The position numbers and the translations under genes are program-made. A stretch of DNA of 61,742 nucleotides from Alphaproteobacteria bacterium (lineage in GTDB: Bacteria; Pseudomonadota; Alphaproteobacteria; SMXQ01). The notes beneath the pieces were generated by a model. The model did not search any database. It was not told where the DNA came from and was given only the letters and a program-made list of their open reading frames with translations. The stretch lies in the NCBI GenBank assembly GCA_030831315.1, contig JAURLI010000053.1, forward strand, positions 1-61,742. The letters run 5' to 3'. Every line of letters begins with the position of its first letter. The first letter of the stretch is position 1. Of this stretch, positions 1 to 61,742 are shown piece after piece.

Positions 1-85
1 ATCCCATTCCGAACTCGGCCGTGAAAACCCTCAGCGCCGATGGTACTGTGTCTTAAGGCACGGGAGAGTAGGTCGCTGCCAGGCC
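1..85 (+). rRNA. rrf: 5S ribosomal RNA, 3' part
   Basis: The window opens inside a 5S rRNA. The conserved GAACTCGGCCGTGAAA block (about 9-24), the GCGCCGATGGTACT block (about 34-47) and the closing GGGAGAGTAGGTCGCTGCCAGG stretch are all present. The 5' end lies outside the window. The 3' boundary near 85 is estimated from the helix-closing bases. It is the last rRNA of an rRNA operon, followed by an initiator tRNA, an arrangement usual in Alphaproteobacteria. Confidence 0.93.
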
Positions 86-137
86 TTCAAAGCGCGCGTG
101 ATCCGGGGTCAACATCCCACAATGATATTGCTTTCGC

Positions 138-157
138 GGGGCGGCTTTGGCCGCCCC
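138..157 (+). other. GC-rich hairpin between 5S and tRNA-fMet
   Basis: GGGGCGGC and GCCGCCCC form a perfect 8-bp stem around a TTTG loop, followed by GTGCTGTTT. It sits in the 5S-tRNA spacer. The T-run is short, so it is more likely a processing or stabilising hairpin of the rRNA operon transcript than a full terminator. Confidence 0.5.
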
Positions 158-204
158 GTGCTGTTTAAGGCCCCGGCCGCGTCCCGGTGCCGTTTCGAGA
201 CAGA

Positions 205-282
<78 letters not shown>

Positions 283-286
283 CATC

Positions 287-316
287 AAGGCCCCGCTATC
301 GCGGGGCCTTTTTTGT
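287..316 (+). terminator. Rho-independent terminator of the rRNA operon
   Basis: AAGGCCCCGC and GCGGGGCCTT form a 10-bp stem with a TATC loop, followed directly by a run of T (309-314). It closes the 5S-tRNA-fMet transcript. The rest of 317-553 shows no gene or clear promoter. Confidence 0.92.
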
Positions 317-553
317 TTTCCATCAATCTGTAGACCGAACTCTTTTCGGGTATTCATGCTCGGGGCCATGGCTCGCAGTGGACGGGCTCAGCCACGGTCG
401 GCAGGTTCTCAGAGTGTGGGCTGAAAGGGCTTTAGCGTCGCTTTTGCATCGTTTCTGTCTTTTAGAAGCGAGCCATCCCAACAATTACTTTGTATTCGAA
501 CCTTTCTGGGGCAGAATGCCGCGGTTCTCCACGCGGCAATCTGGAACAGATCG

Positions 554-1591
554 ATGACCGAGATCCCTTATCTGCGTAACGCCTGGTACGTCGGCGCCCT
601 GTCGAGCGAAGTTGCCAAGGGGCCGGTTTCGCGCCAGTTGCTGGGCCAGTCGATGGTCCTGTTCCGCACCGAAAGCGGGAAGGCCGCCGTCCTGGCCGAT
701 CGCTGCCCGCATCGTTTCGCGCCGCTGTCGCTGGGTTGCGTAAAAGGTGAAAGCATCGAGTGCGGCTATCACGGCCTGCGGTTCGATCCGTCCGGGAAAT
801 GCGTTCTCAATCCCCACGGCGATCATGCCGTTCCGCGCCGCTCCGATGTGGTGTCATGGCCCGCCCATGAGCGTTACGGCTACGTCTGGTTCTGGCCTGG
901 CGATCCGAAGCGTGCCGACGAAAAGCTGATCCCGTCGCTGCCCTTCAATGAAGACCCCAAGACCTTCGCCGTCATATACGGCTATGTCGATGTCGCCGCC
1001 CATTACGAACTGGTGGTCGATAACCTGCTCGATCTCAGCCACGTCGAATACCTGCATCCGCTGTTCAGGCAGTCGGGCGGTGTTGCCGCGCACAAGACCA
1101 GCTATGCGGTTGAGGGTCATACGGTGACCGCCAAACGCCTCAAGCCCAATGTCGAAATCCAGGGCCTGATGCGCTTTTTCTGGACGTCGCCCTCCAAGCG
1201 CTTCGATGCGCGCGCCAACATGAGTTGGAACCCGCCGTCGCTGATGAGTTTCGATCTCGGCGGCACCGAATGCGGCGCGCCGCCCGAAGAGGGCGTCTGC
1301 ATGCCGCAGACCCACATGATTACGCCGGCCTCTGACTTGCACTGCCATTACTTCTGGTCGGTGGCGCGCAATCGCGAGATCGACAGCGAAGAGGCGAGCA
1401 AGAAGCTCTATGACATTACCCAGAACGTCTTCGAAAAAGAGGATGTTCCGATGATCGAGGCGCAGCAGCGCAATGTCGGCGAGGTCACGGATATCCTGTC
1501 GCTGGGTCCGGTTGCCCTCGACCCCGACACCCCCGCCGTTCGCGCCCGCCAGATCCTGCGCGATCTCATCCGTTCCGAAACCGCGGCCTGA
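554..1591 (+). CDS. Rieske non-heme iron oxygenase, VanA-like oxygenase subunit
   Basis: A 345-residue protein with an N-terminal Rieske [2Fe-2S] domain (C51-P-H53 and C70-G-Y-H73) and a C-terminal catalytic domain. The latter has DNLLDLSHVEYLH, giving mononuclear-iron ligands H163 and H168 and the bridging D156 or D160. The family (vanillate O-demethylase, toluene-sulfonate methyl-monooxygenase and relatives) hydroxylates or O-demethylates aromatic acids. It needs a reductase, and none is encoded nearby. The gene stands alone after the rRNA operon and ends at a bidirectional terminator. The upstream Shine-Dalgarno sequence is weak. The VanA-like fold is secure; the substrate is unknown. Confidence 0.9.
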   Translation: MTEIPYLRNAWYVGALSSEVAKGPVSRQLLGQSMVLFRTESGKAAVLADRCPHRFAPLSLGCVKGESIECGYHGLRFDPSGKCVLNPHGDHAVPRRSDVVSWPAHERYGYVWFWPGDPKRADEKLIPSLPFNEDPKTFAVIYGYVDVAAHYELVVDNLLDLSHVEYLHPLFRQSGGVAAHKTSYAVEGHTVTAKRLKPNVEIQGLMRFFWTSPSKRFDARANMSWNPPSLMSFDLGGTECGAPPEEGVCMPQTHMITPASDLHCHYFWSVARNREIDSEEASKKLYDITQNVFEKEDVPMIEAQQRNVGEVTDILSLGPVALDPDTPAVRARQILRDLIRSETAA

Positions 1592-1603
1592 GCGGAACCG
1601 AAA

Positions 1604-1630
1604 AAAAGCCCGGCGCAAGGCCGGGCTTTT
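1604..1630. terminator. Bidirectional terminator between Rieske and TctC-like genes
   Basis: A stem of AAAGCCCGGC and GCCGGGCTTT around GCAAG, with A-run on the left and T-run on the right. It can end both the rightward oxygenase gene and the leftward binding-protein gene, which converge here. Confidence 0.88.
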
Positions 1631-1649
1631 CCTCATTCGTTTCAGTAGG

Positions 1650-2684
1650 TTACCGTTCGATCAGCTTGCGTGCGCGAGCTACGACTTCCTTCGGCTGGGC
1701 ATAGGCCTTTGCCAGAAGGTCCTGGATCTCGCCGCCGCTGACGACATCGATGTCGAGCTTCAGCTTCTTCGCCGTGGCGAGGAAAGCCGAATCCTTCGAC
1801 ATGTCGATGAAAGCCTTGCGCAGGGTATTCACGCGATCAGTCGGAACCTTCGGACCGGCGACATAGGGGCGCGCCAGTTCCATCTGGGTGAAGACCAGAT
1901 CCATGGCCTTCCTGTCGAGGTCAGGCAGTTTCGCCACATCGTAGAGGAATGGAACGTTCTTCAGCTTCGGATGCGGCTTGAGTCCAAGCTGAAGCGTCAG
2001 GTTTGCCCTGCCTTCCTTGACCGGGCCGATGTACTGCGATTGCACGCTCGAGTACCAAAGCCCGCAATTGCCGTCCAACTCGCCCTTTTCCGCCGCCATG
2101 AAAGCACGGCGCGATCCCTTGAAGCCGACGATGACGTTGATCTTGAGGTCGAGCGCGTTCCTGAGCAGGAAGGCATCCGATGCCATCGCCGAGGTCGGGC
2201 CCGAGGCACCCATGGCGAGGCCTTCGCCCTTGCCCTTCTTGATCAGGGCCTTGATGTCGGTAACGCCGCTCTTGTTGAAGAACACGCAGGTCGAAACCTC
2301 GCGCCCGAGAGAGAGCAGCCATTTGAACTTCGGCGGGTCGAACTGCACGCCCGACTGGCCCCACAGGGGTTCCAGCGCAAGCCACGGCCCCAGTGCGCCG
2401 ATCACCGTGCCGTCCTGGGGATCGGAGTTATAGACTAGGTTGGCGTTGCCACGGCCACCGGCGCCCGGACGGTTCTGGACCTTTATGGTCGGTTTTCCGG
2501 GGATATGGCTGGCAATGTGGCGACCGACGGCCCGGGCATAGGTGTCGAAGCCGCCGCCGGCGCCGGAGCCGACGTAGATGGATACGACCTTGCCGTTGTA
2601 GAAGTCCGCGGCCCCTGCCGGCGCAGCCAGGACCACGACGGTGGCAAGAGCGAGAGCGGTAGTCGATGAACGGAACAGTTTCAC
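1650..2684 (-). CDS. TctC/Bug-family periplasmic solute-binding protein
   Basis: A 344-residue secreted binding protein of the tripartite tricarboxylate transporter (TTT) type. The GTG start at 2684 is chosen because CAGGAGG lies five bases upstream and the protein then begins with a good signal peptide (VKLFRSSTTALALATVVVL, cleaved after about AGAA). The mature part opens with ADFYNGK and has the binding-loop pattern GGGFDTYAR followed by the IPGKP strand typical of the family. No TctA or TctB gene is adjacent, so it is an orphan. Similar proteins are at 55553 and 60823. The ligand is unknown; dicarboxylates or aromatic acids are common for relatives. Confidence 0.88.
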   Translation of the reverse strand: MKLFRSSTTALALATVVVLAAPAGAADFYNGKVVSIYVGSGAGGGFDTYARAVGRHIASHIPGKPTIKVQNRPGAGGRGNANLVYNSDPQDGTVIGALGPWLALEPLWGQSGVQFDPPKFKWLLSLGREVSTCVFFNKSGVTDIKALIKKGKGEGLAMGASGPTSAMASDAFLLRNALDLKINVIVGFKGSRRAFMAAEKGELDGNCGLWYSSVQSQYIGPVKEGRANLTLQLGLKPHPKLKNVPFLYDVAKLPDLDRKAMDLVFTQMELARPYVAGPKVPTDRVNTLRKAFIDMSKDSAFLATAKKLKLDIDVVSGGEIQDLLAKAYAQPKEVVARARKLIER

Positions 2685-2965
2685 GTGAGCCTCCTGATTA
2701 TTGTCTTCTGCGAGGTTTGCTTTTTTATCCGTGGGTTGAGCCACGTTCTTTACGCACGGCCGCATGGCAGTGCGGCATTTGTCAGTCTAGCGTCATGGGC
2801 GTGATCAGGGAACCTTTCCGGTCCGGAAAAGTCGGCCGGATAACCCACGAGAATCACTCGCAATTCCGTGCATTTCCAAGTGTTGTGCCGAAGCCCGCAA
2901 GGTGAAAAAATGCCGCAAATCAAAGGCCGGACGCTGCATCGGCCGAAACAGGGGAGGTTTGCACC

Positions 2966-4051
2966 ATGTCCGGCAAGATCAACAGCCGCATCATCGACGG
3001 CGACGGCCATATCCAGGAAGACGAAGACGGCATCATCCAGCACATGGATGCGCCTTACGCCAAGATCGCGGCGCATTCGGGCATCGTCTTTCCGCCCCTC
3101 GATCATCTGCACAATGGGCGCGCCGTCGAAACGCCGCCCCAGCGCGACGGCAGGCCCAAGGTCGGCCCGCAGGGCTGGATCGATTTCCTCGACGACGTCG
3201 GCATCGACTGGACCGTGCTCTATCCGACGCGCGCGCTCGCCTACGGCAAGATCGTCAGCCTCGACTACGCAGTCGCCGCTTGCCGTGGCTATAACGACTG
3301 GCTGTCCGACACCTATGTGAAGTTCAATCCGCGTTTCCGCGGCATGGCCATCATCCCGATGCAGGACCCGGAGGAGGCGGCGAAGGAACTGCGCCGCGTG
3401 GTGACGGAACTCGGCTTCCTCGGCGCCATGATGCCGTCGAACGGCCTTGCCCAGCCGCTTGGCGCCAAGGCTTACTGGCCCGTCTACAAGGTTGCGGACG
3501 AACTGGGCTGCTGCCTCTCTGTGCATGGCGGCGCCCATGACCGTTTCGGCCTCGACCACCTCAATATGTACGTGCCCGTCCATGCGCTCGGCCATCCGTG
3601 GGGGCTGACGCTCAACTTCGCCTCGATTCTTTATAACGGCATCTATGACCGTTTCCCGCGCGTGCGCATTGCCTTCCTCGAAGGCGGCGTCGCCTGGCTT
3701 CTTCTTTTGCTCGAACGTCTGCACGCCTCCCATGAAACCCACTTCCAGTACGTTCCGCCCGGCGAATTCAGCGTCCGCGAGGAACAGGACCCCGCCAAGG
3801 TCATCCGCAAGATGATCGACCAGGGGCGCATCTACCTCGGCATCGAAACCGAAGAGCTGACCATGCCTTTTGCGATCAAGACCGTGGGCAACAAGCCGTT
3901 CTTCTACTCGTCGGATTTCCCCCACGAGGTCACCAACGCGAGTTGCAAGCACGATATCGCCGAGCTTCTGGAAAGCACCGAGCTGACCGAGGACGACAAG
4001 GCGGCGCTGCTTTATGCAAATTCGGAACGTTTCTACCAGCCGCACCAGTAA
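2966..4051 (+). CDS. Amidohydrolase 2 family metal-dependent hydrolase
   Basis: A 361-residue TIM-barrel protein of the ACMSD/LigY-type amidohydrolase family, which decarboxylates or hydrolyses carboxylated rings and ring-cleavage products. Strand 1 carries DGDGH (D11, D13, H15) where most relatives have H-x-H. Further candidate ligands are in SVHGGAHD and YSSDFPHE. The start has GGGGAGG nine bases upstream. It heads a same-strand run with a zinc alcohol dehydrogenase 17 bases downstream and a TauD-like dioxygenase. The 281 bases to the left form a divergent promoter region shared with the TctC-like gene. The substrate is not recognisable. Confidence 0.85.
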   Translation: MSGKINSRIIDGDGHIQEDEDGIIQHMDAPYAKIAAHSGIVFPPLDHLHNGRAVETPPQRDGRPKVGPQGWIDFLDDVGIDWTVLYPTRALAYGKIVSLDYAVAACRGYNDWLSDTYVKFNPRFRGMAIIPMQDPEEAAKELRRVVTELGFLGAMMPSNGLAQPLGAKAYWPVYKVADELGCCLSVHGGAHDRFGLDHLNMYVPVHALGHPWGLTLNFASILYNGIYDRFPRVRIAFLEGGVAWLLLLLERLHASHETHFQYVPPGEFSVREEQDPAKVIRKMIDQGRIYLGIETEELTMPFAIKTVGNKPFFYSSDFPHEVTNASCKHDIAELLESTELTEDDKAALLYANSERFYQPHQ

Positions 4052-4068
4052 GCAAAAGGAATCGCCGT

Positions 4069-5157
4069 ATGAACACCTGCCGCGCCGCGGTCATCACCGC
4101 GCATAACCAGCCGCTCGAGATTCAGCAGGTCCGCATCCCGGACCTCGATCCCGGCTCGCTGCTCGTCCGCATTACGGCCTCGACGCTTTGCGGCACCGAC
4201 ATCCACCGCTGGCACGGCCCGCTGCCCAAGGGCGACAGCCTGCCGATCATTACCGGCCATGAGCCCTGCGGCGTGATCGAGGAGATCAGCGGCAGCCGCA
4301 CCGACATCCTCGGCAACCCGATCAAGCGCGGCGACCGCGTGGTGTGGAGCTACGTCGCCTGCGGCTCCTGCTATTACTGCTCGGTCGCGCTTCAGCCCTG
4401 CATCTGCCGCGGCCGCGCGAGCTGGGGCCACAACCGCGCCGACGAGCATCCGTTCCTGCTCGGCTCCTGCGCCGAATACATGTACGTGCCGCCCGAATGC
4501 CTCATCATCAAGGTTCCGGACGAGGTGACATCGGCGTCCGCCGCGGCCTCGGCCTGCGCCTATCGCACGGTGATGCACGGCTATGACCGCCTCGGCGCCA
4601 TCAAGTCCCATGAAACCGTGGTGATCCAGGGTTCGGGCCCTCTCGGCAATTTCGCCGCCGCCGTCGCCAAGGACCACGGCGCCAAGAAGGTGCTGGTCAT
4701 CGGTGCCCCCGCCAACCGGCTGGAAGTGTCGCGCCGCATGGGCGCAGACGATACCCTCAACATCGAAACCGTGAAGGACGCCAAGGACCGCGTCGAATGG
4801 GTCAAGGGCCATACCGACGGCCGCGGGGCCGACGTCGTGATCCAGTGTGCGACCTCCAGCGCCGTGCCCGAAGGCCTGCGCATGCTGCGCGACGGCGGAC
4901 GTTATGTCTCGATCGGCGTGTCGGGCGGCAACGCGATGGTGGACATCGAACGCATCCCGCAGGAAATGACGTTCCTCAACGTGCGGTCCGGCGAACCCCG
5001 CCACTGGCTGCAGGCCATCGACTTCCTTGCCTCGCGCCGGGACCGTTTCCCCTTCGAGGAAATGATCAGCGCGCATTACAAGCTCGACCAGATCAACCAG
5101 GCCATCGACGACATGGCCAGCTTCAAGGTCGTCAAGGCCGCCATCGACTTCAACTGA
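4069..5157 (+). CDS. Zinc-dependent medium-chain alcohol dehydrogenase
   Basis: A 362-residue MDR-family dehydrogenase. The GroES-like half carries catalytic zinc ligands C41 (LCGTDIH) and the GHE motif at 63-65, plus a structural zinc lobe with C98, C101, C104 and C111 or C113. The Rossmann half has GSGPLGNFAA for NAD(P). The ATG at 4069 is chosen over longer in-frame starts because the extension would overlap the amidohydrolase gene. It sits 17 bases after that gene and 25 before the TauD-like gene, so co-transcription is likely. It oxidises a secondary or polyol-type alcohol; the substrate is unknown. Confidence 0.88.
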   Translation: MNTCRAAVITAHNQPLEIQQVRIPDLDPGSLLVRITASTLCGTDIHRWHGPLPKGDSLPIITGHEPCGVIEEISGSRTDILGNPIKRGDRVVWSYVACGSCYYCSVALQPCICRGRASWGHNRADEHPFLLGSCAEYMYVPPECLIIKVPDEVTSASAAASACAYRTVMHGYDRLGAIKSHETVVIQGSGPLGNFAAAVAKDHGAKKVLVIGAPANRLEVSRRMGADDTLNIETVKDAKDRVEWVKGHTDGRGADVVIQCATSSAVPEGLRMLRDGGRYVSIGVSGGNAMVDIERIPQEMTFLNVRSGEPRHWLQAIDFLASRRDRFPFEEMISAHYKLDQINQAIDDMASFKVVKAAIDFN

Positions 5158-5182
5158 ACGTTTTCGTGAAAGGAAACGCGTA

Positions 5183-6241
5183 ATGTCCGAAAACACTTGG
5201 CGCGCCAGCCCGCGCCGTCACGAACCGGCCGTCATGGGCCGCCCGATCACCGATTCGTCGGCCTGGCTGCCGCAGGATTTCGCCGGCTCGGAATGCTGGG
5301 TCTATCGTCTGAACGACGCCGAAATCGCCGAAGCGCTGGACGCTGCCGATCGTACCCTTGCCAAGGGGATCGAGCTGAAAGACATCACCCGCGACGATTT
5401 CGAATTGCCGACGCTGGCGGCGGGGCTTGCCGATGTGCGCGAGGAACTGGTGCGCGGGCGCGGCTTCGCGCTGGTGCGCGGGCTGCCGGTCGAAGGGCGC
5501 AGCATCGATCAGACGGCGCGCGCTTTCTGGGGCATCGGCGCACATCTGGGCCGTGCCGTGTCGCAGAACGGGCGCGGGCAGCTTCTTGGTCATGTCACGG
5601 ATCTCGGCGGCGATTACGCCAAGGTGCGCGGCTACATGACCAAGGCGCACATGAAGTTCCATGCCGACCGCGCCGATTTCCTGGCGCTGTGCTGCCTTCA
5701 CCCGGCGAAGTCGGGCGGGGCGCATCGCATCTGCTCGTCGGTTACTCTCTATAACGAGATGTTGAAGCGCCGTCCCGAACTGGTAGAGGAACTGACGTTC
5801 CGTTTCTACCGGTTCCGCAGCGGCGAGCTGCCGCCGGGCGAAACGCTGCCCTATTCGCGCCAGCCCATCTTCAGCATCACCGACGGCTGGTTTGCCGCGC
5901 GTGGCGCCAGTGCCGCCATCGCCAAGGGCCAGAAACTGCCGGGCGTGCCCGCGCTGACGACGGCACAGGAAGAGGCGATCACGCTCTATCGCGAGATCGC
6001 CGAGACCATCGCGCTCGATATCAACTACCAGCCCGGCGATATCTCGGTGGTGCAGAACCACGTGACCCTGCATTCGCGCTCCGCCTTCGAGGACTGGCCG
6101 GAAAAGGAACGCAGGCGTCACCTCTTGCGCCTGTGGCTGTCCACCGACGGGGCCTATCCGGTGTGCGAGGACATCGAAAAGGAAATCCGCGGCGTGACCG
6201 TGGAAGGCACAAAGCTGCGCGCTTCCCTGGAACTCGCGTGA
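5183..6241 (+). CDS. TauD/TfdA-like 2-oxoglutarate-dependent dioxygenase
   Basis: A 352-residue Fe(II)/2-oxoglutarate dioxygenase. The facial triad is visible as H160-x-D162 (FHADRADF) and distal H297 in NHVTLHSR, with R299 and the later RRRHLLRLWL placed to bind 2-oxoglutarate. It starts after GAAAGGAAACGCGTA. Family members hydroxylate taurine, chlorophenoxyacetates, betaines and other small acids. Here it follows an alcohol dehydrogenase and an amidohydrolase, so a three-step degradation route is possible. I cannot assign the substrate. Confidence 0.86.
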   Translation: MSENTWRASPRRHEPAVMGRPITDSSAWLPQDFAGSECWVYRLNDAEIAEALDAADRTLAKGIELKDITRDDFELPTLAAGLADVREELVRGRGFALVRGLPVEGRSIDQTARAFWGIGAHLGRAVSQNGRGQLLGHVTDLGGDYAKVRGYMTKAHMKFHADRADFLALCCLHPAKSGGAHRICSSVTLYNEMLKRRPELVEELTFRFYRFRSGELPPGETLPYSRQPIFSITDGWFAARGASAAIAKGQKLPGVPALTTAQEEAITLYREIAETIALDINYQPGDISVVQNHVTLHSRSAFEDWPEKERRRHLLRLWLSTDGAYPVCEDIEKEIRGVTVEGTKLRASLELA

Positions 6242-6277
6242 GCTTTGCCGGGCCGGGCGGGAGCCCGCTGGCAGATC

Positions 6278-7456
6278 GTGGACTTTGACGTCGTCATCAT
6301 AGGGGCGGGAGGCGCCGGGCTCATGTGCGCCGCCACCGCAGGCGCACGCGGGCGCCGCGTCCTGCTGCTCGATCATGCCGAGACGCCCGGCGAGAAGATC
6401 CGCATCTCGGGTGGGGGGCGTTGCAACTTCACCAATGTCCACGCCTCGCCGCAGCACTATATCTCCGACAATCCGCGGTTCTGCGCCTCTGCGCTGGCCG
6501 GCTATGCGCCCGCGGATTTCATCGAGCTTGTAGAGCGCTACGGTATCGCTTGGCACGAAAAGACCCTGGGACAGCTGTTCTGCGACGGCTCGGCAACGCA
6601 GATCATCGACATGCTGCTCGCCGAATGCCGGAAAGCGGGCGTCGTATTGCGCTTGGCAAGCACGGTTTCGGCCATTGCGCGGACCGACGATGGATTCGTC
6701 GTCACCGTGTGTGGGGAAAGCCTGGCCTGCGCGGCGCTGGTGATCGCCACCGGCGGCAAGTCCATTCCCCGGATGGGGGCGACCGGCTTCGGCTATGACG
6801 TGGCGCAGCAGTTCGGCCTCAACATCGTCGAGCCGCGTCCCGGCCTCGTGCCGCTGGTCTTCGAAGGCGCGCTCAAGGCGAAATGCGCGGCGCTCTCCGG
6901 TGTCTCCGTCGATGCCGAGGTTTCCTGCGGCAAGGCGCGTTTCCGGGAGGCGCTCTTGTTCACCCATCGCGGGCTGAGCGGTCCTGCCATCCTGCAGATA
7001 TCCTCCTACTGGCGGGAAGGGCAGGAGGTCGTCATCGATCTCGCGCCCGGAACCGATTTTTTCGCCTTTCTCAAGTCAGCCCGCAGAAGCCATCCGCGTC
7101 AGGAAATCCAGACGGCGCTTGCCGGCGTTCTGCCGCGCCGATTGGCCGAGGCGATTGCCGCCGACACCGGCACGCAGGCGGCTCGCCTTGCCGACACCCC
7201 GGACGCAACGCTGCGCAAGGTTGGCATGGCGGTCAACGACTGGCGCGTTTTGCCGTCGGGCACGGAAGGCTATCGCACGGCGGAGGTGACGCTGGGCGGC
7301 GTTGACACGCGCGAGCTGTCGTCCCGGACTTTCGAGGCCCGCAAGGTCCCTGGCCTCTATTTCATCGGTGAAGTGCTCGACGTGACCGGTCATCTCGGCG
7401 GCTACAATTTCCAGTGGGCCTGGGCCTCGGGCCATGCCTGCGGCCGGGCCGTTTGA
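6278..7456 (+). CDS. HI0933/BaiN-like FAD-dependent oxidoreductase
   Basis: About 392 residues from GTG 6278. The N-terminus DFDVVIIGAGGAG is the dinucleotide-binding motif, followed by EKIRISGGGRCNFTN, the signature of the HI0933/BaiN (YhiN) family. The C-terminus DVTGHLGGYNFQWAWASGH closes the FAD site. A TTG at 6245 would add eleven residues, but homologues begin close to the glycine motif. It starts 36 bases after the TauD-like gene. Most members are uncharacterised; BaiN acts on bile-acid rings in clostridia, which is not evidence for that role here. Its end is six bases from the convergent kbl gene. Confidence 0.87.
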   Translation: MDFDVVIIGAGGAGLMCAATAGARGRRVLLLDHAETPGEKIRISGGGRCNFTNVHASPQHYISDNPRFCASALAGYAPADFIELVERYGIAWHEKTLGQLFCDGSATQIIDMLLAECRKAGVVLRLASTVSAIARTDDGFVVTVCGESLACAALVIATGGKSIPRMGATGFGYDVAQQFGLNIVEPRPGLVPLVFEGALKAKCAALSGVSVDAEVSCGKARFREALLFTHRGLSGPAILQISSYWREGQEVVIDLAPGTDFFAFLKSARRSHPRQEIQTALAGVLPRRLAEAIAADTGTQAARLADTPDATLRKVGMAVNDWRVLPSGTEGYRTAEVTLGGVDTRELSSRTFEARKVPGLYFIGEVLDVTGHLGGYNFQWAWASGHACGRAV

Positions 7457-7462
7457 TCCTCC

Positions 7463-8683
7463 TTATCTGAGTTCGGCGAGGGCCCCGAGAACTTCGTCGA
7501 TGTCCGCGGCCGTGTGATCCGCCGAGACCTGGAAGCGGATTTCTTCCTCGCCCTTCGGTACCACCGGGTAGTTGATCCCGGTGGCGAGGATGCCGCGTTC
7601 CATCAATCCTGCGACCATGTTGGCTGTCCTGGCGGTGCTGCGCAGCAGGAGCGGGCAGATCGGGTGGGCGCCCGCGATCGTCTCAAACCCCATGTTCTTG
7701 AGCCCCTCGCGGAACTGCGCGGCATGCGCGCGCAGGTGCCGCAGCAGGTTCTGCCCGTCTTCGCTCGCCACGAGATCGACGGCCCTGGCCGCCGCCGCCG
7801 CTTCGCCCGGCGAGATGGGGTTGGAATAGATATAGAAGGGCGAGGTTTCGCGCAGGTAATTGACCAGCGTCGCGCTGGCCGCGACATAGCCGCCGTTGAC
7901 GCCGAATGCCTTGCCCAGTGTCGCGATCAGGACATCGGCACGGGCGCCCGATGCTTCCTCGGTCCCGCGTCCCGTTGCCCCATAGGCGCCGACGCCGTGG
8001 GAATCATCGGCGACGACGACGACGCCTTCGGGAAACGCGCTGTCATGATCGCGGGCGATTTCCATGACTTCGTCCAGCTCGGCATGATCGCCGCGCATGC
8101 TGAAGATGCCGTCGGTGACGACGACGGCGCGCCGGTAGGATTTTGACGCCTCGCGCAGGTTGTCTTCAAGGTCGCGCAGGTCGAGATGCGCAAATACCCG
8201 CTTTTCCTTCGGCTGTGCCAGCCGGATTGCGTTGATGATGCAGTTGTGGTTGAGCGCGTCGCTGATGACGGCACTATCCCCCGTGATCAGGCGGGGCAGG
8301 GTGCCCATCATCGCGGCGTAAGCCGAAGAAAACACGATCGCCGCCTCGCGCCCGTGAAAGGCAGCGAGCTTTTCTTCGAGCATCACATGGGGCGCCCAGG
8401 TTCCGCTGATGAAGCGCACGGCGCCGGGTCCGGTGCCCATCGTTTGCACGGCATTTTCTTCTGCCGCGATCACCGCCGCGTTGAGGGAAAGCCCGAGGTA
8501 GTTGTTCGAATTCATGCGCAGGAAAGGCCTGCTGCCGTGCCCGGCGATCATGTAACGGGGTCCGTGCCCGTTTGCGGCGGGCAGCACCCCTGAAAAGACA
8601 CATTCGCGCCCTTTCAGGCGGTCCTCGTCGCCGAGCGCGGACAGTTCCCTGGCCAGAAGCGTATCCAGTGTCTTGGTTGCCAT
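7463..8683 (-). CDS. kbl: 2-amino-3-ketobutyrate CoA ligase (alpha-oxoamine synthase)
   Basis: A 406-residue PLP enzyme of the alpha-oxoamine synthase family. NNYLGL near the start, SDALNHNCIINAIR, VVVADDSHGVGAYG and TLGKAFGVNGG with the Schiff-base lysine K258 are all intact. The wider family includes BioF and serine palmitoyltransferase. The Kbl call rests on the adjacent threonine dehydrogenase 16 bases upstream. Together they would turn threonine into glycine and acetyl-CoA. Alone, the sequence cannot exclude a related acyl-CoA:amino acid synthase. Confidence 0.85.
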   Translation of the reverse strand: MATKTLDTLLARELSALGDEDRLKGRECVFSGVLPAANGHGPRYMIAGHGSRPFLRMNSNNYLGLSLNAAVIAAEENAVQTMGTGPGAVRFISGTWAPHVMLEEKLAAFHGREAAIVFSSAYAAMMGTLPRLITGDSAVISDALNHNCIINAIRLAQPKEKRVFAHLDLRDLEDNLREASKSYRRAVVVTDGIFSMRGDHAELDEVMEIARDHDSAFPEGVVVVADDSHGVGAYGATGRGTEEASGARADVLIATLGKAFGVNGGYVAASATLVNYLRETSPFYIYSNPISPGEAAAAARAVDLVASEDGQNLLRHLRAHAAQFREGLKNMGFETIAGAHPICPLLLRSTARTANMVAGLMERGILATGINYPVVPKGEEEIRFQVSADHTAADIDEVLGALAELR

Positions 8684-8699
8684 TTCGGCCTCCGTCGGG

Positions 8700-9659
8700 C
8701 TAGCGGGCGGGCTTCAGTCTCTTGCCGAGTTTTTCCAGCATGTCGCGTGTCATCGCCGCCATGTCCCATTGCGGCCGCCAGCCCCATTCCTCGCGGGCGG
8801 CGCTGTCGTCCATGCATCGCGGCCAGCTGTCTGCGATTGCCTGACGCACGGGGTCCACGTCGTAGTCTATGGTGAAACCGGGAACATGTTTTTTGATTTC
8901 GGTGGCGAGTTCCGTCGGCGTGAAGTTCATCGCCGCGACGTTGAAGGCGTTGCGATGACGCAGGCGGGCAGGGTCGGCTTCCATCACCTCGATCATGGCG
9001 CAGACGGCATCGGGCATGTACATCATGTCGAGGCGCGTATCGGCGGAGAGGAAACAGGTATATCGGCCGTAGCGGATCGCCCGGTAGAAGATGTCCACCG
9101 CGTAATCGGTGGTGCCACCGCCGGGCTTGGCGACATGGGAGATGAGCCCGGGCAGGCGAAGCCCACGGGCATCGACGCCGAAGCGGAGCGCGTAGTAATC
9201 GCACAGCAGCTCGCTTGCCACCTTGGTGACGCCGTAAATCGTGGTCGGGCGCTGGATGGTGTCCTGCGGCGTGCCGTCGCGCGGCGTCGTCGGCCCGAAG
9301 GCGCCGATGGAGCTTGGCAGGAACACGGCGGCACCGTTCTGACGGGCGACCTCGAGCACGCGATAGAGACCGCCCATGTTGAGATCCCACGCGGCCTGCG
9401 GCTTTTCCTCGGCCACGGCGGAAAGCAGCGCCGCCATGTGGTAGATCTTCGTCACATCGTGGCGGCGCATGACCTCGGAGATGGCGCTCATGCGCGTGCA
9501 ATCGAGGATTTCGAAGGGGCCTTCGGAGATCACCTCTCCGGCGCGCGGCAGACGGATATCGGACGCGACGACATGGCCTTCGCCGTAATGGGCGCGGAGC
9601 GCCGGCACCAGTTCGGAGCCGATCTGGCCGAGCGCCCCGGTGACGAGGATGTTACCCAT
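8700..9659 (-). CDS. tdh: L-threonine 3-dehydrogenase, SDR/epimerase type
   Basis: A 319-residue extended SDR with the NAD motif TGALGQIG (G8, G11, G14) and the active-site Y142-GVT-K146. The stretch HVAKPGGGTTDYAVDIFY is the signature of the UDP-galactose-epimerase-like threonine dehydrogenases, which differ from the zinc MDR enzyme of E. coli. The product, 2-amino-3-ketobutyrate, is the substrate of the enzyme encoded 16 bases downstream. It starts 22 bases after the ArsC/YffB-like gene, so the three leftward genes are probably one operon. Confidence 0.9.
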   Translation of the reverse strand: MGNILVTGALGQIGSELVPALRAHYGEGHVVASDIRLPRAGEVISEGPFEILDCTRMSAISEVMRRHDVTKIYHMAALLSAVAEEKPQAAWDLNMGGLYRVLEVARQNGAAVFLPSSIGAFGPTTPRDGTPQDTIQRPTTIYGVTKVASELLCDYYALRFGVDARGLRLPGLISHVAKPGGGTTDYAVDIFYRAIRYGRYTCFLSADTRLDMMYMPDAVCAMIEVMEADPARLRHRNAFNVAAMNFTPTELATEIKKHVPGFTIDYDVDPVRQAIADSWPRCMDDSAAREEWGWRPQWDMAAMTRDMLEKLGKRLKPAR

Positions 9660-9681
9660 GTTCGCCTCCCTTCGGGGGCTG

Positions 9682-10035
9682 TCAGCCGCCGACCTTTTCG
9701 AGGGCTGCCTTCACCTTTGCATCGAAGCCGATCAGCAGCACGCCTTTCGCCTCGATGACCGGGCGCTTGATCAGCGTCGGTTCCTTCAGCGCCAGCGCCG
9801 CCGCCGATTTCGCATCGAGCCCTTCGCGGGTCTTTTCCGGTATGCCGCGCCACGTGGTCGAACGCCGGTTGATCACGGTTTCCCAGCCCAGCGCTGAAAT
9901 CCACGACGATACTTTCTTCGCGTCGATGCCGTCGGCGCGCAGGTCGTGGAAACGGTGTGCGAGGCTTTTCTGCGCCAGCCACTTCAACGCGGCCCGGCAG
10001 GTGTCGCAGGTCTTGATGCCGTAAAGCGTGATCAT
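9682..10035 (-). CDS. ArsC/Spx/YffB-family thioredoxin-fold protein
   Basis: A 117-residue thioredoxin-fold protein. It begins MITLYGIKTCDTCRAALKWL, with a C-x-x-C (CDTC) near residues 10-13, and carries LIKRPVIEAKG, the RP motif of the ArsC/YffB family. Length and the CxxC fit the YffB subgroup better than true arsenate reductases, which have one N-terminal catalytic Cys. There is no ars context. It is first in a leftward run with the threonine-degradation genes; a link in function is not evident. Confidence 0.85.
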   Translation of the reverse strand: MITLYGIKTCDTCRAALKWLAQKSLAHRFHDLRADGIDAKKVSSWISALGWETVINRRSTTWRGIPEKTREGLDAKSAAALALKEPTLIKRPVIEAKGVLLIGFDAKVKAALEKVGG

Positions 10036-10122
10036 GTCATTGGCCCTCCCGTGGGCCGGCTTTCATTGTAGCCGGGTCGGCGGGGCGAGGCTACGATGGC
10101 CGCCGGTTCTCCGGGAAACATC

Positions 10123-10932
10123 ATGGCTTTTGACCTGCATGCCTATTTCGAACGTATCGGTTACGGCGGTCCCGCCCGCGCCGACGAGGCAACGCTGCGG
10201 GCCGTGCATGAGGCCCAGGCAGCGGCCATTCCGTTCGAAAACATCGACGTCCTGCTTGGGCGCCAGCTTGATCTTTCGCCGGAAGGAATTGCGCGCAAAC
10301 TGGTGACGGCCAAGCGCGGGGGTTACTGCTACGAGCAGAACCTTCTGTTGCTGGCGGCACTCAGGGCCATCGGTTTCGAGGTAACGGCGCTGGCCGCCCG
10401 CGTGCGCATGAGCTACGGCGGGCCGCGCCCGCGCACCCACGCGCTGCTGCGGGTAAAGGCGGGTGGTGCCGACTGGATCGCCGACACGGGCTTCGGCCTG
10501 TCGGGGCTGCTCGAGCCTGTCCCCCTGCGCGCCGGTGCGGAGGTTTCCCTGCCGCTGGTGTCGTTCCGCGTCGTTGATGAGGATGGTCTTTTTTTGATGC
10601 AGGCGCGTAAAGATGGCGGGGATTGGGAAAACCTCTACGTCTTTTCCTTGGAGCCGCAGCAGGAAGTCGATTTCGTGATGGCCAATCATTTCACCGCGAC
10701 CTGGCCGCGCTCGCCCTTCATCCGTTCGCTGATCGTCGGGCGCGTAACGCGGGACCGGCGCCTCATGCTGGTCGATCGCGATTTCAGCGAGACCACCGCA
10801 GCGGGAACCGCGCGGCGCGAAATCGGGGCAGCGGAAGAGTTGTTTTCGGCCATCGAGCGCGATTTCGGCCTTGCCGTCGATGATCCGGCAATCGCCGAGC
10901 GCGCCTTTGCCGAAAAAGAAAGCTGGGGTTGA
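10123..10932 (+). CDS. nat: Arylamine N-acetyltransferase
   Basis: A 269-residue acetyl-CoA:arylamine N-acetyltransferase. From ATG 10123 the catalytic triad falls at C69 (RGGYCYEQN), H106 (RTHALL) and D121 (DTGFG), within one residue of the numbering of well-studied bacterial NATs. This supports that start over TTG or ATG codons about nine residues earlier. The enzyme detoxifies aromatic amines and hydrazines, and in some actinobacteria has metabolic roles. Its stop overlaps the start region of the next gene, so the two are probably coupled. Confidence 0.92.
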   Translation: MAFDLHAYFERIGYGGPARADEATLRAVHEAQAAAIPFENIDVLLGRQLDLSPEGIARKLVTAKRGGYCYEQNLLLLAALRAIGFEVTALAARVRMSYGGPRPRTHALLRVKAGGADWIADTGFGLSGLLEPVPLRAGAEVSLPLVSFRVVDEDGLFLMQARKDGGDWENLYVFSLEPQQEVDFVMANHFTATWPRSPFIRSLIVGRVTRDRRLMLVDRDFSETTAAGTARREIGAAEELFSAIERDFGLAVDDPAIAERAFAEKESWG

Positions 10933-10937
10933 TCGCC

Positions 10938-12038
10938 ATGGCCGGGCACCGCATAGAAAAGATCGAACTTTTCCCCGTGCGGATTCCCTATCCGCGTCCG
11001 ATGCAATGGGCGTCGCTGTCCGAGACCGCCGCCGATTACATGATCCTGCGGCTGACCACCGACACGGGGCTGTCGGGCATCGCCGAAGGCACGGTCAAGA
11101 CGACATGGAACGGCACGACGTTGCGTTCGCTTGCCGTCGTGTTCGAGGAATTGTTCGAGGGGAACCTGAAGGGCCTCGACGTCGATGATGAAAAAGCCAT
11201 CGGCGCCCTGTGGCGTCCCAAGGAACACAGCCTGGCCAAGGCGATGATCGACGTTGCCCTGTGGGATATCCGCTCGCAGGCGGCGGGGCGCGCCCTGTGG
11301 CGCATCTGGGACGGCGCGCCCGAAGCAGCCGTGTCCTGGGTCGTGACCCGCCAGGCGCCGGCCAAGATGGCGGGCGAGGCGGCCGACGTGGTCGGGCGTT
11401 ACGGCTTTGGCACGCTCAAGGTCAAGGGCGGGCAGGGCATCGAAACCGACGTTGCGGCGCTTGGCGAAATCCGCGCCGCCGTGGGCGATGGCGTGCGCAT
11501 CTATGTCGATCCCAACCAGGCTTACGATACCGCAGAGACCCCCGGCTATTGCCGCAGGCTTGCCGATCTCGGCGTCATCATGGTGGAAGATCCCTGTCCC
11601 TATCTGCCTGACGCCGCGTTCACCCGCCTTCAGGAGACCTGCGTCCTGCCGCTCTTGGTGGATGGCACCTGCCGCGATTTTGCCGCGGCCAGCCTTTATG
11701 TCGAACGCGGGGCGCGGGCACTCAATCTCAAGCTTCTGAAAGCGCGCGGCTACAGCGAGAACTGGCGCATCGTCCGCCATGCGACGGAACGCGGGGTCGA
11801 CGTCAACATCGGCCTGTTCGGGGAAAGCTCGCTCGGTGCGCTCGCTGCCTTGCAGATTTCGGCGGCGCTGCCCAAGGGGCGCTACAACCTGCCCTCCGAA
11901 GCGACCCTGTTCCTGCTGCTGCCCGATGAATTCGTCCATCAGCCGCTTGCGATCGAGGGTGGCCGCATTCGCCTGCCGGATCGTCCCGGTTTTGGCTGGA
12001 TGGTCGATTGGGACAAGGTCCGGCGTCTCGCCCCTTGA
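10938..12038 (+). CDS. Mandelate racemase/muconate lactonizing enzyme-like protein
   Basis: A 366-residue enolase-superfamily protein. The catalytic K-x-K is K161/K163 (LKVKGG) and metal ligands are D191 (VDPNQ), E217 (MVEDP) and D242 (LLVDGT), the MLE-subgroup layout. ATG 10938 follows a GGGG nine bases upstream. A TTG at 10929 overlapping the previous stop is the alternative. Likely reactions are racemisation, cycloisomerisation or dehydration of a carboxylate. It may work with the acyl-CoA synthetase 68 bases downstream, but the substrate is unknown. Confidence 0.87.
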   Translation: MAGHRIEKIELFPVRIPYPRPMQWASLSETAADYMILRLTTDTGLSGIAEGTVKTTWNGTTLRSLAVVFEELFEGNLKGLDVDDEKAIGALWRPKEHSLAKAMIDVALWDIRSQAAGRALWRIWDGAPEAAVSWVVTRQAPAKMAGEAADVVGRYGFGTLKVKGGQGIETDVAALGEIRAAVGDGVRIYVDPNQAYDTAETPGYCRRLADLGVIMVEDPCPYLPDAAFTRLQETCVLPLLVDGTCRDFAAASLYVERGARALNLKLLKARGYSENWRIVRHATERGVDVNIGLFGESSLGALAALQISAALPKGRYNLPSEATLFLLLPDEFVHQPLAIEGGRIRLPDRPGFGWMVDWDKVRRLAP

Positions 12039-12106
12039 GCGGAGACGTTGTCGCACCGCCCCAAGCCCCCTTATGATGGCGGGAATAATAAAGGGGAGGA
12101 CGTGTT

Positions 12107-14281
12107 TTGGCCGCCAGTCAGGATTTTCAGGACAGCATTCGCAAGGTGGGCGCACTTCTGGCGCCGCGCAACGTGGTGATCGTCGGCGCGTCCGACAAGC
12201 CCGGCAACTGGACGCCGCGCGTCCATCGCAATCTGGGGCGTTACGGCTTCAAGGGCGGCATCTATCCCCTCAACCCCGGCCGCGACGAGGTCTGGGGCGA
12301 GACCTGCTACCGCGACTTCGCCTCGCTCCCCGAAAAGCCCGATCACCTGGTTCTGCTGGTGCCCGCCAAGATGGTTCCCGATGTGCTGCGCGACGGTGCG
12401 GCGGCGGGTGCGCGTAGCGCCACGGTGATGACATCTGGTTTCGAGGAAACGGGGGACGAAAAGGGCCGCGCTTTGGGGCGCGAATTGCGCAAGGCCATTG
12501 CGGAAACGGGGCTCGCCATTTCGGGGCCCAACTGCATGGGCAACATGACGGCGTCCCATTCCTTCGTTACCAACCCCGATGACCGCCCCCAGAACGTGAC
12601 ACCGGGGCAGGTCGCCATCATCGGCCAGTCGGGCGGCATCGCCACCGCGATCAAGCGCACGCTGGAAGAACGCGGCATCGTCGCGGGAACGCTGATCACC
12701 AGCGGCAACGAAGCCGGCCTGAACATGGCCGACTACATTCATTACTTCGCCGCGGATCCCGATACGAAGGTCATCGTCTGTTACCTCGAATCCGTCCGCG
12801 ACCGCGAAAAGTTTCTTGCGGGTTGTCGTGCAGCACGGGCGGCGGGCAAGGCGGTGGTGGTGGCGAAACTCGGTACTTCCCAGGCGGGAAGGGCGGCGGC
12901 GCTCGCCCATACCGGGGCGCTCGCCGGATCGGCTGCCGCCTTCGATGCCGTCGCCGGGGCGGCGGGGGCCATCCGGGTCACCACCCTCGATGACGTGGTC
13001 GAGGTGGTCGAATATGTCATTCACGCGAAGATCCCCAAGGGACCCGGGGTGGGCGTCATTACCCTGTCGGGGGGCTTGCGCGGTCTTCTGATCGACGCGG
13101 CGGAGCGCAACGGCGTCCGTTTTGCCGAGATCAGCGACGATACACGCGCCAAGCTTCAGGCCTTCATGGGCGCGGGCAGTGTCGTCGGCAATCCGCTCGA
13201 TGGCGGCTACGCCGTGCTGTCGAGCCAGGAAAACTACCTGAAGTCGATCGAGATCATGCTGGCCGATCCGTCCATAGATATCCTGCTGATGCAGGAAGAA
13301 CTGCCGCGCGAGGCGGGATCGGCGCGGAAAGAGTCCAATCTCCGCGCTTCGGAAAAGCTCGCCGCGGCGGCGGGCAAGCCGATCTGCTACGTGTCGATGA
13401 TTTCCTACGGGCTTACCGATTACGCACGCGACATTCATGCGGAATTGCCGCACCTGCCGTTCCTGCAGGAAGCGGACAAGGCCATGCGCGCGGTGCGCGC
13501 GATCACCGCCCATGCGACCGCTTCGGCGCCGCAGGGGACATCCGAAGCGATTCCGGTGGCGGCGCGGTCCATCGTCGAGTCCTTGCGCGACAGGGCGGCG
13601 CGGGCGAGCGAACCCGTGACGCTGAGCGAGCCCGAATCGAAAGCCCTGATTGCCGCCTATGGCATTCCGGTGGCCCGCGACGAAGTCGCCGCCGATGCCG
13701 AGGCCGCCGTGGCCGCGGCGGACCGCATCGGTTATCCCGTCGTTCTCAAGGCGGTTTCAGCCGACCTGCCGCACAAGACCGAAGCCGGCGCCGTGCTCGT
13801 CGGCCTGAAGGACGCCGCCGCGGTGCGCGAGGGCTTCGCGCGAATCCTCGCCAATGTCGCCAGGGCGAAACCGAGCCTGAAACTCGATGGCGTCATGGTG
13901 GCGGAGATGGTCTCGGGCGGCATTGAGCTGGCGCTCGGCATCGCCAACGATCCCGAAGTCGGCCCCGTCGTCATGTTCGGCGGCGGCGGCACGGCGCTGG
14001 AGCTTTACGGCGACGTCGCCTTTGCCGATCCCGGCCTTGACGCTGCCCGTGCCCGGGCGCTGATCGACCGCACCAAGGCCGCGAAACTTCTCGACGGCTG
14101 GCGCCGCCAGCCCGCCCATGACAGGGCGGCGGTAGAGGCGGCGCTAGTGGCGCTGGGCCGCCTTGCCCGCGACATGGGCGATTGTCTCGCAGCCATCGAC
14201 GTCAACCCGTTCGTTGCCCGCGGTCAGGGACAAGGTGGTGCCGCCCTCGATGCGCTGGTGGTGCTGCGTCCCGGGGCTTAG
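12107..14281 (+). CDS. ADP-forming acetate/acyl-CoA ligase, fused alpha-beta type
   Basis: A 724-residue NDP-forming acyl-CoA synthetase. Domains in order are the CoA-binding Rossmann domain (about 15-140, VVIVGASDKPGNW), two succinyl-CoA-ligase-like domains (about 150-460) with the phospho-histidine H268 in LAHTGALAG, and a C-terminal ATP-grasp domain (about 500-724). The TTG start at 12107 is well supported by AAGGGGAGGA six bases upstream. The enzyme interconverts acid plus CoA plus ATP with acyl-CoA plus ADP plus phosphate. Bacterial members act on acetate, phenylacetate, pimelate or sulfo-acids. It probably ends a pathway fed by the enolase-superfamily enzyme upstream. Confidence 0.9.
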   Translation: MAASQDFQDSIRKVGALLAPRNVVIVGASDKPGNWTPRVHRNLGRYGFKGGIYPLNPGRDEVWGETCYRDFASLPEKPDHLVLLVPAKMVPDVLRDGAAAGARSATVMTSGFEETGDEKGRALGRELRKAIAETGLAISGPNCMGNMTASHSFVTNPDDRPQNVTPGQVAIIGQSGGIATAIKRTLEERGIVAGTLITSGNEAGLNMADYIHYFAADPDTKVIVCYLESVRDREKFLAGCRAARAAGKAVVVAKLGTSQAGRAAALAHTGALAGSAAAFDAVAGAAGAIRVTTLDDVVEVVEYVIHAKIPKGPGVGVITLSGGLRGLLIDAAERNGVRFAEISDDTRAKLQAFMGAGSVVGNPLDGGYAVLSSQENYLKSIEIMLADPSIDILLMQEELPREAGSARKESNLRASEKLAAAAGKPICYVSMISYGLTDYARDIHAELPHLPFLQEADKAMRAVRAITAHATASAPQGTSEAIPVAARSIVESLRDRAARASEPVTLSEPESKALIAAYGIPVARDEVAADAEAAVAAADRIGYPVVLKAVSADLPHKTEAGAVLVGLKDAAAVREGFARILANVARAKPSLKLDGVMVAEMVSGGIELALGIANDPEVGPVVMFGGGGTALELYGDVAFADPGLDAARARALIDRTKAAKLLDGWRRQPAHDRAAVEAALVALGRLARDMGDCLAAIDVNPFVARGQGQGGAALDALVVLRPGA

Positions 14282-14359
14282 GGGCGAGGCTTTACGGGGC
14301 GCTTCCGGGGAGCTATAGCAACGCCACCCTCTTTGCCCCCTGAAAGGGACCGCCTGCCC

Positions 14360-15541
14360 ATGAAAACGATCCGCCTCAAGCCCGGAAAGGACCGCGCGCT
14401 CCTGCGCCGCCATCCCTGGGTGTTTTCCGGCTCGATCATGTCGGGTGGTGGGGATCGTGGCGAAACCGTGCGGGTCGAAGCCGACGATGGACGCTTCCTC
14501 GCCTGGGGTGCCTTCAGCCCGACATCGCAGATCAGGGTGCGCGCCTGGTCTTTTGACGAGGCCGAGCGCATCGACGATGCCTTTTTCGCCCGCCGCATTG
14601 CCGAAGCCATTTCCTACCGCGGCCGCCTCGCCATCGAGTCCGATGCCTGCCGCCTGATCCACGGTGAAGCAGACGGGTTGCCCGGGCTGATCGTCGATCG
14701 CTACGGCGATGTCCTTGTCGCGCAGTTTCTTTCCGCCGGTGCGGACCGCTGGCGCGAGACGATCTGCAAGGCCCTCGCCGAGGCGACGGGCATTTCACGT
14801 ATCCACGAGCGTTCCGATTCCAATACCCGCCAGCTCGAGGGACTGGACGCCATTGTCGGCTGGATCACGGGCGCTGGTGCAAGCGAAGTCGAAATCCACG
14901 AGCACGGCTGGCGCTTCGTTGTCGACGTGGCGGAAGGCCACAAGACCGGTCATTACCTCGACCAGCGCGACAACCGCGCGATCTTCCGCGACTGGGTGAG
15001 GAATGCGGGCCTGCGGACGGTGCTCAACTGCCACGCCTATACCGGCGGTTTTGCCATCGCCGCGCTGGCTGGCGGTGCGGACCGCGTGATTTCGGTCGAT
15101 TCATCCAAGCCCGCGATTGCCCATGCCGAACGTCATGTGGCGCTCAATGGTTTTGAGTCGTCGAAGGCCGAGTTCCTGGCCGCCGACGTCAATGCCACGC
15201 TGCGCACGATGATCAAGGACGGCAAGACCTTCGATGCCATCGTTCTCGATCCGCCGAAATTCGCCGCCTCCGCGCATCATGTCGAGCGCGCGGCGCGCGC
15301 CTACAAGGACATCAACCGGCTCGCGCTCAAGCTGCTTAATCCCGGCGGTGTGCTGCTGACGTTTTCATGTTCGGGCGCGGTCAATGCCGACCTTTTCCAT
15401 AAAATCATCGCATCGGCCGGCATGGAATCGGGCGTGGATGGCTACATCGCGCTCCGTCTTGAAGCCGCGCCCGATCATCCGACCACCCTCGCGTTTCCCG
15501 AAGGTGAGTATCTCAAGGGCCTGCTCGTCGTCCGCCGTTAG
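14360..15541 (+). CDS. rlmI: RlmI-like 23S rRNA (cytosine-C5) methyltransferase
   Basis: A 393-residue SAM-dependent methyltransferase. It has an N-terminal PUA domain (about 1-70, RHPWVFSGSI), an intermediate domain, and a Rossmann methyltransferase domain with DQRDNR, the AYTGGF SAM loop, LDPPKFA and the nucleophile C337 in TFSCSG. This order and length match RlmI (m5C1962 of 23S rRNA). ATG 14360 is chosen because the PUA domain begins at once. It is a housekeeping gene with no clear link to its neighbours. Confidence 0.88.
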   Translation: MKTIRLKPGKDRALLRRHPWVFSGSIMSGGGDRGETVRVEADDGRFLAWGAFSPTSQIRVRAWSFDEAERIDDAFFARRIAEAISYRGRLAIESDACRLIHGEADGLPGLIVDRYGDVLVAQFLSAGADRWRETICKALAEATGISRIHERSDSNTRQLEGLDAIVGWITGAGASEVEIHEHGWRFVVDVAEGHKTGHYLDQRDNRAIFRDWVRNAGLRTVLNCHAYTGGFAIAALAGGADRVISVDSSKPAIAHAERHVALNGFESSKAEFLAADVNATLRTMIKDGKTFDAIVLDPPKFAASAHHVERAARAYKDINRLALKLLNPGGVLLTFSCSGAVNADLFHKIIASAGMESGVDGYIALRLEAAPDHPTTLAFPEGEYLKGLLVVRR

Positions 15542-15691
15542 GGAAAGTCACTTTTCGCTTTACGCAAGCGATTTGTGAAAATCGGCAAAACTCTTGGACA
15601 CAGGCTCCCGTATTTGGCTTAGAATTCACATCTTTCCGCGCCGGCGGCGAAAACAAGAAAAGCCGGGGGGTTGTCGTGAAGGGGGCCAGGA

Positions 15692-17671
15692 ATGTACGAA
15701 GGCGTTCTTGAAGGCCTCATGGGCATCCTGACATGGAAGTCCATGATGCTGATGGTTATTGGCGTCGGCATAGCCAGTTTTTTCGCAGCCGCGCCTGGTA
15801 TTGGCGGTCTGCTGCTTCTGTCGCTGCTGATGCCCTATGCCATCACCCTGACCCCGTATGAATTCATCGCCCTGATCATAGGGGCCGCGACCGTCGGCAA
15901 TACCGCCAATACGTTTACATCGGTCCTCGTGGGTGTGCCCGGCGGTTCGGGATCCCAGGCGACGGTGCTCGACGGCTATCCGATGGCCAAGAAGGGCGAG
16001 GCCAATCGCGCCTTCGGCGCGGCTTTTCTGGGATCCGCGGTCGGCGCCGTGATCGGCGCGGCGACGTTCATCCTGACCCTGCCGATTTTCACGCCGCTGG
16101 TACTGTCGCTGGGGTCGCCCGAATTCCTGATGCTGGTTCTCTGGGGCCTGTCGGCGGTGTCGGTTCTCGGCGGCAAGGAACCCATCAAGGGCCTGACCTG
16201 TGCCGTGATCGGCATGGGCATCGCCCTGATCGGGACGGACACGCGCACCGGTATCGAGCGTTTTACCTTCGGCACGGGCTACCTGGAATCGCCGATATCG
16301 GTTGTCATCATCGCCATGGGCATCTTCGCCATGCCCGAGATGTTCGAGTTGATGGTCAAGCGCACCCGCATCGCCGAGGTCCAGTCCCTCGGCAAAGGCC
16401 TCGTTGAAGGCATGAAGGATGTGTTCCGGCATTGGTGGCTGGTGGTGCGCTCCTCAATGGTCGGTGTGTGGGTCGGCATCCTGCCCGGGCTAGGTTCTTC
16501 GGTCGCCGACTGGTTCGCCTATGCCCATGCGGTGCAGACGGAAAAGAACCGCGAGAATTTCGGAAAGGGCGACGTGCGCGGCGTGCTGGCGCCGGAAAGC
16601 TCAAACAACGCGAAGGAAGGCGGCGACCTGATCCCGACGCTGCTGTTCGGCATTCCCGGCGGCAGCTCGATGGCGATCATCCTGATCGGCCTCTATGCGG
16701 TCGGCATCCAGACCGGGGAGGCGATGCTGACGACACAGCAGCCCTTCATGTTTGCGATGATATGGACGCTGGTCATCGCCAATTTCATGGCAACTGGACT
16801 GGCGCTGATTTTCGCACCGCAATTCTCGAAGGCCTGCACGGTCGCTTATTACTATCTGGTGCCGGCGATTTTGATGTTCTGCCTGGTGGGCGCATTCTCG
16901 GTCAATCTCGACCTTCCAGATATCTATACCTTCGTTGTGTTCACCATCATCGGCATCGTCCTCAAGCGCTACGGCTGGCCGCGCCCGCCATTGCTTGTCG
17001 CCGTGGTTCTGGGGCCGCAGGTGCAACAGTATCTTTGGCTTTCGGTGGATCGCTACGGCCTTGAATGGTTGGGCCACCGCGGCGTCATCCTGCTGTTGCT
17101 GCTGATCATCGCCACCATCGCCTGGCCGATCTACCGCCAGCGCAAATCGCGCCAGAAGGCGATGGATATGGATCTTGTCCACGAGGTTCGCCGCCCGATG
17201 GAAAAGGGCAGCATGACCGTTGCCCTTGGTCTTGCGGTGATTTTTGGCTTGATGATGTGGCAGGGGACGCACTGGCCCCTCAGGGCTTCGATCGCTGTCT
17301 ATTTCGTGGGAATCCTGGGCCTGATGCTGGTGGCGATGCAGGTGACCCGCGATGCCATAACTCTTGCGAGTATCAGGCGGGGCGAGGGCGAGGCGGTCGT
17401 ACCCTATACGGGCGAGGAGCGTCACCGCGAATTGGTCGCGGCACTTTGGGTGGCGGGACTGGTCGGTTCGGTTCTTCTTGTCGGCTTTCACCTGACCTTT
17501 TTGGTGTTCCCGCTGTTGTACGCCTGGGCGCATGGCGGCAACTGGCGGCAGGCATTGTGGACGGCCTTCGGCGGCACGGCGCTGATCGTCTTCGTGTTCG
17601 ACTATATGTACAATGCAATCTGGCCGAAGCCGCCACTGACGGGTTGGCTGTATACCGCCTTAGGCATGTAA
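15692..17671 (+). CDS. tctA: Fused TctA-TctB permease of a tripartite tricarboxylate transporter
   Basis: A 659-residue integral membrane protein. Residues 1 to about 490 are TctA, with AAAPGIGGLLLLSLLMPY near residue 30, NTANTFTSVLVGVPGG and LDGYPMAKKGEANRAF, and many hydrophobic helices. TctA is normally about 500 residues. The remaining 160 or so (about 500-659) form about four more helices resembling the small subunit TctB. No separate tctB or tctC is adjacent. It would carry organic acids by ion-coupled transport together with TctC-type binding proteins, of which three are encoded elsewhere in the window. The start follows AAGGGGGCCAGG. Confidence 0.87.
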   Translation: MYEGVLEGLMGILTWKSMMLMVIGVGIASFFAAAPGIGGLLLLSLLMPYAITLTPYEFIALIIGAATVGNTANTFTSVLVGVPGGSGSQATVLDGYPMAKKGEANRAFGAAFLGSAVGAVIGAATFILTLPIFTPLVLSLGSPEFLMLVLWGLSAVSVLGGKEPIKGLTCAVIGMGIALIGTDTRTGIERFTFGTGYLESPISVVIIAMGIFAMPEMFELMVKRTRIAEVQSLGKGLVEGMKDVFRHWWLVVRSSMVGVWVGILPGLGSSVADWFAYAHAVQTEKNRENFGKGDVRGVLAPESSNNAKEGGDLIPTLLFGIPGGSSMAIILIGLYAVGIQTGEAMLTTQQPFMFAMIWTLVIANFMATGLALIFAPQFSKACTVAYYYLVPAILMFCLVGAFSVNLDLPDIYTFVVFTIIGIVLKRYGWPRPPLLVAVVLGPQVQQYLWLSVDRYGLEWLGHRGVILLLLLIIATIAWPIYRQRKSRQKAMDMDLVHEVRRPMEKGSMTVALGLAVIFGLMMWQGTHWPLRASIAVYFVGILGLMLVAMQVTRDAITLASIRRGEGEAVVPYTGEERHRELVAALWVAGLVGSVLLVGFHLTFLVFPLLYAWAHGGNWRQALWTAFGGTALIVFVFDYMYNAIWPKPPLTGWLYTALGM

Positions 17672-17789
17672 GACAAAATTACCTGCATGATCCATGGTTA
17701 TGGAAATTACCGGCTGGATTGCCGCAATTCGGTCATTATCCCGGAGCAGCGTGACCCCCTGACCTCATTGTTGCGTTCGGGGGAACATC

Positions 17790-18290
17790 TTGGCTTTTGT
17801 GATTCGTCAAATGCAGGCGGGCGACGCCGCTGATTACCGGGAACTCAGGCTCGAGGCATTGAAGAAATGCCCCGAAGCTTTTTCGTCCTCCATTGCCGAG
17901 GATGAGGGCTTGCCGCTTTCCCGTTATGAATCGGTCATCGTGACGAATTTCATTATCGGCGGTTTTCGAAACGGTAATCTGGAAGGCGTTATCGCGCTGT
18001 CGCGACCCAATTACGTGAAGGTGCAGCATCGCGCCTCCATCACCGGCATCTACGTGCGCGAAGCGGTGCGGGGAACGGGTCTGGCCGATGATCTGGTGAA
18101 GGCGGCGAAGAAACTCTCTGCCGATGGCGTCGAGGTTCTGCAGTTCCGCATTCCGAAAACGATCGAGAAGGCAGTCGCCCTGTGCAAGCGGTCGGGGTTC
18201 GAGGAGGTGGGGGTCGAGCCCCATGCCCTGCGTCTCGACGATGGACGCTATATTGACCAGGTCGTGATGTCCTGCGCCCTTGGCCGTTGA
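17790..18290 (+). CDS. GNAT-family N-acetyltransferase
   Basis: A 166-residue single-domain acetyltransferase. IRQMQAGDAADYRELRLEAL is the usual N-terminal helix, and ITGIYVREAVRGTGLADDL carries the acetyl-CoA loop (R-G-T-G). The start is TTG at 17790 behind GGGGGAA. The acceptor is unknown. The 118 bases separating it from the permease gene hold no clear terminator. Confidence 0.82.
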   Translation: MAFVIRQMQAGDAADYRELRLEALKKCPEAFSSSIAEDEGLPLSRYESVIVTNFIIGGFRNGNLEGVIALSRPNYVKVQHRASITGIYVREAVRGTGLADDLVKAAKKLSADGVEVLQFRIPKTIEKAVALCKRSGFEEVGVEPHALRLDDGRYIDQVVMSCALGR

Positions 18291-18359
18291 AAGCGGCGGT
18301 TTATCCCTTTTCCGTGGTCTGATAGCTTTTCCCGAATATCTGGGATTCGGGGGGATATC

Positions 18360-19118
18360 ATGACCGCATCAGAAATGCCTGACGAAGTGCCTGCGGGCGG
18401 GCGGGCCGAGGCCGCCTTCGCGGTTCTCATGGCCGGTTTCGTCGTCGCACTCGTCCTCACCAACATCATCGGCGTGAAGCTGTTCCTGGCTTTTCCAGAA
18501 AGCCTGCCGAAAGGCCTGTTCGGCGAGGCGATCACGCTGACCACGGGCCTGATTACCTATCCGGTGACCTTCCTGCTGACCGACATCGTTTGCGAGGTCT
18601 ATGGCCGCAAGCGCGCGAACCTGATGGTCAGCACCGGCTTCTTCATGAGCCTTGCCTCCCTCGTGCTGATCCATATCGCGCTGGTTCTGCCCGGCGCGCC
18701 GGCATGGTCGGCGACCAATCCCAATTTTCCGAGCGTGGAGCAGATGCAGCGGGCCTTCGAATCGGTCTTTACGCTGCCGGGCGTGCTGATCTTCGCCTCG
18801 ATGACGGCCTATCTCGTGGCGCAGCTTCTCGATGTAAAACTGTTTCATTACTGGAAGGAAGTAACGCAAGGGCGGCACCTGTGGCTGCGCAATAACGCCT
18901 CCACCATGACCAGCCAGCTCGTTGACACGATCATCGTCAACTCTATCTTCCTCGGCTTCGGCCTCGGCCTGCCGTGGCTTCTGGTGGCGAAGATCGTGGT
19001 TGCCAGCTACGTGTTCAAGGTGGTGATGGCGGCACTGGACACGCCCTTCGTCTATCTTGGCGTGTCGGGTCTGCGCCGTTATCTGGGGCTGCCGCAGGCT
19101 GGTGCGGCAGTGGCCTAG
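18360..19118 (+). CDS. yhhQ: YhhQ/VUT-family queuosine precursor transporter
   Basis: A 252-residue protein with about six membrane helices. VLTNIIGVKLF, TYPVTFLLTDIVCEVYGRKRAN and the late DTPFVYLGV are hallmarks of the DUF165/YhhQ (QPTR) family, which imports queuosine precursors such as preQ0 and preQ1. The N-terminal 15 or so residues are polar and poorly conserved. It converges with the HD hydrolase gene and shares a CTAG with it, so both stop codons overlap. Confidence 0.87.
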   Translation: MTASEMPDEVPAGGRAEAAFAVLMAGFVVALVLTNIIGVKLFLAFPESLPKGLFGEAITLTTGLITYPVTFLLTDIVCEVYGRKRANLMVSTGFFMSLASLVLIHIALVLPGAPAWSATNPNFPSVEQMQRAFESVFTLPGVLIFASMTAYLVAQLLDVKLFHYWKEVTQGRHLWLRNNASTMTSQLVDTIIVNSIFLGFGLGLPWLLVAKIVVASYVFKVVMAALDTPFVYLGVSGLRRYLGLPQAGAAVA

Positions 19119-19669
19119 CCGCCGTATTTGCGCAGCGCCGCTTCGTAGGCTTCGTCGAACACTTCATCGAGCTTGGTATTCAGCCCGCGGCAGCCGGCCA
19201 CCACCATCGCGCCCCATTCGACGTAATCGAGGATATCGCGGTCGCTCTGGCCCTCGGGCCGCGCCTTCAGGCGTTCGCGGATGTTGGATGTCTTGTCGGC
19301 GATCTTGAGCAGCTTCGCCTCGGGCGAAAGCACACGGACATATTCGACCTGCCGCTGGCGGCGTTCGTCTTCGGAGAGGCCTTTGGGGTCGGTGACCTCG
19401 CCTACCAGGGTGGCGACATCATGGCCGAACAGGGTGCGCAGTTCGGTGGCCGTGGTGGGGGTATCTTCCAGGACGTCATGGAGGACGCCGGCCGCCACCA
19501 GGACCGGGTTGCCGCCGTCGGTGGCGTAGGCCAGCAGGTTGGCGACCTCGATCAGGTGGTGCAGGTAGGGCTCGTCCCCGGAGGCATTGCGCTTCTGGCC
19601 CTCGTGCTGGACGGCGGCGAAGGCATAGGCCCGGGCAAGGAGGGCGACAGCGGCATCGGATGGGGGCAT
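19115..19669 (-). CDS. MESH1-like small alarmone (ppGpp) hydrolase, HD domain
   Basis: A 184-residue stand-alone HD hydrolase. The order of motifs is that of the SpoT hydrolase domain: H22-EGQKR, PYLHHLIEVA, VLHDVLEDT (HD metal pair and ED), then LLKIADKTSNI. There is no synthetase, TGS or ACT domain. Proteins of this shape (MESH1, small alarmone hydrolases) remove the 3'-pyrophosphate of (p)ppGpp, and animal MESH1 also acts on NADPH. It lies alone, convergent with the YhhQ-like gene. The activity is inferred from motifs. Confidence 0.83.
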   Translation of the reverse strand: MPPSDAAVALLARAYAFAAVQHEGQKRNASGDEPYLHHLIEVANLLAYATDGGNPVLVAAGVLHDVLEDTPTTATELRTLFGHDVATLVGEVTDPKGLSEDERRQRQVEYVRVLSPEAKLLKIADKTSNIRERLKARPEGQSDRDILDYVEWGAMVVAGCRGLNTKLDEVFDEAYEAALRKYGG

Positions 19670-19810
19670 GGCGAAATTCTATTTTCTCGGGGGTCAATGG
19701 GGCCGGGACCGCGGCGATTGCCGAAACCGGCGGGCGGGGACTAGAATTACGGTCCTCGACACCCTTCCGTGAAAAAAGAGAAGGTTGCGAGTTACCGGGA
19801 GCAAGATGCC

Positions 19811-20947
19811 ATGACACCAGCAGAAAACGAAGCCCTTACGCGTGTAGGACCGGGAACGCCCGGCGGCGAGATGCTGCGCCGCTACTGGTGGCCGGTTTAC
19901 CTGTCAGAAGAATTGAAGAACAAGCCGGTCGAGGTGACGCATCTCGGCGAGGAATGGGTGGTGTTTCGTGACACATCGGGCAAGGCCGGTATGATCGAGC
20001 GCGCCTGCCCCCACCGCGGCGCTTCTTTCGGACTGGGCCGCTGCGAGGCCGATGGCATCCGCTGCTGCTACCACGGTTGGAAATTCGCGGGCGACGGGCG
20101 TTGCCTCGACATGCCGGCGGAGCCGCCGGGGACGCCTCTGGTGAACGAGATCCGCGTGCGCGCGGCGAAGGTTCAGGAAGTCGCCGGCCTTGTGTTCGCC
20201 TACATCGGCCCCGACCCGGCGCCGGAACTGCCCAAGTGGGATCTCCTGTTCCGCGACGACTGCCATCGCGAGGTGTGGGCGAAGATCGACTACTGCAACT
20301 GGGTACAGCGCGCGGAAAACGGCGCCGATCCCTATCACAGCCAGGCTTTGCACGCTTCCGTCTATCCCTCGATCGCGCTCAAGCGCGCCGATGTGGAGTG
20401 GGAGCGCAAGTGGTACGGCATGCGCCAGTGCTCGCAGTATCCCGGCAAGCTGCAGAACGTCAGTCACCAGATATTCCCCTCGACCACGCGCCGCCATGGC
20501 GCGCGCGTGGGTACCGTGCCGAGCGAATACCTGCACATTCGCGTGCCGGTCGACGACATCACCACCCAGACCTTCTACATCAAAGCGAACATAGCACCGG
20601 AAGGCCCGTACCGGCTCGTTTGCCGAGGCTTCCAGAAGGTCGAGCGCGGCATTTACAAGACCGTGGATGACGGCTGGTGGGGCCTGCATTCGAACGAGCA
20701 GGACCGCGCCGCGCAGGAAAGCCAGGGGCTGATCTACGACCGTTCAAAGAACGAGCATCTCGGTACGTCCGACCGCGGCGTGGTGATGTGGCGCAAGATG
20801 GCCTTCGAATCGATCGAGGCCGTTAAGCAGGGCAAGGACCCGGTCGGCACCGTCCGCGACCCGGCGAAGAACGGGCTGGTGATCTTCGACGCGGCCAAAA
20901 ACTTCTCGGACCAGAGCCGCAAGCTTGGCGAGGAACTCGCGCTTTAA
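19811..20947 (+). CDS. Rieske aromatic ring-hydroxylating oxygenase, alpha subunit
   Basis: A 378-residue Rieske oxygenase distinct from the one at 554. The [2Fe-2S] ligands are C66-P-H68 and C85-x2-H88, and the catalytic iron site is in AENGADPYHSQALH. The opening TPAENEALTRVGPGTPGGEMLRRYWWPV is typical of the phthalate-4,5-dioxygenase-like subgroup and fixes ATG 19811. A GTG at 19769 would add 14 residues not seen in that group. No reductase or beta subunit is nearby. It converges with a class II aldolase gene. The substrate is likely an aromatic or heterocyclic acid. Confidence 0.89.
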   Translation: MTPAENEALTRVGPGTPGGEMLRRYWWPVYLSEELKNKPVEVTHLGEEWVVFRDTSGKAGMIERACPHRGASFGLGRCEADGIRCCYHGWKFAGDGRCLDMPAEPPGTPLVNEIRVRAAKVQEVAGLVFAYIGPDPAPELPKWDLLFRDDCHREVWAKIDYCNWVQRAENGADPYHSQALHASVYPSIALKRADVEWERKWYGMRQCSQYPGKLQNVSHQIFPSTTRRHGARVGTVPSEYLHIRVPVDDITTQTFYIKANIAPEGPYRLVCRGFQKVERGIYKTVDDGWWGLHSNEQDRAAQESQGLIYDRSKNEHLGTSDRGVVMWRKMAFESIEAVKQGKDPVGTVRDPAKNGLVIFDAAKNFSDQSRKLGEELAL

Positions 20948-20976
20948 AGTCCGGCACCGAAAAGTAACGGCCTTCG

Positions 20977-21753
20977 TCAGTCGCGAAAGCCCGGGTCCTC
21001 GGCATCCAGCATGTCGAGGAGGGCGAACCATTCCTCTTCCGGCGTGTCCTCGTTGCGCGGGCGGTTGGCCTGCTTGGCGGCGAAGGCCACGACCTCGTTG
21101 GGCGGCAGGCGCAGCTTCGTGCCGCCGGCCATCGCGGCAACCTGCACCCGGCAGGCGGTTTCCAGCGAATACATCCAGCGGAAGGCGGTCCAGATCTGCG
21201 GCCCGCAGACGAGCAGGCCGTGGTTGCGCAGGATCATCCAGTTATGGGCGCCGAGGTCGCGCACGAGGCTTTCGCGTTCCTCCAGTTCCGTCGCGTAGCC
21301 TTCGTAGTCGTGGTAGGGCATGTCGGCGACGTATTTCATCGACTTCTGGTTCACTGGCAGCAGGCCGCATTCCATCGTGGCGACCGCCATGCCCGCCGTC
21401 GTGTGGGTATGGATCACGCAACCGGTGTCGGGCCTGGCGGCCATAACCGCCGAATGAATGACGTAGCCCGCGCGAATGACGTCGTATTTGGTGTCATCCA
21501 GAATTTCGCTGTTCATGTTGAGTTTCACAAGGTCCGATGCCCTGATCTGGCTGAACAACCGCCCCTTGGGATTGAGCAGGAACTGGTCGGTGGTGCCCGG
21601 TACCCGCGCCGAGATATGGGTCGAGGTCTTGTCGTCCATGTCGAAATGGGCGATCAGCCTGTAACAGGCGGCGAGGTTGATACGCGTTTCGCGCTCTGCC
21701 GCGGTCATATTGGCGCCCTTTTGCGGGGCGCGGGTGATCTTGACGGTTGTCAT
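20977..21753 (-). CDS. Class II aldolase/adducin-family protein
   Basis: A 258-residue zinc-dependent class II aldolase-like protein. VIHTHTTAGMAVA gives the H-x-H metal pair, and ILRNHGLLVCG the third histidine. STHISARVPGTTDQFLLNPKG is the phosphate/substrate loop. GGGAGGC lies just before ATG 21753. Such proteins cleave sugar phosphates (fuculose, ribulose) or decarboxylate ring acids; the subgroup with DDKTSTHISAR is often found near oxygenases. The actual substrate is unknown. Confidence 0.84.
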   Translation of the reverse strand: MTTVKITRAPQKGANMTAAERETRINLAACYRLIAHFDMDDKTSTHISARVPGTTDQFLLNPKGRLFSQIRASDLVKLNMNSEILDDTKYDVIRAGYVIHSAVMAARPDTGCVIHTHTTAGMAVATMECGLLPVNQKSMKYVADMPYHDYEGYATELEERESLVRDLGAHNWMILRNHGLLVCGPQIWTAFRWMYSLETACRVQVAAMAGGTKLRLPPNEVVAFAAKQANRPRNEDTPEEEWFALLDMLDAEDPGFRD

Positions 21754-21911
21754 GGGTGCCTCCCGGGGCTTTTTTGGACTCTAGGCCGGGGCGGCGCGAC
21801 CGACAAGGCGGTGCAGGGGTCCGTTGCGCGGGCGGGCGATCCGGTTTAGGACTTTTGCGAGACATTTGAACCGGGTCACGGCGGCCCGGGCGGAAAAAAC
21901 AGGGGGAAGTC

Positions 21912-22856
21912 ATGACCACATTGATCACCGGTGCGGGGCTTGTCGGCACCGCTTTTGCCCAGAAGGCGCTGGCCCGCGGGGAAGGCGTCGTGTTCTTCGA
22001 CCCGGAACCGCGCGCGGATTTCATCCGCCTCAAGCTCGGCGATGCCAAGGTACCGCTGGTGCGCGGCGACGTGCGCAGCCTGCCCGATCTGATTGCCGCC
22101 ATTCAGGATCACAAGGCGACCACCGTCGTCCACAGCGCCGGGATCATCGGCAGCAAGGTGGACGACATGATGTACGCGGCCTTGCAGATCAACGTGCAGG
22201 GCACGATTAACGTTGCCGAAGCGGTGCGTCTGACGGGGGTCAAGCGGCTCGTCCATATATCCACTTTCGGTGTCTACGACATGCGCCGCGACGTGCCCAA
22301 GGTGATGGGCGAGGATTTCCATCGCGGCCACGGCCGCGCCTACGGCAATTCGAAGGTGGCGAAGGAGCTTCTGCTGGAAGCCTATCGCGCCAAATACGGG
22401 TTCGAACTGGTGGGCGTACGGCCGGCCAACGTCATCGGCAACGGCCATTTCTGGTCGGGTTCGGGCGGCGGCGGCAAGGTTCATGAAATGGTGCTGGCGG
22501 GTCTCGACGGGCGTCCGGCACGCATTCCGTCGAACCAGATGATGGCCAACGAATATATCTATTCAAAGGACATCGGCGGGATTCTGGACGCGGCCGCAAC
22601 GGCGCCGCAGCCCAAGCAATTGTGGTTCAATGCCGGCACCGGCATCCTGACCAGCCACGAGGAAATGGTGGCGGCCTTCAAAAAATTCTTCCCGAACTTC
22701 AGTTGCGAGGTGCTGCCGGGCAAGACCGGATCGAGCCGCGATTCCGTGCTCGATATTTCCGCGGCCCGGGAACAGCTCGGCTGGATGCCGGAGTACGACC
22801 TGGAAAAGGCGCTCGCCGACTATATCGAGGAAGTGCGCAGCCGCGGCCGCGCCTGA
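21912..22856 (+). CDS. NAD-dependent epimerase/dehydratase (extended SDR)
   Basis: A 314-residue extended SDR. The NAD motif is TGAGLVGTAF and the active site YGNSKVAKELL (Y-x3-K), with a Rossmann fold followed by a sugar-binding-like C-terminal region. GGGGGAA precedes ATG 21912. It is divergent from the aldolase gene (158 bases apart) and ends seven bases from the TAXI gene. Possible roles are nucleotide-sugar epimerisation or reduction of a small aldehyde; nothing in the context decides. Confidence 0.82.
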   Translation: MTTLITGAGLVGTAFAQKALARGEGVVFFDPEPRADFIRLKLGDAKVPLVRGDVRSLPDLIAAIQDHKATTVVHSAGIIGSKVDDMMYAALQINVQGTINVAEAVRLTGVKRLVHISTFGVYDMRRDVPKVMGEDFHRGHGRAYGNSKVAKELLLEAYRAKYGFELVGVRPANVIGNGHFWSGSGGGGKVHEMVLAGLDGRPARIPSNQMMANEYIYSKDIGGILDAAATAPQPKQLWFNAGTGILTSHEEMVAAFKKFFPNFSCEVLPGKTGSSRDSVLDISAAREQLGWMPEYDLEKALADYIEEVRSRGRA

Positions 22857-22863
22857 GGCCGGA

Positions 22864-24180
22864 TCAGAACGAGGCGCCGCTGCCCACCAGTTGACGCACG
22901 AAGCCGATGTGGAGCCTGAGGTGATACAGGCTTTCCGCGTAGGAAAGCGGCACGTGCACGTGACCGACCTGGCGCTGGATGTCGTCCAGCCGGCGCGCCA
23001 GTTCCGCCCGCTTCGCGGGCGTGTCTTCGGCGTAAAGCTCGGCCTCGAGCTCGCGCAGTTCCTTGTACCAGCGAAAGATCTTTCGCCGTACGCCCCAGCG
23101 GTAGGCGGGCGGGGCGATCTTCATCAGCGGGATCATGATGGTGATCAGAGGCACCAGCATGATGAGCAGGCGTTCGACCATGACCGCGGCCCAGAACGGC
23201 AGCACACGGCGAAGGAAAGTCGGCCCCGACTTGAAATAGCGCCTTGCGTCATCGCTCAGCGGGAAATCGACATAGTTGGGGGAAGGGAACATTCCCACCG
23301 GCGAGAACAGGTTGCCCGCCTGATGCACCTTCGCCGTCGCGCCCAGGATGAGGTCGACGATCGCCGGGTGCAGATCCTCGCGCGCGACCAGCGTCGCCGT
23401 CGGCGCGATCAGGGACATTGGCTTCGCCGGAATATTCGCATCCAGCGCCAGCGCACCTTCGGGAACGCCGACCCGGGTGAGATAACTGAATGTGCTCTTG
23501 TAGGCTTCGGCACGGACGAAGTTCAGGACCCGTATCTGCGGGTTGCGCAGCAGTCGGTTCATGGTTTCCGAAACGCGCGCGTTGACGAAGAACGCTGCAT
23601 CGGCTTCGCCGGCCTCCAGCGCGCGGGCGGCATCATTGCCGCTGATGGGAAGAAAGGTCGAGTTCTCCGTGTCTATGCCGTTGGCGACCAGCAGGGTGCG
23701 CGCCAGCACCCTAGTGCCCGACCCTGCCGGCCCGATGGCCAGCCGCTTGCCCCTGAGGCCGTTCAGGCGCTCGGGCGCCGCCTCGGCGCGCACGAAAACC
23801 CATAGCGGTTCGAGGAACACGCTCGCCAGCGACATCAGTTCCGGTGCGCTGAACGGATCGCCGACGCCGCCCTGAACGAAGGCGACATCGACGCCGCTCT
23901 TGGAATCGTTGAGGAGTTGAAGGTTTTCGACCGATCCCGCCGTATGGCGGATCTTCACGGTGAGGCCGGCCTCGGCCAGGACCTTCTGGTATGCGCGCGC
24001 CGATGCCGAATAGGCGCCGTCGGGCGATCCCGTGGCGATGGTGATGGTTTTGGGCGGCGCGGGATCCACGAATTGCCAGGCGACCACGAAACCGGCGATC
24101 ACCAGAAGAGTGATCGGTACATAGACCTTGAGGATGTCCCACATGGAGTGACCCCGCGCTTCCCCGTCGTTCTTGTCCAT
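22864..24180 (-). CDS. Membrane-anchored TAXI-family TRAP solute-binding protein
   Basis: A 438-residue protein. An N-terminal membrane helix (about 15-35, VPITLLVIAGFVVAW) is followed by a TAXI solute-binding domain starting TITIATGSPDGAYSASARAYQ. Near residue 315 there is a second hydrophobic stretch (LLIMLVPLITIMIPLMKI), then a charged coiled-coil-like tail. Ordinary TAXI proteins are about 320 residues and secreted, so this is an anchored, extended form. No TRAP permease is nearby. ATG 24180 with GAGG upstream is preferred to an in-frame TTG four codons earlier. Confidence 0.83.
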   Translation of the reverse strand: MDKNDGEARGHSMWDILKVYVPITLLVIAGFVVAWQFVDPAPPKTITIATGSPDGAYSASARAYQKVLAEAGLTVKIRHTAGSVENLQLLNDSKSGVDVAFVQGGVGDPFSAPELMSLASVFLEPLWVFVRAEAAPERLNGLRGKRLAIGPAGSGTRVLARTLLVANGIDTENSTFLPISGNDAARALEAGEADAAFFVNARVSETMNRLLRNPQIRVLNFVRAEAYKSTFSYLTRVGVPEGALALDANIPAKPMSLIAPTATLVAREDLHPAIVDLILGATAKVHQAGNLFSPVGMFPSPNYVDFPLSDDARRYFKSGPTFLRRVLPFWAAVMVERLLIMLVPLITIMIPLMKIAPPAYRWGVRRKIFRWYKELRELEAELYAEDTPAKRAELARRLDDIQRQVGHVHVPLSYAESLYHLRLHIGFVRQLVGSGASF

Positions 24181-24298
24181 TTCTCGCCTCAAATTTATGC
24201 CCCGGTCATGGTGAGGGCAAGGTTAGGGCAGTTCCGCGCGGCTGGAAACTGTCCGCAAGCGGTGCTAGGGCTTGTCGGTCGAACGGGAGGATAGCGCC

Positions 24299-25000
24299 AT
24301 GATCGATCTCTACACGTGGACAACCGGCAACGGTCGCAAGATCGTGATGATGCTTGAGGAGGCGGGTCTTCCCTATGAAATCCATCCCGTGAATATCCGC
24401 CGGGGAGACCAGTTCAAGCCGGAATTCCTGGCAATTTCCCCCAACAACAAGGTGCCCGCCATCGTCGACCGGGACGGGCCGGGGGGCAAGCCGCTGGCGG
24501 TTTTCGAATCGGCGGCCTGCCTGATGTATCTCGCCGAAAAGACCGGCAAGCTGATGCCGTCTGACATTGGCGGCCGCTACGCTGTCATGCAATGGCTGAT
24601 CCTGTCGGTCGCGGGCCTCGGCCCGGTGATCGGCCAGGCCCATTATTTCCATGGTCCCGGCAAGGATGGCAACGAGCGCGCGGCCGAGCGCTTCACCAGC
24701 GAGACGAGGCGCGTGTTCGGCGTGCTTGAAAAGCGGCTGGGGGAGACGCCGTGGCTCGGCGGTGACGAATATTCCATCGCCGATATCTCGACCTACGGGC
24801 GGGCCAACGGTTACAAGGCGGCCGGGGTCGATATCGACGAGACGCCGCGGCTCAAGCACTGGATCGCGCGTATCGAGGCGCGGCCCGCGAGCATCCGCGC
24901 CGGCGCGGTGATCGACGACATCCGGGCGAAATACGACACGCCCCTCGATGCTGCGGCGAAGGAACTGCTCTATGGCAAGGCGCAGTATCAGCGGCGCTAG
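24299..25000 (+). CDS. Glutathione S-transferase
   Basis: A 233-residue two-domain GST. The thioredoxin-like half shows LYTWTTGNGRKIVMMLEEAGLPYE and PNNKVPAIVD, where the cis-proline and FESAACLMYLAEK bind glutathione. This resembles the YfcG/YghU (Nu) class. The helical half follows with LGGDEYSIADIS. ATG 24299 has GGGAGG nine bases upstream. It converges with the VOC gene and shares a CTAG at the stop codons. Disulfide reduction or conjugation of an electrophile are both possible. Confidence 0.88.
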   Translation: MIDLYTWTTGNGRKIVMMLEEAGLPYEIHPVNIRRGDQFKPEFLAISPNNKVPAIVDRDGPGGKPLAVFESAACLMYLAEKTGKLMPSDIGGRYAVMQWLILSVAGLGPVIGQAHYFHGPGKDGNERAAERFTSETRRVFGVLEKRLGETPWLGGDEYSIADISTYGRANGYKAAGVDIDETPRLKHWIARIEARPASIRAGAVIDDIRAKYDTPLDAAAKELLYGKAQYQRR

Positions 25001-25683
25001 AGCTTGCCCTCGGCCTTCAGCTTGATCACGTTGTCGCGCTGGCGCAGGAATTTTTCGTCGTGGCCTTCGTCGACCAGCTTGCCCATCTTCTCCGGATCGA
25101 AGGCGCCGAGCTTCATGTTGTATTCGAGCCCCGGCCGGTACTGGATCCAGTGCTTGAAGTGGGTGCATTCCTCGGGCGTATCGAAATTGTCGATGTAGGT
25201 CTCGATCTCGTTGCCGTCGGGGTCAGAGTAATAGAACGACGTCGACTGGCCGTGGTTGATGGCATGCACGATGCCGATGCCCCACGACTTGGCCTGGCGG
25301 TACAGCGCGACGAGGTCCTTGAGCGAGGCGTACTGGAAGGCAGCATGGGCAATGCCGGCCCGGCCCCGGGCGCGCTGGCTACCCTTGCGTTCGAGGATGG
25401 CGAAGCGGTGGTCCCGGTTGTCCCAGCTGATGAAGGCGGCGCGGCCGCCGTCGCCCGATGCGGCGCGCTTGTCGCGGTAGTTGACGACCTTGCAGTTGAA
25501 GAACTTCATGTAGAAATCGACCATCTTTTCGAAGTTCTCGTCGGTGCCGAGCGAGATGTGGACGAGCGCCGCGGGGCGCGGGGCTGAGCCATCGCCGATG
25601 CGCTCGCTGCCTTTCGGCAGGTAGTTTTCGACGAAATTTTCGTACCAGACGTCATCGTCGGTGCGGATATCCCCTTCGGCCAT
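24997..25683 (-). CDS. VOC-superfamily (glyoxalase/extradiol dioxygenase-like) protein
   Basis: A 228-residue protein with two VOC modules. ALVHISLGTDENFEKMVDFYMKFF opens the first and GIAHAAFQYASLKDLVALY the second; the latter ends SFYYSDPDGNEIETY. This leaves H and E ligands in the positions used by type I extradiol enzymes. ATG 25683 with GGGGAG upstream is chosen. It lies 13 bases after the FAH gene on the same strand, a pairing seen in meta-cleavage routes. The substrate is unknown. Confidence 0.82.
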   Translation of the reverse strand: MAEGDIRTDDDVWYENFVENYLPKGSERIGDGSAPRPAALVHISLGTDENFEKMVDFYMKFFNCKVVNYRDKRAASGDGGRAAFISWDNRDHRFAILERKGSQRARGRAGIAHAAFQYASLKDLVALYRQAKSWGIGIVHAINHGQSTSFYYSDPDGNEIETYIDNFDTPEECTHFKHWIQYRPGLEYNMKLGAFDPEKMGKLVDEGHDEKFLRQRDNVIKLKAEGKL

Positions 25684-25696
25684 TTTTCTTCTCCCC

Positions 25697-26725
25697 TCAG
25701 GATTTGTGTTCTTGCCAGTCCCAGCTCGGCTCCAGCGGATCTTCGACAATCCGGTTGCGAAGCGCGCCGATGCCCGAGATTTCCGATTCCAGAACGTCGC
25801 CCGGCTTCAGGAACTTGGCGCCATTACCCTTATTGGCGCCGCCCTGGGCGACACCTTCGGGCGATCCGGTGGTCACGATGTCGCCGGGCAACAGTTCGAT
25901 CTGCGACACGTAGGCCAGAATATCGGGAATCTTCCAGATCATGTCGCTGGTATTCGCATCCTGGCGGATGTCGCCGTTCACCCGCGTCATCAGGTCCAGA
26001 TTGCCGGCATCGGCAATTTCGTCGGCGGTGATGAGGCAGGGGCCGATCGGACAGAAGCCGTCATAGCTCTTGCCGAGGAGGCGGTTGCCTTCGGCGCGCT
26101 CGAGCCGGCCGATGTCGCGTGCCGTCACGTCATTGGCGACGACGTATCCGGCGATGACTTCGGCGGCCCTTTCGCGGGGCACGTTCTTGCAGCGCTTGCC
26201 GATGACGAAGGCAAGCTCGGTCTCGTAGTCCATTTTCTGCACCGCCTTCGGGCGCACGATGTCGTCATGGGGGCCGATGACGGCCGATGCGCCCTTGAGC
26301 CAGCTCGACGGCAGCCGGTAGGGCATGTCGGAATTGCTCATTTCCTTGTGATGGGCGCCATAGTTGCGCCCCGCGGCGATGACTTTCGACGGTTGCAGCG
26401 GTGCGAACAGGCGCGTGTCCGACAGGTGGCAGAAGAGCGGCTCGTCGTCGAGGCCGCGGGCATCGGGGTGATCGTCGTGCAATCGGGCGAGCCATGCCGC
26501 GGCCCGTCGCGCCTCGGCCATGGCGACGGGGCCGCCAGCCAGAAAGGCGGCACCTTCGCAGGGCATGCGCAAGGCGGCGATGGCCTCGGCCTGAAGATCG
26601 CCCTGATCGGCCAGCAGGCGCGCATAGCCGGCCCTCCCATCGGCGATGATATCGTTTTCAAGGACGATGCCGAGGCGGCGATGGCGCGGTCTTTCGCCGA
26701 TCGCCGTATAGCTGACAAGTTTCAT
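25697..26725 (-). CDS. Fumarylacetoacetate hydrolase-family protein
   Basis: A 342-residue FAH-fold enzyme. The metal and catalytic region is visible as DYETELAFVIGK, VANDVTARD and DIVTTGSPEGVAQG. The N-terminal 100 or so residues form the smaller accessory domain. Members hydrolyse or decarboxylate acylpyruvates and oxo-acids from aromatic ring cleavage. It heads a two-gene leftward unit with a VOC protein. A second FAH member lies at 57697. Confidence 0.87.
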   Translation of the reverse strand: MKLVSYTAIGERPRHRRLGIVLENDIIADGRAGYARLLADQGDLQAEAIAALRMPCEGAAFLAGGPVAMAEARRAAAWLARLHDDHPDARGLDDEPLFCHLSDTRLFAPLQPSKVIAAGRNYGAHHKEMSNSDMPYRLPSSWLKGASAVIGPHDDIVRPKAVQKMDYETELAFVIGKRCKNVPRERAAEVIAGYVVANDVTARDIGRLERAEGNRLLGKSYDGFCPIGPCLITADEIADAGNLDLMTRVNGDIRQDANTSDMIWKIPDILAYVSQIELLPGDIVTTGSPEGVAQGGANKGNGAKFLKPGDVLESEISGIGALRNRIVEDPLEPSWDWQEHKS

Positions 26726-26933
26726 GGGCTCCCCGGACCTACGGTTCCTGGTGTTTGATTCGGAAAGACTATCTTCTGCCGCATTAACCCGAAAGCCCCT
26801 TGTGGTTGACCCATTCGGTCATTTCGGCCAATCTCTGGGCCAGATCCGTCAAACCTTTGGAATTCGGGCCGAAAGCTCAGGCACGGAAGATGGGGATGAC
26901 AGGCCCCGCCACAGAGGAGGGAGGAATACTCTG

Positions 26934-28304
26934 ATGAATCGCATCGCCACATTTTTGACCGTCGTCGCCGCCGGGGTCGCTGTTTCAGGGCTCGCATCGG
27001 CAGCCGAGCTGCCCAAGCCCACCCAAGCCATGCTTAAGGCGCTGAAATTCAGCCCCGAGATTCTTGCCGGCGTGGATGAAGAATTGAAGGTGCCGAAAGA
27101 GTGGCTCGATGCCGCGGTCAACAAGGAAAAGGAACTGATCATCTATTCGACGCACCGTCCCAAGGACTGGAAGAAGATCAATGACATCTTCACGGCGCGT
27201 TATCCCGGCATCAAGGTCAAGCAGTCCGAAGTCCGCACCTCGGCGCGGCGCTATATCCGCCCGCTCGCCGCGTTCAAGGAAGGCCGCTACCTGACCGACA
27301 TCACCATCGGCCTGTCGGGAAATGTCTACCTGTTCCGTCAGGCGGGCGCCTTCGCCGATATGTCCGATCTGCCCAACTACAAGAATTTGCCGGAAGAAGC
27401 GAAGCAGCCCGACCACATCTCGGTCGCGACGCGCACCCGCTACTGGTGCATGACCTACAACACCAAGAAGGTGAAGAAGGAGGAACTGCCCAAGACGTGG
27501 GACGACCTCGTGGCCTCTGACCGCTTCGGCAACAAGAAGCTGATGATCGGCAACCGGCCGAACAACTGGCTGCTTAACCTCTGGGAAGCCAAGGGTGACG
27601 ACTGGGGCCAGCAGTTCACGCGGAAGCTTCTGGTCGACCTCAAGCCACAGCTGCGCAAGGAAGGGATGAGCGCGATCCTCAACCTCGTCATTCTTGGCGA
27701 GGGCGACATGGCCGTCCCCTCGGCCATGAACCGCGTCGGCCCCGAAGCCGAGAAGGGCGCCCCGATCGGCTACCACTGCCCGGAACCCGTGCCTTTCACC
27801 GTGTCCGAGCTCGGCGTGTTCAAGGGCGCGCCGCATATCAACGCGGCGAAGATCTGGGTCAACTGGCTGCTCAGCAAGGAAGGCCAGGTCGCCCAGTACT
27901 GGGCCGAGGAATCGACACCCATTCACAAGGGCCTGCAGCGCAAGGAGTTCATCTACTTCCCCGAGGCCGTCGAGGGCAAGAAGAAGGCCATACTCGGCGC
28001 CGAATCGGACAAGACCTCCGTGCGCCTCGCCAAGTTCTGGGATCCGCTCTGGATCCAGGGCGGCGGCTACGTTCCGCCCAAGGCGGCCACGGTCAGCACC
28101 AAGCTGGGCGAAATCATCAACGGCGGCCGCAAGGTTGCCTTTGACGTGAAGGGCAGCAAGCACACCGCCTCGGTGTCGGCATCGCGCACCAAGATCACGG
28201 TGGGCGGCAAGCCCGCCAAGCGCGGCGCCCTGAAGGCCGGGATGGAGTGCAAGGTCAATTACGCCGGTGACGGCGGCGAGGCCAAGTCCATCGCGTGCAA
28301 TTAG
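26934..28304 (+). CDS. ABC transporter periplasmic binding protein (AfuA-like) with C-terminal extension
   Basis: A 456-residue secreted protein. A signal peptide (1 to about 23, VVAAGVAVSGLASA) is followed by an iron/2-aminoethylphosphonate-type binding fold (LIIYSTHRPKDWKKINDIF; LPKTWDDLV; INAAKIWVNWLLSKEGQ). Residues about 400-456 form a small extra beta-rich domain with two Cys (439, 455). AGGAGGGAGG lies nine bases before ATG 26934. It is the first gene of an ABC operon that also holds a COG2403-like P-loop enzyme and a carbamate kinase. The ligand is unknown. Confidence 0.87.
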   Translation: MNRIATFLTVVAAGVAVSGLASAAELPKPTQAMLKALKFSPEILAGVDEELKVPKEWLDAAVNKEKELIIYSTHRPKDWKKINDIFTARYPGIKVKQSEVRTSARRYIRPLAAFKEGRYLTDITIGLSGNVYLFRQAGAFADMSDLPNYKNLPEEAKQPDHISVATRTRYWCMTYNTKKVKKEELPKTWDDLVASDRFGNKKLMIGNRPNNWLLNLWEAKGDDWGQQFTRKLLVDLKPQLRKEGMSAILNLVILGEGDMAVPSAMNRVGPEAEKGAPIGYHCPEPVPFTVSELGVFKGAPHINAAKIWVNWLLSKEGQVAQYWAEESTPIHKGLQRKEFIYFPEAVEGKKKAILGAESDKTSVRLAKFWDPLWIQGGGYVPPKAATVSTKLGEIINGGRKVAFDVKGSKHTASVSASRTKITVGGKPAKRGALKAGMECKVNYAGDGGEAKSIACN

Positions 28305-28327
28305 GACCTTCGGTTTGGTAACGGGTT

Positions 28328-28363
28328 CCGGCCGACCCGGCGCAATCGCGTCGGGCCGGTCGG
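28328..28363 (+). other. Strong intercistronic hairpin between binding-protein and permease genes
   Basis: A 16-bp stem (CCGGCCGACCCGGCGC with GCGTCGGGCCGGTCGG) closes an AATC loop, with one A-C mismatch and two G-T pairs. No T-run follows, so it is not a classic terminator. It lies in the 110-base gap after the binding-protein stop. In other ABC operons such hairpins protect the binding-protein mRNA and lower permease expression; that role is inferred here. Confidence 0.7.
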
Positions 28364-28414
28364 TGCCGTTCCGGGCTTCGGACCGTTTGGATCAGATTAG
28401 GCAGGGAAGCGTTC

Positions 28415-30187
28415 ATGGCCGTTGAAACTCTCGATATCCGGTCGCAGGGCAGCCTGCTGTCGCGCTTGCGGCTTGGCAGTCCGTGGCACTGGTTTCTGAC
28501 CGTTCTGATGCTGGCCCTTGTCGGGCTTCCGGCGGTTTTTCTCGTCCTTGGCTCCATGTCGCAAAGCCAGGTGCCGACCGATATCGACCTCGGGGCGCTC
28601 AATCTAGAAAATTACGTTTCGGTATGGTCGGACCCGACCACCTACGCGCTGTTTTCCAATACGTTCATTTATGTGTTCGGCGCCACCGCGCTCGGCATCA
28701 GCCTGGCGGCAACGCTCGCCTGGCTCGTGGAGCGCACGGACATGCCCGGCAAGATCTGGATCTATGCCGGTGTTCCGATGACGCTAGCCATGCCAGGAAT
28801 GCTGCAGGCGATGGCCTGGGTCCTGTTGCTGAGCCCGCGTATCGGCTTTTTGAACACGTTCCTGATCGAGACGCTGGGTCTCGATATCGATCCGATCAAT
28901 ATCTATTCGCTGGGCGGCATGATCTTCGTCGAAGGCTTGCGGCTTGTGCCGACGGCCTTCCTCATGCTGGTGCCGCTGATGCGCTCTATGGACCCGTCGC
29001 TGGAAGAGGCGGCGGCGATGTCGGGGGCGGGGCCCACCTCGACCCTGCGCAAGGTGACGGCGCGGCTGCTGCTGCCGGGCCTGATCGCCATCGTCATCTA
29101 CCAGTTCATCACGGCGCTGGAAGTCTTCGAGGTGCCGGGCATCCTCGGCATGCCTGCTGATATCTTCGTGTTCTCGACCAAGATCTACCAGATTCACCAC
29201 TCTGCGACGGTGCTGCCCGAATACGGCAAGGCCAATGCCCTCGCCATGATCTACCTGGTGGTGGCGGTGGTGGCCACCATCGCCTATTCGCGGGTCATCG
29301 CCCATCAGGAGCGCTACACGATCGTTACCGGCAAGGGCTATCGCCCACGGACCCAGTCGCTCGCCTGGTTGCGCTGGCCGGCTGGCATCCTCGTCTTCGC
29401 CTTTCTGCTGTTCTCGATCATCCTGCCGCTGCTGGTCTTCGTCTATGTATCCCTGTTGCCCTTCGTGCAGCCGCCGAGCTGGGAGGTCCTTGATAAACTG
29501 ACCCTCCAGCATTACCTCAACCTCGGCGATGATCCGTTCCTGCTGCAGGCGATCTGGAATACCATCCTTCTGATCGTTACGACATCGACCGGTACGGTGG
29601 TGCTGGCTTTCCTTGTCTCGCTTGTCGTCGTACGCACCAAGTTCATCGGCCGCAAGTTCCTCGATCAGCTTGCCTTCATGCCCCATGCGATTCCGGGCAT
29701 TGTTCTGGGTCTCGCTTTCCTGTGGGTCTATCTGCAGGGCGCGAACCTGGGCTTCGACATCTTCGGTTCCATCTGGTCGATCTGCATCGCTTTTGTCGTC
29801 AGCTACATCGCCTATGGCACGCGCGCCATGAATGCCGCGATCCTGCAGATTCACAAGGACCTGGAAGAGGCCGCCCATGTCTCCGGCGCTCCGCACTGGC
29901 GCACGATGTGGCGGATTTTCTATCCGCTGATGCTGCCCACTTTCGTCGGCGTCTGGGTCTGGGTGATGCTGCATGTCGTGCGGTCCGCCTCGCTGCCGCT
30001 GATCCTCTACGAAGGGCCTGAAAACCAGGTGTTGGCGGTCATCATCTGGAACATGTGGGACGAGGGCGAAATGCAGGCGGTCGGCGCCATCGGCGTCATC
30101 ATGATCTTACTGCTGCTGCTGATAACGGTGTTCGTGCGCAGCTTCGGCTTCGGGTCGAGCCGCCACATCCAGTCCCAGGGAACCTGA
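28415..30187 (+). CDS. ABC transporter permease, duplicated (FbpB-like)
   Basis: A 590-residue membrane protein with two copies of the importer permease domain, about 12 helices in all. Each half has an EAA loop that contacts the ATPase: LEEAAAMSGAGPTSTLRKV near residue 195 and LEEAAHVSGAPHWRTMWRI near 485. This two-in-one layout is typical of iron(III) and related importers. ATG 28415 has AGGGAAG upstream. The following COG2403-like gene starts within six bases of its stop, suggesting coupling. Confidence 0.9.
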   Translation: MAVETLDIRSQGSLLSRLRLGSPWHWFLTVLMLALVGLPAVFLVLGSMSQSQVPTDIDLGALNLENYVSVWSDPTTYALFSNTFIYVFGATALGISLAATLAWLVERTDMPGKIWIYAGVPMTLAMPGMLQAMAWVLLLSPRIGFLNTFLIETLGLDIDPINIYSLGGMIFVEGLRLVPTAFLMLVPLMRSMDPSLEEAAAMSGAGPTSTLRKVTARLLLPGLIAIVIYQFITALEVFEVPGILGMPADIFVFSTKIYQIHHSATVLPEYGKANALAMIYLVVAVVATIAYSRVIAHQERYTIVTGKGYRPRTQSLAWLRWPAGILVFAFLLFSIILPLLVFVYVSLLPFVQPPSWEVLDKLTLQHYLNLGDDPFLLQAIWNTILLIVTTSTGTVVLAFLVSLVVVRTKFIGRKFLDQLAFMPHAIPGIVLGLAFLWVYLQGANLGFDIFGSIWSICIAFVVSYIAYGTRAMNAAILQIHKDLEEAAHVSGAPHWRTMWRIFYPLMLPTFVGVWVWVMLHVVRSASLPLILYEGPENQVLAVIIWNMWDEGEMQAVGAIGVIMILLLLLITVFVRSFGFGSSRHIQSQGT

Positions 30188-30192
30188 ATGCC

Positions 30193-31533
30193 GTGAGCAC
30201 ACGCCGCCGCATCGTCATCCTTGGCGCAGGCGGGCGCGATTTTCACGATTTCAACCTGCTCTATCGCGACGACCCTTTGGTAGAAGTCGTCGCCTTCGGC
30301 GCTGCTCAGATCCCGGGGATTGCCGGGCGGCGCTATCCGCCGGTCCTTGCCGGGTCGCTGTATCCTGACGGCATCCCGATCATGGAAGAGGGCGCGCTGC
30401 CGGCCTTCTGCCGCGATAACGCCATCGCGGAAGCGGTGTTCGCCTATTCCGACGTGACCCACGAAACGGTGATGCATCTTGCGTCACGCTTTCTGGCGGC
30501 GGGCTGCGATTTTACCTTGCCGGGCCCGGCGGCGACGATGATCCCTGCGAACAAGCCGGTGATTGCCGTTACCGCCGTGCGCACCGGCTGCGGCAAGTCG
30601 CCGGTCAGCCGGTATATCCTTGCGCGATTGCAGGCGCGCGGCCTTTCGGTCGCCGTGCTGCGCCACCCCATGCCCTACGGCGATCTGGCGCGCCAGGACG
30701 TGCAGCGGTTTGCGACCCTTGCCGATCTCGATGCCGCCAATTGCACCATCGAGGAACGCGAAGAGTACGAGCCTTATGTTGCCGCTAACGCCGTGATCTA
30801 TGCGGGCGTCGATTACGGGCGGATTTTGGCCCAGGCGGAAGCTGATGCCGATATCGTCCTGTGGGACGGCGGCAACAATGATTTTCCCTTCATCCGGCCG
30901 GACCTTCACATTGTCCTGGCAGATGCCCTGAGGGCGGGCGACGAAACCCTCTATCATCCGGGCGAAACGGTGCTGGGCATGGCTGACCATGTTCTGATCA
31001 TGAAGGTTGCGGGCGCAGCCCCATCAGCGGTGAAAGCGGTCGAGGCGGCGGTCCGCGCGGTGAACCCGAAAGCGGGCATCCTGCATGGCGACCTCGCCGT
31101 GACCCTTTCCGATGCGGCGGCCCTGCGGGGCAAGCGTGTCCTTGTCATCGAGGACGGACCGACGATCACCCACGGCGGCATGGCCTATGGCGGGGGATTC
31201 GTCGCGGCAAAGGCGGCGGGCGCCGGAGAAATCATCGATCCGCGCAAGTATGCGGTGGGCGAAATCGCAGCAACCTATGCCCGGTATCCTCATATCGGTG
31301 CCGTGCTTCCGGCGGTCGGTTATTTCCCAGCGCAACTCGATGATCTGGCCGCGACCGTGCGGGCGGTGCCGGCCGATGTCGTGGTCGTTGCCACGCCGAT
31401 CCGGCTCGAAAATCTCATCGCCATCGACAAGCCCGTCATCCACGCGACCTATGCCTTTGCCGGGCGGGAAGCCCCGGGCCTTGACGGGATCGTCGATTCG
31501 TTCTGCGCGAGCCTCGATGCGGGCAGGGACTGA
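30193..31533 (+). CDS. COG2403 P-loop protein, cyclic-2,3-diphosphoglycerate-synthetase-like
   Basis: About 446 residues from GTG 30193. The N-terminal Rossmann-like part is RRRIVILGAGGRDFHDFNLLY (as RIVILGAGGRDFHDF). A P-loop domain follows with TGCGKS at 131-136 and LWDGGNNDFPF as a likely Walker B region. The C-terminus has VIEDGPTITHGGMAYGG. This matches the family of archaeal cyclic 2,3-diphosphoglycerate synthetase, but bacterial members have no settled function. It overlaps the carbamate kinase gene by one base (TGATG) and follows an ABC permease. A carbamoyl- or acyl-phosphate-linked ligase role is a guess. Confidence 0.78.
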   Translation: MSTRRRIVILGAGGRDFHDFNLLYRDDPLVEVVAFGAAQIPGIAGRRYPPVLAGSLYPDGIPIMEEGALPAFCRDNAIAEAVFAYSDVTHETVMHLASRFLAAGCDFTLPGPAATMIPANKPVIAVTAVRTGCGKSPVSRYILARLQARGLSVAVLRHPMPYGDLARQDVQRFATLADLDAANCTIEEREEYEPYVAANAVIYAGVDYGRILAQAEADADIVLWDGGNNDFPFIRPDLHIVLADALRAGDETLYHPGETVLGMADHVLIMKVAGAAPSAVKAVEAAVRAVNPKAGILHGDLAVTLSDAAALRGKRVLVIEDGPTITHGGMAYGGGFVAAKAAGAGEIIDPRKYAVGEIAATYARYPHIGAVLPAVGYFPAQLDDLAATVRAVPADVVVVATPIRLENLIAIDKPVIHATYAFAGREAPGLDGIVDSFCASLDAGRD

Positions 31534-32438
31534 TGCGGGTCGTTATCGCCCTTGGTGGAAATGCGCTCTTGAGGCGGGGCGAGCCGCTTACGGCGGAAAA
31601 CCAGCGCCGGAACGTCGCCGCTGCAGCGCGGGCCATCGCGGCGGTAGCCGCGCAGCACGACGTCGTCATTACCCACGGCAACGGCCCGCAGGTCGGCCTG
31701 CTCGCGCTGCAGGCGGCAGCCGGGGGCGACGGTTGGCCGCTTGATGTGCTCAATGCCGAGAGCGAAGGCATGATCGGCTACCTTATCGAGCAGGAGCTTT
31801 CGCCGCGCCTGCCAGGGCGCAGGATGGCGACGCTGCTGACGCTCGTCGAGATTGATCCCGCCGATCCCGCTTTTGCCCGTCCGAGCAAGCCGATCGGTCC
31901 CGTTTATGACGAGACCGAAGCGCGGCATCTTGCTGCCGTGCGCGGATGGACGGTCGCGCCTGACGGAAAAGGGTGGCGGCGCGTGGTGCCGTCCCCCGCG
32001 CCGGTGCGGCTCATCGAGATCGCCACCATTCGCCATCTCGTAGCCGAAGGCTTCGTGGTGATTTGTGCGGGTGGCGGGGGGATTCCGGTGGCGCGCTCTG
32101 TTTCCGGCGCTCTTTACGGGGTTGAGGCCGTGATCGACAAGGACCGTACCTCCGCCCTGCTAGCGCGCGACATCGGTGCCGATGCGTTGCTGCTGCTGAC
32201 CGACGTTGCTGGTGTATACAGCGGCTTCGGTGATGCCGGGGCGGAACTGCTCCCGCAAATACCGGTAGGGCAAATCCCGGGGCTCGCGCTCGACCCGGGT
32301 TCGATGGGGCCGAAAGCGGCCGCGGCCGCGGCCTTTGCCCAAGGTGGCGGCATCGCGGCGATCGGCAGGATGGAGGATGCAGCGGATATCCTCCTTGGCC
32401 GGGCCGGCAGCAGAATTATTGCGGGCAATAATGCCTAA
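31533..32438 (+). CDS. arcC: Carbamate kinase
   Basis: A 301-residue amino-acid-kinase-fold protein with carbamate kinase motifs. These are VIALGGNALLRRGE at the start, THGNGPQVGLLALQ, FARPSKPIGPVYDE, ICAGGGGIPV and VIDKDRTSALLA. Length is normal. It makes ATP from carbamoyl phosphate and ADP, releasing carbamate. No arginine deiminase or ornithine carbamoyltransferase gene is near. Instead it is coupled by a one-base overlap to a COG2403-like protein inside an ABC importer operon, which suggests catabolism of an imported carbamoyl-yielding nitrogen compound. Confidence 0.88.
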   Translation: MRVVIALGGNALLRRGEPLTAENQRRNVAAAARAIAAVAAQHDVVITHGNGPQVGLLALQAAAGGDGWPLDVLNAESEGMIGYLIEQELSPRLPGRRMATLLTLVEIDPADPAFARPSKPIGPVYDETEARHLAAVRGWTVAPDGKGWRRVVPSPAPVRLIEIATIRHLVAEGFVVICAGGGGIPVARSVSGALYGVEAVIDKDRTSALLARDIGADALLLLTDVAGVYSGFGDAGAELLPQIPVGQIPGLALDPGSMGPKAAAAAAFAQGGGIAAIGRMEDAADILLGRAGSRIIAGNNA

Positions 32439-32592
32439 GGTATTGGAAACACAATGTTTCACAGAAATGGGTGATATGCCGCGGTTGTTGCCAATGTGCT
32501 TCGACATTGGGAAAATGGCTGCTGCAAAGGTTCGGGCTGTCTGACGTGCCCGTGCCACAAGAACATGCCGTCAGGAACCCCGGGGAGACGTT

Positions 32593-33693
32593 ATGATCGA
32601 CATTCGTAATCTTCACGTGCACTACCAGAGCGATGCTGGAAGCGTTCACGCCGTGCGCGGTATCAACATCCACGTGAAGAAGGGACAGTTCTACACGATG
32701 CTTGGGCCTTCGGGCTGCGGCAAGACGACGACGCTGCGGTGCCTTGCCGGCCTTGAGCGGCCGAGCGGCGGCGAGATTTCGATCAACGACCAGCTGGTCT
32801 ATTCGACCGAGCAGCGCGTCATGGTGCCCGCCTACAAGCGTGATATCGGCATGGTGTTCCAGTCCTACGCGATCTGGCCGCATATGGATGTCTTTGAAAA
32901 CGTCGCCTTCCCGCTGCGCGAGATGAAGGGCCGCTTCTCGCGCGAGGAAATCCGCAAGAAGGTTATGGCGGCGCTGGATCTCGTTCAGCTCACGGGCTTC
33001 GAAGATCGGCCGGCGCCGTTCCTGTCGGGCGGCCAGCAGCAGCGCCTTGCGCTGGCGCGCGCACTAGTGCGCGAGCCGCAGGTTCTTCTTCTGGACGAAC
33101 CGCTGTCTAACCTCGACGCCAAGCTGCGTGAGGAAACGCGCACCGAAATCCGCGATCTGGTCAAGCGCCTGGGCATAACGACTGTCTACGTCACCCATGA
33201 CCAGCTTGAAGCCCTGACCATGTCCGACGTTATAGCTGTCATGGACCAGGGGCAGATCGCGCAGGAAGGTTCTCCGGTCGAGATCTATAGCCAGCCAAAA
33301 GTCCGTTTCGTCGCCGACTTCATCGGTCTTACCAACTTCATCGAAGGCCACGTGAAGGCCTTGCCAATCGGCTCAGGCCTGGGCGAGGTGGAAACCGCGT
33401 CGGGCAACCTCAAATGCCTGCTGCCCGATGGCGCCACGATCGGCTCCCGGGTCATCATTGTTGTGCGTCCTGAAGATGTGAACCTGATGGCGGCGGGCAG
33501 CAGCACCGGTGCCAATAACGTCGTCGAAGGCCGGGTGGCAGCCGCCATGTTCATGGGTGACGCGACGGAGTTCCGCATTACGCTGCGTGATACGGCGCTT
33601 CGGCTCAAGCTGCATCCTTCGACCGCCGTTGTCGAAGGCCAAACCATTCAGGTCGAACTGCCGCCGGAACGCTGCCGCGCCCTGATGGGTTAG
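32593..33693 (+). CDS. ABC transporter ATP-binding protein (FbpC/PotA-like)
   Basis: A 366-residue ATPase with Walker A GPSGCGKTTT, Q-loop, signature LSGGQQQRLALARAL, Walker B VLLLDEPLSNLDAKL and switch VTHDQLEAL. A C-terminal TOBE domain (about 280-366) marks the iron/spermidine/sugar CUT group. GGGGAGA precedes ATG 32593. It is the ATPase for the permease at 28415. The 154-base gap from the carbamate kinase contains two dyads and could hold an internal promoter. A terminator follows. Confidence 0.92.
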   Translation: MIDIRNLHVHYQSDAGSVHAVRGINIHVKKGQFYTMLGPSGCGKTTTLRCLAGLERPSGGEISINDQLVYSTEQRVMVPAYKRDIGMVFQSYAIWPHMDVFENVAFPLREMKGRFSREEIRKKVMAALDLVQLTGFEDRPAPFLSGGQQQRLALARALVREPQVLLLDEPLSNLDAKLREETRTEIRDLVKRLGITTVYVTHDQLEALTMSDVIAVMDQGQIAQEGSPVEIYSQPKVRFVADFIGLTNFIEGHVKALPIGSGLGEVETASGNLKCLLPDGATIGSRVIIVVRPEDVNLMAAGSSTGANNVVEGRVAAAMFMGDATEFRITLRDTALRLKLHPSTAVVEGQTIQVELPPERCRALMG

Positions 33694-33712
33694 GCTATAA
33701 TCTCAAATCGAG

Positions 33713-33746
33713 GCGCCCGGGGGCTTCCCGCCGCCGGGCGCTTTTC
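33713..33746 (+). terminator. Rho-independent terminator of the ABC operon
   Basis: GCGCCCGG (33713-33720) pairs with CCGGGCGC (33734-33741) and is followed by TTTTCTTT. It lies 20 bases after the ATPase stop codon and before the SQR-like gene. Confidence 0.75.
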
Positions 33747-33775
33747 TTTGCCCCCCTATGCAGGCAGGTATCAAA

Positions 33776-35020
33776 ATGGCCGGACAACATCATCAGGTCC
33801 TCATCATCGGTGGCGGCACTGCCGGAATTACCGTGGCTGCGAGCCTTCGGCGCCGTGGTCCGCGAGGCCTCGACATCGCGATCGTCGAGCCGTCCGATGT
33901 GCATTACTACCAGCCCGCCTTCACCCTCGTGGGCGGCGGGGTGGCGACGCTTGCCAGCACGCGACGCAACGTGGCCGATCTCATTCCCACCGGGGTGACC
34001 CTGATCAAGGCCGCGGCGGTGTCTTTCGCGCCGGAAAGCAACACCGTGACGCTGTCGAACGGCGAAACGATCGGCTACGCCCACCTGGTGGTGGCGACGG
34101 GCGTGAAGCTCGATCTCGACAAGATCGCGGGCTTGCGCGAAACCCTCGGCAAGAACGGGGTGTGCAGCAACTATTCGCCCGATTCGGTCGAGTACACCTG
34201 GACTTGCATCCAGAACCTCAAGCCCGGCGCGAAAGTCGTCTTTTCCCAGCCGCCACTGCCCTTCAAGTGCCCAGGCGCGCCCCAGAAGATCGTCTATCTG
34301 ACGGCCGATTTTCTGTGCAAGCACGGGATCGCTGGCTGCGAGCTGAATTACTACGTGCATGGCCCGGCGATCTTCGGCGTACCCTTCTTCGCCCGCGAGT
34401 TGACCAAGGTTGTCGCCCGTTATGGTGTGAAGGCGCATTTCCAGCACGAACTGGTCGCCGTGGACGGCGCGGCCAAGACGGCGACCATCGCCATTGTCGG
34501 CGGCGACCGCCAAGGCGAGAAAATCACCGTGCCCTTCGACATGCTGCACGTTTCACCGCCCCAGAGCCCACCCGATGCGGTGAAATCCTCGCCACTCGCC
34601 AATGCGGCCGGTTACGTCGACGTCAACCAGAACACCATGCAGCACGTGAAGTTCGCCAACGTGTTCTCGATCGGCGACGTGTGCTCAACGCCCAATTCCA
34701 AGACCGCCGCTGCCGTGCGCAAGCAAGCGCCGGTTGTCGTCCGGAACATCCTTCATGCCATGAGCAACCGCACGCTGCAGGCGGGCTACGACGGCTATGC
34801 GTCCTGCCCGCTTCTGACCGGTTACGGGAAAGCGATCCTTGCCGAGTTTATCTATGGCGGCAAGGTCACGCCGACCTTCCCCCTCGATCCTGCCAAGGAG
34901 CGCTGGGTCAACTGGTGGATCAAGGTCACGGGCCTGCCGCTCTTTTACTGGCATTACATGCTGAAGGGCCACGAGTGGTTCCCGACCCACAACACGGACT
35001 TCAAGGAACCACAGGCCTGA
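33776..35020 (+). CDS. sqr: Sulfide:quinone oxidoreductase-like flavoprotein
   Basis: A 414-residue FAD protein. VLIIGGGTAGITVA is the FAD motif. C144 (TWTCIQNL) and C165 (FKCPGAP) are candidates for the redox cysteine pair, and IGDVCSTPNSKTAAAVRKQAPV closes the flavin site as in SQR. The pattern fits type II SQR. The C-terminus ends in an aromatic, probably membrane-associated segment (VTGLPLFYWHYML). It would pass electrons from sulfide to quinone. ATG 33776 with AGGCAGG upstream is preferred to ATG 33758. It faces the CO dehydrogenase-like operon across a terminator. Confidence 0.85.
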   Translation: MAGQHHQVLIIGGGTAGITVAASLRRRGPRGLDIAIVEPSDVHYYQPAFTLVGGGVATLASTRRNVADLIPTGVTLIKAAAVSFAPESNTVTLSNGETIGYAHLVVATGVKLDLDKIAGLRETLGKNGVCSNYSPDSVEYTWTCIQNLKPGAKVVFSQPPLPFKCPGAPQKIVYLTADFLCKHGIAGCELNYYVHGPAIFGVPFFARELTKVVARYGVKAHFQHELVAVDGAAKTATIAIVGGDRQGEKITVPFDMLHVSPPQSPPDAVKSSPLANAAGYVDVNQNTMQHVKFANVFSIGDVCSTPNSKTAAAVRKQAPVVVRNILHAMSNRTLQAGYDGYASCPLLTGYGKAILAEFIYGGKVTPTFPLDPAKERWVNWWIKVTGLPLFYWHYMLKGHEWFPTHNTDFKEPQA

Positions 35021-35045
35021 AAACCGGAGGCCTGATGGAAAAGAA

Positions 35046-35075
35046 AAGGGCGGTCCCCCGGGACCGCCCTTTTTT
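35046..35075. terminator. Bidirectional terminator between sqr and the cox operon
   Basis: AAGGGCGGTCC and GGACCGCCCTT form an 11-bp stem around CCCG, with T-run to the right and A-run to the left. It can end both the SQR gene and the leftward coxM-like gene. Confidence 0.9.
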
Positions 35076-35091
35076 GCAGGCTATGGATGCG

Positions 35092-35889
35092 TCAGCCGCC
35101 GGCCTTGGCCACGGCGCGCTTGGCGATCACGCTTACCAGGTGCGCGCGGTAGTCGGCGCTGCAATGGATGTCCGACAGCATGTCGTCTTCGCTCAGCTTG
35201 ATGCCGGCGATGGCGTCGGCTTTGAAATTGGCGGCCAGCGCCTTTTCCATTTCGGGCACCCGGAACACATGGTCCTTGGCGCCGGTAATGGCGACGCGGA
35301 CATCCTTGCCGAAGCGGGCGACGAAAGCGCCGACCATGGCATAGCCGGAAGCCGGCTGCGGGAACTTTTCATAGGCCGCGGCGTCGGGCACCGGATAGTG
35401 GATCGCCTTGATGATCTCGCCCGGCTCCAGCGCCGTTTCGAACAGGCCCTTGAAGAAGTCGTCGGCTGCGATCTTGCGTTTGTTGGTTTCCACCGTGGCG
35501 CCGAGGCCGAGAACGGCCGACGGATAATCCGCCGCAGGGTCCGAATTGGCCACCGAACCGCCCATGGTGCCGCGGTTGCGCACACTGGGATCGCCGATGC
35601 CACCAGCCAGCGCGGCCAGCGCCGGGATCGCCTTCTGCACATCGGCGGAGGTGTGAACATCGACATGGCGCGTCATGGCGCCGATGGTGACGGTCTTGCC
35701 GGAAACGGTGATGCCCTTGAGGCCATCGACGGATGACAGATCGACGAGGTCCGACGGCGAGGCGAGACGCAGCTTCATCGACGGCAGCAGCGTCATGCCG
35801 CCGGCGACCAGCTTGCCGTCTTCGGCCTTGGCGACGAGGCCAGCGGCTTCATCCAGAGACTTGGGGCGGTGATAGTTGAATGCGTACAT
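35092..35889 (-). CDS. coxM: CoxM-like FAD-binding subunit of a molybdenum hydroxylase
   Basis: A 265-residue FAD-binding subunit. KLVAGGMTLLPSMKLRL and AGGIGDPSVRNRGTMGGSVANSDPAADYP are the two FAD-binding stretches of the CO dehydrogenase/xanthine dehydrogenase medium subunit. It starts 19 bases after the CoxS-like gene and is last of four leftward genes. It would move electrons from the Fe-S subunit to the acceptor. Confidence 0.92.
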   Translation of the reverse strand: MYAFNYHRPKSLDEAAGLVAKAEDGKLVAGGMTLLPSMKLRLASPSDLVDLSSVDGLKGITVSGKTVTIGAMTRHVDVHTSADVQKAIPALAALAGGIGDPSVRNRGTMGGSVANSDPAADYPSAVLGLGATVETNKRKIAADDFFKGLFETALEPGEIIKAIHYPVPDAAAYEKFPQPASGYAMVGAFVARFGKDVRVAITGAKDHVFRVPEMEKALAANFKADAIAGIKLSEDDMLSDIHCSADYRAHLVSVIAKRAVAKAGG

Positions 35890-35908
35890 GTGTGCCTGTC
35901 CTCCCCGA

Positions 35909-36391
35909 TCAGCGCTTGGCCTGGTTCATCGCCTGAATGCCGCTGTGCACGGCCTCGACGATGTGCTGGTAGCCTGTGCAGCGGCAGATGTTGCCTTCCA
36001 GTTCGTGACGAATAGTCTGCTCATCGGCATCGGGCTTGCGGCGCGCGATATCGCAGGCGACCATCACCATGCCCGGCGTGCAGAAACCGCACTGCAGGCC
36101 GTGGTGTTCCCAGAAGGCCTTCTGCATCGGGTGCAGTTCTCCGTCCGGAGAGGCGAGGCCTTCGATGGTGGTCACGTTGGCGCCTTCGCACTGCACCGCG
36201 AGGATGGTGCAGGACTTGATCGCTTCGCCGTTCAGGTGAATGTTGCAGCACCCGCACTGGGAGGTGTCGCAACCCACGTGGGTTCCCGTCAGGCCAAGGT
36301 GCTCGCGCAGGTACTGGACCAGAAGGGTCCTGGGCTCGACATCGGCCGAGACTTTCCTGCCATTGACGGTCATGCTGACTTTGGTGCTCAA
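35909..36391 (-). CDS. coxS: CoxS-like [2Fe-2S] subunit of a molybdenum hydroxylase
   Basis: A 160-residue protein with two [2Fe-2S] clusters. The plant-ferredoxin type uses [10 protein letters not shown] and a later C in IKSC; the second uses QCGFCTPG and [14 protein letters not shown] start at 36391 with AAGGAGGGA upstream is chosen; an ATG six codons later is less well placed. It lies between coxG-like and coxM-like genes. Its clusters presumably depend on the suf system encoded at 47-54 kb. Confidence 0.92.
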
Positions 36392-36454
36392 GGCTCCCTC
36401 CTTTTGACGCGCCGTGCTCCCTGTGGGCACCGGCGCATTTCCCTAATTATGCGC

Positions 36455-37042
36455 TCAGTGATTGACGATCCAAAGTGCTATTAGCCCGGCTGCGGCAAAC
36501 AGCCAGAAGGTCAGGCCGCCGCCTGCCGCCGCCGCGGGCGCCTTCGGCGCCGGGGCGGTCTGGGCTGCGGGGGCCGTCGCAGGTGCCTGCGTACCTCCTG
36601 CCGATGCCTCGACATGGGCGGTGAATTTCTCGAAGAACTGGTCGGCCAGTTTCTTTGCCGTCGAATCGATCAGCCGCTGGCCGACCTGGGCGAGCTTGCC
36701 GCCGACGCTGGCATGAACCTGGTAGGAGATGATCGTAGCGCCCGCGTCGTCGCGCAAAGACACCTTCGCCTCGCCCTTGCCGAAACCGGCGACGCCGCCC
36801 GAGCCCTGGCCGGTCAGCGTGTAGCCGTTGGGCGGGTCGAGGTCGGTCAGCGTCACTTCACCCGCGAACTTGGCCTTCACCGGGCCGATGGCGAGACCCA
36901 CCTTTGCCGCGAATTCGGTGTCGGATTTCTTGTCGACCGATTCGCAGCCGGGGATCGAGGCCTTCAAAGCCTCGGGATCGTTCAAGGCGGCCCACACCGC
37001 ATCGCGGGGGGCATTGATCCGCTTTTCGCCGGACATATCCAT
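36455..37042 (-). CDS. coxG: CoxG-like SRPBCC protein with C-terminal membrane anchor
   Basis: A 195-residue protein. The first 145 or so residues are the CoxG (SRPBCC) fold: MSGEKRINAPRDAVWAALND, IPGCESVDK and ASVGGKLAQVGQRLIDSTAKKLADQFF. An Ala/Pro-rich linker follows, then one hydrophobic helix (LTFWLFAAAGLIALWI) at the very end, so it is tail-anchored. Its start is four bases after the coxL-like stop and its Shine-Dalgarno lies inside that gene. CoxG proteins have been linked to membrane or quinone coupling of CO dehydrogenase. Confidence 0.9.
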   Translation of the reverse strand: MDMSGEKRINAPRDAVWAALNDPEALKASIPGCESVDKKSDTEFAAKVGLAIGPVKAKFAGEVTLTDLDPPNGYTLTGQGSGGVAGFGKGEAKVSLRDDAGATIISYQVHASVGGKLAQVGQRLIDSTAKKLADQFFEKFTAHVEASAGGTQAPATAPAAQTAPAPKAPAAAAGGGLTFWLFAAAGLIALWIVNH

Positions 37043-37046
37043 GGTT

Positions 37047-39404
37047 TTACGCAGCTCCTTTACGCTTTGCGGCCTGAATGGCCTGCCACACCCGATTGGG
37101 CGTGAGCGGCATTTCGATGTGTTCGACGCCGAGCGGTCGCAGGGCATCGAGAACGGCATGAACGAAAGCGGTCGGTGCGCCGCAGGCACCGGCTTCGCCC
37201 GCGCCCTTGACGCCGAGATCGTTGTTCGTCGACATGGTCGGCGAGAACACCGCCTTCATGTCGGGGAAGTGGTGCGCCCGCGGCATGCCGTAGTCCATGA
37301 AGGTGCCGGTCAGCAGCTGGCCGGTTTCCTCGTCGTAGACGAGATATTCGGTCAGCGCCTGGCCGATGCCCTGGGCGATGCCGCCGTGGACCTGGCCGTG
37401 CACGATCAGCGGGTTGAGAACGAAGCCGCAGTCGTCGGCGGCGGCAAAATCAAGAATCTCGATATGGCCCGTTTCGGGATCGACCTCGACCTCGCAGATA
37501 TGGCAGCCGTTCGGGTAGTTCATGTCGTCGCGGCCGTTGGCGCGCTTGTAGACGAAGGTTTCATCGAGCCCGGGCTCCATGCCTTCGGGCAGCTTCGCCG
37601 GATCATGGGCGGCCTTGGCGATCTCGGTGATCGAGATCGAGCCCGCGCGGGCGACGAAGTTGCCGCCTTCGAACTTCACTTCCGTCGGCGGTGCCTGCAG
37701 CAGGTGGCCCGCGATCTTCTTGCCCTTTTCGACGATGATGTTGGCAGCCCCGATGATGGCCATGCTGCCCATCTGTGATGAGCGCGAGCCGAAAGTGCCC
37801 GCCGCACCTTCCGGCGCGGTGTCGGTATCGCCCTGGATCAGGCTGACCGCATCGAAGGGCATGCCCAGCTTGTCGTGCAGAAGCTGGGAATAGACCGTGG
37901 CATGGCCCTGGCCGTGGGAAAACGTGCCGCAGATGACGCTCAGTTTGCCGTCCTTCTCGAAGCGAAGGCGCATGGTTTCCTCGGGCCGGCCGCCCGAACC
38001 CTCGATGAACGAGGTCATGCCGATGCCGCGCAGCCGTCCGCGCGCTTCGGACTGCTTGCGCCGGGCCGGGAAGTCGTCCCAGCCGATGGTCTTGCAGGCT
38101 TCGTCCTGGCATTTTGCGAAATTGCCGCTGTCGATGGTCAGGCCCATCTGTGTCCTGTAGGGGAAGCTGGTGATGTAGTTGCGCTTGCGCATCTCGCGGA
38201 TGTCGATGCCCATTTCGCGTGCCGCCTTTTCGACCAGCCGGTCGATCAGGAAGTTGGCTTCCGGCCGTCCCGCGCCGCGATAGGTATCGGTCGGCACGGT
38301 GTTGGTCATCACCGCCTTGCAGGAGAAATAGAGAACCGGAATGTCGTAGAGGCCGCCAACGATGCGCCCGCCGCCATCGATAGGCAGGCGCGCGCCGTTC
38401 TCGGTCACCCAGGCGCCGATATTGGCGAGCATCTCGACCTTGTAGCCGAGGATCTTGCCGTTGGCATCGAGCGCCAGTTCGGCGCGATCGACCTGGTCGC
38501 GGCCATGAAGGTCCGAGACCATCGTTTCCGAGCGGTCGCCCGACCACTTGACGGCGCGGCCGAGCTTCTTGGCCGCATAGCAGGTGGCGAGGATTTCCGG
38601 GTAGATCTTGGAACGGGTGCCGAAGCCGCCACCAGTATTGTCGGAGACGTGGCGTACCTTGTCGCCGTCGCCGCCGAACAGCATTTCCGCGACCGCGCCC
38701 TGAACGCGCCGCCCGCCCTGGGTGGGCGCGTAGAAGGTGAGGCGGCCGCTCTTGGTGTCCATGTCGGCGACGCAGCACTTGGGCTCCATCGGCACGGGGA
38801 TCACGCGGTTGTTGACCAGTTCGATGCTGGCGATGCGCGCGGCCTGTTTTGCCGCCGCGTCGTAGGCTTCGGAGGTGGCGTTTTCATAATGCAGGCACAG
38901 GTTGTCGGGCTGCTCGTCATGTATGGCGGGCGCGCCCTTAGCAAGGCCTTGCCGGGCCGTCACCACGGCGGGCAGTTCTTCGTAATCGACCTGCACCAGT
39001 TCGGCCGCGTCGCGGGCCTGCGCCGCGGTTTCGGCGACGACGACGGCGATCGGCTCACCCGCGTAGCGGATCTTGTCGACGGGCATCGCTAGGCGCTTGG
39101 TGCGGAACATCACCTTGCCCGAGAGGTCCTTGAGCGCGGCGTCGGTGATGACGCGGCCGATGCCGTCGGCTTCCATGTCCTTGCCGGAGAAGACCCCGAG
39201 AACACCGGGCCCCTTGAGCGCGGCGGTACCGTCGATGCCCTTGAGGCGGGCATGGGCGACGGCAGCGCGGACAAAGGCGAGGTGGGCCTGTCCCGGAATG
39301 CTGACGTCATCGGTGTACTTGCCGCCGCCCTTCAGCAGGCGCTGGTCTTCCTTGCGCCGGACGGGCTGACCGATACCAAACTTTTCACCGAACGTACTGT
39401 CCAT
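37047..39404 (-). CDS. coxL: Form II CoxL-like molybdopterin subunit
   Basis: A 785-residue molybdenum-cofactor subunit of the CO dehydrogenase/xanthine dehydrogenase family. The active-site loop is T-Y-R-G-A-G-R (374-380). This is the form II signature and lacks the Cys of form I (AYRCSFR) that binds copper. The catalytic Glu is E737 in GVKGAGEAGACGAP. ATG 39404 gives the standard start (FGIGQPVRRKEDQRLL). It leads the coxL-G-S-M operon. True CO oxidation by form II enzymes is doubtful; hydroxylation of another substrate is an equal possibility. Confidence 0.9.
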   Translation of the reverse strand: MDSTFGEKFGIGQPVRRKEDQRLLKGGGKYTDDVSIPGQAHLAFVRAAVAHARLKGIDGTAALKGPGVLGVFSGKDMEADGIGRVITDAALKDLSGKVMFRTKRLAMPVDKIRYAGEPIAVVVAETAAQARDAAELVQVDYEELPAVVTARQGLAKGAPAIHDEQPDNLCLHYENATSEAYDAAAKQAARIASIELVNNRVIPVPMEPKCCVADMDTKSGRLTFYAPTQGGRRVQGAVAEMLFGGDGDKVRHVSDNTGGGFGTRSKIYPEILATCYAAKKLGRAVKWSGDRSETMVSDLHGRDQVDRAELALDANGKILGYKVEMLANIGAWVTENGARLPIDGGGRIVGGLYDIPVLYFSCKAVMTNTVPTDTYRGAGRPEANFLIDRLVEKAAREMGIDIREMRKRNYITSFPYRTQMGLTIDSGNFAKCQDEACKTIGWDDFPARRKQSEARGRLRGIGMTSFIEGSGGRPEETMRLRFEKDGKLSVICGTFSHGQGHATVYSQLLHDKLGMPFDAVSLIQGDTDTAPEGAAGTFGSRSSQMGSMAIIGAANIIVEKGKKIAGHLLQAPPTEVKFEGGNFVARAGSISITEIAKAAHDPAKLPEGMEPGLDETFVYKRANGRDDMNYPNGCHICEVEVDPETGHIEILDFAAADDCGFVLNPLIVHGQVHGGIAQGIGQALTEYLVYDEETGQLLTGTFMDYGMPRAHHFPDMKAVFSPTMSTNNDLGVKGAGEAGACGAPTAFVHAVLDALRPLGVEHIEMPLTPNRVWQAIQAAKRKGAA

Positions 39405-39723
39405 GCTTCTTCGATTCCCGATTGTGCTCTCCGGTGGGGCAGAATGCCCGCAACCGAAAGGCTTCATCCTGCCGCGACTGAGGCGGCGGCACCTGAAGCC
39501 CTGATTTTTCAATGTGATGGCGCCTAGAATGATCCGGGCGCCTCGCACCGGCGAATTTTATAGGTTTGAACGGAAAAGGCCAAGGGTTTCCGCCTTCGCT
39601 GGACGCAAACGCTTGCCTATTTCCCGATACGGGGAAGGGGCATAAACTCCGCCCCTGACCCGACCGATAACCCGCGCCCCGGCCGTTGCGCCGGGGACAA
39701 AAACGACCCTCCGGGAGAACCGC
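39405..39723. other. Divergent intergenic region, cox operon / amidohydrolase
   Basis: This 319-base stretch has no credible gene. It contains a candidate leftward promoter (39557-39585) and, near the right end, a GC-rich dyad: CCCCGG at 39677-39682 and CCGGGG at 39691-39696. The CCGGGAGA Shine-Dalgarno of the amidohydrolase closes it. Nothing else stands out. Confidence 0.6.
39557..39585 (-). promoter_or_regulatory. Candidate sigma70-type promoter for the cox operon
   Basis: Read leftward, TTGGCC (39580-39585) is followed by a 17-base spacer and TAAAAT (39557-39562). It lies about 150 bases before coxL, so the leader would be long. The match is from inspection only. Confidence 0.35.
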
Positions 39724-40773
39724 ATGACCGTCATCGACGCCGACGCCCACGTGATCGAAACCGATCACACTTGGAGCTACCTGCCCGAGGAGGCGCGCCG
39801 ATACGCCCCTGCCGTCCTGCAGCAGCTCACCGGCCAGTTCGGCCAGACCAACCGCGGCAACAAGTCGCGCGAATGGGCGATGTTCGAGACCCATATCCAG
39901 CCCTGGGACCGTAACATCAATATCGAGCAGACCGGCGAGGAATCGCGCAACCTGACCGACGTGTCGAAGCGTCTCGCCCATATGGACGAGCTGAACATCG
40001 ACGTGCAGGTGCTCTATCCGACCATCTTCCTCGCCCCTTGCGCGCGGGACGCAGCAGCGGAATTCGCGCTCTATCACGCCTATAACCAGTGGATGGCCGA
40101 TATCTGGAAACAGGCGCCCAAGCGGCTCTACTGGGCGGCCATGATCCCGATGGCCTCGATGCACCGCATGCGCGAGGAGCTGGAATACTGCAAGGCTAAC
40201 GGCGCGGTTTCGGTCTTCCTGCGGCCCTTCGAATGCGAACGCCCCGTTTTCGACAGCTATTTCGCGCCGCTTTTCGAGGCCGCCCAGGAACTGAACATTC
40301 CCATCACCTACCATTCGGGCAATGCGTCCTACACCTATCATGACCTGCTGGAAGGCCATAACTTCGCCAAGTTCAAGCTGGCGATGATCGCGACCTTCCA
40401 CGGGTTGCTCGAATTCGAGGTGCCAAAGCGCTATCCCGACCTCAAATGGGCCTTCATCGAGGCCTCCGCCAGCTGGGTACCCTATGCCCTGATCGATGCG
40501 GAAAAGCGCCTGCGCCGCAAGGGCCGCCGCCTCGCGTCCGATCCGCTCAAGGACAACAACATCTTCGTCACCCTCGAGGTGAGCGACGACATCCCCTACA
40601 TCATCAATCGTGCCGGTGACGACAACCTGATCGTCGGCACCGACTACGGCCATACCGATACTTCGGCCGAGATCGAGGCCCTGCGCATCCTGCGCGAGGG
40701 CGGCGACGTGCCGCTGGCGAGCGTGGACAAGATCCTCGGCCCCAATTCGGCGCGGCTCTACAACCTCGCCTGA
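39724..40773 (+). CDS. Amidohydrolase 2 family protein
   Basis: A 349-residue TIM-barrel hydrolase or decarboxylase, a paralogue of the one at 2966. It opens TVIDADAHVIETDHTW, so strand 1 has D5-x-D7-x-H9 rather than H-x-H. ITYHSGNASY and LIVGTDYGHTDTS supply the later ligands. CCGGGAGAACCGC precedes the ATG. It is a single gene ending at a terminator. ACMSD-like decarboxylation or hydrolysis of a ring-derived acid is the family role; the substrate is unknown. Confidence 0.85.
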   Translation: MTVIDADAHVIETDHTWSYLPEEARRYAPAVLQQLTGQFGQTNRGNKSREWAMFETHIQPWDRNINIEQTGEESRNLTDVSKRLAHMDELNIDVQVLYPTIFLAPCARDAAAEFALYHAYNQWMADIWKQAPKRLYWAAMIPMASMHRMREELEYCKANGAVSVFLRPFECERPVFDSYFAPLFEAAQELNIPITYHSGNASYTYHDLLEGHNFAKFKLAMIATFHGLLEFEVPKRYPDLKWAFIEASASWVPYALIDAEKRLRRKGRRLASDPLKDNNIFVTLEVSDDIPYIINRAGDDNLIVGTDYGHTDTSAEIEALRILREGGDVPLASVDKILGPNSARLYNLA

Positions 40774-40797
40774 ACGCAACCGCAACCGGGCAAAGCA

Positions 40798-40826
40798 AAA
40801 GGGCGGCGCCACCGGCGCCGCCCTTT
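40798..40826. terminator. Bidirectional terminator
   Basis: AAAGGGCGGCGCC and GGCGCCGCCCTTT form a 13-bp stem around ACC. It lies between the rightward amidohydrolase and leftward VOC genes, which converge here. Confidence 0.85.
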
Positions 40827-40842
40827 GTCATTGGAGCAGGGA

Positions 40843-41229
40843 CTAGTCCTTGTCCGAATCGTGCAGTTCGATCACGTTGCGGTCGGGATCGTGGAAGTAC
40901 AGGCTGCGCCCGGTAAAGGTCGCATCACCATGGCGCTCCTCGTCCAGGATGACCTTCACGCCCTTGTCGATCAGGTACTTCTTGGCGCGGTCGTATTCGT
41001 CGGCATCGACGTAGAAGGCCGTGTGGATGTCGTTCTCGTCGCCGGGGTTGGGATCGATCTTGTTCTTCGAGTGGGTCAGCACGAAATAGTCGTCCTGGTT
41101 CTTGCAGAACACCATGTGCTTGTTCTCGCGGACGAAATCGAACCCGATGGTATTGAGGTAGAAGTCCTTGGACCGCTTGAGGTCCGAAACCGGAATGGTG
41201 AAGTGGGTCAGGCCCTTCATTTTGATCAT
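40843..41229 (-). CDS. Small VOC/glyoxalase-family protein
   Basis: A 128-residue single-unit VOC protein. It opens GLTHFTIPVSDLKRSKDFYLNTIGF with a likely metal His at residue 9, and closes SLYFHDPDRNVIELHDSD with a Glu ligand. CAGGGAG precedes the ATG. Size and pattern resemble the fosfomycin-resistance/glyoxalase group, which works as dimers. The substrate is unknown. Confidence 0.82.
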   Translation of the reverse strand: MIKMKGLTHFTIPVSDLKRSKDFYLNTIGFDFVRENKHMVFCKNQDDYFVLTHSKNKIDPNPGDENDIHTAFYVDADEYDRAKKYLIDKGVKVILDEERHGDATFTGRSLYFHDPDRNVIELHDSDKD

Positions 41230-41301
41230 GGCAATCTCCCTGCGCCGTTTTGGGAAGTATACTGGCCCCGTTGGCGGGTTGCCAATGGGGGGACAGGGAA
41301 A

Positions 41302-41643
41302 ATGGATCAAAGGGTAAAGTCGGCGCTGTGGGTGGGGGCCCAGCTCAGGCTGTGCGATGTCGCCGGCCGCCCGGCGACTGTCTTGCGCCACGGCGACGAC
41401 GATGCCGGGGCAATCATTCTCAAGATCATCGGCGCCAATGGCCAGGCGCGGGTGCTGGCCCAAACGACCGCCCCGGAAGGTGGGCTCGCCTGGCACTGGC
41501 CGCTCGGTGCCCAGCCGGTGCCCGAGGCCGAGGCCGAGGCCTATATCGCCCGCCAGGTGAAATTCGATCCCGACCTGTGGGCACTTGAAGTCATCGATCG
41601 CTCGGGCGAATACCTGCCGGATGGCAGAATCCTTAGGCAATAG
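41302..41643 (+). CDS. DUF1491 family protein
   Basis: A 113-residue protein beginning MDQRVKSALWVGAQLRLCDV and including GDDDAGAIILKI and DLWALEVIDRSGEYLP, the pattern of DUF1491. This family is largely restricted to Alphaproteobacteria. Its function is unknown. ATG 41302 has a purine-rich GGACAGGGA upstream. The open frame extends further left, but that part lies antisense to the VOC gene and lacks a ribosome site. Confidence 0.82.
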   Translation: MDQRVKSALWVGAQLRLCDVAGRPATVLRHGDDDAGAIILKIIGANGQARVLAQTTAPEGGLAWHWPLGAQPVPEAEAEAYIARQVKFDPDLWALEVIDRSGEYLPDGRILRQ

Positions 41644-41713
41644 CCGGGTTTGCCCGAGGGCCGGGGTCTGATAAAATGCCGAAAAACAAGAATTCAACGA
41701 TCAGGAGGAAATC

Positions 41714-42211
41714 ATGTCGGTAGCCGAACAGCATCCCAAGCAGCTCGACGAAGAGGTTCATCGCGAGGCCGAGTCCCGTATCGTCAAATTCCGTTACAAG
41801 AAGCCCGAAGATTGGGGCCCGCGTCCGAAGGTTTCGGTGCGCCTGTGTGATTCTGGCCTGCTGCGCGGCCATATCCAGGTGCTGAAGGCCAAGGGCGGGG
41901 AAAACAACCTGCACTTCCATTCCAAGGTGGACGGCATGTTCACCGTGATCTCCGGGCGCATCAAGTTCTATGGCCCGGGCGACGAGCTGATCGGTGAATT
42001 CGGCCGCCTCGAAGGCGTGCTGATCCCGAAGGACGCGCGCTACTGGTTCGAAAACGTCAGCGATGACGATGCCGAGGTCATGCTGGTGCAGGGCTTCCAT
42101 GAAAAGGGCGCCGTCGCCTCGGGCCGCACCGATTCGTCGCCGCGCAAGATCGCCGATGCGGGCGAGAACGATGCCACGAACAGTCCGAAGCGTACTGCGG
42201 TCGTGAAGTAA
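41714..42211 (+). CDS. Cupin-domain protein
   Basis: A 165-residue protein with one cupin barrel. GGENNLHFHSKVDGMFTVISGRIKFYGPG is motif 1, with H-F-H and an acidic residue in the usual metal positions, and GVLIPKDARYWFENVSDD is motif 2. The tail (about 140-165) is polar and probably disordered. CAGGAGGAAATC lies just upstream. It may be a small dioxygenase, isomerase or sensor; nothing decides. Confidence 0.82.
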   Translation: MSVAEQHPKQLDEEVHREAESRIVKFRYKKPEDWGPRPKVSVRLCDSGLLRGHIQVLKAKGGENNLHFHSKVDGMFTVISGRIKFYGPGDELIGEFGRLEGVLIPKDARYWFENVSDDDAEVMLVQGFHEKGAVASGRTDSSPRKIADAGENDATNSPKRTAVVK

Positions 42212-42237
42212 GCACGCAGCGCTGATCACCAAAAAGC

Positions 42238-42268
42238 GAAGGGCCCCGGATGGGGCCCTTCTTTTTTT
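42238..42268. terminator. Bidirectional terminator between cupin and typA genes
   Basis: GAAGGGCCCC and GGGGCCCTTC pair around GGAT, followed by seven T. The left flank has five A, so it also serves the leftward typA gene. Confidence 0.92.
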
Positions 42269-42271
42269 CGT

Positions 42272-44113
42272 TCAGGCGCTGGCTTCTTTTCGTGCCGCGC
42301 GCTTGCGGTCGTTCGAATCGAGGAGCCGCTTGCGCAGGCGGAAGGTCTTGGGCGTCACTTCCACCAGTTCGTCGTCGTCGATATAGGCGATGGCGTCTTC
42401 GAGCGAGAGGCGCACCGGCGGGGTCAGCACGATGGCCTCGTCCTTGGAGTGGGTGCGGATATTGGTCAGCTGCTTGGCCTTGAGGGGATTGACCTCGAGG
42501 TCGTTGCCGCGGCTGTGCTCGCCGATGATCATGCCGGCGTAGGTTGCTTCGCCCGGATTGACGAACAGGCGGCCGCGCTCCTCGATGTTCCACAGCGCAT
42601 AGGCGACCATGTCGCCCTGAGTCATGGAAATGAGGACGCCCGCATTGCGGCCCTTGATCGCGCCCTTGAACGGGGCATAGCCGTGGAACAGGCGGTTCAT
42701 GATGCCGGTGCCGCGGGTGTCGGTCAGGAATTCCGAGTGATAGCCGATCAGCGCGCGGGTGGGCGCATGGAACACGAGGCGCTGCTTGGCGCCGCCCGTC
42801 GGGCGCATCTCGATCAGTTCGGCGCGCCGCTGGCCCAGCTTTTCCATCACCGCGCCGGCGAATTCCTCGTCGACGTCGACGACGACTTCTTCGATCGGTT
42901 CCATCTGCTGGCCGGTCTCGGCGTCGGTCTTGAACAGAACGCGCGGGCGCGAGACGGAAAGTTCGAAGCCTTCGCGCCGCATGGTTTCGATCAGAACCGC
43001 GATCTGCAATTCGCCGCGTCCTGCCACCTCGAACTCGCCGGCCGCTTCCGATTCGCGGATGCGGATGGCGACGTTGCCTTCAGCCTCGCGCTTGAGGCGG
43101 GCGCCGATCAGGCGGCTCGTCACCTTGTCGCCATCGCGGCCCGCAAGCGGCGAATCGTTGACCGAGAAGGTCATGGCCAGTGTCGGCGGGTCGACCGGCT
43201 GGGCGGCCAGCGGCTGGGTTTCCTTCGGCTCGCAGATGGTGTCGGCAACCGTGGTCTCGGCCAGGCCGGCAATGGCGACGATGTCGCCCGCCTGGGCTTC
43301 GGGGACCGGCACGCGTTCCAGCCCGCGGAAGGCGAGCAGCTGCATGATGCGCCCGTCCTCGATCTTCTTGCCGTCGCGGCTGAGCGACTTCACGGCCTGG
43401 TTTACACGTGCGACGCCCGAATGGATGCGCCCGGTCAGGATGCGGCCGAGGTAGCTGTCGTATTCCAGCGTCGTCACGAGAAGGCGGAAGGGACGGTCCG
43501 GTTCGGCTTCGGGTTCGTGCACGTGTTTGAGGATGAGGTCGAACAGCGGCGCCATGTCGACGCGCGGGCCGTCGGGAGTTTCAGACGCCCAGCCGAGCTT
43601 GGCCGAGGCGAACAGCGTCGGGAAGTCGAGCTGCTCTTCCTTGGCGCCCAGCGCGGCCATCAGGTCGAACATCTCGTTCTGGACCTCAAGCGGGCGGGCG
43701 TCGGGACGGTCGGTCTTGTTGACGACGACGATCGGGCGCAGGCCGAGCGCCAGCGCCTTGCCGAGGACGAACTTGGTCTGCGGCATCGGGCCTTCGGCGG
43801 CATCGACGAGCACGAGCACGCCGTCGACCATGCCGAGGATGCGTTCGACCTCGCCGCCGAAGTCGGCGTGGCCCGGGGTGTCGACGATGTTGACCCGCGT
43901 GTCCTTCCAGACGACGGAGGTGCACTTGGCAAGGATGGTGATGCCGCGTTCGCGTTCGATGTCGCCCGAGTCCATGGCGCGTTCGGCCACATGCTGGCCT
44001 TCGCGGAAGGAGCCCGACTGCTTGAGCAGGCAGTCGACCAGGGTGGTCTTGCCATGGTCGACGTGGGCAATGATGGCGATATTACGCAGCGATGCGGGCT
44101 GGGCGGCAGACAT
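42272..44113 (-). CDS. typA: TypA/BipA translational GTPase
   Basis: A 613-residue ribosome-binding GTPase. The G1 motif is [11 protein letters not shown]2/G3 are ERGITI and DTPGHADFG, and G4 is [11 protein letters not shown]-like domains III and V and the C-terminal TypA domain ([17 protein letters not shown]) follow. Length is normal for the family. ATG 44113 gives the usual short N-terminus ([12 protein letters not shown]), although the ribosome site is poor. It supports ribosome assembly and stress growth. Confidence 0.95.
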
Positions 44114-44352
44114 GGCGGATTTGGAAACTCGGCAGGCCCCCGGCCGCATCATGCGGCCCGCCCGGGCTGTGCCGGGACGTGGGCGAAATTTGGCGCAAAC
44201 ATAGTGATTCCGGCGGCTAGGGCAAGGGGCTCCTGCCGGGCGGGCGGAAACCCCCGGAAACCGGCCCTTCCCGAGCGGGGCCGTTGACCGGCCGGGGCTG
44301 AAGGCCCTATACCCGCCACGGAAAGACCGAGGAGGCCGTCATTACGGAAAAG

Positions 44353-45465
44353 GTGGACAGCGTCGTTATCGGGGCCGGGGTGGTGGGCCTTGCGGTTGCC
44401 CGGGCACTCGCGCTTTCGGGGCGCGAGGTGATCGTGCTCGAAGCGGCGGATGCCATCGGCACCGGCACCTCGTCGCGCAATTCGGAAGTCATTCACGCGG
44501 GCATCTATTACCCCAACGACAGCCTCAAGGCGCGGCTCTGCGTCGAAGGCAAGAACCGGCTCTATGGCTATTGCGCCGAGCGCGGCGTCAATCACCGCCG
44601 CTGCGGCAAGATGATCGTCGCCACCGACGAAAGCCAGATCGAGGGCCTGCGCGGGCTCGAGCGCAAGTCCCACGCCAACGGCGTCACCGATGTGCAATGG
44701 CTCGACGGCAAGGATGCGATGGCGCTGGAGCCGGCGCTGACCTGCGTCGCCGCGCTGCTGTCGCCCTCGACCGGGATCATCGACAGCCACGGCCTCATGC
44801 TTGCCTATCAGGGCGATGCCGAGGATGCGGGCGCGGCCATCGCCTTTCTCTCGCCCTTCGTCGCGGGCGAGGTCACGGACGCGGGCATCCGCATCGAGGC
44901 GGGCGGGGCCGAGCCCATGAGCCTGCTCGCGCGCGAGGTCGTCAATTCGGCGGGGCTCTTTGCCCAGCCGGTGGCGCAGGCCATCCGTGGCCTCGATGCG
45001 GCAAGCGTGCCGCCGCGCTATTTCGCCAAGGGCAATTATTTTACGCTGGCGGGCCGGGCACCCTTTACCCATCTGATCTACCCGGCGCCCGAGCAGGCGG
45101 GCCTCGGGGTGCACCTGACCCTCGATCTCGCGGGGCAGGGCAAGTTCGGCCCCGATGTCGAATGGATCGACACGGTGGCGCGGCCCGAAGACCTCGATTA
45201 CGTCGTGGACCCCAGGCGCTGCGAAGGCTTCTACGCGGCGGTGCGCACCTACTGGCCGGGGCTGGCCGACGGCGCGCTGCAGGCGGGCTATTCGGGCATC
45301 CGCCCCAAAATTCAGGCGCCCGGCGAAGGCGCCGTCGATTTCGTCATCCAGGGGCCGGCCGATCACGGCGTGCCGGGCCTCGTCAATCTCTACGGCATCG
45401 AGAGCCCGGGGCTTACGTCTTCGCTCGCCATCGCCGAGATGGTCATGGGCAAGCTCACGGCATGA
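44353..45465 (+). CDS. L-2-hydroxyglutarate oxidase-like FAD protein
   Basis: A 370-residue DAO-family flavoprotein. It opens [22 protein letters not shown], then has [25 protein letters not shown], the pattern of LhgO and L2HGDH-like proteins, and ends [21 protein letters not shown] 44353 has no good ribosome site at the right distance. A well-placed AGGAGG precedes an in-frame ATT at 44341, which may be the real start and would add four residues. The stop overlaps dusA by four bases (ATGA). Confidence 0.86.
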
Positions 45466-46460
45466 CCACGCCGCGAAAGCCCGACCGCCGTCTGTCGGTC
45501 GCGCCGATGATGGACTGGACCGACCGTCACGAGCGCTACTTCCTGCGCGCCATCACCAAGCGCACGCTGCTTTACACCGAAATGATCACGACCGGCGCCA
45601 TCCTGCATGGCGAGCGCGACCGCATCCTCGGCTATCACAAGACCGAGCATCCGGTGGCCCTGCAGGTTGGCGGCTCCGACCCCTCGGCCCTGTCGGCTGT
45701 GGCGAAGATCGCGGCCGAATTCGGCTATGACGAGATCAATCTCAATGTCGGCTGCCCGTCCGACCGTGTGCAGGTCGGCCGCTTCGGCGCCTGCCTGATG
45801 GCGGAACCGCAGCTTGTCGCCGATTGCGTGGCGGCGATGGCCGAAGGCGGTCTGCCGGTGACGGTCAAATGCCGCATCGGCATCGACGGGCGCGAAAGCT
45901 ACGACGATCTTGCCGCCTTCATCGCCACCGTGCGCCGGGGCGGCGTCACCAGCTTCACTGTTCATGCCCGCATCGCCATTCTCGAAGGGCTAAGCCCGAA
46001 GGAGAACCGGGATATTCCGCCCCTTCGCCCCGACGAGGTCCATCGCCTCAAGCGCGAGAACCCGGAACTGGAAATCGCCATCAACGGTGGCATCAAGTCC
46101 CTGGACGAGGCGTTGGCGCATCTTGCCGACCTCGACGGCGTGATGATCGGCCGCGCCGCCTATCACGATCCGTGGATGCTGGCCGAGGCCGACGAGCGTG
46201 TCTTCGGCGAACAGCCGTCGCGCCTCACGCGCCGCAATGTGATTGATGTCATGTGCGATTACATCGAAGCCCATGTCGGCCGGGGCGGGCGTGCCGCCGA
46301 CGTGACGCGCCACATGCTTGGCCTGTTCCAGAACGTCAAGGGCGCGCGGGCCTGGCGCCGGCATATCGCCGAAAACGCGCACAAGCCGGGGGCGGGGCCC
46401 GATGTCCTGCGCGCCGCGTCGGCGAAGGTCTCGGACGAAATACTGGACGCGACGGCCTAG
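45462..46460 (+). CDS. dusA: tRNA-dihydrouridine synthase A
   Basis: A 332-residue FMN enzyme. [19 protein letters not shown] is the N-terminal FMN region, [14 protein letters not shown] holds the catalytic C98, and VKCRIGID and [10 protein letters not shown] bind FMN and phosphate. Length and motifs place it in the DusA class (D20/D20a of tRNA). It is translationally coupled to the preceding oxidase gene and ends sharing a CTAG with the convergent TauE/SafE gene. Confidence 0.94.
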
Positions 46461-47224
46461 AAAAGCCCCATCTGGCGGCCGGCGACGAACAGCAGGCGGA
46501 TCGCCAGCAGCGTCAGGATGACGCGAAAGACGACGCGGAAAATCTTCTCCGGCACCTTGTCCAGGACCTGCCGGCCGACCCAGGTGGCGAAGATACCCGA
46601 TGCGATCAGCGCCACGATCAGCGGCGCATAGGCATGGAGCGCGATGCCGACGCTGATAAAGGCGAGCAGCTTCGTCGAATGCATGATGACCATCAGCGCA
46701 CCGAAGGTGGCGACGTAGTTGCGCCTGTCGGGCGAGGCATGATGGACGAAGGGTCCTACCATCGTGCCCGTGGCGCTGACGAAAACGCCCAGGAACGTTG
46801 CGGCGCAGCCGATGACGGCGAAGCGGCCCTGGGCCTGGCCCAGCTGGGCGAAACGGGGCAGCCACATGGAAATCAGGATGAAGCAGGCGATAATGCCCTG
46901 CAGGATGCCGCTCGGCAGAGACACGAAGATCTGTGCGCCGGCAAAGGCGCCGATGGCCGAACCGATCAGGAAGGGCAGCAGCAGGTGGCGCAGCACGAGG
47001 CGCCACATGATCATGACCCGGCCGACGTTGGTGGCGAGCTGGATGATCGTATGCATAGGCACCACGATCACCGGTGGAAAGAACGAGGCGAGGGTTGCGA
47101 GCAGAAGCAGGCCGCCTGCCGCGCCTGTGACCATTCCGAAGAAATGGGTGAAGAACGATGCCGCCGTCAGGCCGACGAACAGCCAGAGATCGACGTCCGG
47201 TACGCCGAGAAAGCCTTGAGCCAA
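46457..47224 (-). CDS. TauE/SafE-family sulfite/anion exporter
   Basis: A 255-residue membrane protein with about eight hydrophobic helices. The N-terminal FFGMVTGAAGGLLLLATLASFFPPVIVVPMHT and the related ATGTMVGPFV in the second half are the paired motifs of the family. The start is TTG 47224 behind GGGGGGCG. Relatives export sulfite, sulfoacetate or other C2 compounds. There are no sulfonate genes next to it, so the substrate is open. Confidence 0.87.
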   Translation of the reverse strand: MAQGFLGVPDVDLWLFVGLTAASFFTHFFGMVTGAAGGLLLLATLASFFPPVIVVPMHTIIQLATNVGRVMIMWRLVLRHLLLPFLIGSAIGAFAGAQIFVSLPSGILQGIIACFILISMWLPRFAQLGQAQGRFAVIGCAATFLGVFVSATGTMVGPFVHHASPDRRNYVATFGALMVIMHSTKLLAFISVGIALHAYAPLIVALIASGIFATWVGRQVLDKVPEKIFRVVFRVILTLLAIRLLFVAGRQMGLF

Positions 47225-47294
47225 GAAACGCCCCCCGTTTTTGTCCTTCTGGGTTTAGTCCCCCGCGCCGGGGCGGGCAAGGCCCAATAGAAAT

Positions 47295-47645
47295 TTAAAT
47301 GCTGAAACTTTCGCCGCAACCGCAGCGGCCCGTCTCGTTCGGGTTGCGGAACACGAACCCTGCCTTGAGCGGCGTTTCGTCGTAGTCGATTTCGGTGCCG
47401 AACAGGTAGAGCGAGGCAAGGGCGTCGATGACGATGGTCACGCCCTTTTCCTCGACCACCATGTCGGCCGGCTTGATCTCGCGGGCAAAGTCCATCTTGT
47501 AGGTCTTGCCCGAGCAGCCGCCTTCGCTGACGCCGATCCACAGGCCCTTGGCGGGCTCTGTCGCCTTGGCGAGGATGCGCGCCACCTGCTTCGCAGCGGC
47601 GTCGGTCAGTTTCACGGGGCTTGGTCTGTTGGTGGTCGCTGTCAT
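47295..47645 (-). CDS. sufA: SufA/IscA-type Fe-S carrier
   Basis: A 116-residue HesB/IscA-fold protein with the three cluster cysteines: GVSEGGCSG, and C-G-C in TGRCGCGESFSI at the C-terminus. It is the last gene of the leftward suf operon, 11 bases after the SufT-like gene. It carries nascent Fe-S clusters to targets. Confidence 0.94.
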   Translation of the reverse strand: MTATTNRPSPVKLTDAAAKQVARILAKATEPAKGLWIGVSEGGCSGKTYKMDFAREIKPADMVVEEKGVTIVIDALASLYLFGTEIDYDETPLKAGFVFRNPNETGRCGCGESFSI

Positions 47646-47656
47646 GGCCTGTCTCG

Positions 47657-48031
47657 CTACAGCATGCCGAGTTCAAGTCTTGCCGCTTCGCTCATGCGTT
47701 CGGGCGTCCACGGCGGATCCCACACGAGGTTGACGTCGACGTGCCGCACGCCGGGCATGGCGCCAATGCGGGTTTCGACCTCGCCCGGCATGGAACCGGC
47801 CACCGGGCAGTTGGGCGTCGTCAGTGTCATGGTCACGGTGATGTCGCCGTCGGCGCTCGCCTCGACCTCGTAAACCAGTCCGAGTTCATAGATGTTCACC
47901 GGAATTTCCGGATCGAAGATCGTGCACAGGGTTTCGATCACCTGCTGGCGCAGATCGCCGCCCGCAACCGGTTCGGATGCGGGTGCGGTTTCGGGCGCGG
48001 GAACTGTTTCCTGTTTGCCGGTTTCGTCCAT
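47657..48031 (-). CDS. sufT: SufT/DUF59 (MIP18-like) Fe-S assembly protein
   Basis: A 124-residue protein. A low-complexity Glu/Pro/Ala N-terminus (about 1-25) precedes the DUF59 fold: TLCTIFDPEIPVNIYELGLVYEV, then MTLTTPNCPVAGSMPGEVE with the conserved Cys. It is encoded within the suf operon, six bases after sufU. Such proteins help cluster maturation, notably when Fe-S demand is high. Confidence 0.92.
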   Translation of the reverse strand: MDETGKQETVPAPETAPASEPVAGGDLRQQVIETLCTIFDPEIPVNIYELGLVYEVEASADGDITVTMTLTTPNCPVAGSMPGEVETRIGAMPGVRHVDVNLVWDPPWTPERMSEAARLELGML

Positions 48032-48037
48032 CGCCGG

Positions 48038-48508
48038 TTACTCCGTCACCACCGTTTCGGCGCCCTTGGCGTCGAGTGCCGATTTCAGCGTATGCCACGC
48101 GAGCGTCGCGCATTTGACGCGCATGGGATAGTCGCGCACGCCCGCCAGCACGCGCAGCTTGTCGAGGCCGCCTTCACCCTGTTCGGCTTCGTCGTCGCCG
48201 ATTTCCTCTTCGCCGGTAACGACGGCATGGAAGCGGCGGAAGATCTCGTCGGCTTCCGCCTCGGTGCGGCCCTTCAGCATTTCCGTCATCATCGAGGCCG
48301 AAGCCACGGAAATGGCGCAGCCGCGGCCTTCGAAGGTGATGTCCTTGATGCGCCCGTCCTCGACCAGCGCGAAGATGCGCAGCTGATCGCCGCAAAGGGG
48401 GTTGTGGCCCTTGGCGTCGCGGTTGGTCGGTTCGCGGTGACCGAAGTTCCGCGGGTGCTTCGAGTGATCGAGGATCACTTCCTGGTAAAGGTCGCGCAGG
48501 TCGCTCAT
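48038..48508 (-). CDS. sufU: SufU scaffold/sulfur-transfer protein
   Basis: A 156-residue NifU-N-like protein. Conserved cysteines are in HNPLCGDQLRIF, EGRGCAISVAS and RVKCATLAW. The insertion between the second and third Cys regions (TGEEEIGDDEAEQGEGGLDK and following) is the mark of SufU rather than IscU. ATG overlaps the sufS stop by one base (TGATG). In Gram-positives SufU is a zinc-dependent sulfur acceptor for SufS; here it replaces sufE in the operon. Confidence 0.92.
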   Translation of the reverse strand: MSDLRDLYQEVILDHSKHPRNFGHREPTNRDAKGHNPLCGDQLRIFALVEDGRIKDITFEGRGCAISVASASMMTEMLKGRTEAEADEIFRRFHAVVTGEEEIGDDEAEQGEGGLDKLRVLAGVRDYPMRVKCATLAWHTLKSALDAKGAETVVTE

Positions 48509-49755
48509 CAGCCGAACATCTCCCTAACCTTGCCGAGCGCCACGACGAGCTGGTCGATGTCCTCGCGGCAGCTGTAGGCGCCAAGCGACGGCCTGACCGT
48601 CGCGGCGATGTCAAAATGCTCCATCACCGGCTGGGCGCAATGGTGTCCGGTGCGCACCGCGACGCCTTCGGCATCGAGGATGGTGCCGATGTCGTGGGGA
48701 TGGGCGCAATCGAGAACGAAGGACATGACGGCGCACTTTTCCGCCGCCGTGCCGATCATTTTCAGGCCCGGAACCTCGGCAAGCCGTTCGGTGCCATAGG
48801 CGAGAAGCTCCGCTTCGTGGGCATCGAGCCCGTCGCGGTCAAGGGACAGGAACCAGTCGATGCCGGCCCCCATGCCGATGACGCCCGCGATATTGGGGGT
48901 GCCGGCCTCGAACTTGTGGGGCGGTTCGGCGAAATCGGTATGGGCGAAGGTGACCGAGCGGATCATGTCGCCGCCGCCCTTCCACGGCGGCATGGCGTCG
49001 AGCAGTTCGGCCCGCGCCCACAGCGCGCCGGTGCCTGTCGGCCCGTAGAGCTTGTGGCCGGAAAAGGCGTAGAAATCGGCGCCCATCGCCTGAACGTCGG
49101 TGTGCAGGTGGGGAATGCCCTGGGCGCCGTCGACCAGCACGCGCGCACCTGCCGCATGGGCGAGGCGGCAGATGTCCTGCACCGGGTTGATGGTGCCGAG
49201 CGCGTTGGAGACCTGCGTCACCGCCACCAGCCGCGTCTTTTCGGAGAGCTTCGCGCGGAAGGCATCCATGTCGAGGCTGCCGTCGTCGCGGAAGGGAACG
49301 ACGGTGAGCGTGATGCCCTTTTCATCGCGCAGCATCTGCCAGGGCACGATGTTCGAGTGATGCTCCATCTCCGTGACCAGCACCTCGTCGCCCGCCTTCA
49401 GCGTCGCCCGACCGAAGGTCTGGGCGACCAGGTTGATGCTGTCGGTGGTACCGCTGGTAAAGACGATCTCGTTTTCGTCGCGCGCGTTGATCAGCTTCTG
49501 CACCTTGGCGCGCACGGCGTTGTAGGCGACGGTGGCACGTTCGGACAGGTAATGCACGCCGCGATGCACGTTGGCGTATTCGTGTGTATAGGTATGCACG
49601 ATCGCCTCGATCACCTGCTTCGGCTTCTGGGCGGAAGCGGCAGAATCGAGGAAGGCGAGGCGCTTGCCGCGCACCTTCTCGGCGAGAATCGGGAAGTCGG
49701 CGCGCACGCGCGCGATATCGAAGGTAACCTTGTTCATCGGCTCGGCTGCGGTCAT
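48508..49755 (-). CDS. sufS: SufS cysteine desulfurase
   Basis: A 415-residue PLP enzyme of class V aminotransferase fold, group II desulfurase. FSGHKLYGPTGTGALW contains the Schiff-base Lys, and AVRTGHHCAQPVMEHF contains the catalytic Cys. GGAGGAACAGCC precedes the ATG. It overlaps sufD by four bases upstream and sufU by one base downstream. It supplies persulfide sulfur to SufU and the SufBCD scaffold. Confidence 0.95.
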   Translation of the reverse strand: MTAAEPMNKVTFDIARVRADFPILAEKVRGKRLAFLDSAASAQKPKQVIEAIVHTYTHEYANVHRGVHYLSERATVAYNAVRAKVQKLINARDENEIVFTSGTTDSINLVAQTFGRATLKAGDEVLVTEMEHHSNIVPWQMLRDEKGITLTVVPFRDDGSLDMDAFRAKLSEKTRLVAVTQVSNALGTINPVQDICRLAHAAGARVLVDGAQGIPHLHTDVQAMGADFYAFSGHKLYGPTGTGALWARAELLDAMPPWKGGGDMIRSVTFAHTDFAEPPHKFEAGTPNIAGVIGMGAGIDWFLSLDRDGLDAHEAELLAYGTERLAEVPGLKMIGTAAEKCAVMSFVLDCAHPHDIGTILDAEGVAVRTGHHCAQPVMEHFDIAATVRPSLGAYSCREDIDQLVVALGKVREMFG

Positions 49756-51038
49756 GGCTGTTCCTCCCCGAGCCAGGCATCGGTGCGGGCCTTGATGGCG
49801 GCGGCGATGGCCGCATCATCGAGACGCCCGATCAGGTCTTCGACATAGCCCGTGAGAAGAAGGCGGCGTGCCGCGTCGGGGCTGAGGCCGCGGGCGCGCA
49901 GGTAGAAGATTTCATCGGCGTCCAAATCGCCGACGGTGGCGCCGTGGCTGCATTTGACATCATCGGCGAGGATCTCAAGCTCGGGCTTGGCATCGGCGAC
50001 GGCGCGGTCGGACAGCAGCAGGTTGACGTTGCGCTGGCGGGCGTCCGTCTTGATGGCGTGGGGCGCGACATGGATCAGCCCCTGGAAGACGCCGTGGGCC
50101 TCGCCGTCCAGCGCGCCCTTGAACAGTTCCTCGGTTGCACAGCCGGGATGGTCGTGGCGCACGCGGGTGGTGTGGTCCATGTGCTGGCGGCCGCGGCCAA
50201 GATAAGCGCCGTAAAGCCGCGCCGTGCCGCCCGGTGCCGCAAAGCGGACGTCGCTTTCCTGGCGGGTCAGTTCGCCGCCGACCGAGAGCGCAAAGGACAC
50301 ATATTCGCCGCCCTCTCCGATGCTGACGGCGGCATGGGAATGATGCAGGGCCGACTTGCCCTCCGCTGCGATGCGCGCATGGGTGAGGCGGGCACCCGCG
50401 CCGATGACGGCTTCGGTCACGGCGTTGGAAAACGTCGCGCCCGCAGCATTCAGGCTCGCATGGATTTCGACAACCTGCAGTGCCGCGCCGGAACCCAGGC
50501 GCACGACATTGCGCGTGTGCACGGCGGCGCCGTCGCCACCGGCAAGAAACACCAGCGCCAGGGGCTGCTCGATGCGGGCGCCATCGGCGACATCGATGAC
50601 GACGCCATCGCGCATGAAGGCGGCATTGAGGGCGATCAGCGACTGGCCACGGCCTTCGCCGGTGGCCGTGGGCGTGACGGAGGCGCCCGACAGCAGCGCA
50701 ACACCCGCAGGCAGCGCATCGGACAGGGACGCATCGAAAGAGCCATTGATAAAGACGGCGTGGATGGCGCCGGGTACCCCGGCGATGGCCTCGATCTGTG
50801 CGCGGGAAGGGCTGCCCGTGATCGCGGGCGCGGCGGGCGCGAAGACCTTGCGCGACAGCGCATCGAGCCCGGTGAACTTCCATTCCTCGACCCGGCGCGT
50901 GGGCAGCCCGGCGGCTTTGAAGCGGGTGAGCGCATCCTGTCTTGCGGTGGCATCGCCCGGCAGACTGGAAACCAGTCCGGCGAAGGCTTCCGCGTGGGCG
51001 CGGGCGGTCGGGTTATCTGTGGCGGGCGTCGTCATCAT
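49752..51038 (-). CDS. sufD: SufD scaffold subunit
   Basis: A 428-residue beta-helix protein of the SufB/SufD family. Features include LPTRRVEEWKFTGLD near residue 50 and the C-terminal family core CSHGATVGDLDADEIFYLRARGLSPDAARRLL (seen as KCSHGATVGDLD). It starts at one of two adjacent ATG codons overlapping the sufC stop (TGATGATG). With SufB and SufC it forms the cluster assembly complex. Confidence 0.94.
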   Translation of the reverse strand: MMTTPATDNPTARAHAEAFAGLVSSLPGDATARQDALTRFKAAGLPTRRVEEWKFTGLDALSRKVFAPAAPAITGSPSRAQIEAIAGVPGAIHAVFINGSFDASLSDALPAGVALLSGASVTPTATGEGRGQSLIALNAAFMRDGVVIDVADGARIEQPLALVFLAGGDGAAVHTRNVVRLGSGAALQVVEIHASLNAAGATFSNAVTEAVIGAGARLTHARIAAEGKSALHHSHAAVSIGEGGEYVSFALSVGGELTRQESDVRFAAPGGTARLYGAYLGRGRQHMDHTTRVRHDHPGCATEELFKGALDGEAHGVFQGLIHVAPHAIKTDARQRNVNLLLSDRAVADAKPELEILADDVKCSHGATVGDLDADEIFYLRARGLSPDAARRLLLTGYVEDLIGRLDDAAIAAAIKARTDAWLGEEQP

Positions 51039-51802
51039 CAGGCCGCGGACTTGTCGCCGGTGAGACCGGCATAGCCGTTCTGTTCCAGTTCCAGCGCAAG
51101 TTCCTTGCCGCCCGAGCTCACGATGCGCCCGCCTGCCAGCACGTGGATGCGGTCGGGCACGATGTGTTCGAGCAGGCGCTGGTAATGGGTGATCACCAGC
51201 ATGGAACGGTTCTCGTTGCGCAGTGCATTGACCCCGGCGGAAACGACCTTGAGCGCGTCGATGTCGAGGCCCGAATCGGTCTCGTCCAGAATGGCCAGCG
51301 ACGGCTCGATCATCGCCATGTGGAATATTTCGTTGCGCTTCTTTTCGCCGCCGGAAAAGCCGACATTGACGGGACGGTTCAGGAACTTCTCGTCCATGTC
51401 GAGGGTCTTGAGGAGCGCCTTCGACTTCTTAAGGAAGTCCATGGCGTCGAGCTCGGGCTCGCCACGGGCCTTGCGGCCGGCATTGACCGCGGCCTTGAGA
51501 AACACCGAATTGGCGACGCCGGGAATTTCGACGGGATACTGGAAGGCGAGGAAGATGCCTGCGCGCGCGCGTTCGTCGGCTTCCATCACGGCCAGGTCCT
51601 GGCCCTTGTAGAGGATTTCGCCAGCGGTCACTTCGTAGCCGTCGCGCCCCGCAAGAACGTAGGACAGCGTCGACTTGCCCGAACCGTTCGGCCCCATGAT
51701 GGCGTGAATTTCGCCCGCGGGGAGGACGAGATCGACGCCCTTCAGGATTTCCTTGCCGTGGACGGTGGCGTGAAGATTGCGGATTTCGAGAATGTTGGTC
51801 AT
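51038..51802 (-). CDS. sufC: SufC ATPase
   Basis: A 254-residue ABC-type ATPase with Walker A GPNGSGKSTL, Q-loop, the SufC-specific signature FSGGEKKRNEI, Walker B LAILDETDSGLDIDAL and switch ITHYQRLL. ATG 51802 fits the family start (MTNILEIRNLHA). It lies 11 bases after sufB and overlaps sufD. It is a cytosolic ATPase of the SufBCD complex, not a transporter. Confidence 0.96.
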   Translation of the reverse strand: MTNILEIRNLHATVHGKEILKGVDLVLPAGEIHAIMGPNGSGKSTLSYVLAGRDGYEVTAGEILYKGQDLAVMEADERARAGIFLAFQYPVEIPGVANSVFLKAAVNAGRKARGEPELDAMDFLKKSKALLKTLDMDEKFLNRPVNVGFSGGEKKRNEIFHMAMIEPSLAILDETDSGLDIDALKVVSAGVNALRNENRSMLVITHYQRLLEHIVPDRIHVLAGGRIVSSGGKELALELEQNGYAGLTGDKSAA

Positions 51803-51813
51803 CGGTTCATGCC

Positions 51814-53274
51814 TTATCCGACACTGCCTTCGAGGCTGACGCCGAGCAGCTTCTGCGCTTCGACGGCGAATTCCATGGGCAGCTTCTGCATCACTTCCTT
51901 GCAGAAGCCGTTGACGATGAGCGACACGGCGTCTTCGGTGCCGAGCCCGCGGGCACGGCAGTAGAAGAGCTGGTCGTCGGAAATCTTCGATGCCGTCGCC
52001 TCGTGCTCGACGCGCGCCGAACGGTTGCGCACCTCGATATAAGGGGTCGTGTGGCCGCCGCAGGCATCGCCGATCAGCAGCGAATCGCACTGGGTATAGT
52101 TGCGCGCATTGGCGGCCTTGGGCGCCACGCGCACGAGGCCGCGGTAGGTGTTCTGCGAACGGCCCGCCGAAATGCCCTTGGAGATGATGGTCGAGCGCGT
52201 ATTGGGCGCAAGATGGAACATCTTGGTGCCGGTATCGGCCTGTTGCAGGTTGTTGGTGACGGCGACGGAATAGAATTCGCCGATAGAGCCTTCGGCTTCC
52301 AGCAGGACGGAGGGGTACTTCCAGGTGATGGCCGAGCCGGTCTCGACCTGGGTCCATGAAATCTTGGCGCGCGCACCACGGCAGGCGCCGCGCTTGGTGA
52401 CGAAATTGTAGATGCCGCCCTTGCCGTCCTTGTCGCCCGGATACCAGTTCTGCACCGTCGAATACTTGATCTCGGCGTCTTCCAGCGCCACCAGTTCGAC
52501 CACGGCGGCGTGAAGCTGGTTCTCGTCGCGCATCGGCGCGGTGCAGCCTTCGAGGTAGCTGACGTAGGAGCCCGCGTCGGCGACGATCAGGGTACGCTCG
52601 AACTGCCCGGTCTGGGCCGCATTGATACGGAAATACGTGGACAGTTCCATCGGGCAGCGCACGCCCTTCGGGATGTAGACGAAGGAGCCGTCGGAAAACA
52701 CGGCCGAATTGAGACAGGCATAGAAGTTGTCGGCGGCCGGCACGACCGAGCCGAGGTATTTCTTCACCAGGTCCGGATGTTCGCGCACCGCTTCGGACAT
52801 CGAGCAGAAGATGATGCCGAGCTCGCCGAGCTTTGCCTTGTAGGTCGTGGCGACCGAAATCGAATCGAAAACTGCATCGACCGCGACGCCGGCCAGCACT
52901 TCGCGCTCGCGGAGCGGAATGCCGAGCTTGTCGTAGGTGGCGAGCAGTTCGGGATCGACCTCATCGAGGCTTTTGGGTGCGTCGGCCTTCGATTTCGGCG
53001 CGGAGTAGTAATAGAGATCCTGGAAATCGATGGGCGGGTGGCTGATGCGCGCCCATTTGGGATCGCGGTCGGCCATGCCGAGCCAGCGCTGATAGGCCTT
53101 GAGGCGCCAGTCGAGCAGCCATTCGGGTTCGTTCTTGCGCGCCGAGATGAAGCGGACGATATCCGTGTTCAGGCCCTTTGGCGCGCGATCTTCGTCCATA
53201 TCGGTGACGAAGCCGTACTTGTATTCGCCCTCGGTGACGGCGCGCACGGCATCCATGGAGTCGGGCGTGCTCAT
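51814..53274 (-). CDS. sufB: SufB scaffold protein
   Basis: A 486-residue Fe-S scaffold subunit. [19 protein letters not shown] is the N-terminal region, [23 protein letters not shown] the central beta-helix, and [28 protein letters not shown] the C-terminal core, with the cluster-building Cys in YCRARG. The start overlaps the stop of the Rrf2 regulator by four bases (ATGA). It is the first structural gene of the operon. Confidence 0.96.
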
Positions 53275-53729
53275 GCGCCCTCCTGCGGGGTTGCGCGCGG
53301 ACGCGTGGGCGGTCCGGCAAAGGCCAGCGGCTCGCCCATCAGGTCGGCGAGCGTCACCCCCGACAGGGCGTTCTGGATGGCGGCATTGATCTTGTGCCAG
53401 CCCGAGCGGGTGGGGCAGAGGGTTTCGACATTGCAACTGCCCGCGGTATCGACGCACTGGGTCAGCGCGATGGGCCCGTCGATGGCGGCGATGATGGCGG
53501 CGACGGTAATGCGCGGCGGTGGCACCGCGAGGCGGTAGCCGCCCTTGGCCCCGCGCACGCTGATCAGTACGCCGTCGCGCGACAGCATGGCGAGGATCTT
53601 GCTGACCGTCGGCAGGGGCAGGCCCGTGCGCTCGGCAAGGTCGATCGCGTTATGCACGGCCTTGGTGTCGCCCCCCATCTGGGTGAGCAGGACAACGGCA
53701 TAATCGGCAAGGCGGCTCAGCTTGATCAT
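53271..53729 (-). CDS. Rrf2-family Fe-S sensing regulator of the suf operon
   Basis: A 152-residue winged-helix regulator. The DNA-binding domain is residues 1 to about 70 ([35 protein letters not shown]). Three Cys, C92, C99 and C105, match the cluster-binding positions of IscR, with one extra residue in the first gap. ATG 53729 is preferred to the TTG just before it. It overlaps sufB, so it is co-transcribed with the operon it presumably controls. Dyads lie in the 124-base gap upstream. Confidence 0.92.
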
Positions 53730-53752
53730 CAATGGGTGCCCAATAAAGGTGA

Positions 53753-53832
53753 CCAGATCGGTCTGGATTGGAAATGGGGCATCTGGCCGATAAAGTCAAC
53801 CCTGTTTGTCAGGATTAACAGCCTTTATCCTG
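53753..53832 (-). promoter_or_regulatory. Upstream region of the suf operon with nested dyads
   Basis: CCAGA (53753-53757) and TCTGG (53762-53766) flank TCGG. Further out, CAGGAT (53810-53815) and ATCCTG (53827-53832) form a second dyad with an 11-base gap. Read leftward, TTGACT at 53794-53799 could be a -35 box, with no good -10. These are candidates for the Rrf2-regulator operator and promoter. Confidence 0.4.
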
Positions 53833-53853
53833 TAAAAACAGCTTACTAACCGT

Positions 53854-54549
53854 TTAGACGGTAAGTGTTTTTCCCAGAAAATCGAGGCTCCGGGCGCGGG
53901 CCCGGCGGGCGGCTTCAGGGTGGTGGCGGGGCGTGCGCTTGGGGTTGTCGAAGCCGTGCAGGGCGCCCGGGTAGATGTGAAAGGGCACATCGGGGTGGCG
54001 GGCGCGGAAGACCGCGATCTTTTCCGCATCCAGCGCGTCGTCGCGGTCGCCGACATGGCATTCGATGGGGCAGCGGGCATCGAGGTCGAGGTAGCGATTG
54101 ATCTCGCCGCCGTAATAAGACACCGCCGCATCGAAATGCGAAGTGCAGGCGGCAAGCCAGGCGAGCGATCCGCCGAAACAGAATCCGACGATACCGACCT
54201 TGCCGGCCCGCGCGCAGAAATCGTGCGCGGCTTCCAAATCCATCACCGCTTTCGACCAGTCGTAGTTGCGGTAAAGCTGCTTGGCGCGCAGGTTGTCGGC
54301 GTCCGAGTATTCGAAGGTCAGGCCCGGTTGAACACGATCATAAAGGCTGGGTGCCACGGCCAGATATCCGTGTCCCGCATACCAGGCGCAGACGTCGCGG
54401 ATGTAGGAATTGACGCCGTACATCTCCTGGGCGATGACGAGGCCTGCGCGCGGGCTCCCCGACGGCGATGCCATCCAGGCGGAGAGTTCATGGCCGTCGG
54501 TGGCCCTGAGCCGGATTTCTCCGGCGGCGGGGGGCGCGTTGCCGGTCAT
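53854..54549 (-). CDS. Dienelactone hydrolase-family protein
   Basis: A 231-residue alpha/beta hydrolase. The triad C124 (VGFCFGG), D171 (GDRDD) and H198 (GALHGF) matches dienelactone hydrolases, which use Cys rather than Ser. QEMYGVNSYIRDVCAWYA is the family oxyanion region. ATG 54549 is eight bases after the SDR stop, so the two are likely co-transcribed. Dienelactone or a related lactone or ester from aromatic breakdown is the expected substrate. Confidence 0.88.
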   Translation of the reverse strand: MTGNAPPAAGEIRLRATDGHELSAWMASPSGSPRAGLVIAQEMYGVNSYIRDVCAWYAGHGYLAVAPSLYDRVQPGLTFEYSDADNLRAKQLYRNYDWSKAVMDLEAAHDFCARAGKVGIVGFCFGGSLAWLAACTSHFDAAVSYYGGEINRYLDLDARCPIECHVGDRDDALDAEKIAVFRARHPDVPFHIYPGALHGFDNPKRTPRHHPEAARRARARSLDFLGKTLTV

Positions 54550-54557
54550 CGCCGGGC

Positions 54558-55370
54558 CTAGAGGTGGTTGACCCCGCCCTCGCAGGCGATGGTCTGGCCG
54601 GTGACAAAGTCGCTTGCCGACGACATCAGGAAAATGATGGTGCCGACGAGGTCTTCCGGCATCTGCAGGCGCGGGATGGCGGCCTGTCCGGACATTTTCT
54701 TTTCGCGGGCCTGCCAGTGGCTTTCGGGCATGGTGGCGCCGATGGTCTCGCTCTTGGTCAGGCCGGGGCAGACGGCGTTGACGGTGATGCCTTCGGGGCC
54801 GAGATCGTGGCTGATCGAACGGGTGAAACCGACGACGCCTGCCTTCGACGTCGTGTAGTGCAGCCGCCCGGTGGTACCCGTCAGCCAGGTGGAAGACGAG
54901 ATGTTGACGATCTTGCCGTAGCCCTGCGCCTTCATCTGTCCATGCACGGCCTTGCAGCAGTTGAAGATGCCCTTGAGATTGACCGCCATCAGCCGGTCCC
55001 ATTCGTCTTCGGGGATTTCTTCCCAGTTCTTGCGCTTCGGAATCTTGGCATAGAGGGCGGCGTTGTTGACCAACCCGTCGATGCGTCCGAACGTGTCGAC
55101 GGCGGCCTTGGCCAGTCGTTCGCAGGCGGCAATGTTTGAAACATCGGTTTCGACGAAGACGGCATGCCCGCCGGTCTTGTTGCTGGCCGCTTCGATTTCG
55201 GCAGCCAAGGCCTTGCCCGCGCCGGCCTCGATGTCGGCGATCACGACATTGGCGCCGACCTCGCCCAGCGCCTGGGAATAGACCTTGCCGATGCCGACGG
55301 CGCCGCCGGTAACGATGATCGTGCGCCCGGCGATATCGAACAGGCCACGGGCGGTAAAGGGGCTGGTCAT
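54558..55370 (-). CDS. Short-chain dehydrogenase/reductase
   Basis: A 270-residue classical SDR. The cofactor motif is VTGGAVGIGK, followed by NNAA, the catalytic Ser in NISSSTW and Y-x3-K in HYTTSK, and AVCPGLTKSE. GGGAGAAA precedes the ATG. It is first in a leftward pair with the dienelactone hydrolase and divergent from a TctC-type gene 182 bases away. The substrate is unknown. Confidence 0.88.
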   Translation of the reverse strand: MTSPFTARGLFDIAGRTIIVTGGAVGIGKVYSQALGEVGANVVIADIEAGAGKALAAEIEAASNKTGGHAVFVETDVSNIAACERLAKAAVDTFGRIDGLVNNAALYAKIPKRKNWEEIPEDEWDRLMAVNLKGIFNCCKAVHGQMKAQGYGKIVNISSSTWLTGTTGRLHYTTSKAGVVGFTRSISHDLGPEGITVNAVCPGLTKSETIGATMPESHWQAREKKMSGQAAIPRLQMPEDLVGTIIFLMSSASDFVTGQTIACEGGVNHL

Positions 55371-55446
55371 CTGCGTTTCTCCCTGTTGTTCGTTGCCTTG
55401 GTGGTAGCGCTGAAATGGCCGTCCCGCAAGGGGCCCGCGCCTCCGA

Positions 55447-55476
55447 TTGACAACTGGCCGGGTCGGGCGGAAGCTT
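55447..55476 (+). promoter_or_regulatory. Candidate promoter of the TctC-like gene
   Basis: A perfect TTGACA at 55447-55452 is followed after 17-18 bases by the weak AAGCTT/GAAGCT, about 80 bases before ATG 55553. The -10 match is poor. Confidence 0.3.
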
Positions 55477-55552
55477 CACCAAAAGGGATCGGGGCGGGGC
55501 CGCAGGGGCCCGCCGAATGGCCGGAAAACCGGCAGAACAGGGGAGGTGGACT

Positions 55553-56614
55553 ATGCGTGGGTTTACAGGGGTGGCCTTTTCTTTGGGCCTTATCGTGGCC
55601 TTGGGGGCGCCGCCGGCGGCGCAGGCCGCGGATTTCTACGAGGGCAAGTCCGTGTCCATTACCGTCGGCTCCAGCGCCGGCGGCGGCTACGACACCTACG
55701 CGCGGTTCCTCGCGCGGTCGTGGGGCAAGTTCATTCCGGGCCGCCCCAATTTCGTCGTCAAGAACATGCCGGGCGCCGGCAGCCTGAAGGCGAGCAATTA
55801 CATCTACAACGTCGCGGCCAAGGACGGTACCGAGGTCGGCGCCATCCAGCAGGGCATGTTCTTCGAACCGCTGTTCAAGGTGATGGGCACCGGGCGCGAA
55901 GCCAAGTTCGATGCCCTCAAGTTCGGCTGGATCGGCGCGGTCGTGAAGGACCAGGCCGTGATGGTCGTCTGGCACGCAACGCCCTTCAAGTCGCTTTCCG
56001 AAATCATGGGCAAGGAAGTGCTTTCCGGCTCGGCGGGCGCCACGACCAACTACGCCACCTATCCGCGCCTGATGAACGCGACGATGGGCACCAGCATCAA
56101 GGTCATCGAAGGTTACAACGGCACGTCCTCGATCACGCTGGCGCTCGAGCGCGGCGAGTTGCAGGCCATGACCGGCTGGGATTTCTCGTCCCTCGCGAGC
56201 AGCAAGGGCCGCTGGCTGCAGGACAAGAAGGTGCGCGTCATCGTCCAGTTCGGCGCGAAGAAGATCCCCGAGCTGCCGGATGTGCCGCTGGCGCGCGATT
56301 ATGCGAGCTCGCCGCTCAATCGCGACGTTCTCGACCTGATTACGCTCCGCCAGGACATCGGCCGTCCTTATGTGGCCCCTCCGGGCCTGCCGAAGGATCG
56401 CCTCGCAACGCTGCAGAACTCCTTCTGGACGATGCTGCATGATGCGGCCTTCCTGAAGGATGCCGCCAAGGCGCGCATCGAAATTTCGCCGACCAGCGCA
56501 AAAGACTCGATGGAAATCGTTCGCAAGGGCTATGCGGCCTCGCCTGAGGTCGTGGCCAAGGCGCGCGAGGTCCTGGTTGCGAAGGCACGCGAAGGCAAAA
56601 AGAAGAAGAAATAG
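55553..56614 (+). CDS. TctC/Bug-family periplasmic solute-binding protein
   Basis: A 353-residue secreted binding protein, paralogous to those at 1650 and 60823. The signal peptide (GVAFSLGLIVALGAPPAAQA) is followed by ADFYEGKSVSITVGSSAGGGYDTYARFLA and IPGRPNFVVKNMPGAGS. The C-terminus ends in a run of Lys (GKKKKK), an odd, very basic tail. GGGGAGG precedes ATG 55553. No permease is adjacent. It lies within a block of catabolic genes, so an aromatic or alicyclic acid is a reasonable guess for the ligand. Confidence 0.88.
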   Translation: MRGFTGVAFSLGLIVALGAPPAAQAADFYEGKSVSITVGSSAGGGYDTYARFLARSWGKFIPGRPNFVVKNMPGAGSLKASNYIYNVAAKDGTEVGAIQQGMFFEPLFKVMGTGREAKFDALKFGWIGAVVKDQAVMVVWHATPFKSLSEIMGKEVLSGSAGATTNYATYPRLMNATMGTSIKVIEGYNGTSSITLALERGELQAMTGWDFSSLASSKGRWLQDKKVRVIVQFGAKKIPELPDVPLARDYASSPLNRDVLDLITLRQDIGRPYVAPPGLPKDRLATLQNSFWTMLHDAAFLKDAAKARIEISPTSAKDSMEIVRKGYAASPEVVAKAREVLVAKAREGKKKKK

Positions 56615-56629
56615 ACACTGGCAATGAAG

Positions 56630-56664
56630 AACCGCCGGCCCCTGTACGGGACCGGCGGTTTTTT
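56630..56664. terminator. Terminator after the TctC-like gene
   Basis: AACCGCCGG and CCGGCGGTT form a 9-bp stem, extended inside by CCC/GGG, and followed by TTTTTT. It lies between the rightward binding-protein and leftward quinone oxidoreductase genes. Confidence 0.85.
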
Positions 56665-56675
56665 CATGCGTGTAC

Positions 56676-57689
56676 TCAGCCGAGCGTGGGGTCGAGGATA
56701 ACCTTGCCCGGGACCGAGCCCGCTTCGATCAGGCGGTGGGCTTCGCGGATCTGGCTCAGCGGGAAGACCTTTTCGATATTGACCTTGATCTTGCCCTTGC
56801 CGGCGGCGTCCAGCGCCTGGCGCACGTTTTCCATGGTCGAGCCGGCACTGCCCATGATCGTGATTTTCGAGTCATAGAGCTTGAAGCAATCGAGCGGCAC
56901 GACCGGGCCGCCATGGGCGCCCGCCGTTACCAGCCGGCTGTCGTGGGCCATCGCCGCCAGGGCCTTGGGGAAGGTCTTGGGATTGGCGATGTTGTCGTAG
57001 ACGAGATCGACGCCGTGGCCGCCGGTGATCTCCATGATCTCCTTGGTCAGGTCCTGCTCGCCGTAATTGACGACGTAATCGGCGCCGAGATCCTTGCCGA
57101 TCTGCGCCCGGTCGGCGGAGCCAGCGGCGCCGATGACCTTGGCGCCCGCCATCTTGGCGATCTGGACGCCGATGGTGCCGAGGCCGCCCGAGCAGCCCAT
57201 CACCAGCACCCAGTCCCCGGCCGTCACCTTGCCCATCGTATACATGAGATGGAACGCGGTGGGGCAGTGACGGATGACGACCGATGCTTCGTGGTAGTCG
57301 AGCTGGTCGGCGATCGGGAAGCACATGTTGGCGTGCGCTACCACGAATTCGGCATCGCCGCCCCAGCGGTTGACGCCGAGCATGCCGCGCTCGCCGGGGC
57401 CGGGCCGGGACAGGACCGACACGCGGGCGCCGATGGGCGGCATGGTGACGCCTTCCACCGGCTCGCCGTGGGCGACGACTTCGCCCGACGGATCGACGCC
57501 GAGGATCAGCGGCAGGATCGGGTTGCGCTGCATCTGGGTGCCGGCGCGCACGCCGCAATTGAGCACGCGGTTGACGGTGGTGGCATGCACCTTGACCAGG
57601 ACTTGCCCGCGCCCGGGCTTGGGCGTTTCAACGTCCTCGTACTTGAGAACTTCGGGCGGGCCGAACTCGTGAAGAATGGCTGCTTTCAT
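56676..57689 (-). CDS. Quinone oxidoreductase-like medium-chain dehydrogenase
   Basis: A 337-residue MDR protein. MKAAILHEFGPPEVLKYEDV is the usual start, VHATTVNRVLNCGVRAG replaces the zinc-binding Cys/GHE region, and MGCSGGLGTIGVQIAKMAG is the NADPH loop. It has no structural zinc lobe, so it is probably zinc-free. It is last of four leftward genes, seven bases after the FAH gene. It may reduce an enone or oxidise an alcohol; the substrate is unknown. Confidence 0.85.
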   Translation of the reverse strand: MKAAILHEFGPPEVLKYEDVETPKPGRGQVLVKVHATTVNRVLNCGVRAGTQMQRNPILPLILGVDPSGEVVAHGEPVEGVTMPPIGARVSVLSRPGPGERGMLGVNRWGGDAEFVVAHANMCFPIADQLDYHEASVVIRHCPTAFHLMYTMGKVTAGDWVLVMGCSGGLGTIGVQIAKMAGAKVIGAAGSADRAQIGKDLGADYVVNYGEQDLTKEIMEITGGHGVDLVYDNIANPKTFPKALAAMAHDSRLVTAGAHGGPVVPLDCFKLYDSKITIMGSAGSTMENVRQALDAAGKGKIKVNIEKVFPLSQIREAHRLIEAGSVPGKVILDPTLG

Positions 57690-57696
57690 CGGTCGG

Positions 57697-58638
57697 TCAC
57701 TTCGACTTGACGAAACTGGTCTTGAGGGTGCCGAGCTCGCCGATGGTGGTGACGATCTTGTCCCCGGCCTTGAGGTAAAGGCCGCGGCCCTTGCCAACGC
57801 CCGCCGGCGTGCCGGTGGTGATGACGTCGCCCGGGGCCAGCGTCAGGTGCTGGCTCAGGTAGGCGATCTGTTCTTCGATCCGGTACCACATGTCGCCGGA
57901 ATTGCCGTTCTGCATCTGATCGCCGTTGAGCCAGAGCTGGATCGGCTGGTTATAAATGTTCTTCACGTATTCGCGCGGCGTGATCCACGGCCCCATCGGG
58001 GTCGAGCCGTCCCAGTTCTTGCGGCGGAAACGGTCGCGGCGGAAGGCGTGGTCCTGCGGGGTCTTGGCCTCGGCGGCGCTGGGCCCGCGGATCGACATGT
58101 CGTTGAGGATGGTGAAGCCCGCGACGTACTTGAAGGCGTCTTCCTTCTTTACCCAGAAGGCAGGCTTGCCGATGACCACGGCGACCTCGGATTCCCAGTC
58201 GATGGCAGTGGACGTACGGGGCAGGTGAATTTTCGCCCCTTCGCCGACGACGACCTGGCGCGGCGTCTTGAGGAAGAACACCGGGGCGTTCAGCTCCTTG
58301 TCGGGCATCGGCGCGGTGTTGCCCATTTCTGCGCGGTGCGCCACGTAGTTCGACGCGATGCAGAAGATGTTGCCAGGGTACATGATCGGCGGCAGCAGGC
58401 TGGTACGGCTCTTCTGCTTGCAGGCGGCCTTGTGCTTGCCGGCGGCGACTTCGGCCGCGACCTTCTTCATCCACTTGTTGGCGGTCGCCCATTTCTCAAG
58501 GAGCGTCAGGGTGGAGGTGGTATCCACCGGCGCCTTCTTGACCTTGGACAGATCGACGACCTTGTCGCCGACGAGAATGCCGGGCGTGGCTTTGCCCTTG
58601 TCTCCCTTGAATGTAAGCAGGCGGTACTGAGTGGCCAT
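57697..58638 (-). CDS. Fumarylacetoacetate hydrolase-family protein
   Basis: A 313-residue FAH-fold enzyme, different from the one at 25697. IFCIASNYVAHRAEMG opens the core, TAIDWESEVAVVIGKPA supplies acidic metal ligands, and LNDMSIRG and DVITTGTPAGVGKG complete the site. GGGAG precedes ATG 58638. It lies between VOC and quinone oxidoreductase genes. Hydrolysis of an acylpyruvate or isomerisation/decarboxylation of a ring-cleavage product is likely. Confidence 0.87.
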   Translation of the reverse strand: MATQYRLLTFKGDKGKATPGILVGDKVVDLSKVKKAPVDTTSTLTLLEKWATANKWMKKVAAEVAAGKHKAACKQKSRTSLLPPIMYPGNIFCIASNYVAHRAEMGNTAPMPDKELNAPVFFLKTPRQVVVGEGAKIHLPRTSTAIDWESEVAVVIGKPAFWVKKEDAFKYVAGFTILNDMSIRGPSAAEAKTPQDHAFRRDRFRRKNWDGSTPMGPWITPREYVKNIYNQPIQLWLNGDQMQNGNSGDMWYRIEEQIAYLSQHLTLAPGDVITTGTPAGVGKGRGLYLKAGDKIVTTIGELGTLKTSFVKSK

Positions 58639-58685
58639 ACGTCTCCCCCTTGGTGAGATTTTTCGTTGTTGGGTAATAAGGCTGT

Positions 58686-59945
58686 CTATTCCCACGGACC
58701 GAGGAACGGCTCGCCCATGTAGCTGTCGGGCTGGCCCGGCACGGTTTCCGGCCAGACGCCGGGTTCCACCCGGGGCCGCGCGGAGGCGGGCCTGGGTTTG
58801 CCGTCCCAGCCGATCTGTTCCATGTAGTGGTAGAACTGCACGGCGTGGCCGTCCGGATCGTGGACGACGAAGTGATAGTCGATGCCGGGGAACAGTTCGT
58901 GCGGCAGTTCGCGCACCTTGCAGCCCTTCTCGATCAGGAATTCACGCGCGTTGCGCAGCTGGCGATAGTTTGCCACCTGAAGGCCGATGGAGAAGTTCGT
59001 CGTATGCGAAGACAGCCCGAGTTCTTCGCGCAGCGCGATCGGGTAGAGCGCCACCGCGTGATGTTCGGTATTGGCGCGCAGGAATTCGCAGGTGTGTCCC
59101 TTGTAGACGACCGTTTCCGTCGGCGTGAAACCGAGCATTTCCGTGTAGAAACGCTTGGCCGCGGCGACGTCCTTCATGAACAGGCGCACGGGCCCCATGC
59201 GCACGATCTTGAACGGGCGCGCAAGCAAGATGCCGTCGACGTCATGGGTCGCGGGCGGGCGCTTGGTGTCGCGAAAGCCCTTGGTGAAGTCGACGCCGCG
59301 GGCAAGTGCGTCCGTGACTTCCTGGTATTCGCTGATCTGGGGCATGGGCGGCGCCTGGCGGAAGGCGCGGTCGTGCATTTCCCAGGGCTTGGAATAGCCG
59401 TCCCAGCCGATCTGCTCGATCCCGTAATATAGCTCGCTGACGTTACCGTCGGGATCAGCGATGTAGGTGTGCCAGTTCGATCCCGGCATGTCGCGGCCAG
59501 AGCGTACGGTCGGCACCTGCTTGGCGGCGAACCACTTGATGGCGTCGGAAATCTGGCCGAGGCTGCCGCACTGCCAGGTGATCTGGTTGGTGGTGATGCC
59601 GTCGGGCCAGCGCGCTTTGCCATCGGCGACCTCGCGCATGGAGCGGTTGAACAGCACCATGGCGTGATGGTCGGAGCCGTAGCGCGTGAACACGCCGATC
59701 GGCGGTCCCTTGACCTGCGCGAGCTGTTCTTTCGACAAACGATCACTCGCGTCGCGGATATCGGTGACGACGAAGCCGAGAAGGTCGGTGTAAAACCGGA
59801 TGCCTTCCTCGATGTTGTTCAGGTTGAAGCCGAAATGGCCGAGCCGGACGATCCGGAACGGCCGGTCGAGGGCCACGCCACCGACCGAAAATTTCCCGTC
59901 GCCGGTCGGCCGTGCATAGAAATCCGAGAAAGCCGCATCGTCCAT
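58686..59945 (-). CDS. Internally duplicated VOC-superfamily protein
   Basis: A 419-residue protein made of two similar halves. Half 1 (29-183) and half 2 (244-382) both open R-P-F-(R/K)-I-V-R-x-G and close EQIGWDG. Each half holds two VOC modules, the size of a complete extradiol dioxygenase domain. Half 1 keeps H37, H93-H94, H159 and E171; half 2 has P252 and Q370 in place of the first His and the Glu. Only half 1 looks able to bind metal. It lies in a leftward run with FAH and quinone oxidoreductase genes. A ring-cleaving or isomerase role is possible. Confidence 0.84.
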   Translation of the reverse strand: MDDAAFSDFYARPTGDGKFSVGGVALDRPFRIVRLGHFGFNLNNIEEGIRFYTDLLGFVVTDIRDASDRLSKEQLAQVKGPPIGVFTRYGSDHHAMVLFNRSMREVADGKARWPDGITTNQITWQCGSLGQISDAIKWFAAKQVPTVRSGRDMPGSNWHTYIADPDGNVSELYYGIEQIGWDGYSKPWEMHDRAFRQAPPMPQISEYQEVTDALARGVDFTKGFRDTKRPPATHDVDGILLARPFKIVRMGPVRLFMKDVAAAKRFYTEMLGFTPTETVVYKGHTCEFLRANTEHHAVALYPIALREELGLSSHTTNFSIGLQVANYRQLRNAREFLIEKGCKVRELPHELFPGIDYHFVVHDPDGHAVQFYHYMEQIGWDGKPRPASARPRVEPGVWPETVPGQPDSYMGEPFLGPWE

Positions 59946-60116
59946 ATTGTCCCCCCTCTGCGTCCAAAGCGGGCGGCCTTGAAGGCCGCTCTCTCCGCCC
60001 ACGGGCGGTCTTTGGTCCATGGCTTGATATTGCGCCAAACCTGTACCGTGTCAACCGGCGCGCCGGACAACTGAAAGCCCCGAAACGTCTGAAAATCAGG
60101 CGTTGGGGGCCGGGGA

Positions 60117-60650
60117 TCAGGCCGGGTCGGGCCGTTCGCTGTTGTAACCCATGCTGCTGCCCCGTTTCTCGAAGTTTTCGGGGTCTGGATCGAGGCCGTG
60201 GCCAAGGGTCAACCGGTTCATGAAATTGAACCGGCAGATGACCAGGATGGCATCATGCAGGGCCTGCTCGTCCCAGCCTGCCGCGTAGACGGCATCGGCG
60301 TCGGCCTGGGAAATGGCGCGGGGATCGAGGGTCAGGACCTTGGCGAAACGCATGATCGGCTTGAGCCGGTCGTGGATCTTCAGCGTATCGACGTCATCGC
60401 AGATGTTCTCAAAAATGACGGGATCGGCGCCGAGGTTGCGCGCCACCGCCGAATGACCGCCGTAGCAATAGTCGCAGCGGTTGATGTGCGAGACATAGGC
60501 CGCGATGGTTTCGCGTTCGGCCGGGGTGAGGGCCGAATCGCCACGCATGATGATGCGTCCCATTTCGCCCTGCGAGCGGCGGAGTTCGGGTTTCATGCCG
60601 AAGATTTCCCGCACATTTGCCTTAGGTGGCAATTTCTTCATGAAAGGCAT
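60117..60650 (-). CDS. AhpD/carboxymuconolactone decarboxylase-family protein
   Basis: A 177-residue alkylhydroperoxidase-like protein. The core LTPAERETIAAYVSHINRCDYCYGGHSAVA contains the redox pair C59-x2-C62 and H66, as in AhpD and peroxidase-related members. IMRFAKVLTLDPRAIS follows. ATG 60650 is chosen, with GGAGA upstream. It is the first of four leftward genes, followed after 171 bases by the VOC gene. A peroxidase role or repair of oxidised intermediates fits the CxxC better than decarboxylation. Confidence 0.84.
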   Translation of the reverse strand: MPFMKKLPPKANVREIFGMKPELRRSQGEMGRIIMRGDSALTPAERETIAAYVSHINRCDYCYGGHSAVARNLGADPVIFENICDDVDTLKIHDRLKPIMRFAKVLTLDPRAISQADADAVYAAGWDEQALHDAILVICRFNFMNRLTLGHGLDPDPENFEKRGSSMGYNSERPDPA

Positions 60651-60822
60651 TGAAATCTCCAGAGTTTTGTTCGTTTGCAAAGGCCGATTTTTTCCCCGGA
60701 AATGGGTAGCATGCACAGGCCCCGGAGGGTAGACTTTCCGTCAATAGAACTTCTTGCCCAAGAGCAATAAGCGTCGGGAAACAAGCCGAAAACGGCGACC
60801 CCGGCCACGACAGGAGAAGGCT

Positions 60823-61742
60823 ATGAAAACCGCAAAGTCCCTTGCGTTCGCACTGGCTTGCGCCGGTGGCGTGTTTGCAGCCGCCGATACGGCTTCGGCC
60901 GATGCCATCGCGGACTTCTACAAGGAAAACAGATTCAACCTGGTCATCGGCTATTCGCCGGGCGGCGGGTTCGACCGTGGCGGGCGCATCGTCGCCAAGC
61001 ACATCGTCCAGTACATCCCCGGACAGCCGACCATCGTCACGCAGAACATGCCGGGTGGCGGCAGCATGCGGGCGCTCAACTGGCTTTACGTCAAGGCGCC
61101 CAAGGACGGGACGGCGATGGCGCATTTCCATCCGGCCGCGGTGCGCGAAGACCTGATGGGCGGTACTGGCGTCGAGTTTGATGCGCGCAAGTTCTACTGG
61201 ATCGGCAGCTACAACCGCGATCGTGCAGTGACCTTCGTGCGCTCGGACAGCGGCATCAAGACCATTCAGGATGCCATGAAGAAAGAGGTCGTCCTCGGCG
61301 CCACGTCGCCGCGTTCGGGTGGCGGCGTCTATCCGCGCGTCGTGAACGCCATACTCGGCACCAAGTTCAAGGTCATTGTGGGCTACGGTTCCACCGGCGA
61401 AAGCACGCTGGCCATGGAGCGCGGCGAGGTGCAGGGCATCGGGTCATGGACCTGGTCCCAGCTCAAGGTGCGCCAGGCCGACTGGGTCAAGAACAAGTTC
61501 GTCAACGTGCTGCTGCAGCTTTCCGTCAGCAAGCACCGCGACCTGCCCGACGTGCCGACGCCGCTTGACCTCGCCACCAGCGACGAGCAGCGCAAGCTCC
61601 TGCACATGATCTTCGTGTGGCAGGACATGGGCCGGCCGCTGGCCATGCCGCCGGGGACCGATCCGGTGCGCGGCAAGGTGATCCGTGCCGCTTTCGACAA
61701 GCTCATGACCGACAAGGCGTTCGAGAAGGACATCATCAAGGG
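60823..61742 (+). CDS. TctC/Bug-family solute-binding protein, 3' end outside window
   Basis: An open frame from ATG 60823 runs to the window edge without a stop (306 residues seen). CAGGAGAAGG precedes the start. A signal peptide (KSLAFALACAGGVFAAADTASA) is followed by ADFYKENRFNLVIGYSPGGGFDRGGRIVAK and IPGQPTIVTQNMPGGGS. It is the third member of this family in the window, about 40% through the usual loops shared with that at 55553. About 40 residues are probably missing. It is divergent from the AhpD-like gene. Confidence 0.88.
   Translation, partial: MKTAKSLAFALACAGGVFAAADTASADAIADFYKENRFNLVIGYSPGGGFDRGGRIVAKHIVQYIPGQPTIVTQNMPGGGSMRALNWLYVKAPKDGTAMAHFHPAAVREDLMGGTGVEFDARKFYWIGSYNRDRAVTFVRSDSGIKTIQDAMKKEVVLGATSPRSGGGVYPRVVNAILGTKFKVIVGYGSTGESTLAMERGEVQGIGSWTWSQLKVRQADWVKNKFVNVLLQLSVSKHRDLPDVPTPLDLATSDEQRKLLHMIFVWQDMGRPLAMPPGTDPVRGKVIRAAFDKLMTDKAFEKDIIK

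What the first reader, a model, noticed from the sequence alone, without database searches (positions are those of the whole stretch)
53854..60650. Probable new ring-degradation locus
Within 7 kb are dienelactone hydrolase, SDR, quinone oxidoreductase, FAH hydrolase, duplicated VOC and AhpD-like proteins, plus two TctC-type binding proteins. Each family is common in aromatic or alicyclic acid breakdown, but the set matches no pathway I recognise. There is no transcription regulator in the block.
Basis: inference. Interest (0 to 1): 0.5.

Follow-up and report, generated by a model that had tools for sequence, protein, structure and literature searches.

The report
CfdE-type aromatic ring-cleavage gene block
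A small gene block, partly kept across a family of little-known bacteria, is built around a distant cousin of an enzyme reported to open the aromatic ring of an insecticide residue, so it probably opens the ring of some natural compound, although the compound and the route are unknown.

Summary
The genes are real and mostly correctly named. Corrections: one two-domain VOC protein, one AhpD-like protein, the second TctC lies just past the stated end and is cut by the contig end, and the block cannot be one operon. The recurring core is QOR-FAH-VOC, contiguous in 5 of 11 genomes of the family; all 11 carry some full-length VOC relative. DLH-SDR is accessory; TctC1 and AhpD are variable. In 4 of 4 plasmid records with a full-length VOC relative a FAH gene is the immediate neighbour. 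Two are the carbofuran-degrader plasmids of Sphingobium CFD-1 and CFD-2, where the VOC (47% identical) sits where gene order puts CfdE, the reported ring-cleavage enzyme. So "ring degradation" is supported by homology and linkage; "matches no pathway" is only partly right, because the core resembles the cfd module, while substrate and full route stay unknown. Unexpected: the metal-site residues map to the N-terminal domain, and one canonical metal histidine is glutamine in 26 of 26 family members compared (histidine in 11 of 11 canonical-type proteins compared). A new variant of a known kind, of moderate interest.

The parts
53854..54549 (-). Dienelactone-hydrolase-family protein (231 aa), Cys motif GFCFGG
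   Evidence: Pfam PF01738 133.9 bits; beside SDR also in G001 (cut by contig end), G005 and G010; motif read by eye
54558..55370 (-). Short-chain dehydrogenase/reductase (270 aa)
   Evidence: Pfam PF13561 186.2 bits; 78-90% identical syntenic genes in G001, G005, G010
55517..56614 (+). Divergent TctC-type periplasmic binding protein (true start possibly 55553 or 55595)
   Evidence: PF03401 26.4 bits by itself, cut-off 27, 27.2 with neighbours in frame; at this place in G001 and G010, not in G005
56676..57689 (-). NAD(P)H:quinone oxidoreductase-like / enone reductase-like protein, nearest the PIG3 family (337 aa)
   Evidence: PF00107 105.9 bits; TIGR02824 180.9 bits, below its 296.8 cut-off; next to FAH in 7 of 11 family genomes
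57697..58638 (-). FAH-family protein (313 aa); keeps the HxxE (H101, E104), ExE and Asp positions of solved relatives
   Evidence: PF01557 208.8 bits; aligned to 1gtt, 8sky, 8gsr; roles of these residues recalled
58686..59945 (-). Two-domain VOC protein (419 aa), CfdE-type probable ring-cleavage dioxygenase; metal-site positions H37, Q121, E171 in the N-terminal domain
60117..60650 (-). AhpD/CMD-family peroxidase-related protein (177 aa) with CxxC...H motif
   Evidence: TIGR01926 89.3 bits, above its 81.8 cut-off; follows VOC also in G005; motif read by eye
60823..61740 (+). Divergent TctC-like binding protein, cut by the contig end
   Evidence: no Pfam match; 60-65% identical relatives near the VOC in G005 and G010

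Best explanation
The core (QOR-FAH-VOC) is a chromosomal aromatic ring-opening module. The VOC protein opens a dihydroxylated (catechol- or hydroquinone-type) ring. The FAH enzyme cleaves a C-C bond of, or isomerises or decarboxylates, the resulting keto-acid. The quinone oxidoreductase keeps the substrate reduced or reduces the enone product. DLH and SDR, where present, would handle a lactone and a side-chain alcohol or ketone, and the TctC proteins would bind a carboxylated substrate. Shown: family assignments, gene order, VOC-FAH linkage, homology to the VOC at the CfdE position. Inferred: ring cleavage by this protein, the order of steps, the roles of QOR, DLH, SDR and TctC, and the substrate.
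For: VOC is 47% identical over 96% of its length to the VOC proteins of the Sphingobium CFD-2 and CFD-1 plasmids, which lie between a FAH and an alpha/beta hydrolase gene. PMC4498121 (whole text) calls CfdE of KN65.2 a new member of the glyoxalase/bleomycin/dioxygenase family involved in carbofuran catabolism; PMC8292978 section 9 gives it (printed CdfE) ring cleavage in a proposed pathway. A FAH gene directly flanks the VOC in 4 of 4 plasmid records that cover at least 80% of the query (3 lineages) and lies within 5 kb in 3 of 3 f67 genomes; in the one annotated (G365) a TctC, a molybdenum-cofactor dehydrogenase and a LigB dioxygenase gene lie between. In R. koreensis FAH-VOC-SDR sits near an Fe-ADH-family and an intradiol dioxygenase gene. 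QOR-FAH-VOC are contiguous in 5 of 11 family genomes. The genome has about 5 LigB-family, 3 Ring_hydroxyl_A and 5 Acyl-CoA_dh_2 genes; these families are not specific (4, 4 and 9 of the 14 control genomes also match).
Against: No hydroxylase or regulator gene was called in the block. One canonical metal His is Gln and a second-shell His is Asp in 26 of 26 members compared, so the classical extradiol reaction is not guaranteed. The VOC scores far below NCBIfam cut-offs of extradiol dioxygenases (71 vs 321.4 bits for HpaD). G009 and G010 have no FAH between QOR and VOC; at E <= 1e-60 no FAH relative was found in G009 or G004, and the best in G010 and G008 are 45% and 40% identical. In G003 and G007 QOR-FAH stand without VOC. 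The VOCs of G002 and G006, though beside QOR-FAH, do not fall in the window protein's clade (that fork is weakly supported). No FAH match lay near the VOC in 3 of 3 f105 genomes. The structure prediction failed (mean pLDDT 39.4). I saw no primary paper proving CfdE activity; the proof I recall could not be opened.
Confidence: 0.6

Rival explanations
1. The VOC protein is not a dioxygenase but a metal-dependent isomerase, lyase or glyoxalase-like enzyme acting after ring cleavage or on a non-aromatic keto-acid; FAH then cleaves the product.
For: Q121 replaces a canonical metal His and D152 a second-shell His. VOC enzymes with a Gln metal ligand exist (human glyoxalase I, recalled). Rhodococcus D-6 uses a different, 211-aa VOC-type dioxygenase (IppB) in a cluster that also holds a FAH and an unexplained 421-aa protein; whether that protein is of this family is untested.
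Against: The literature seen assigns CfdE to ring cleavage. H37, E171, the base-like H94 and Y161 are all kept.
Confidence: 0.25
2. The block is two or more unrelated units lying side by side: DLH-SDR, QOR-FAH-VOC, and drifting TctC and AhpD genes of a genome crowded with TctC genes.
For: TctC1, on the opposite strand, is absent between SDR and QOR in G005; AhpD follows VOC only in G000 and G005 of the genomes seen (in G009 the contig is too short to tell); DLH-SDR was not found beside QOR-FAH-VOC in G006, nor in the 2 kb visible in G002. The genome has 50 TctC matches, so two TctC genes near any locus are unremarkable.
Against: DLH-SDR stay next to QOR-VOC in G000, G001, G005 and G010, three genera.
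Confidence: 0.35
3. The block serves quinone or electrophile detoxification and redox defence (QOR, AhpD-like, glyoxalase-like VOC) rather than carbon catabolism; it lies next to suf.
For: A SufB relative lies near the block in G000 and G005 and near QOR-FAH in G003 and G007 (suf named by eye); AhpD-family match above cut-off.
Against: Plasmid and f67 relatives lie in catabolic-looking clusters with CoA transferases, enoyl-CoA hydratases or other ring-cleaving enzymes.
Confidence: 0.1

Closest known systems
cfd cluster of Sphingobium CFD-1/CFD-2 and Novosphingobium KN65.2 (CfdE, with neighbouring FAH)
   Same: Full-length homologous two-domain VOC (47%), FAH gene immediately adjacent, all eight listed active-site positions shared. 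That the plasmid VOC is CfdE follows from its family and gene order, partly recalled
   Different: Here on a 61.7-kb contig next to suf, with no hydroxylase, Abhydrolase_1-type hydrolase, CoA transferase or TetR gene in the block; QOR, DLH, SDR and TctC instead; FAH only 31% identical to the plasmid FAH; IS6100 flanks the pCFD-2-4 cluster
Type I extradiol dioxygenases (XylE, BphC, HpaD)
   Same: VOC superfamily, two domains, partly conserved active site (H37, H94, Y161, E171 align with XylE H153, H199, Y255, E265)
   Different: Metal-site residues in the N-terminal rather than the C-terminal domain; XylE H214 is Gln and H246 is Asp; scores far below curated cut-offs
HpaG/HpcE-type FAH enzymes of homoprotocatechuate degradation
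   Same: Best solved-structure sequence match of the FAH protein (1gtt); HxxE, ExE and Asp positions kept
   Different: 150.1 bits vs the 276.4-bit cut-off, so it is not HpaG itself
ipp cluster of Rhodococcus D-6 (2-isopropylphenol)
   Same: An extradiol dioxygenase, a FAH and an acetoacetyl-CoA synthetase gene in one induced cluster; the Leisingera VOC-FAH locus also has an acetoacetate-CoA ligase
   Different: IppB is a 211-aa HHE-type dioxygenase, not this 419-aa kind

Membership tests
CfdE-type VOC protein | full-length two-domain homology to the VOC at the CfdE position of pCFD-2-4/pCFD-1-4 | tested here: met
   47% over 96%
CfdE-type VOC protein | adjacent FAH gene | tested here: met
   47 bp between VOC and FAH; also 4 of 4 full-length plasmid relatives
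CfdE-type VOC protein | ring cleavage of a hydroxylated phenol | not testable with these tools
   needs an enzyme assay
carbofuran (cfd) catabolic cluster | group D hydroxylase CfdC and hydrolase CfdF in the cluster | tested here: not met
   none of the eight proteins is of the Acyl-CoA_dh_2 or Abhydrolase_1 kind; the DLH is a different family
Type I extradiol dioxygenase, canonical | 2-His-1-Glu metal triad | tested here: not met
   H37, Q121, E171 align with XylE H153, H214, E265; Q in 26 of 26 members; whether Gln binds metal, or H93 or H159 replaces it, is unknown
Type I extradiol dioxygenase, canonical | catalytic site in the C-terminal domain | tested here: not met
   the C-terminal domain has P252, S319, Q370 at the ligand positions; by alignment only, no structure
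Type I extradiol dioxygenase, canonical | score above a curated equivalog cut-off | tested here: not met
   HpaD 71 of 321.4; catechol 2,3-dioxygenase 52.9 of 320.2; BphC model 43.1 of 366.45
FAH superfamily | Pfam match and HxxE / ExE / D positions | tested here: met
   208.8 bits; alignments to 1gtt, 8sky, 8gsr
TctC (Bug) binding protein | Pfam PF03401 above cut-off | tested here: inconclusive
   TctC1 26.4 bits against 27 alone, 27.2 with neighbours; TctC2 no match

The most novel reading that the evidence does not exclude
CfdE-type proteins are a separate class of ring-opening VOC enzyme: two domains in permuted order relative to XylE/BphC, with the working metal site in the N-terminal domain and a His-Gln-Glu instead of a His-His-Glu triad. 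In this bacterial family the protein serves an old chromosomal route for a natural aromatic, part of a wider group of enzymes of which the carbofuran plasmids carry one branch.
Probability: 0.3. Interest if true: 0.6.

Novelty: new variant of a known kind. Interest (0 to 1): 0.4.

Why it matters
It links an insecticide-degradation enzyme (CfdE) to relatives in the main genomes of little-known bacteria, which bears on where pesticide ring-cleavage genes come from. It also points to a probable ring-opening enzyme family whose metal site departs from the textbook triad, which a single mutagenesis or crystal-structure study could test.

Tried and rejected
Structure prediction of the VOC protein from window + L032 gave mean pLDDT 39.4, so no fold search was run; the permutation and metal-site claims rest on profile alignments only. 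A scan of viral contigs for more relatives found none; the scan of genome contigs gave one locus. Reading FAH as the L-rhamnose-pathway hydrolase was rejected (148.7 bits vs cut-off 500). Reading AhpD as a true gamma-carboxymuconolactone decarboxylase is less likely because of its CxxC motif (read by eye, general knowledge). Two literature searches, for papers holding at least 4 of 5 terms on a Gln-ligand or domain-order variant of extradiol enzymes and on a FAH+VOC+QOR ring-cleavage cluster, found no paper; they cover only the open-licence library and those exact words. Permutation: the N-terminal half matches both canonical halves about equally (E 4.7e-15 to the N half, 4.5e-13 to the C half), while the C-terminal half prefers the canonical N-terminal half (3.6e-19 vs 5.9e-12). 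Against the PDB, the N-half profile prefers the C half of BphC (25.7 vs 8.2 bits) but the N half of HpaD 1f1r (12.8 vs 3.3). So permutation is suggested, not shown.

Limits of the comparisons: the 11 canonical-type proteins are XylE plus 10 that I picked from the 40 listed of 393 records; 5 of the 10 are annotated as catechol 2,3-dioxygenase, 2 as HpaD and 3 only as VOC family protein. The 26 members are not independent (CFD-1 and CFD-2 are near-identical; 19 of 26 form one clade of two families), and the six from f67/f105 are match ranges, not whole genes; these are all six outside-family places. The gene caller, trained on nine genes taken from the window, did poorly on G005, so G005 was read by tblastn.
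Full report
What is there. The window is a whole contig (C35) of a 2.7 Mb draft genome estimated 99.2% complete. A codon-based gene call and Pfam/NCBIfam give DLH 53854-54549 (-), SDR 54558-55370 (-), TctC1 55517-56614 (+), QOR 56676-57689 (-), FAH 57697-58638 (-), VOC 58686-59945 (-), AhpD 60117-60650 (-) and a TctC-like gene from 60823 (+) to the contig end. Gaps of 8 bp (DLH-SDR), 7 bp (QOR-FAH) and 47 bp (FAH-VOC) fit operons. TctC1 lies on the other strand between them, so at least three transcription units are likely (inference).

Conservation within the family. The VOC protein was searched in 61 genomes: 13 match. All 11 genomes of the window's family, which are all that are held, have a full-length relative (53-100% identity in that listing); the other two matches (G021, G032) are weak. 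Five of the 11 have two full-length copies (G000, G001, G005, G008, G010). In G000 the second copy lies beside PNPOx-like, DHDPS-like and Acyl-CoA_dh_2 genes. QOR-FAH-VOC are contiguous in 5 of 11: G000, G001 and G005 (FAH 69-91% for the latter two) and G002 and G006 (FAH 53%). In G009 and G010 QOR and VOC are adjacent without FAH. In G003 and G007 QOR-FAH stand near a SufB relative without VOC. DLH-SDR adjoin the block in 4 (G000, G001, G005, G010). TctC1 sits between SDR and QOR in 3 (G000, G001, G010) but not in G005. AhpD follows VOC in 2 (G000, G005). Some contigs end near the block (G009, G002, and G001 inside DLH), so these counts are lower bounds. A SufB relative (named by eye) lies near the block in G000 and G005 and near QOR-FAH in G003 and G007, which suggests one old chromosomal place (inference). 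Against a simple story: in the VOC tree the copies of G002 and G006 do not join the window's clade of five, though the fork that parts them is weakly supported (81/88).

Relatives outside the family. Among 385 genomes of the class the profile found 11 with a match at E <= 1e-40: 5 of the window's family (own genome included) and 6 of two other families, f67 and f105. In plasmids, 20 records match and 4 cover at least 80% of the query: Sphingobium CFD-2 and CFD-1 (47%), Leisingera M527 (45%) and Rhodococcus koreensis R85 (50%). In all 4 a FAH gene is the immediate neighbour. Leisingera has VOC, FAH, two quinone oxidoreductases, a TRAP transporter, an enoyl-CoA hydratase-related gene and an acetoacetate-CoA ligase. 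R. koreensis has FAH-VOC-SDR near an Fe-ADH-family and an intradiol dioxygenase gene. In 3 of 3 f67 genomes a FAH match lies within 5 kb, and in the one annotated (G365) a TctC, a molybdenum-cofactor dehydrogenase and a LigB gene lie between. In 3 of 3 f105 genomes no FAH match was seen. As a rough yardstick, with about nine FAH genes among an assumed 2,700 genes, a given gene would have a FAH neighbour by chance in about 1% of cases or less (my estimate; nine is the number of first-look candidates in G000). Searching plasmids with the window's FAH gave 1087 records; the tool ranked the Leisingera FAH, the one beside the VOC, first (38.6%), though a Rhizobium bangladeshense FAH has the higher bit score.

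Link to known biochemistry. On pCFD-2-4 the order is acyl-CoA-dehydrogenase-fold protein, FAH, VOC, alpha/beta hydrolase, enoyl-CoA hydratase, CoA transferase, then a DUF1330 gene and an FAD monooxygenase, with IS6100 on both sides. On pCFD-1-4 the FAH-VOC-hydrolase-hydratase-transferase run is the same, with an IS6100 upstream of FAH. PMC4498121 (whole text) states that CfdE of KN65.2 is a new member of the glyoxalase/bleomycin/dioxygenase family involved in carbofuran catabolism. PMC8292978 (section 9) gives the dioxygenase (printed CdfE) ring cleavage and says the KN65.2 pathway was proposed from genome annotation, transcription, plasposon mutagenesis and spent-medium analysis. I recall, but could not open (not held), Jiang et al. 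2022 in Appl Environ Microbiol, whose abstract as I remember it reports cfdC, cfdF and cfdE as verified, cfdE as ring-cleavage dioxygenase. That the plasmid VOC is CfdE follows from family and gene order; I saw no accession that says so. Of PMC12442392 (ipp cluster) I saw the abstract, sections 5, 12 and 17 and passages.

Active site. I aligned XylE from pWW0 and ten further proteins that XylE finds on plasmids (picked from 40 listed of 393 records) and compared their halves with the halves of the window family. XylE H153, H214 and E265 (metal ligands, recalled) and H246 and Y255 are identical in 11 of 11, H199 in 10 of 11. The window's N-terminal half has H37, H94, Q121, D152, Y161 and E171 at XylE 153, 199, 214, 246, 255 and 265; the C-terminal half has P252, H296, S319, L351, V360 and Q370 (the second set is converted from domain numbering by adding 228). 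In 26 family members H37, H93, H94, Q121, D152, H159, Y161 and E171 are all invariant, as are P252, H295 and H296, while 319, 360 and 370 vary. So the likely metal site is in the N-terminal half, with Gln where the compared enzymes have His. The C-terminal half resembles the canonical N-terminal half best, which suggests permuted domain order; the N-terminal half does not discriminate. H93 or H159 could be the missing ligand.

The other enzymes. FAH's best match among solved structures is HpaG (1gtt), and it keeps the HxxE (H101, E104), ExE and Asp positions (roles recalled). QOR is PIG3-like but under the cut-off. AhpD is above the cut-off of the peroxidase-related family. The genome has 50 TctC and 16 TctA matches, so a TctC near any locus says little. 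It has about 5 LigB-family, 3 Ring_hydroxyl_A, 5 Acyl-CoA_dh_2 and 9 FAD_binding_3 matches, but these families also match 4, 4, 9 and 14 of the 14 control genomes, so they only show that aromatic metabolism is plausible.

Source. The nearest relative (VOC 79-80% identical) is in MAG Dino_bin8 from a Centrosaurus fossil bone ([quoted passage not shown] That G001 is this MAG follows from the equal contig length (46,863 bases).

Verdict. The ring-degradation reading is likely (0.6) for QOR-FAH-VOC and less sure for the whole block. It is a new variant of the CfdE/FAH kind of module.

Noticed in passing
whole genome G000 (window contig C35): 50 TctC matches and 16 TctA matches in a 2.7 Mb genome; 7-21 TctA matches in each of 11 family genomes.
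   Followed up: partly
window 15692-17671: A long ORF (659 aa) containing a TctA match (C35:15743-16996) on the same contig.
   Followed up: no
L042 (G000:C49) 6073-9894: Second VOC of the same genome (55% identical) beside PNPOx-like, DHDPS-like and Acyl-CoA_dh_2 genes, with TctC genes nearby: a different CfdE-type locus.
   Followed up: partly
L050 (Rhodococcus koreensis R85 plasmid) 2245-14734: Cluster without annotation in the collection: LysR, CoA transferase, aldehyde dehydrogenase, FAH, CfdE-type VOC, SDR, Fe-ADH-family protein, intradiol dioxygenase.
   Followed up: partly
L033 (G001) 6855-10103: Within about 4 kb of the VOC in the dinosaur-bone MAG lie a TauD-family and a DEAD-helicase gene (Pfam) and another 283-aa gene; similar genes, by eye, follow QOR-FAH in G003 and G007.
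   Followed up: partly
   Followed up: no
Cupriavidus metallidurans CH34 megaplasmid NC_007974.2 1894502-1895962: A weak VOC relative (about 30%) lies about 100 bp from a FAH match (35%): the VOC-FAH neighbourhood may reach beyond full-length relatives.
   Followed up: no
G000:C71:316-1143: The strongest TctC match of the genome has one in-frame TAA stop.
   Followed up: no
PMC12442392 Table 1: The ipp cluster of Rhodococcus D-6 has an unexplained 421-aa ORF (orf2562) beside an extradiol dioxygenase and a FAH gene; whether it is a CfdE-type protein was not tested.
   Followed up: no
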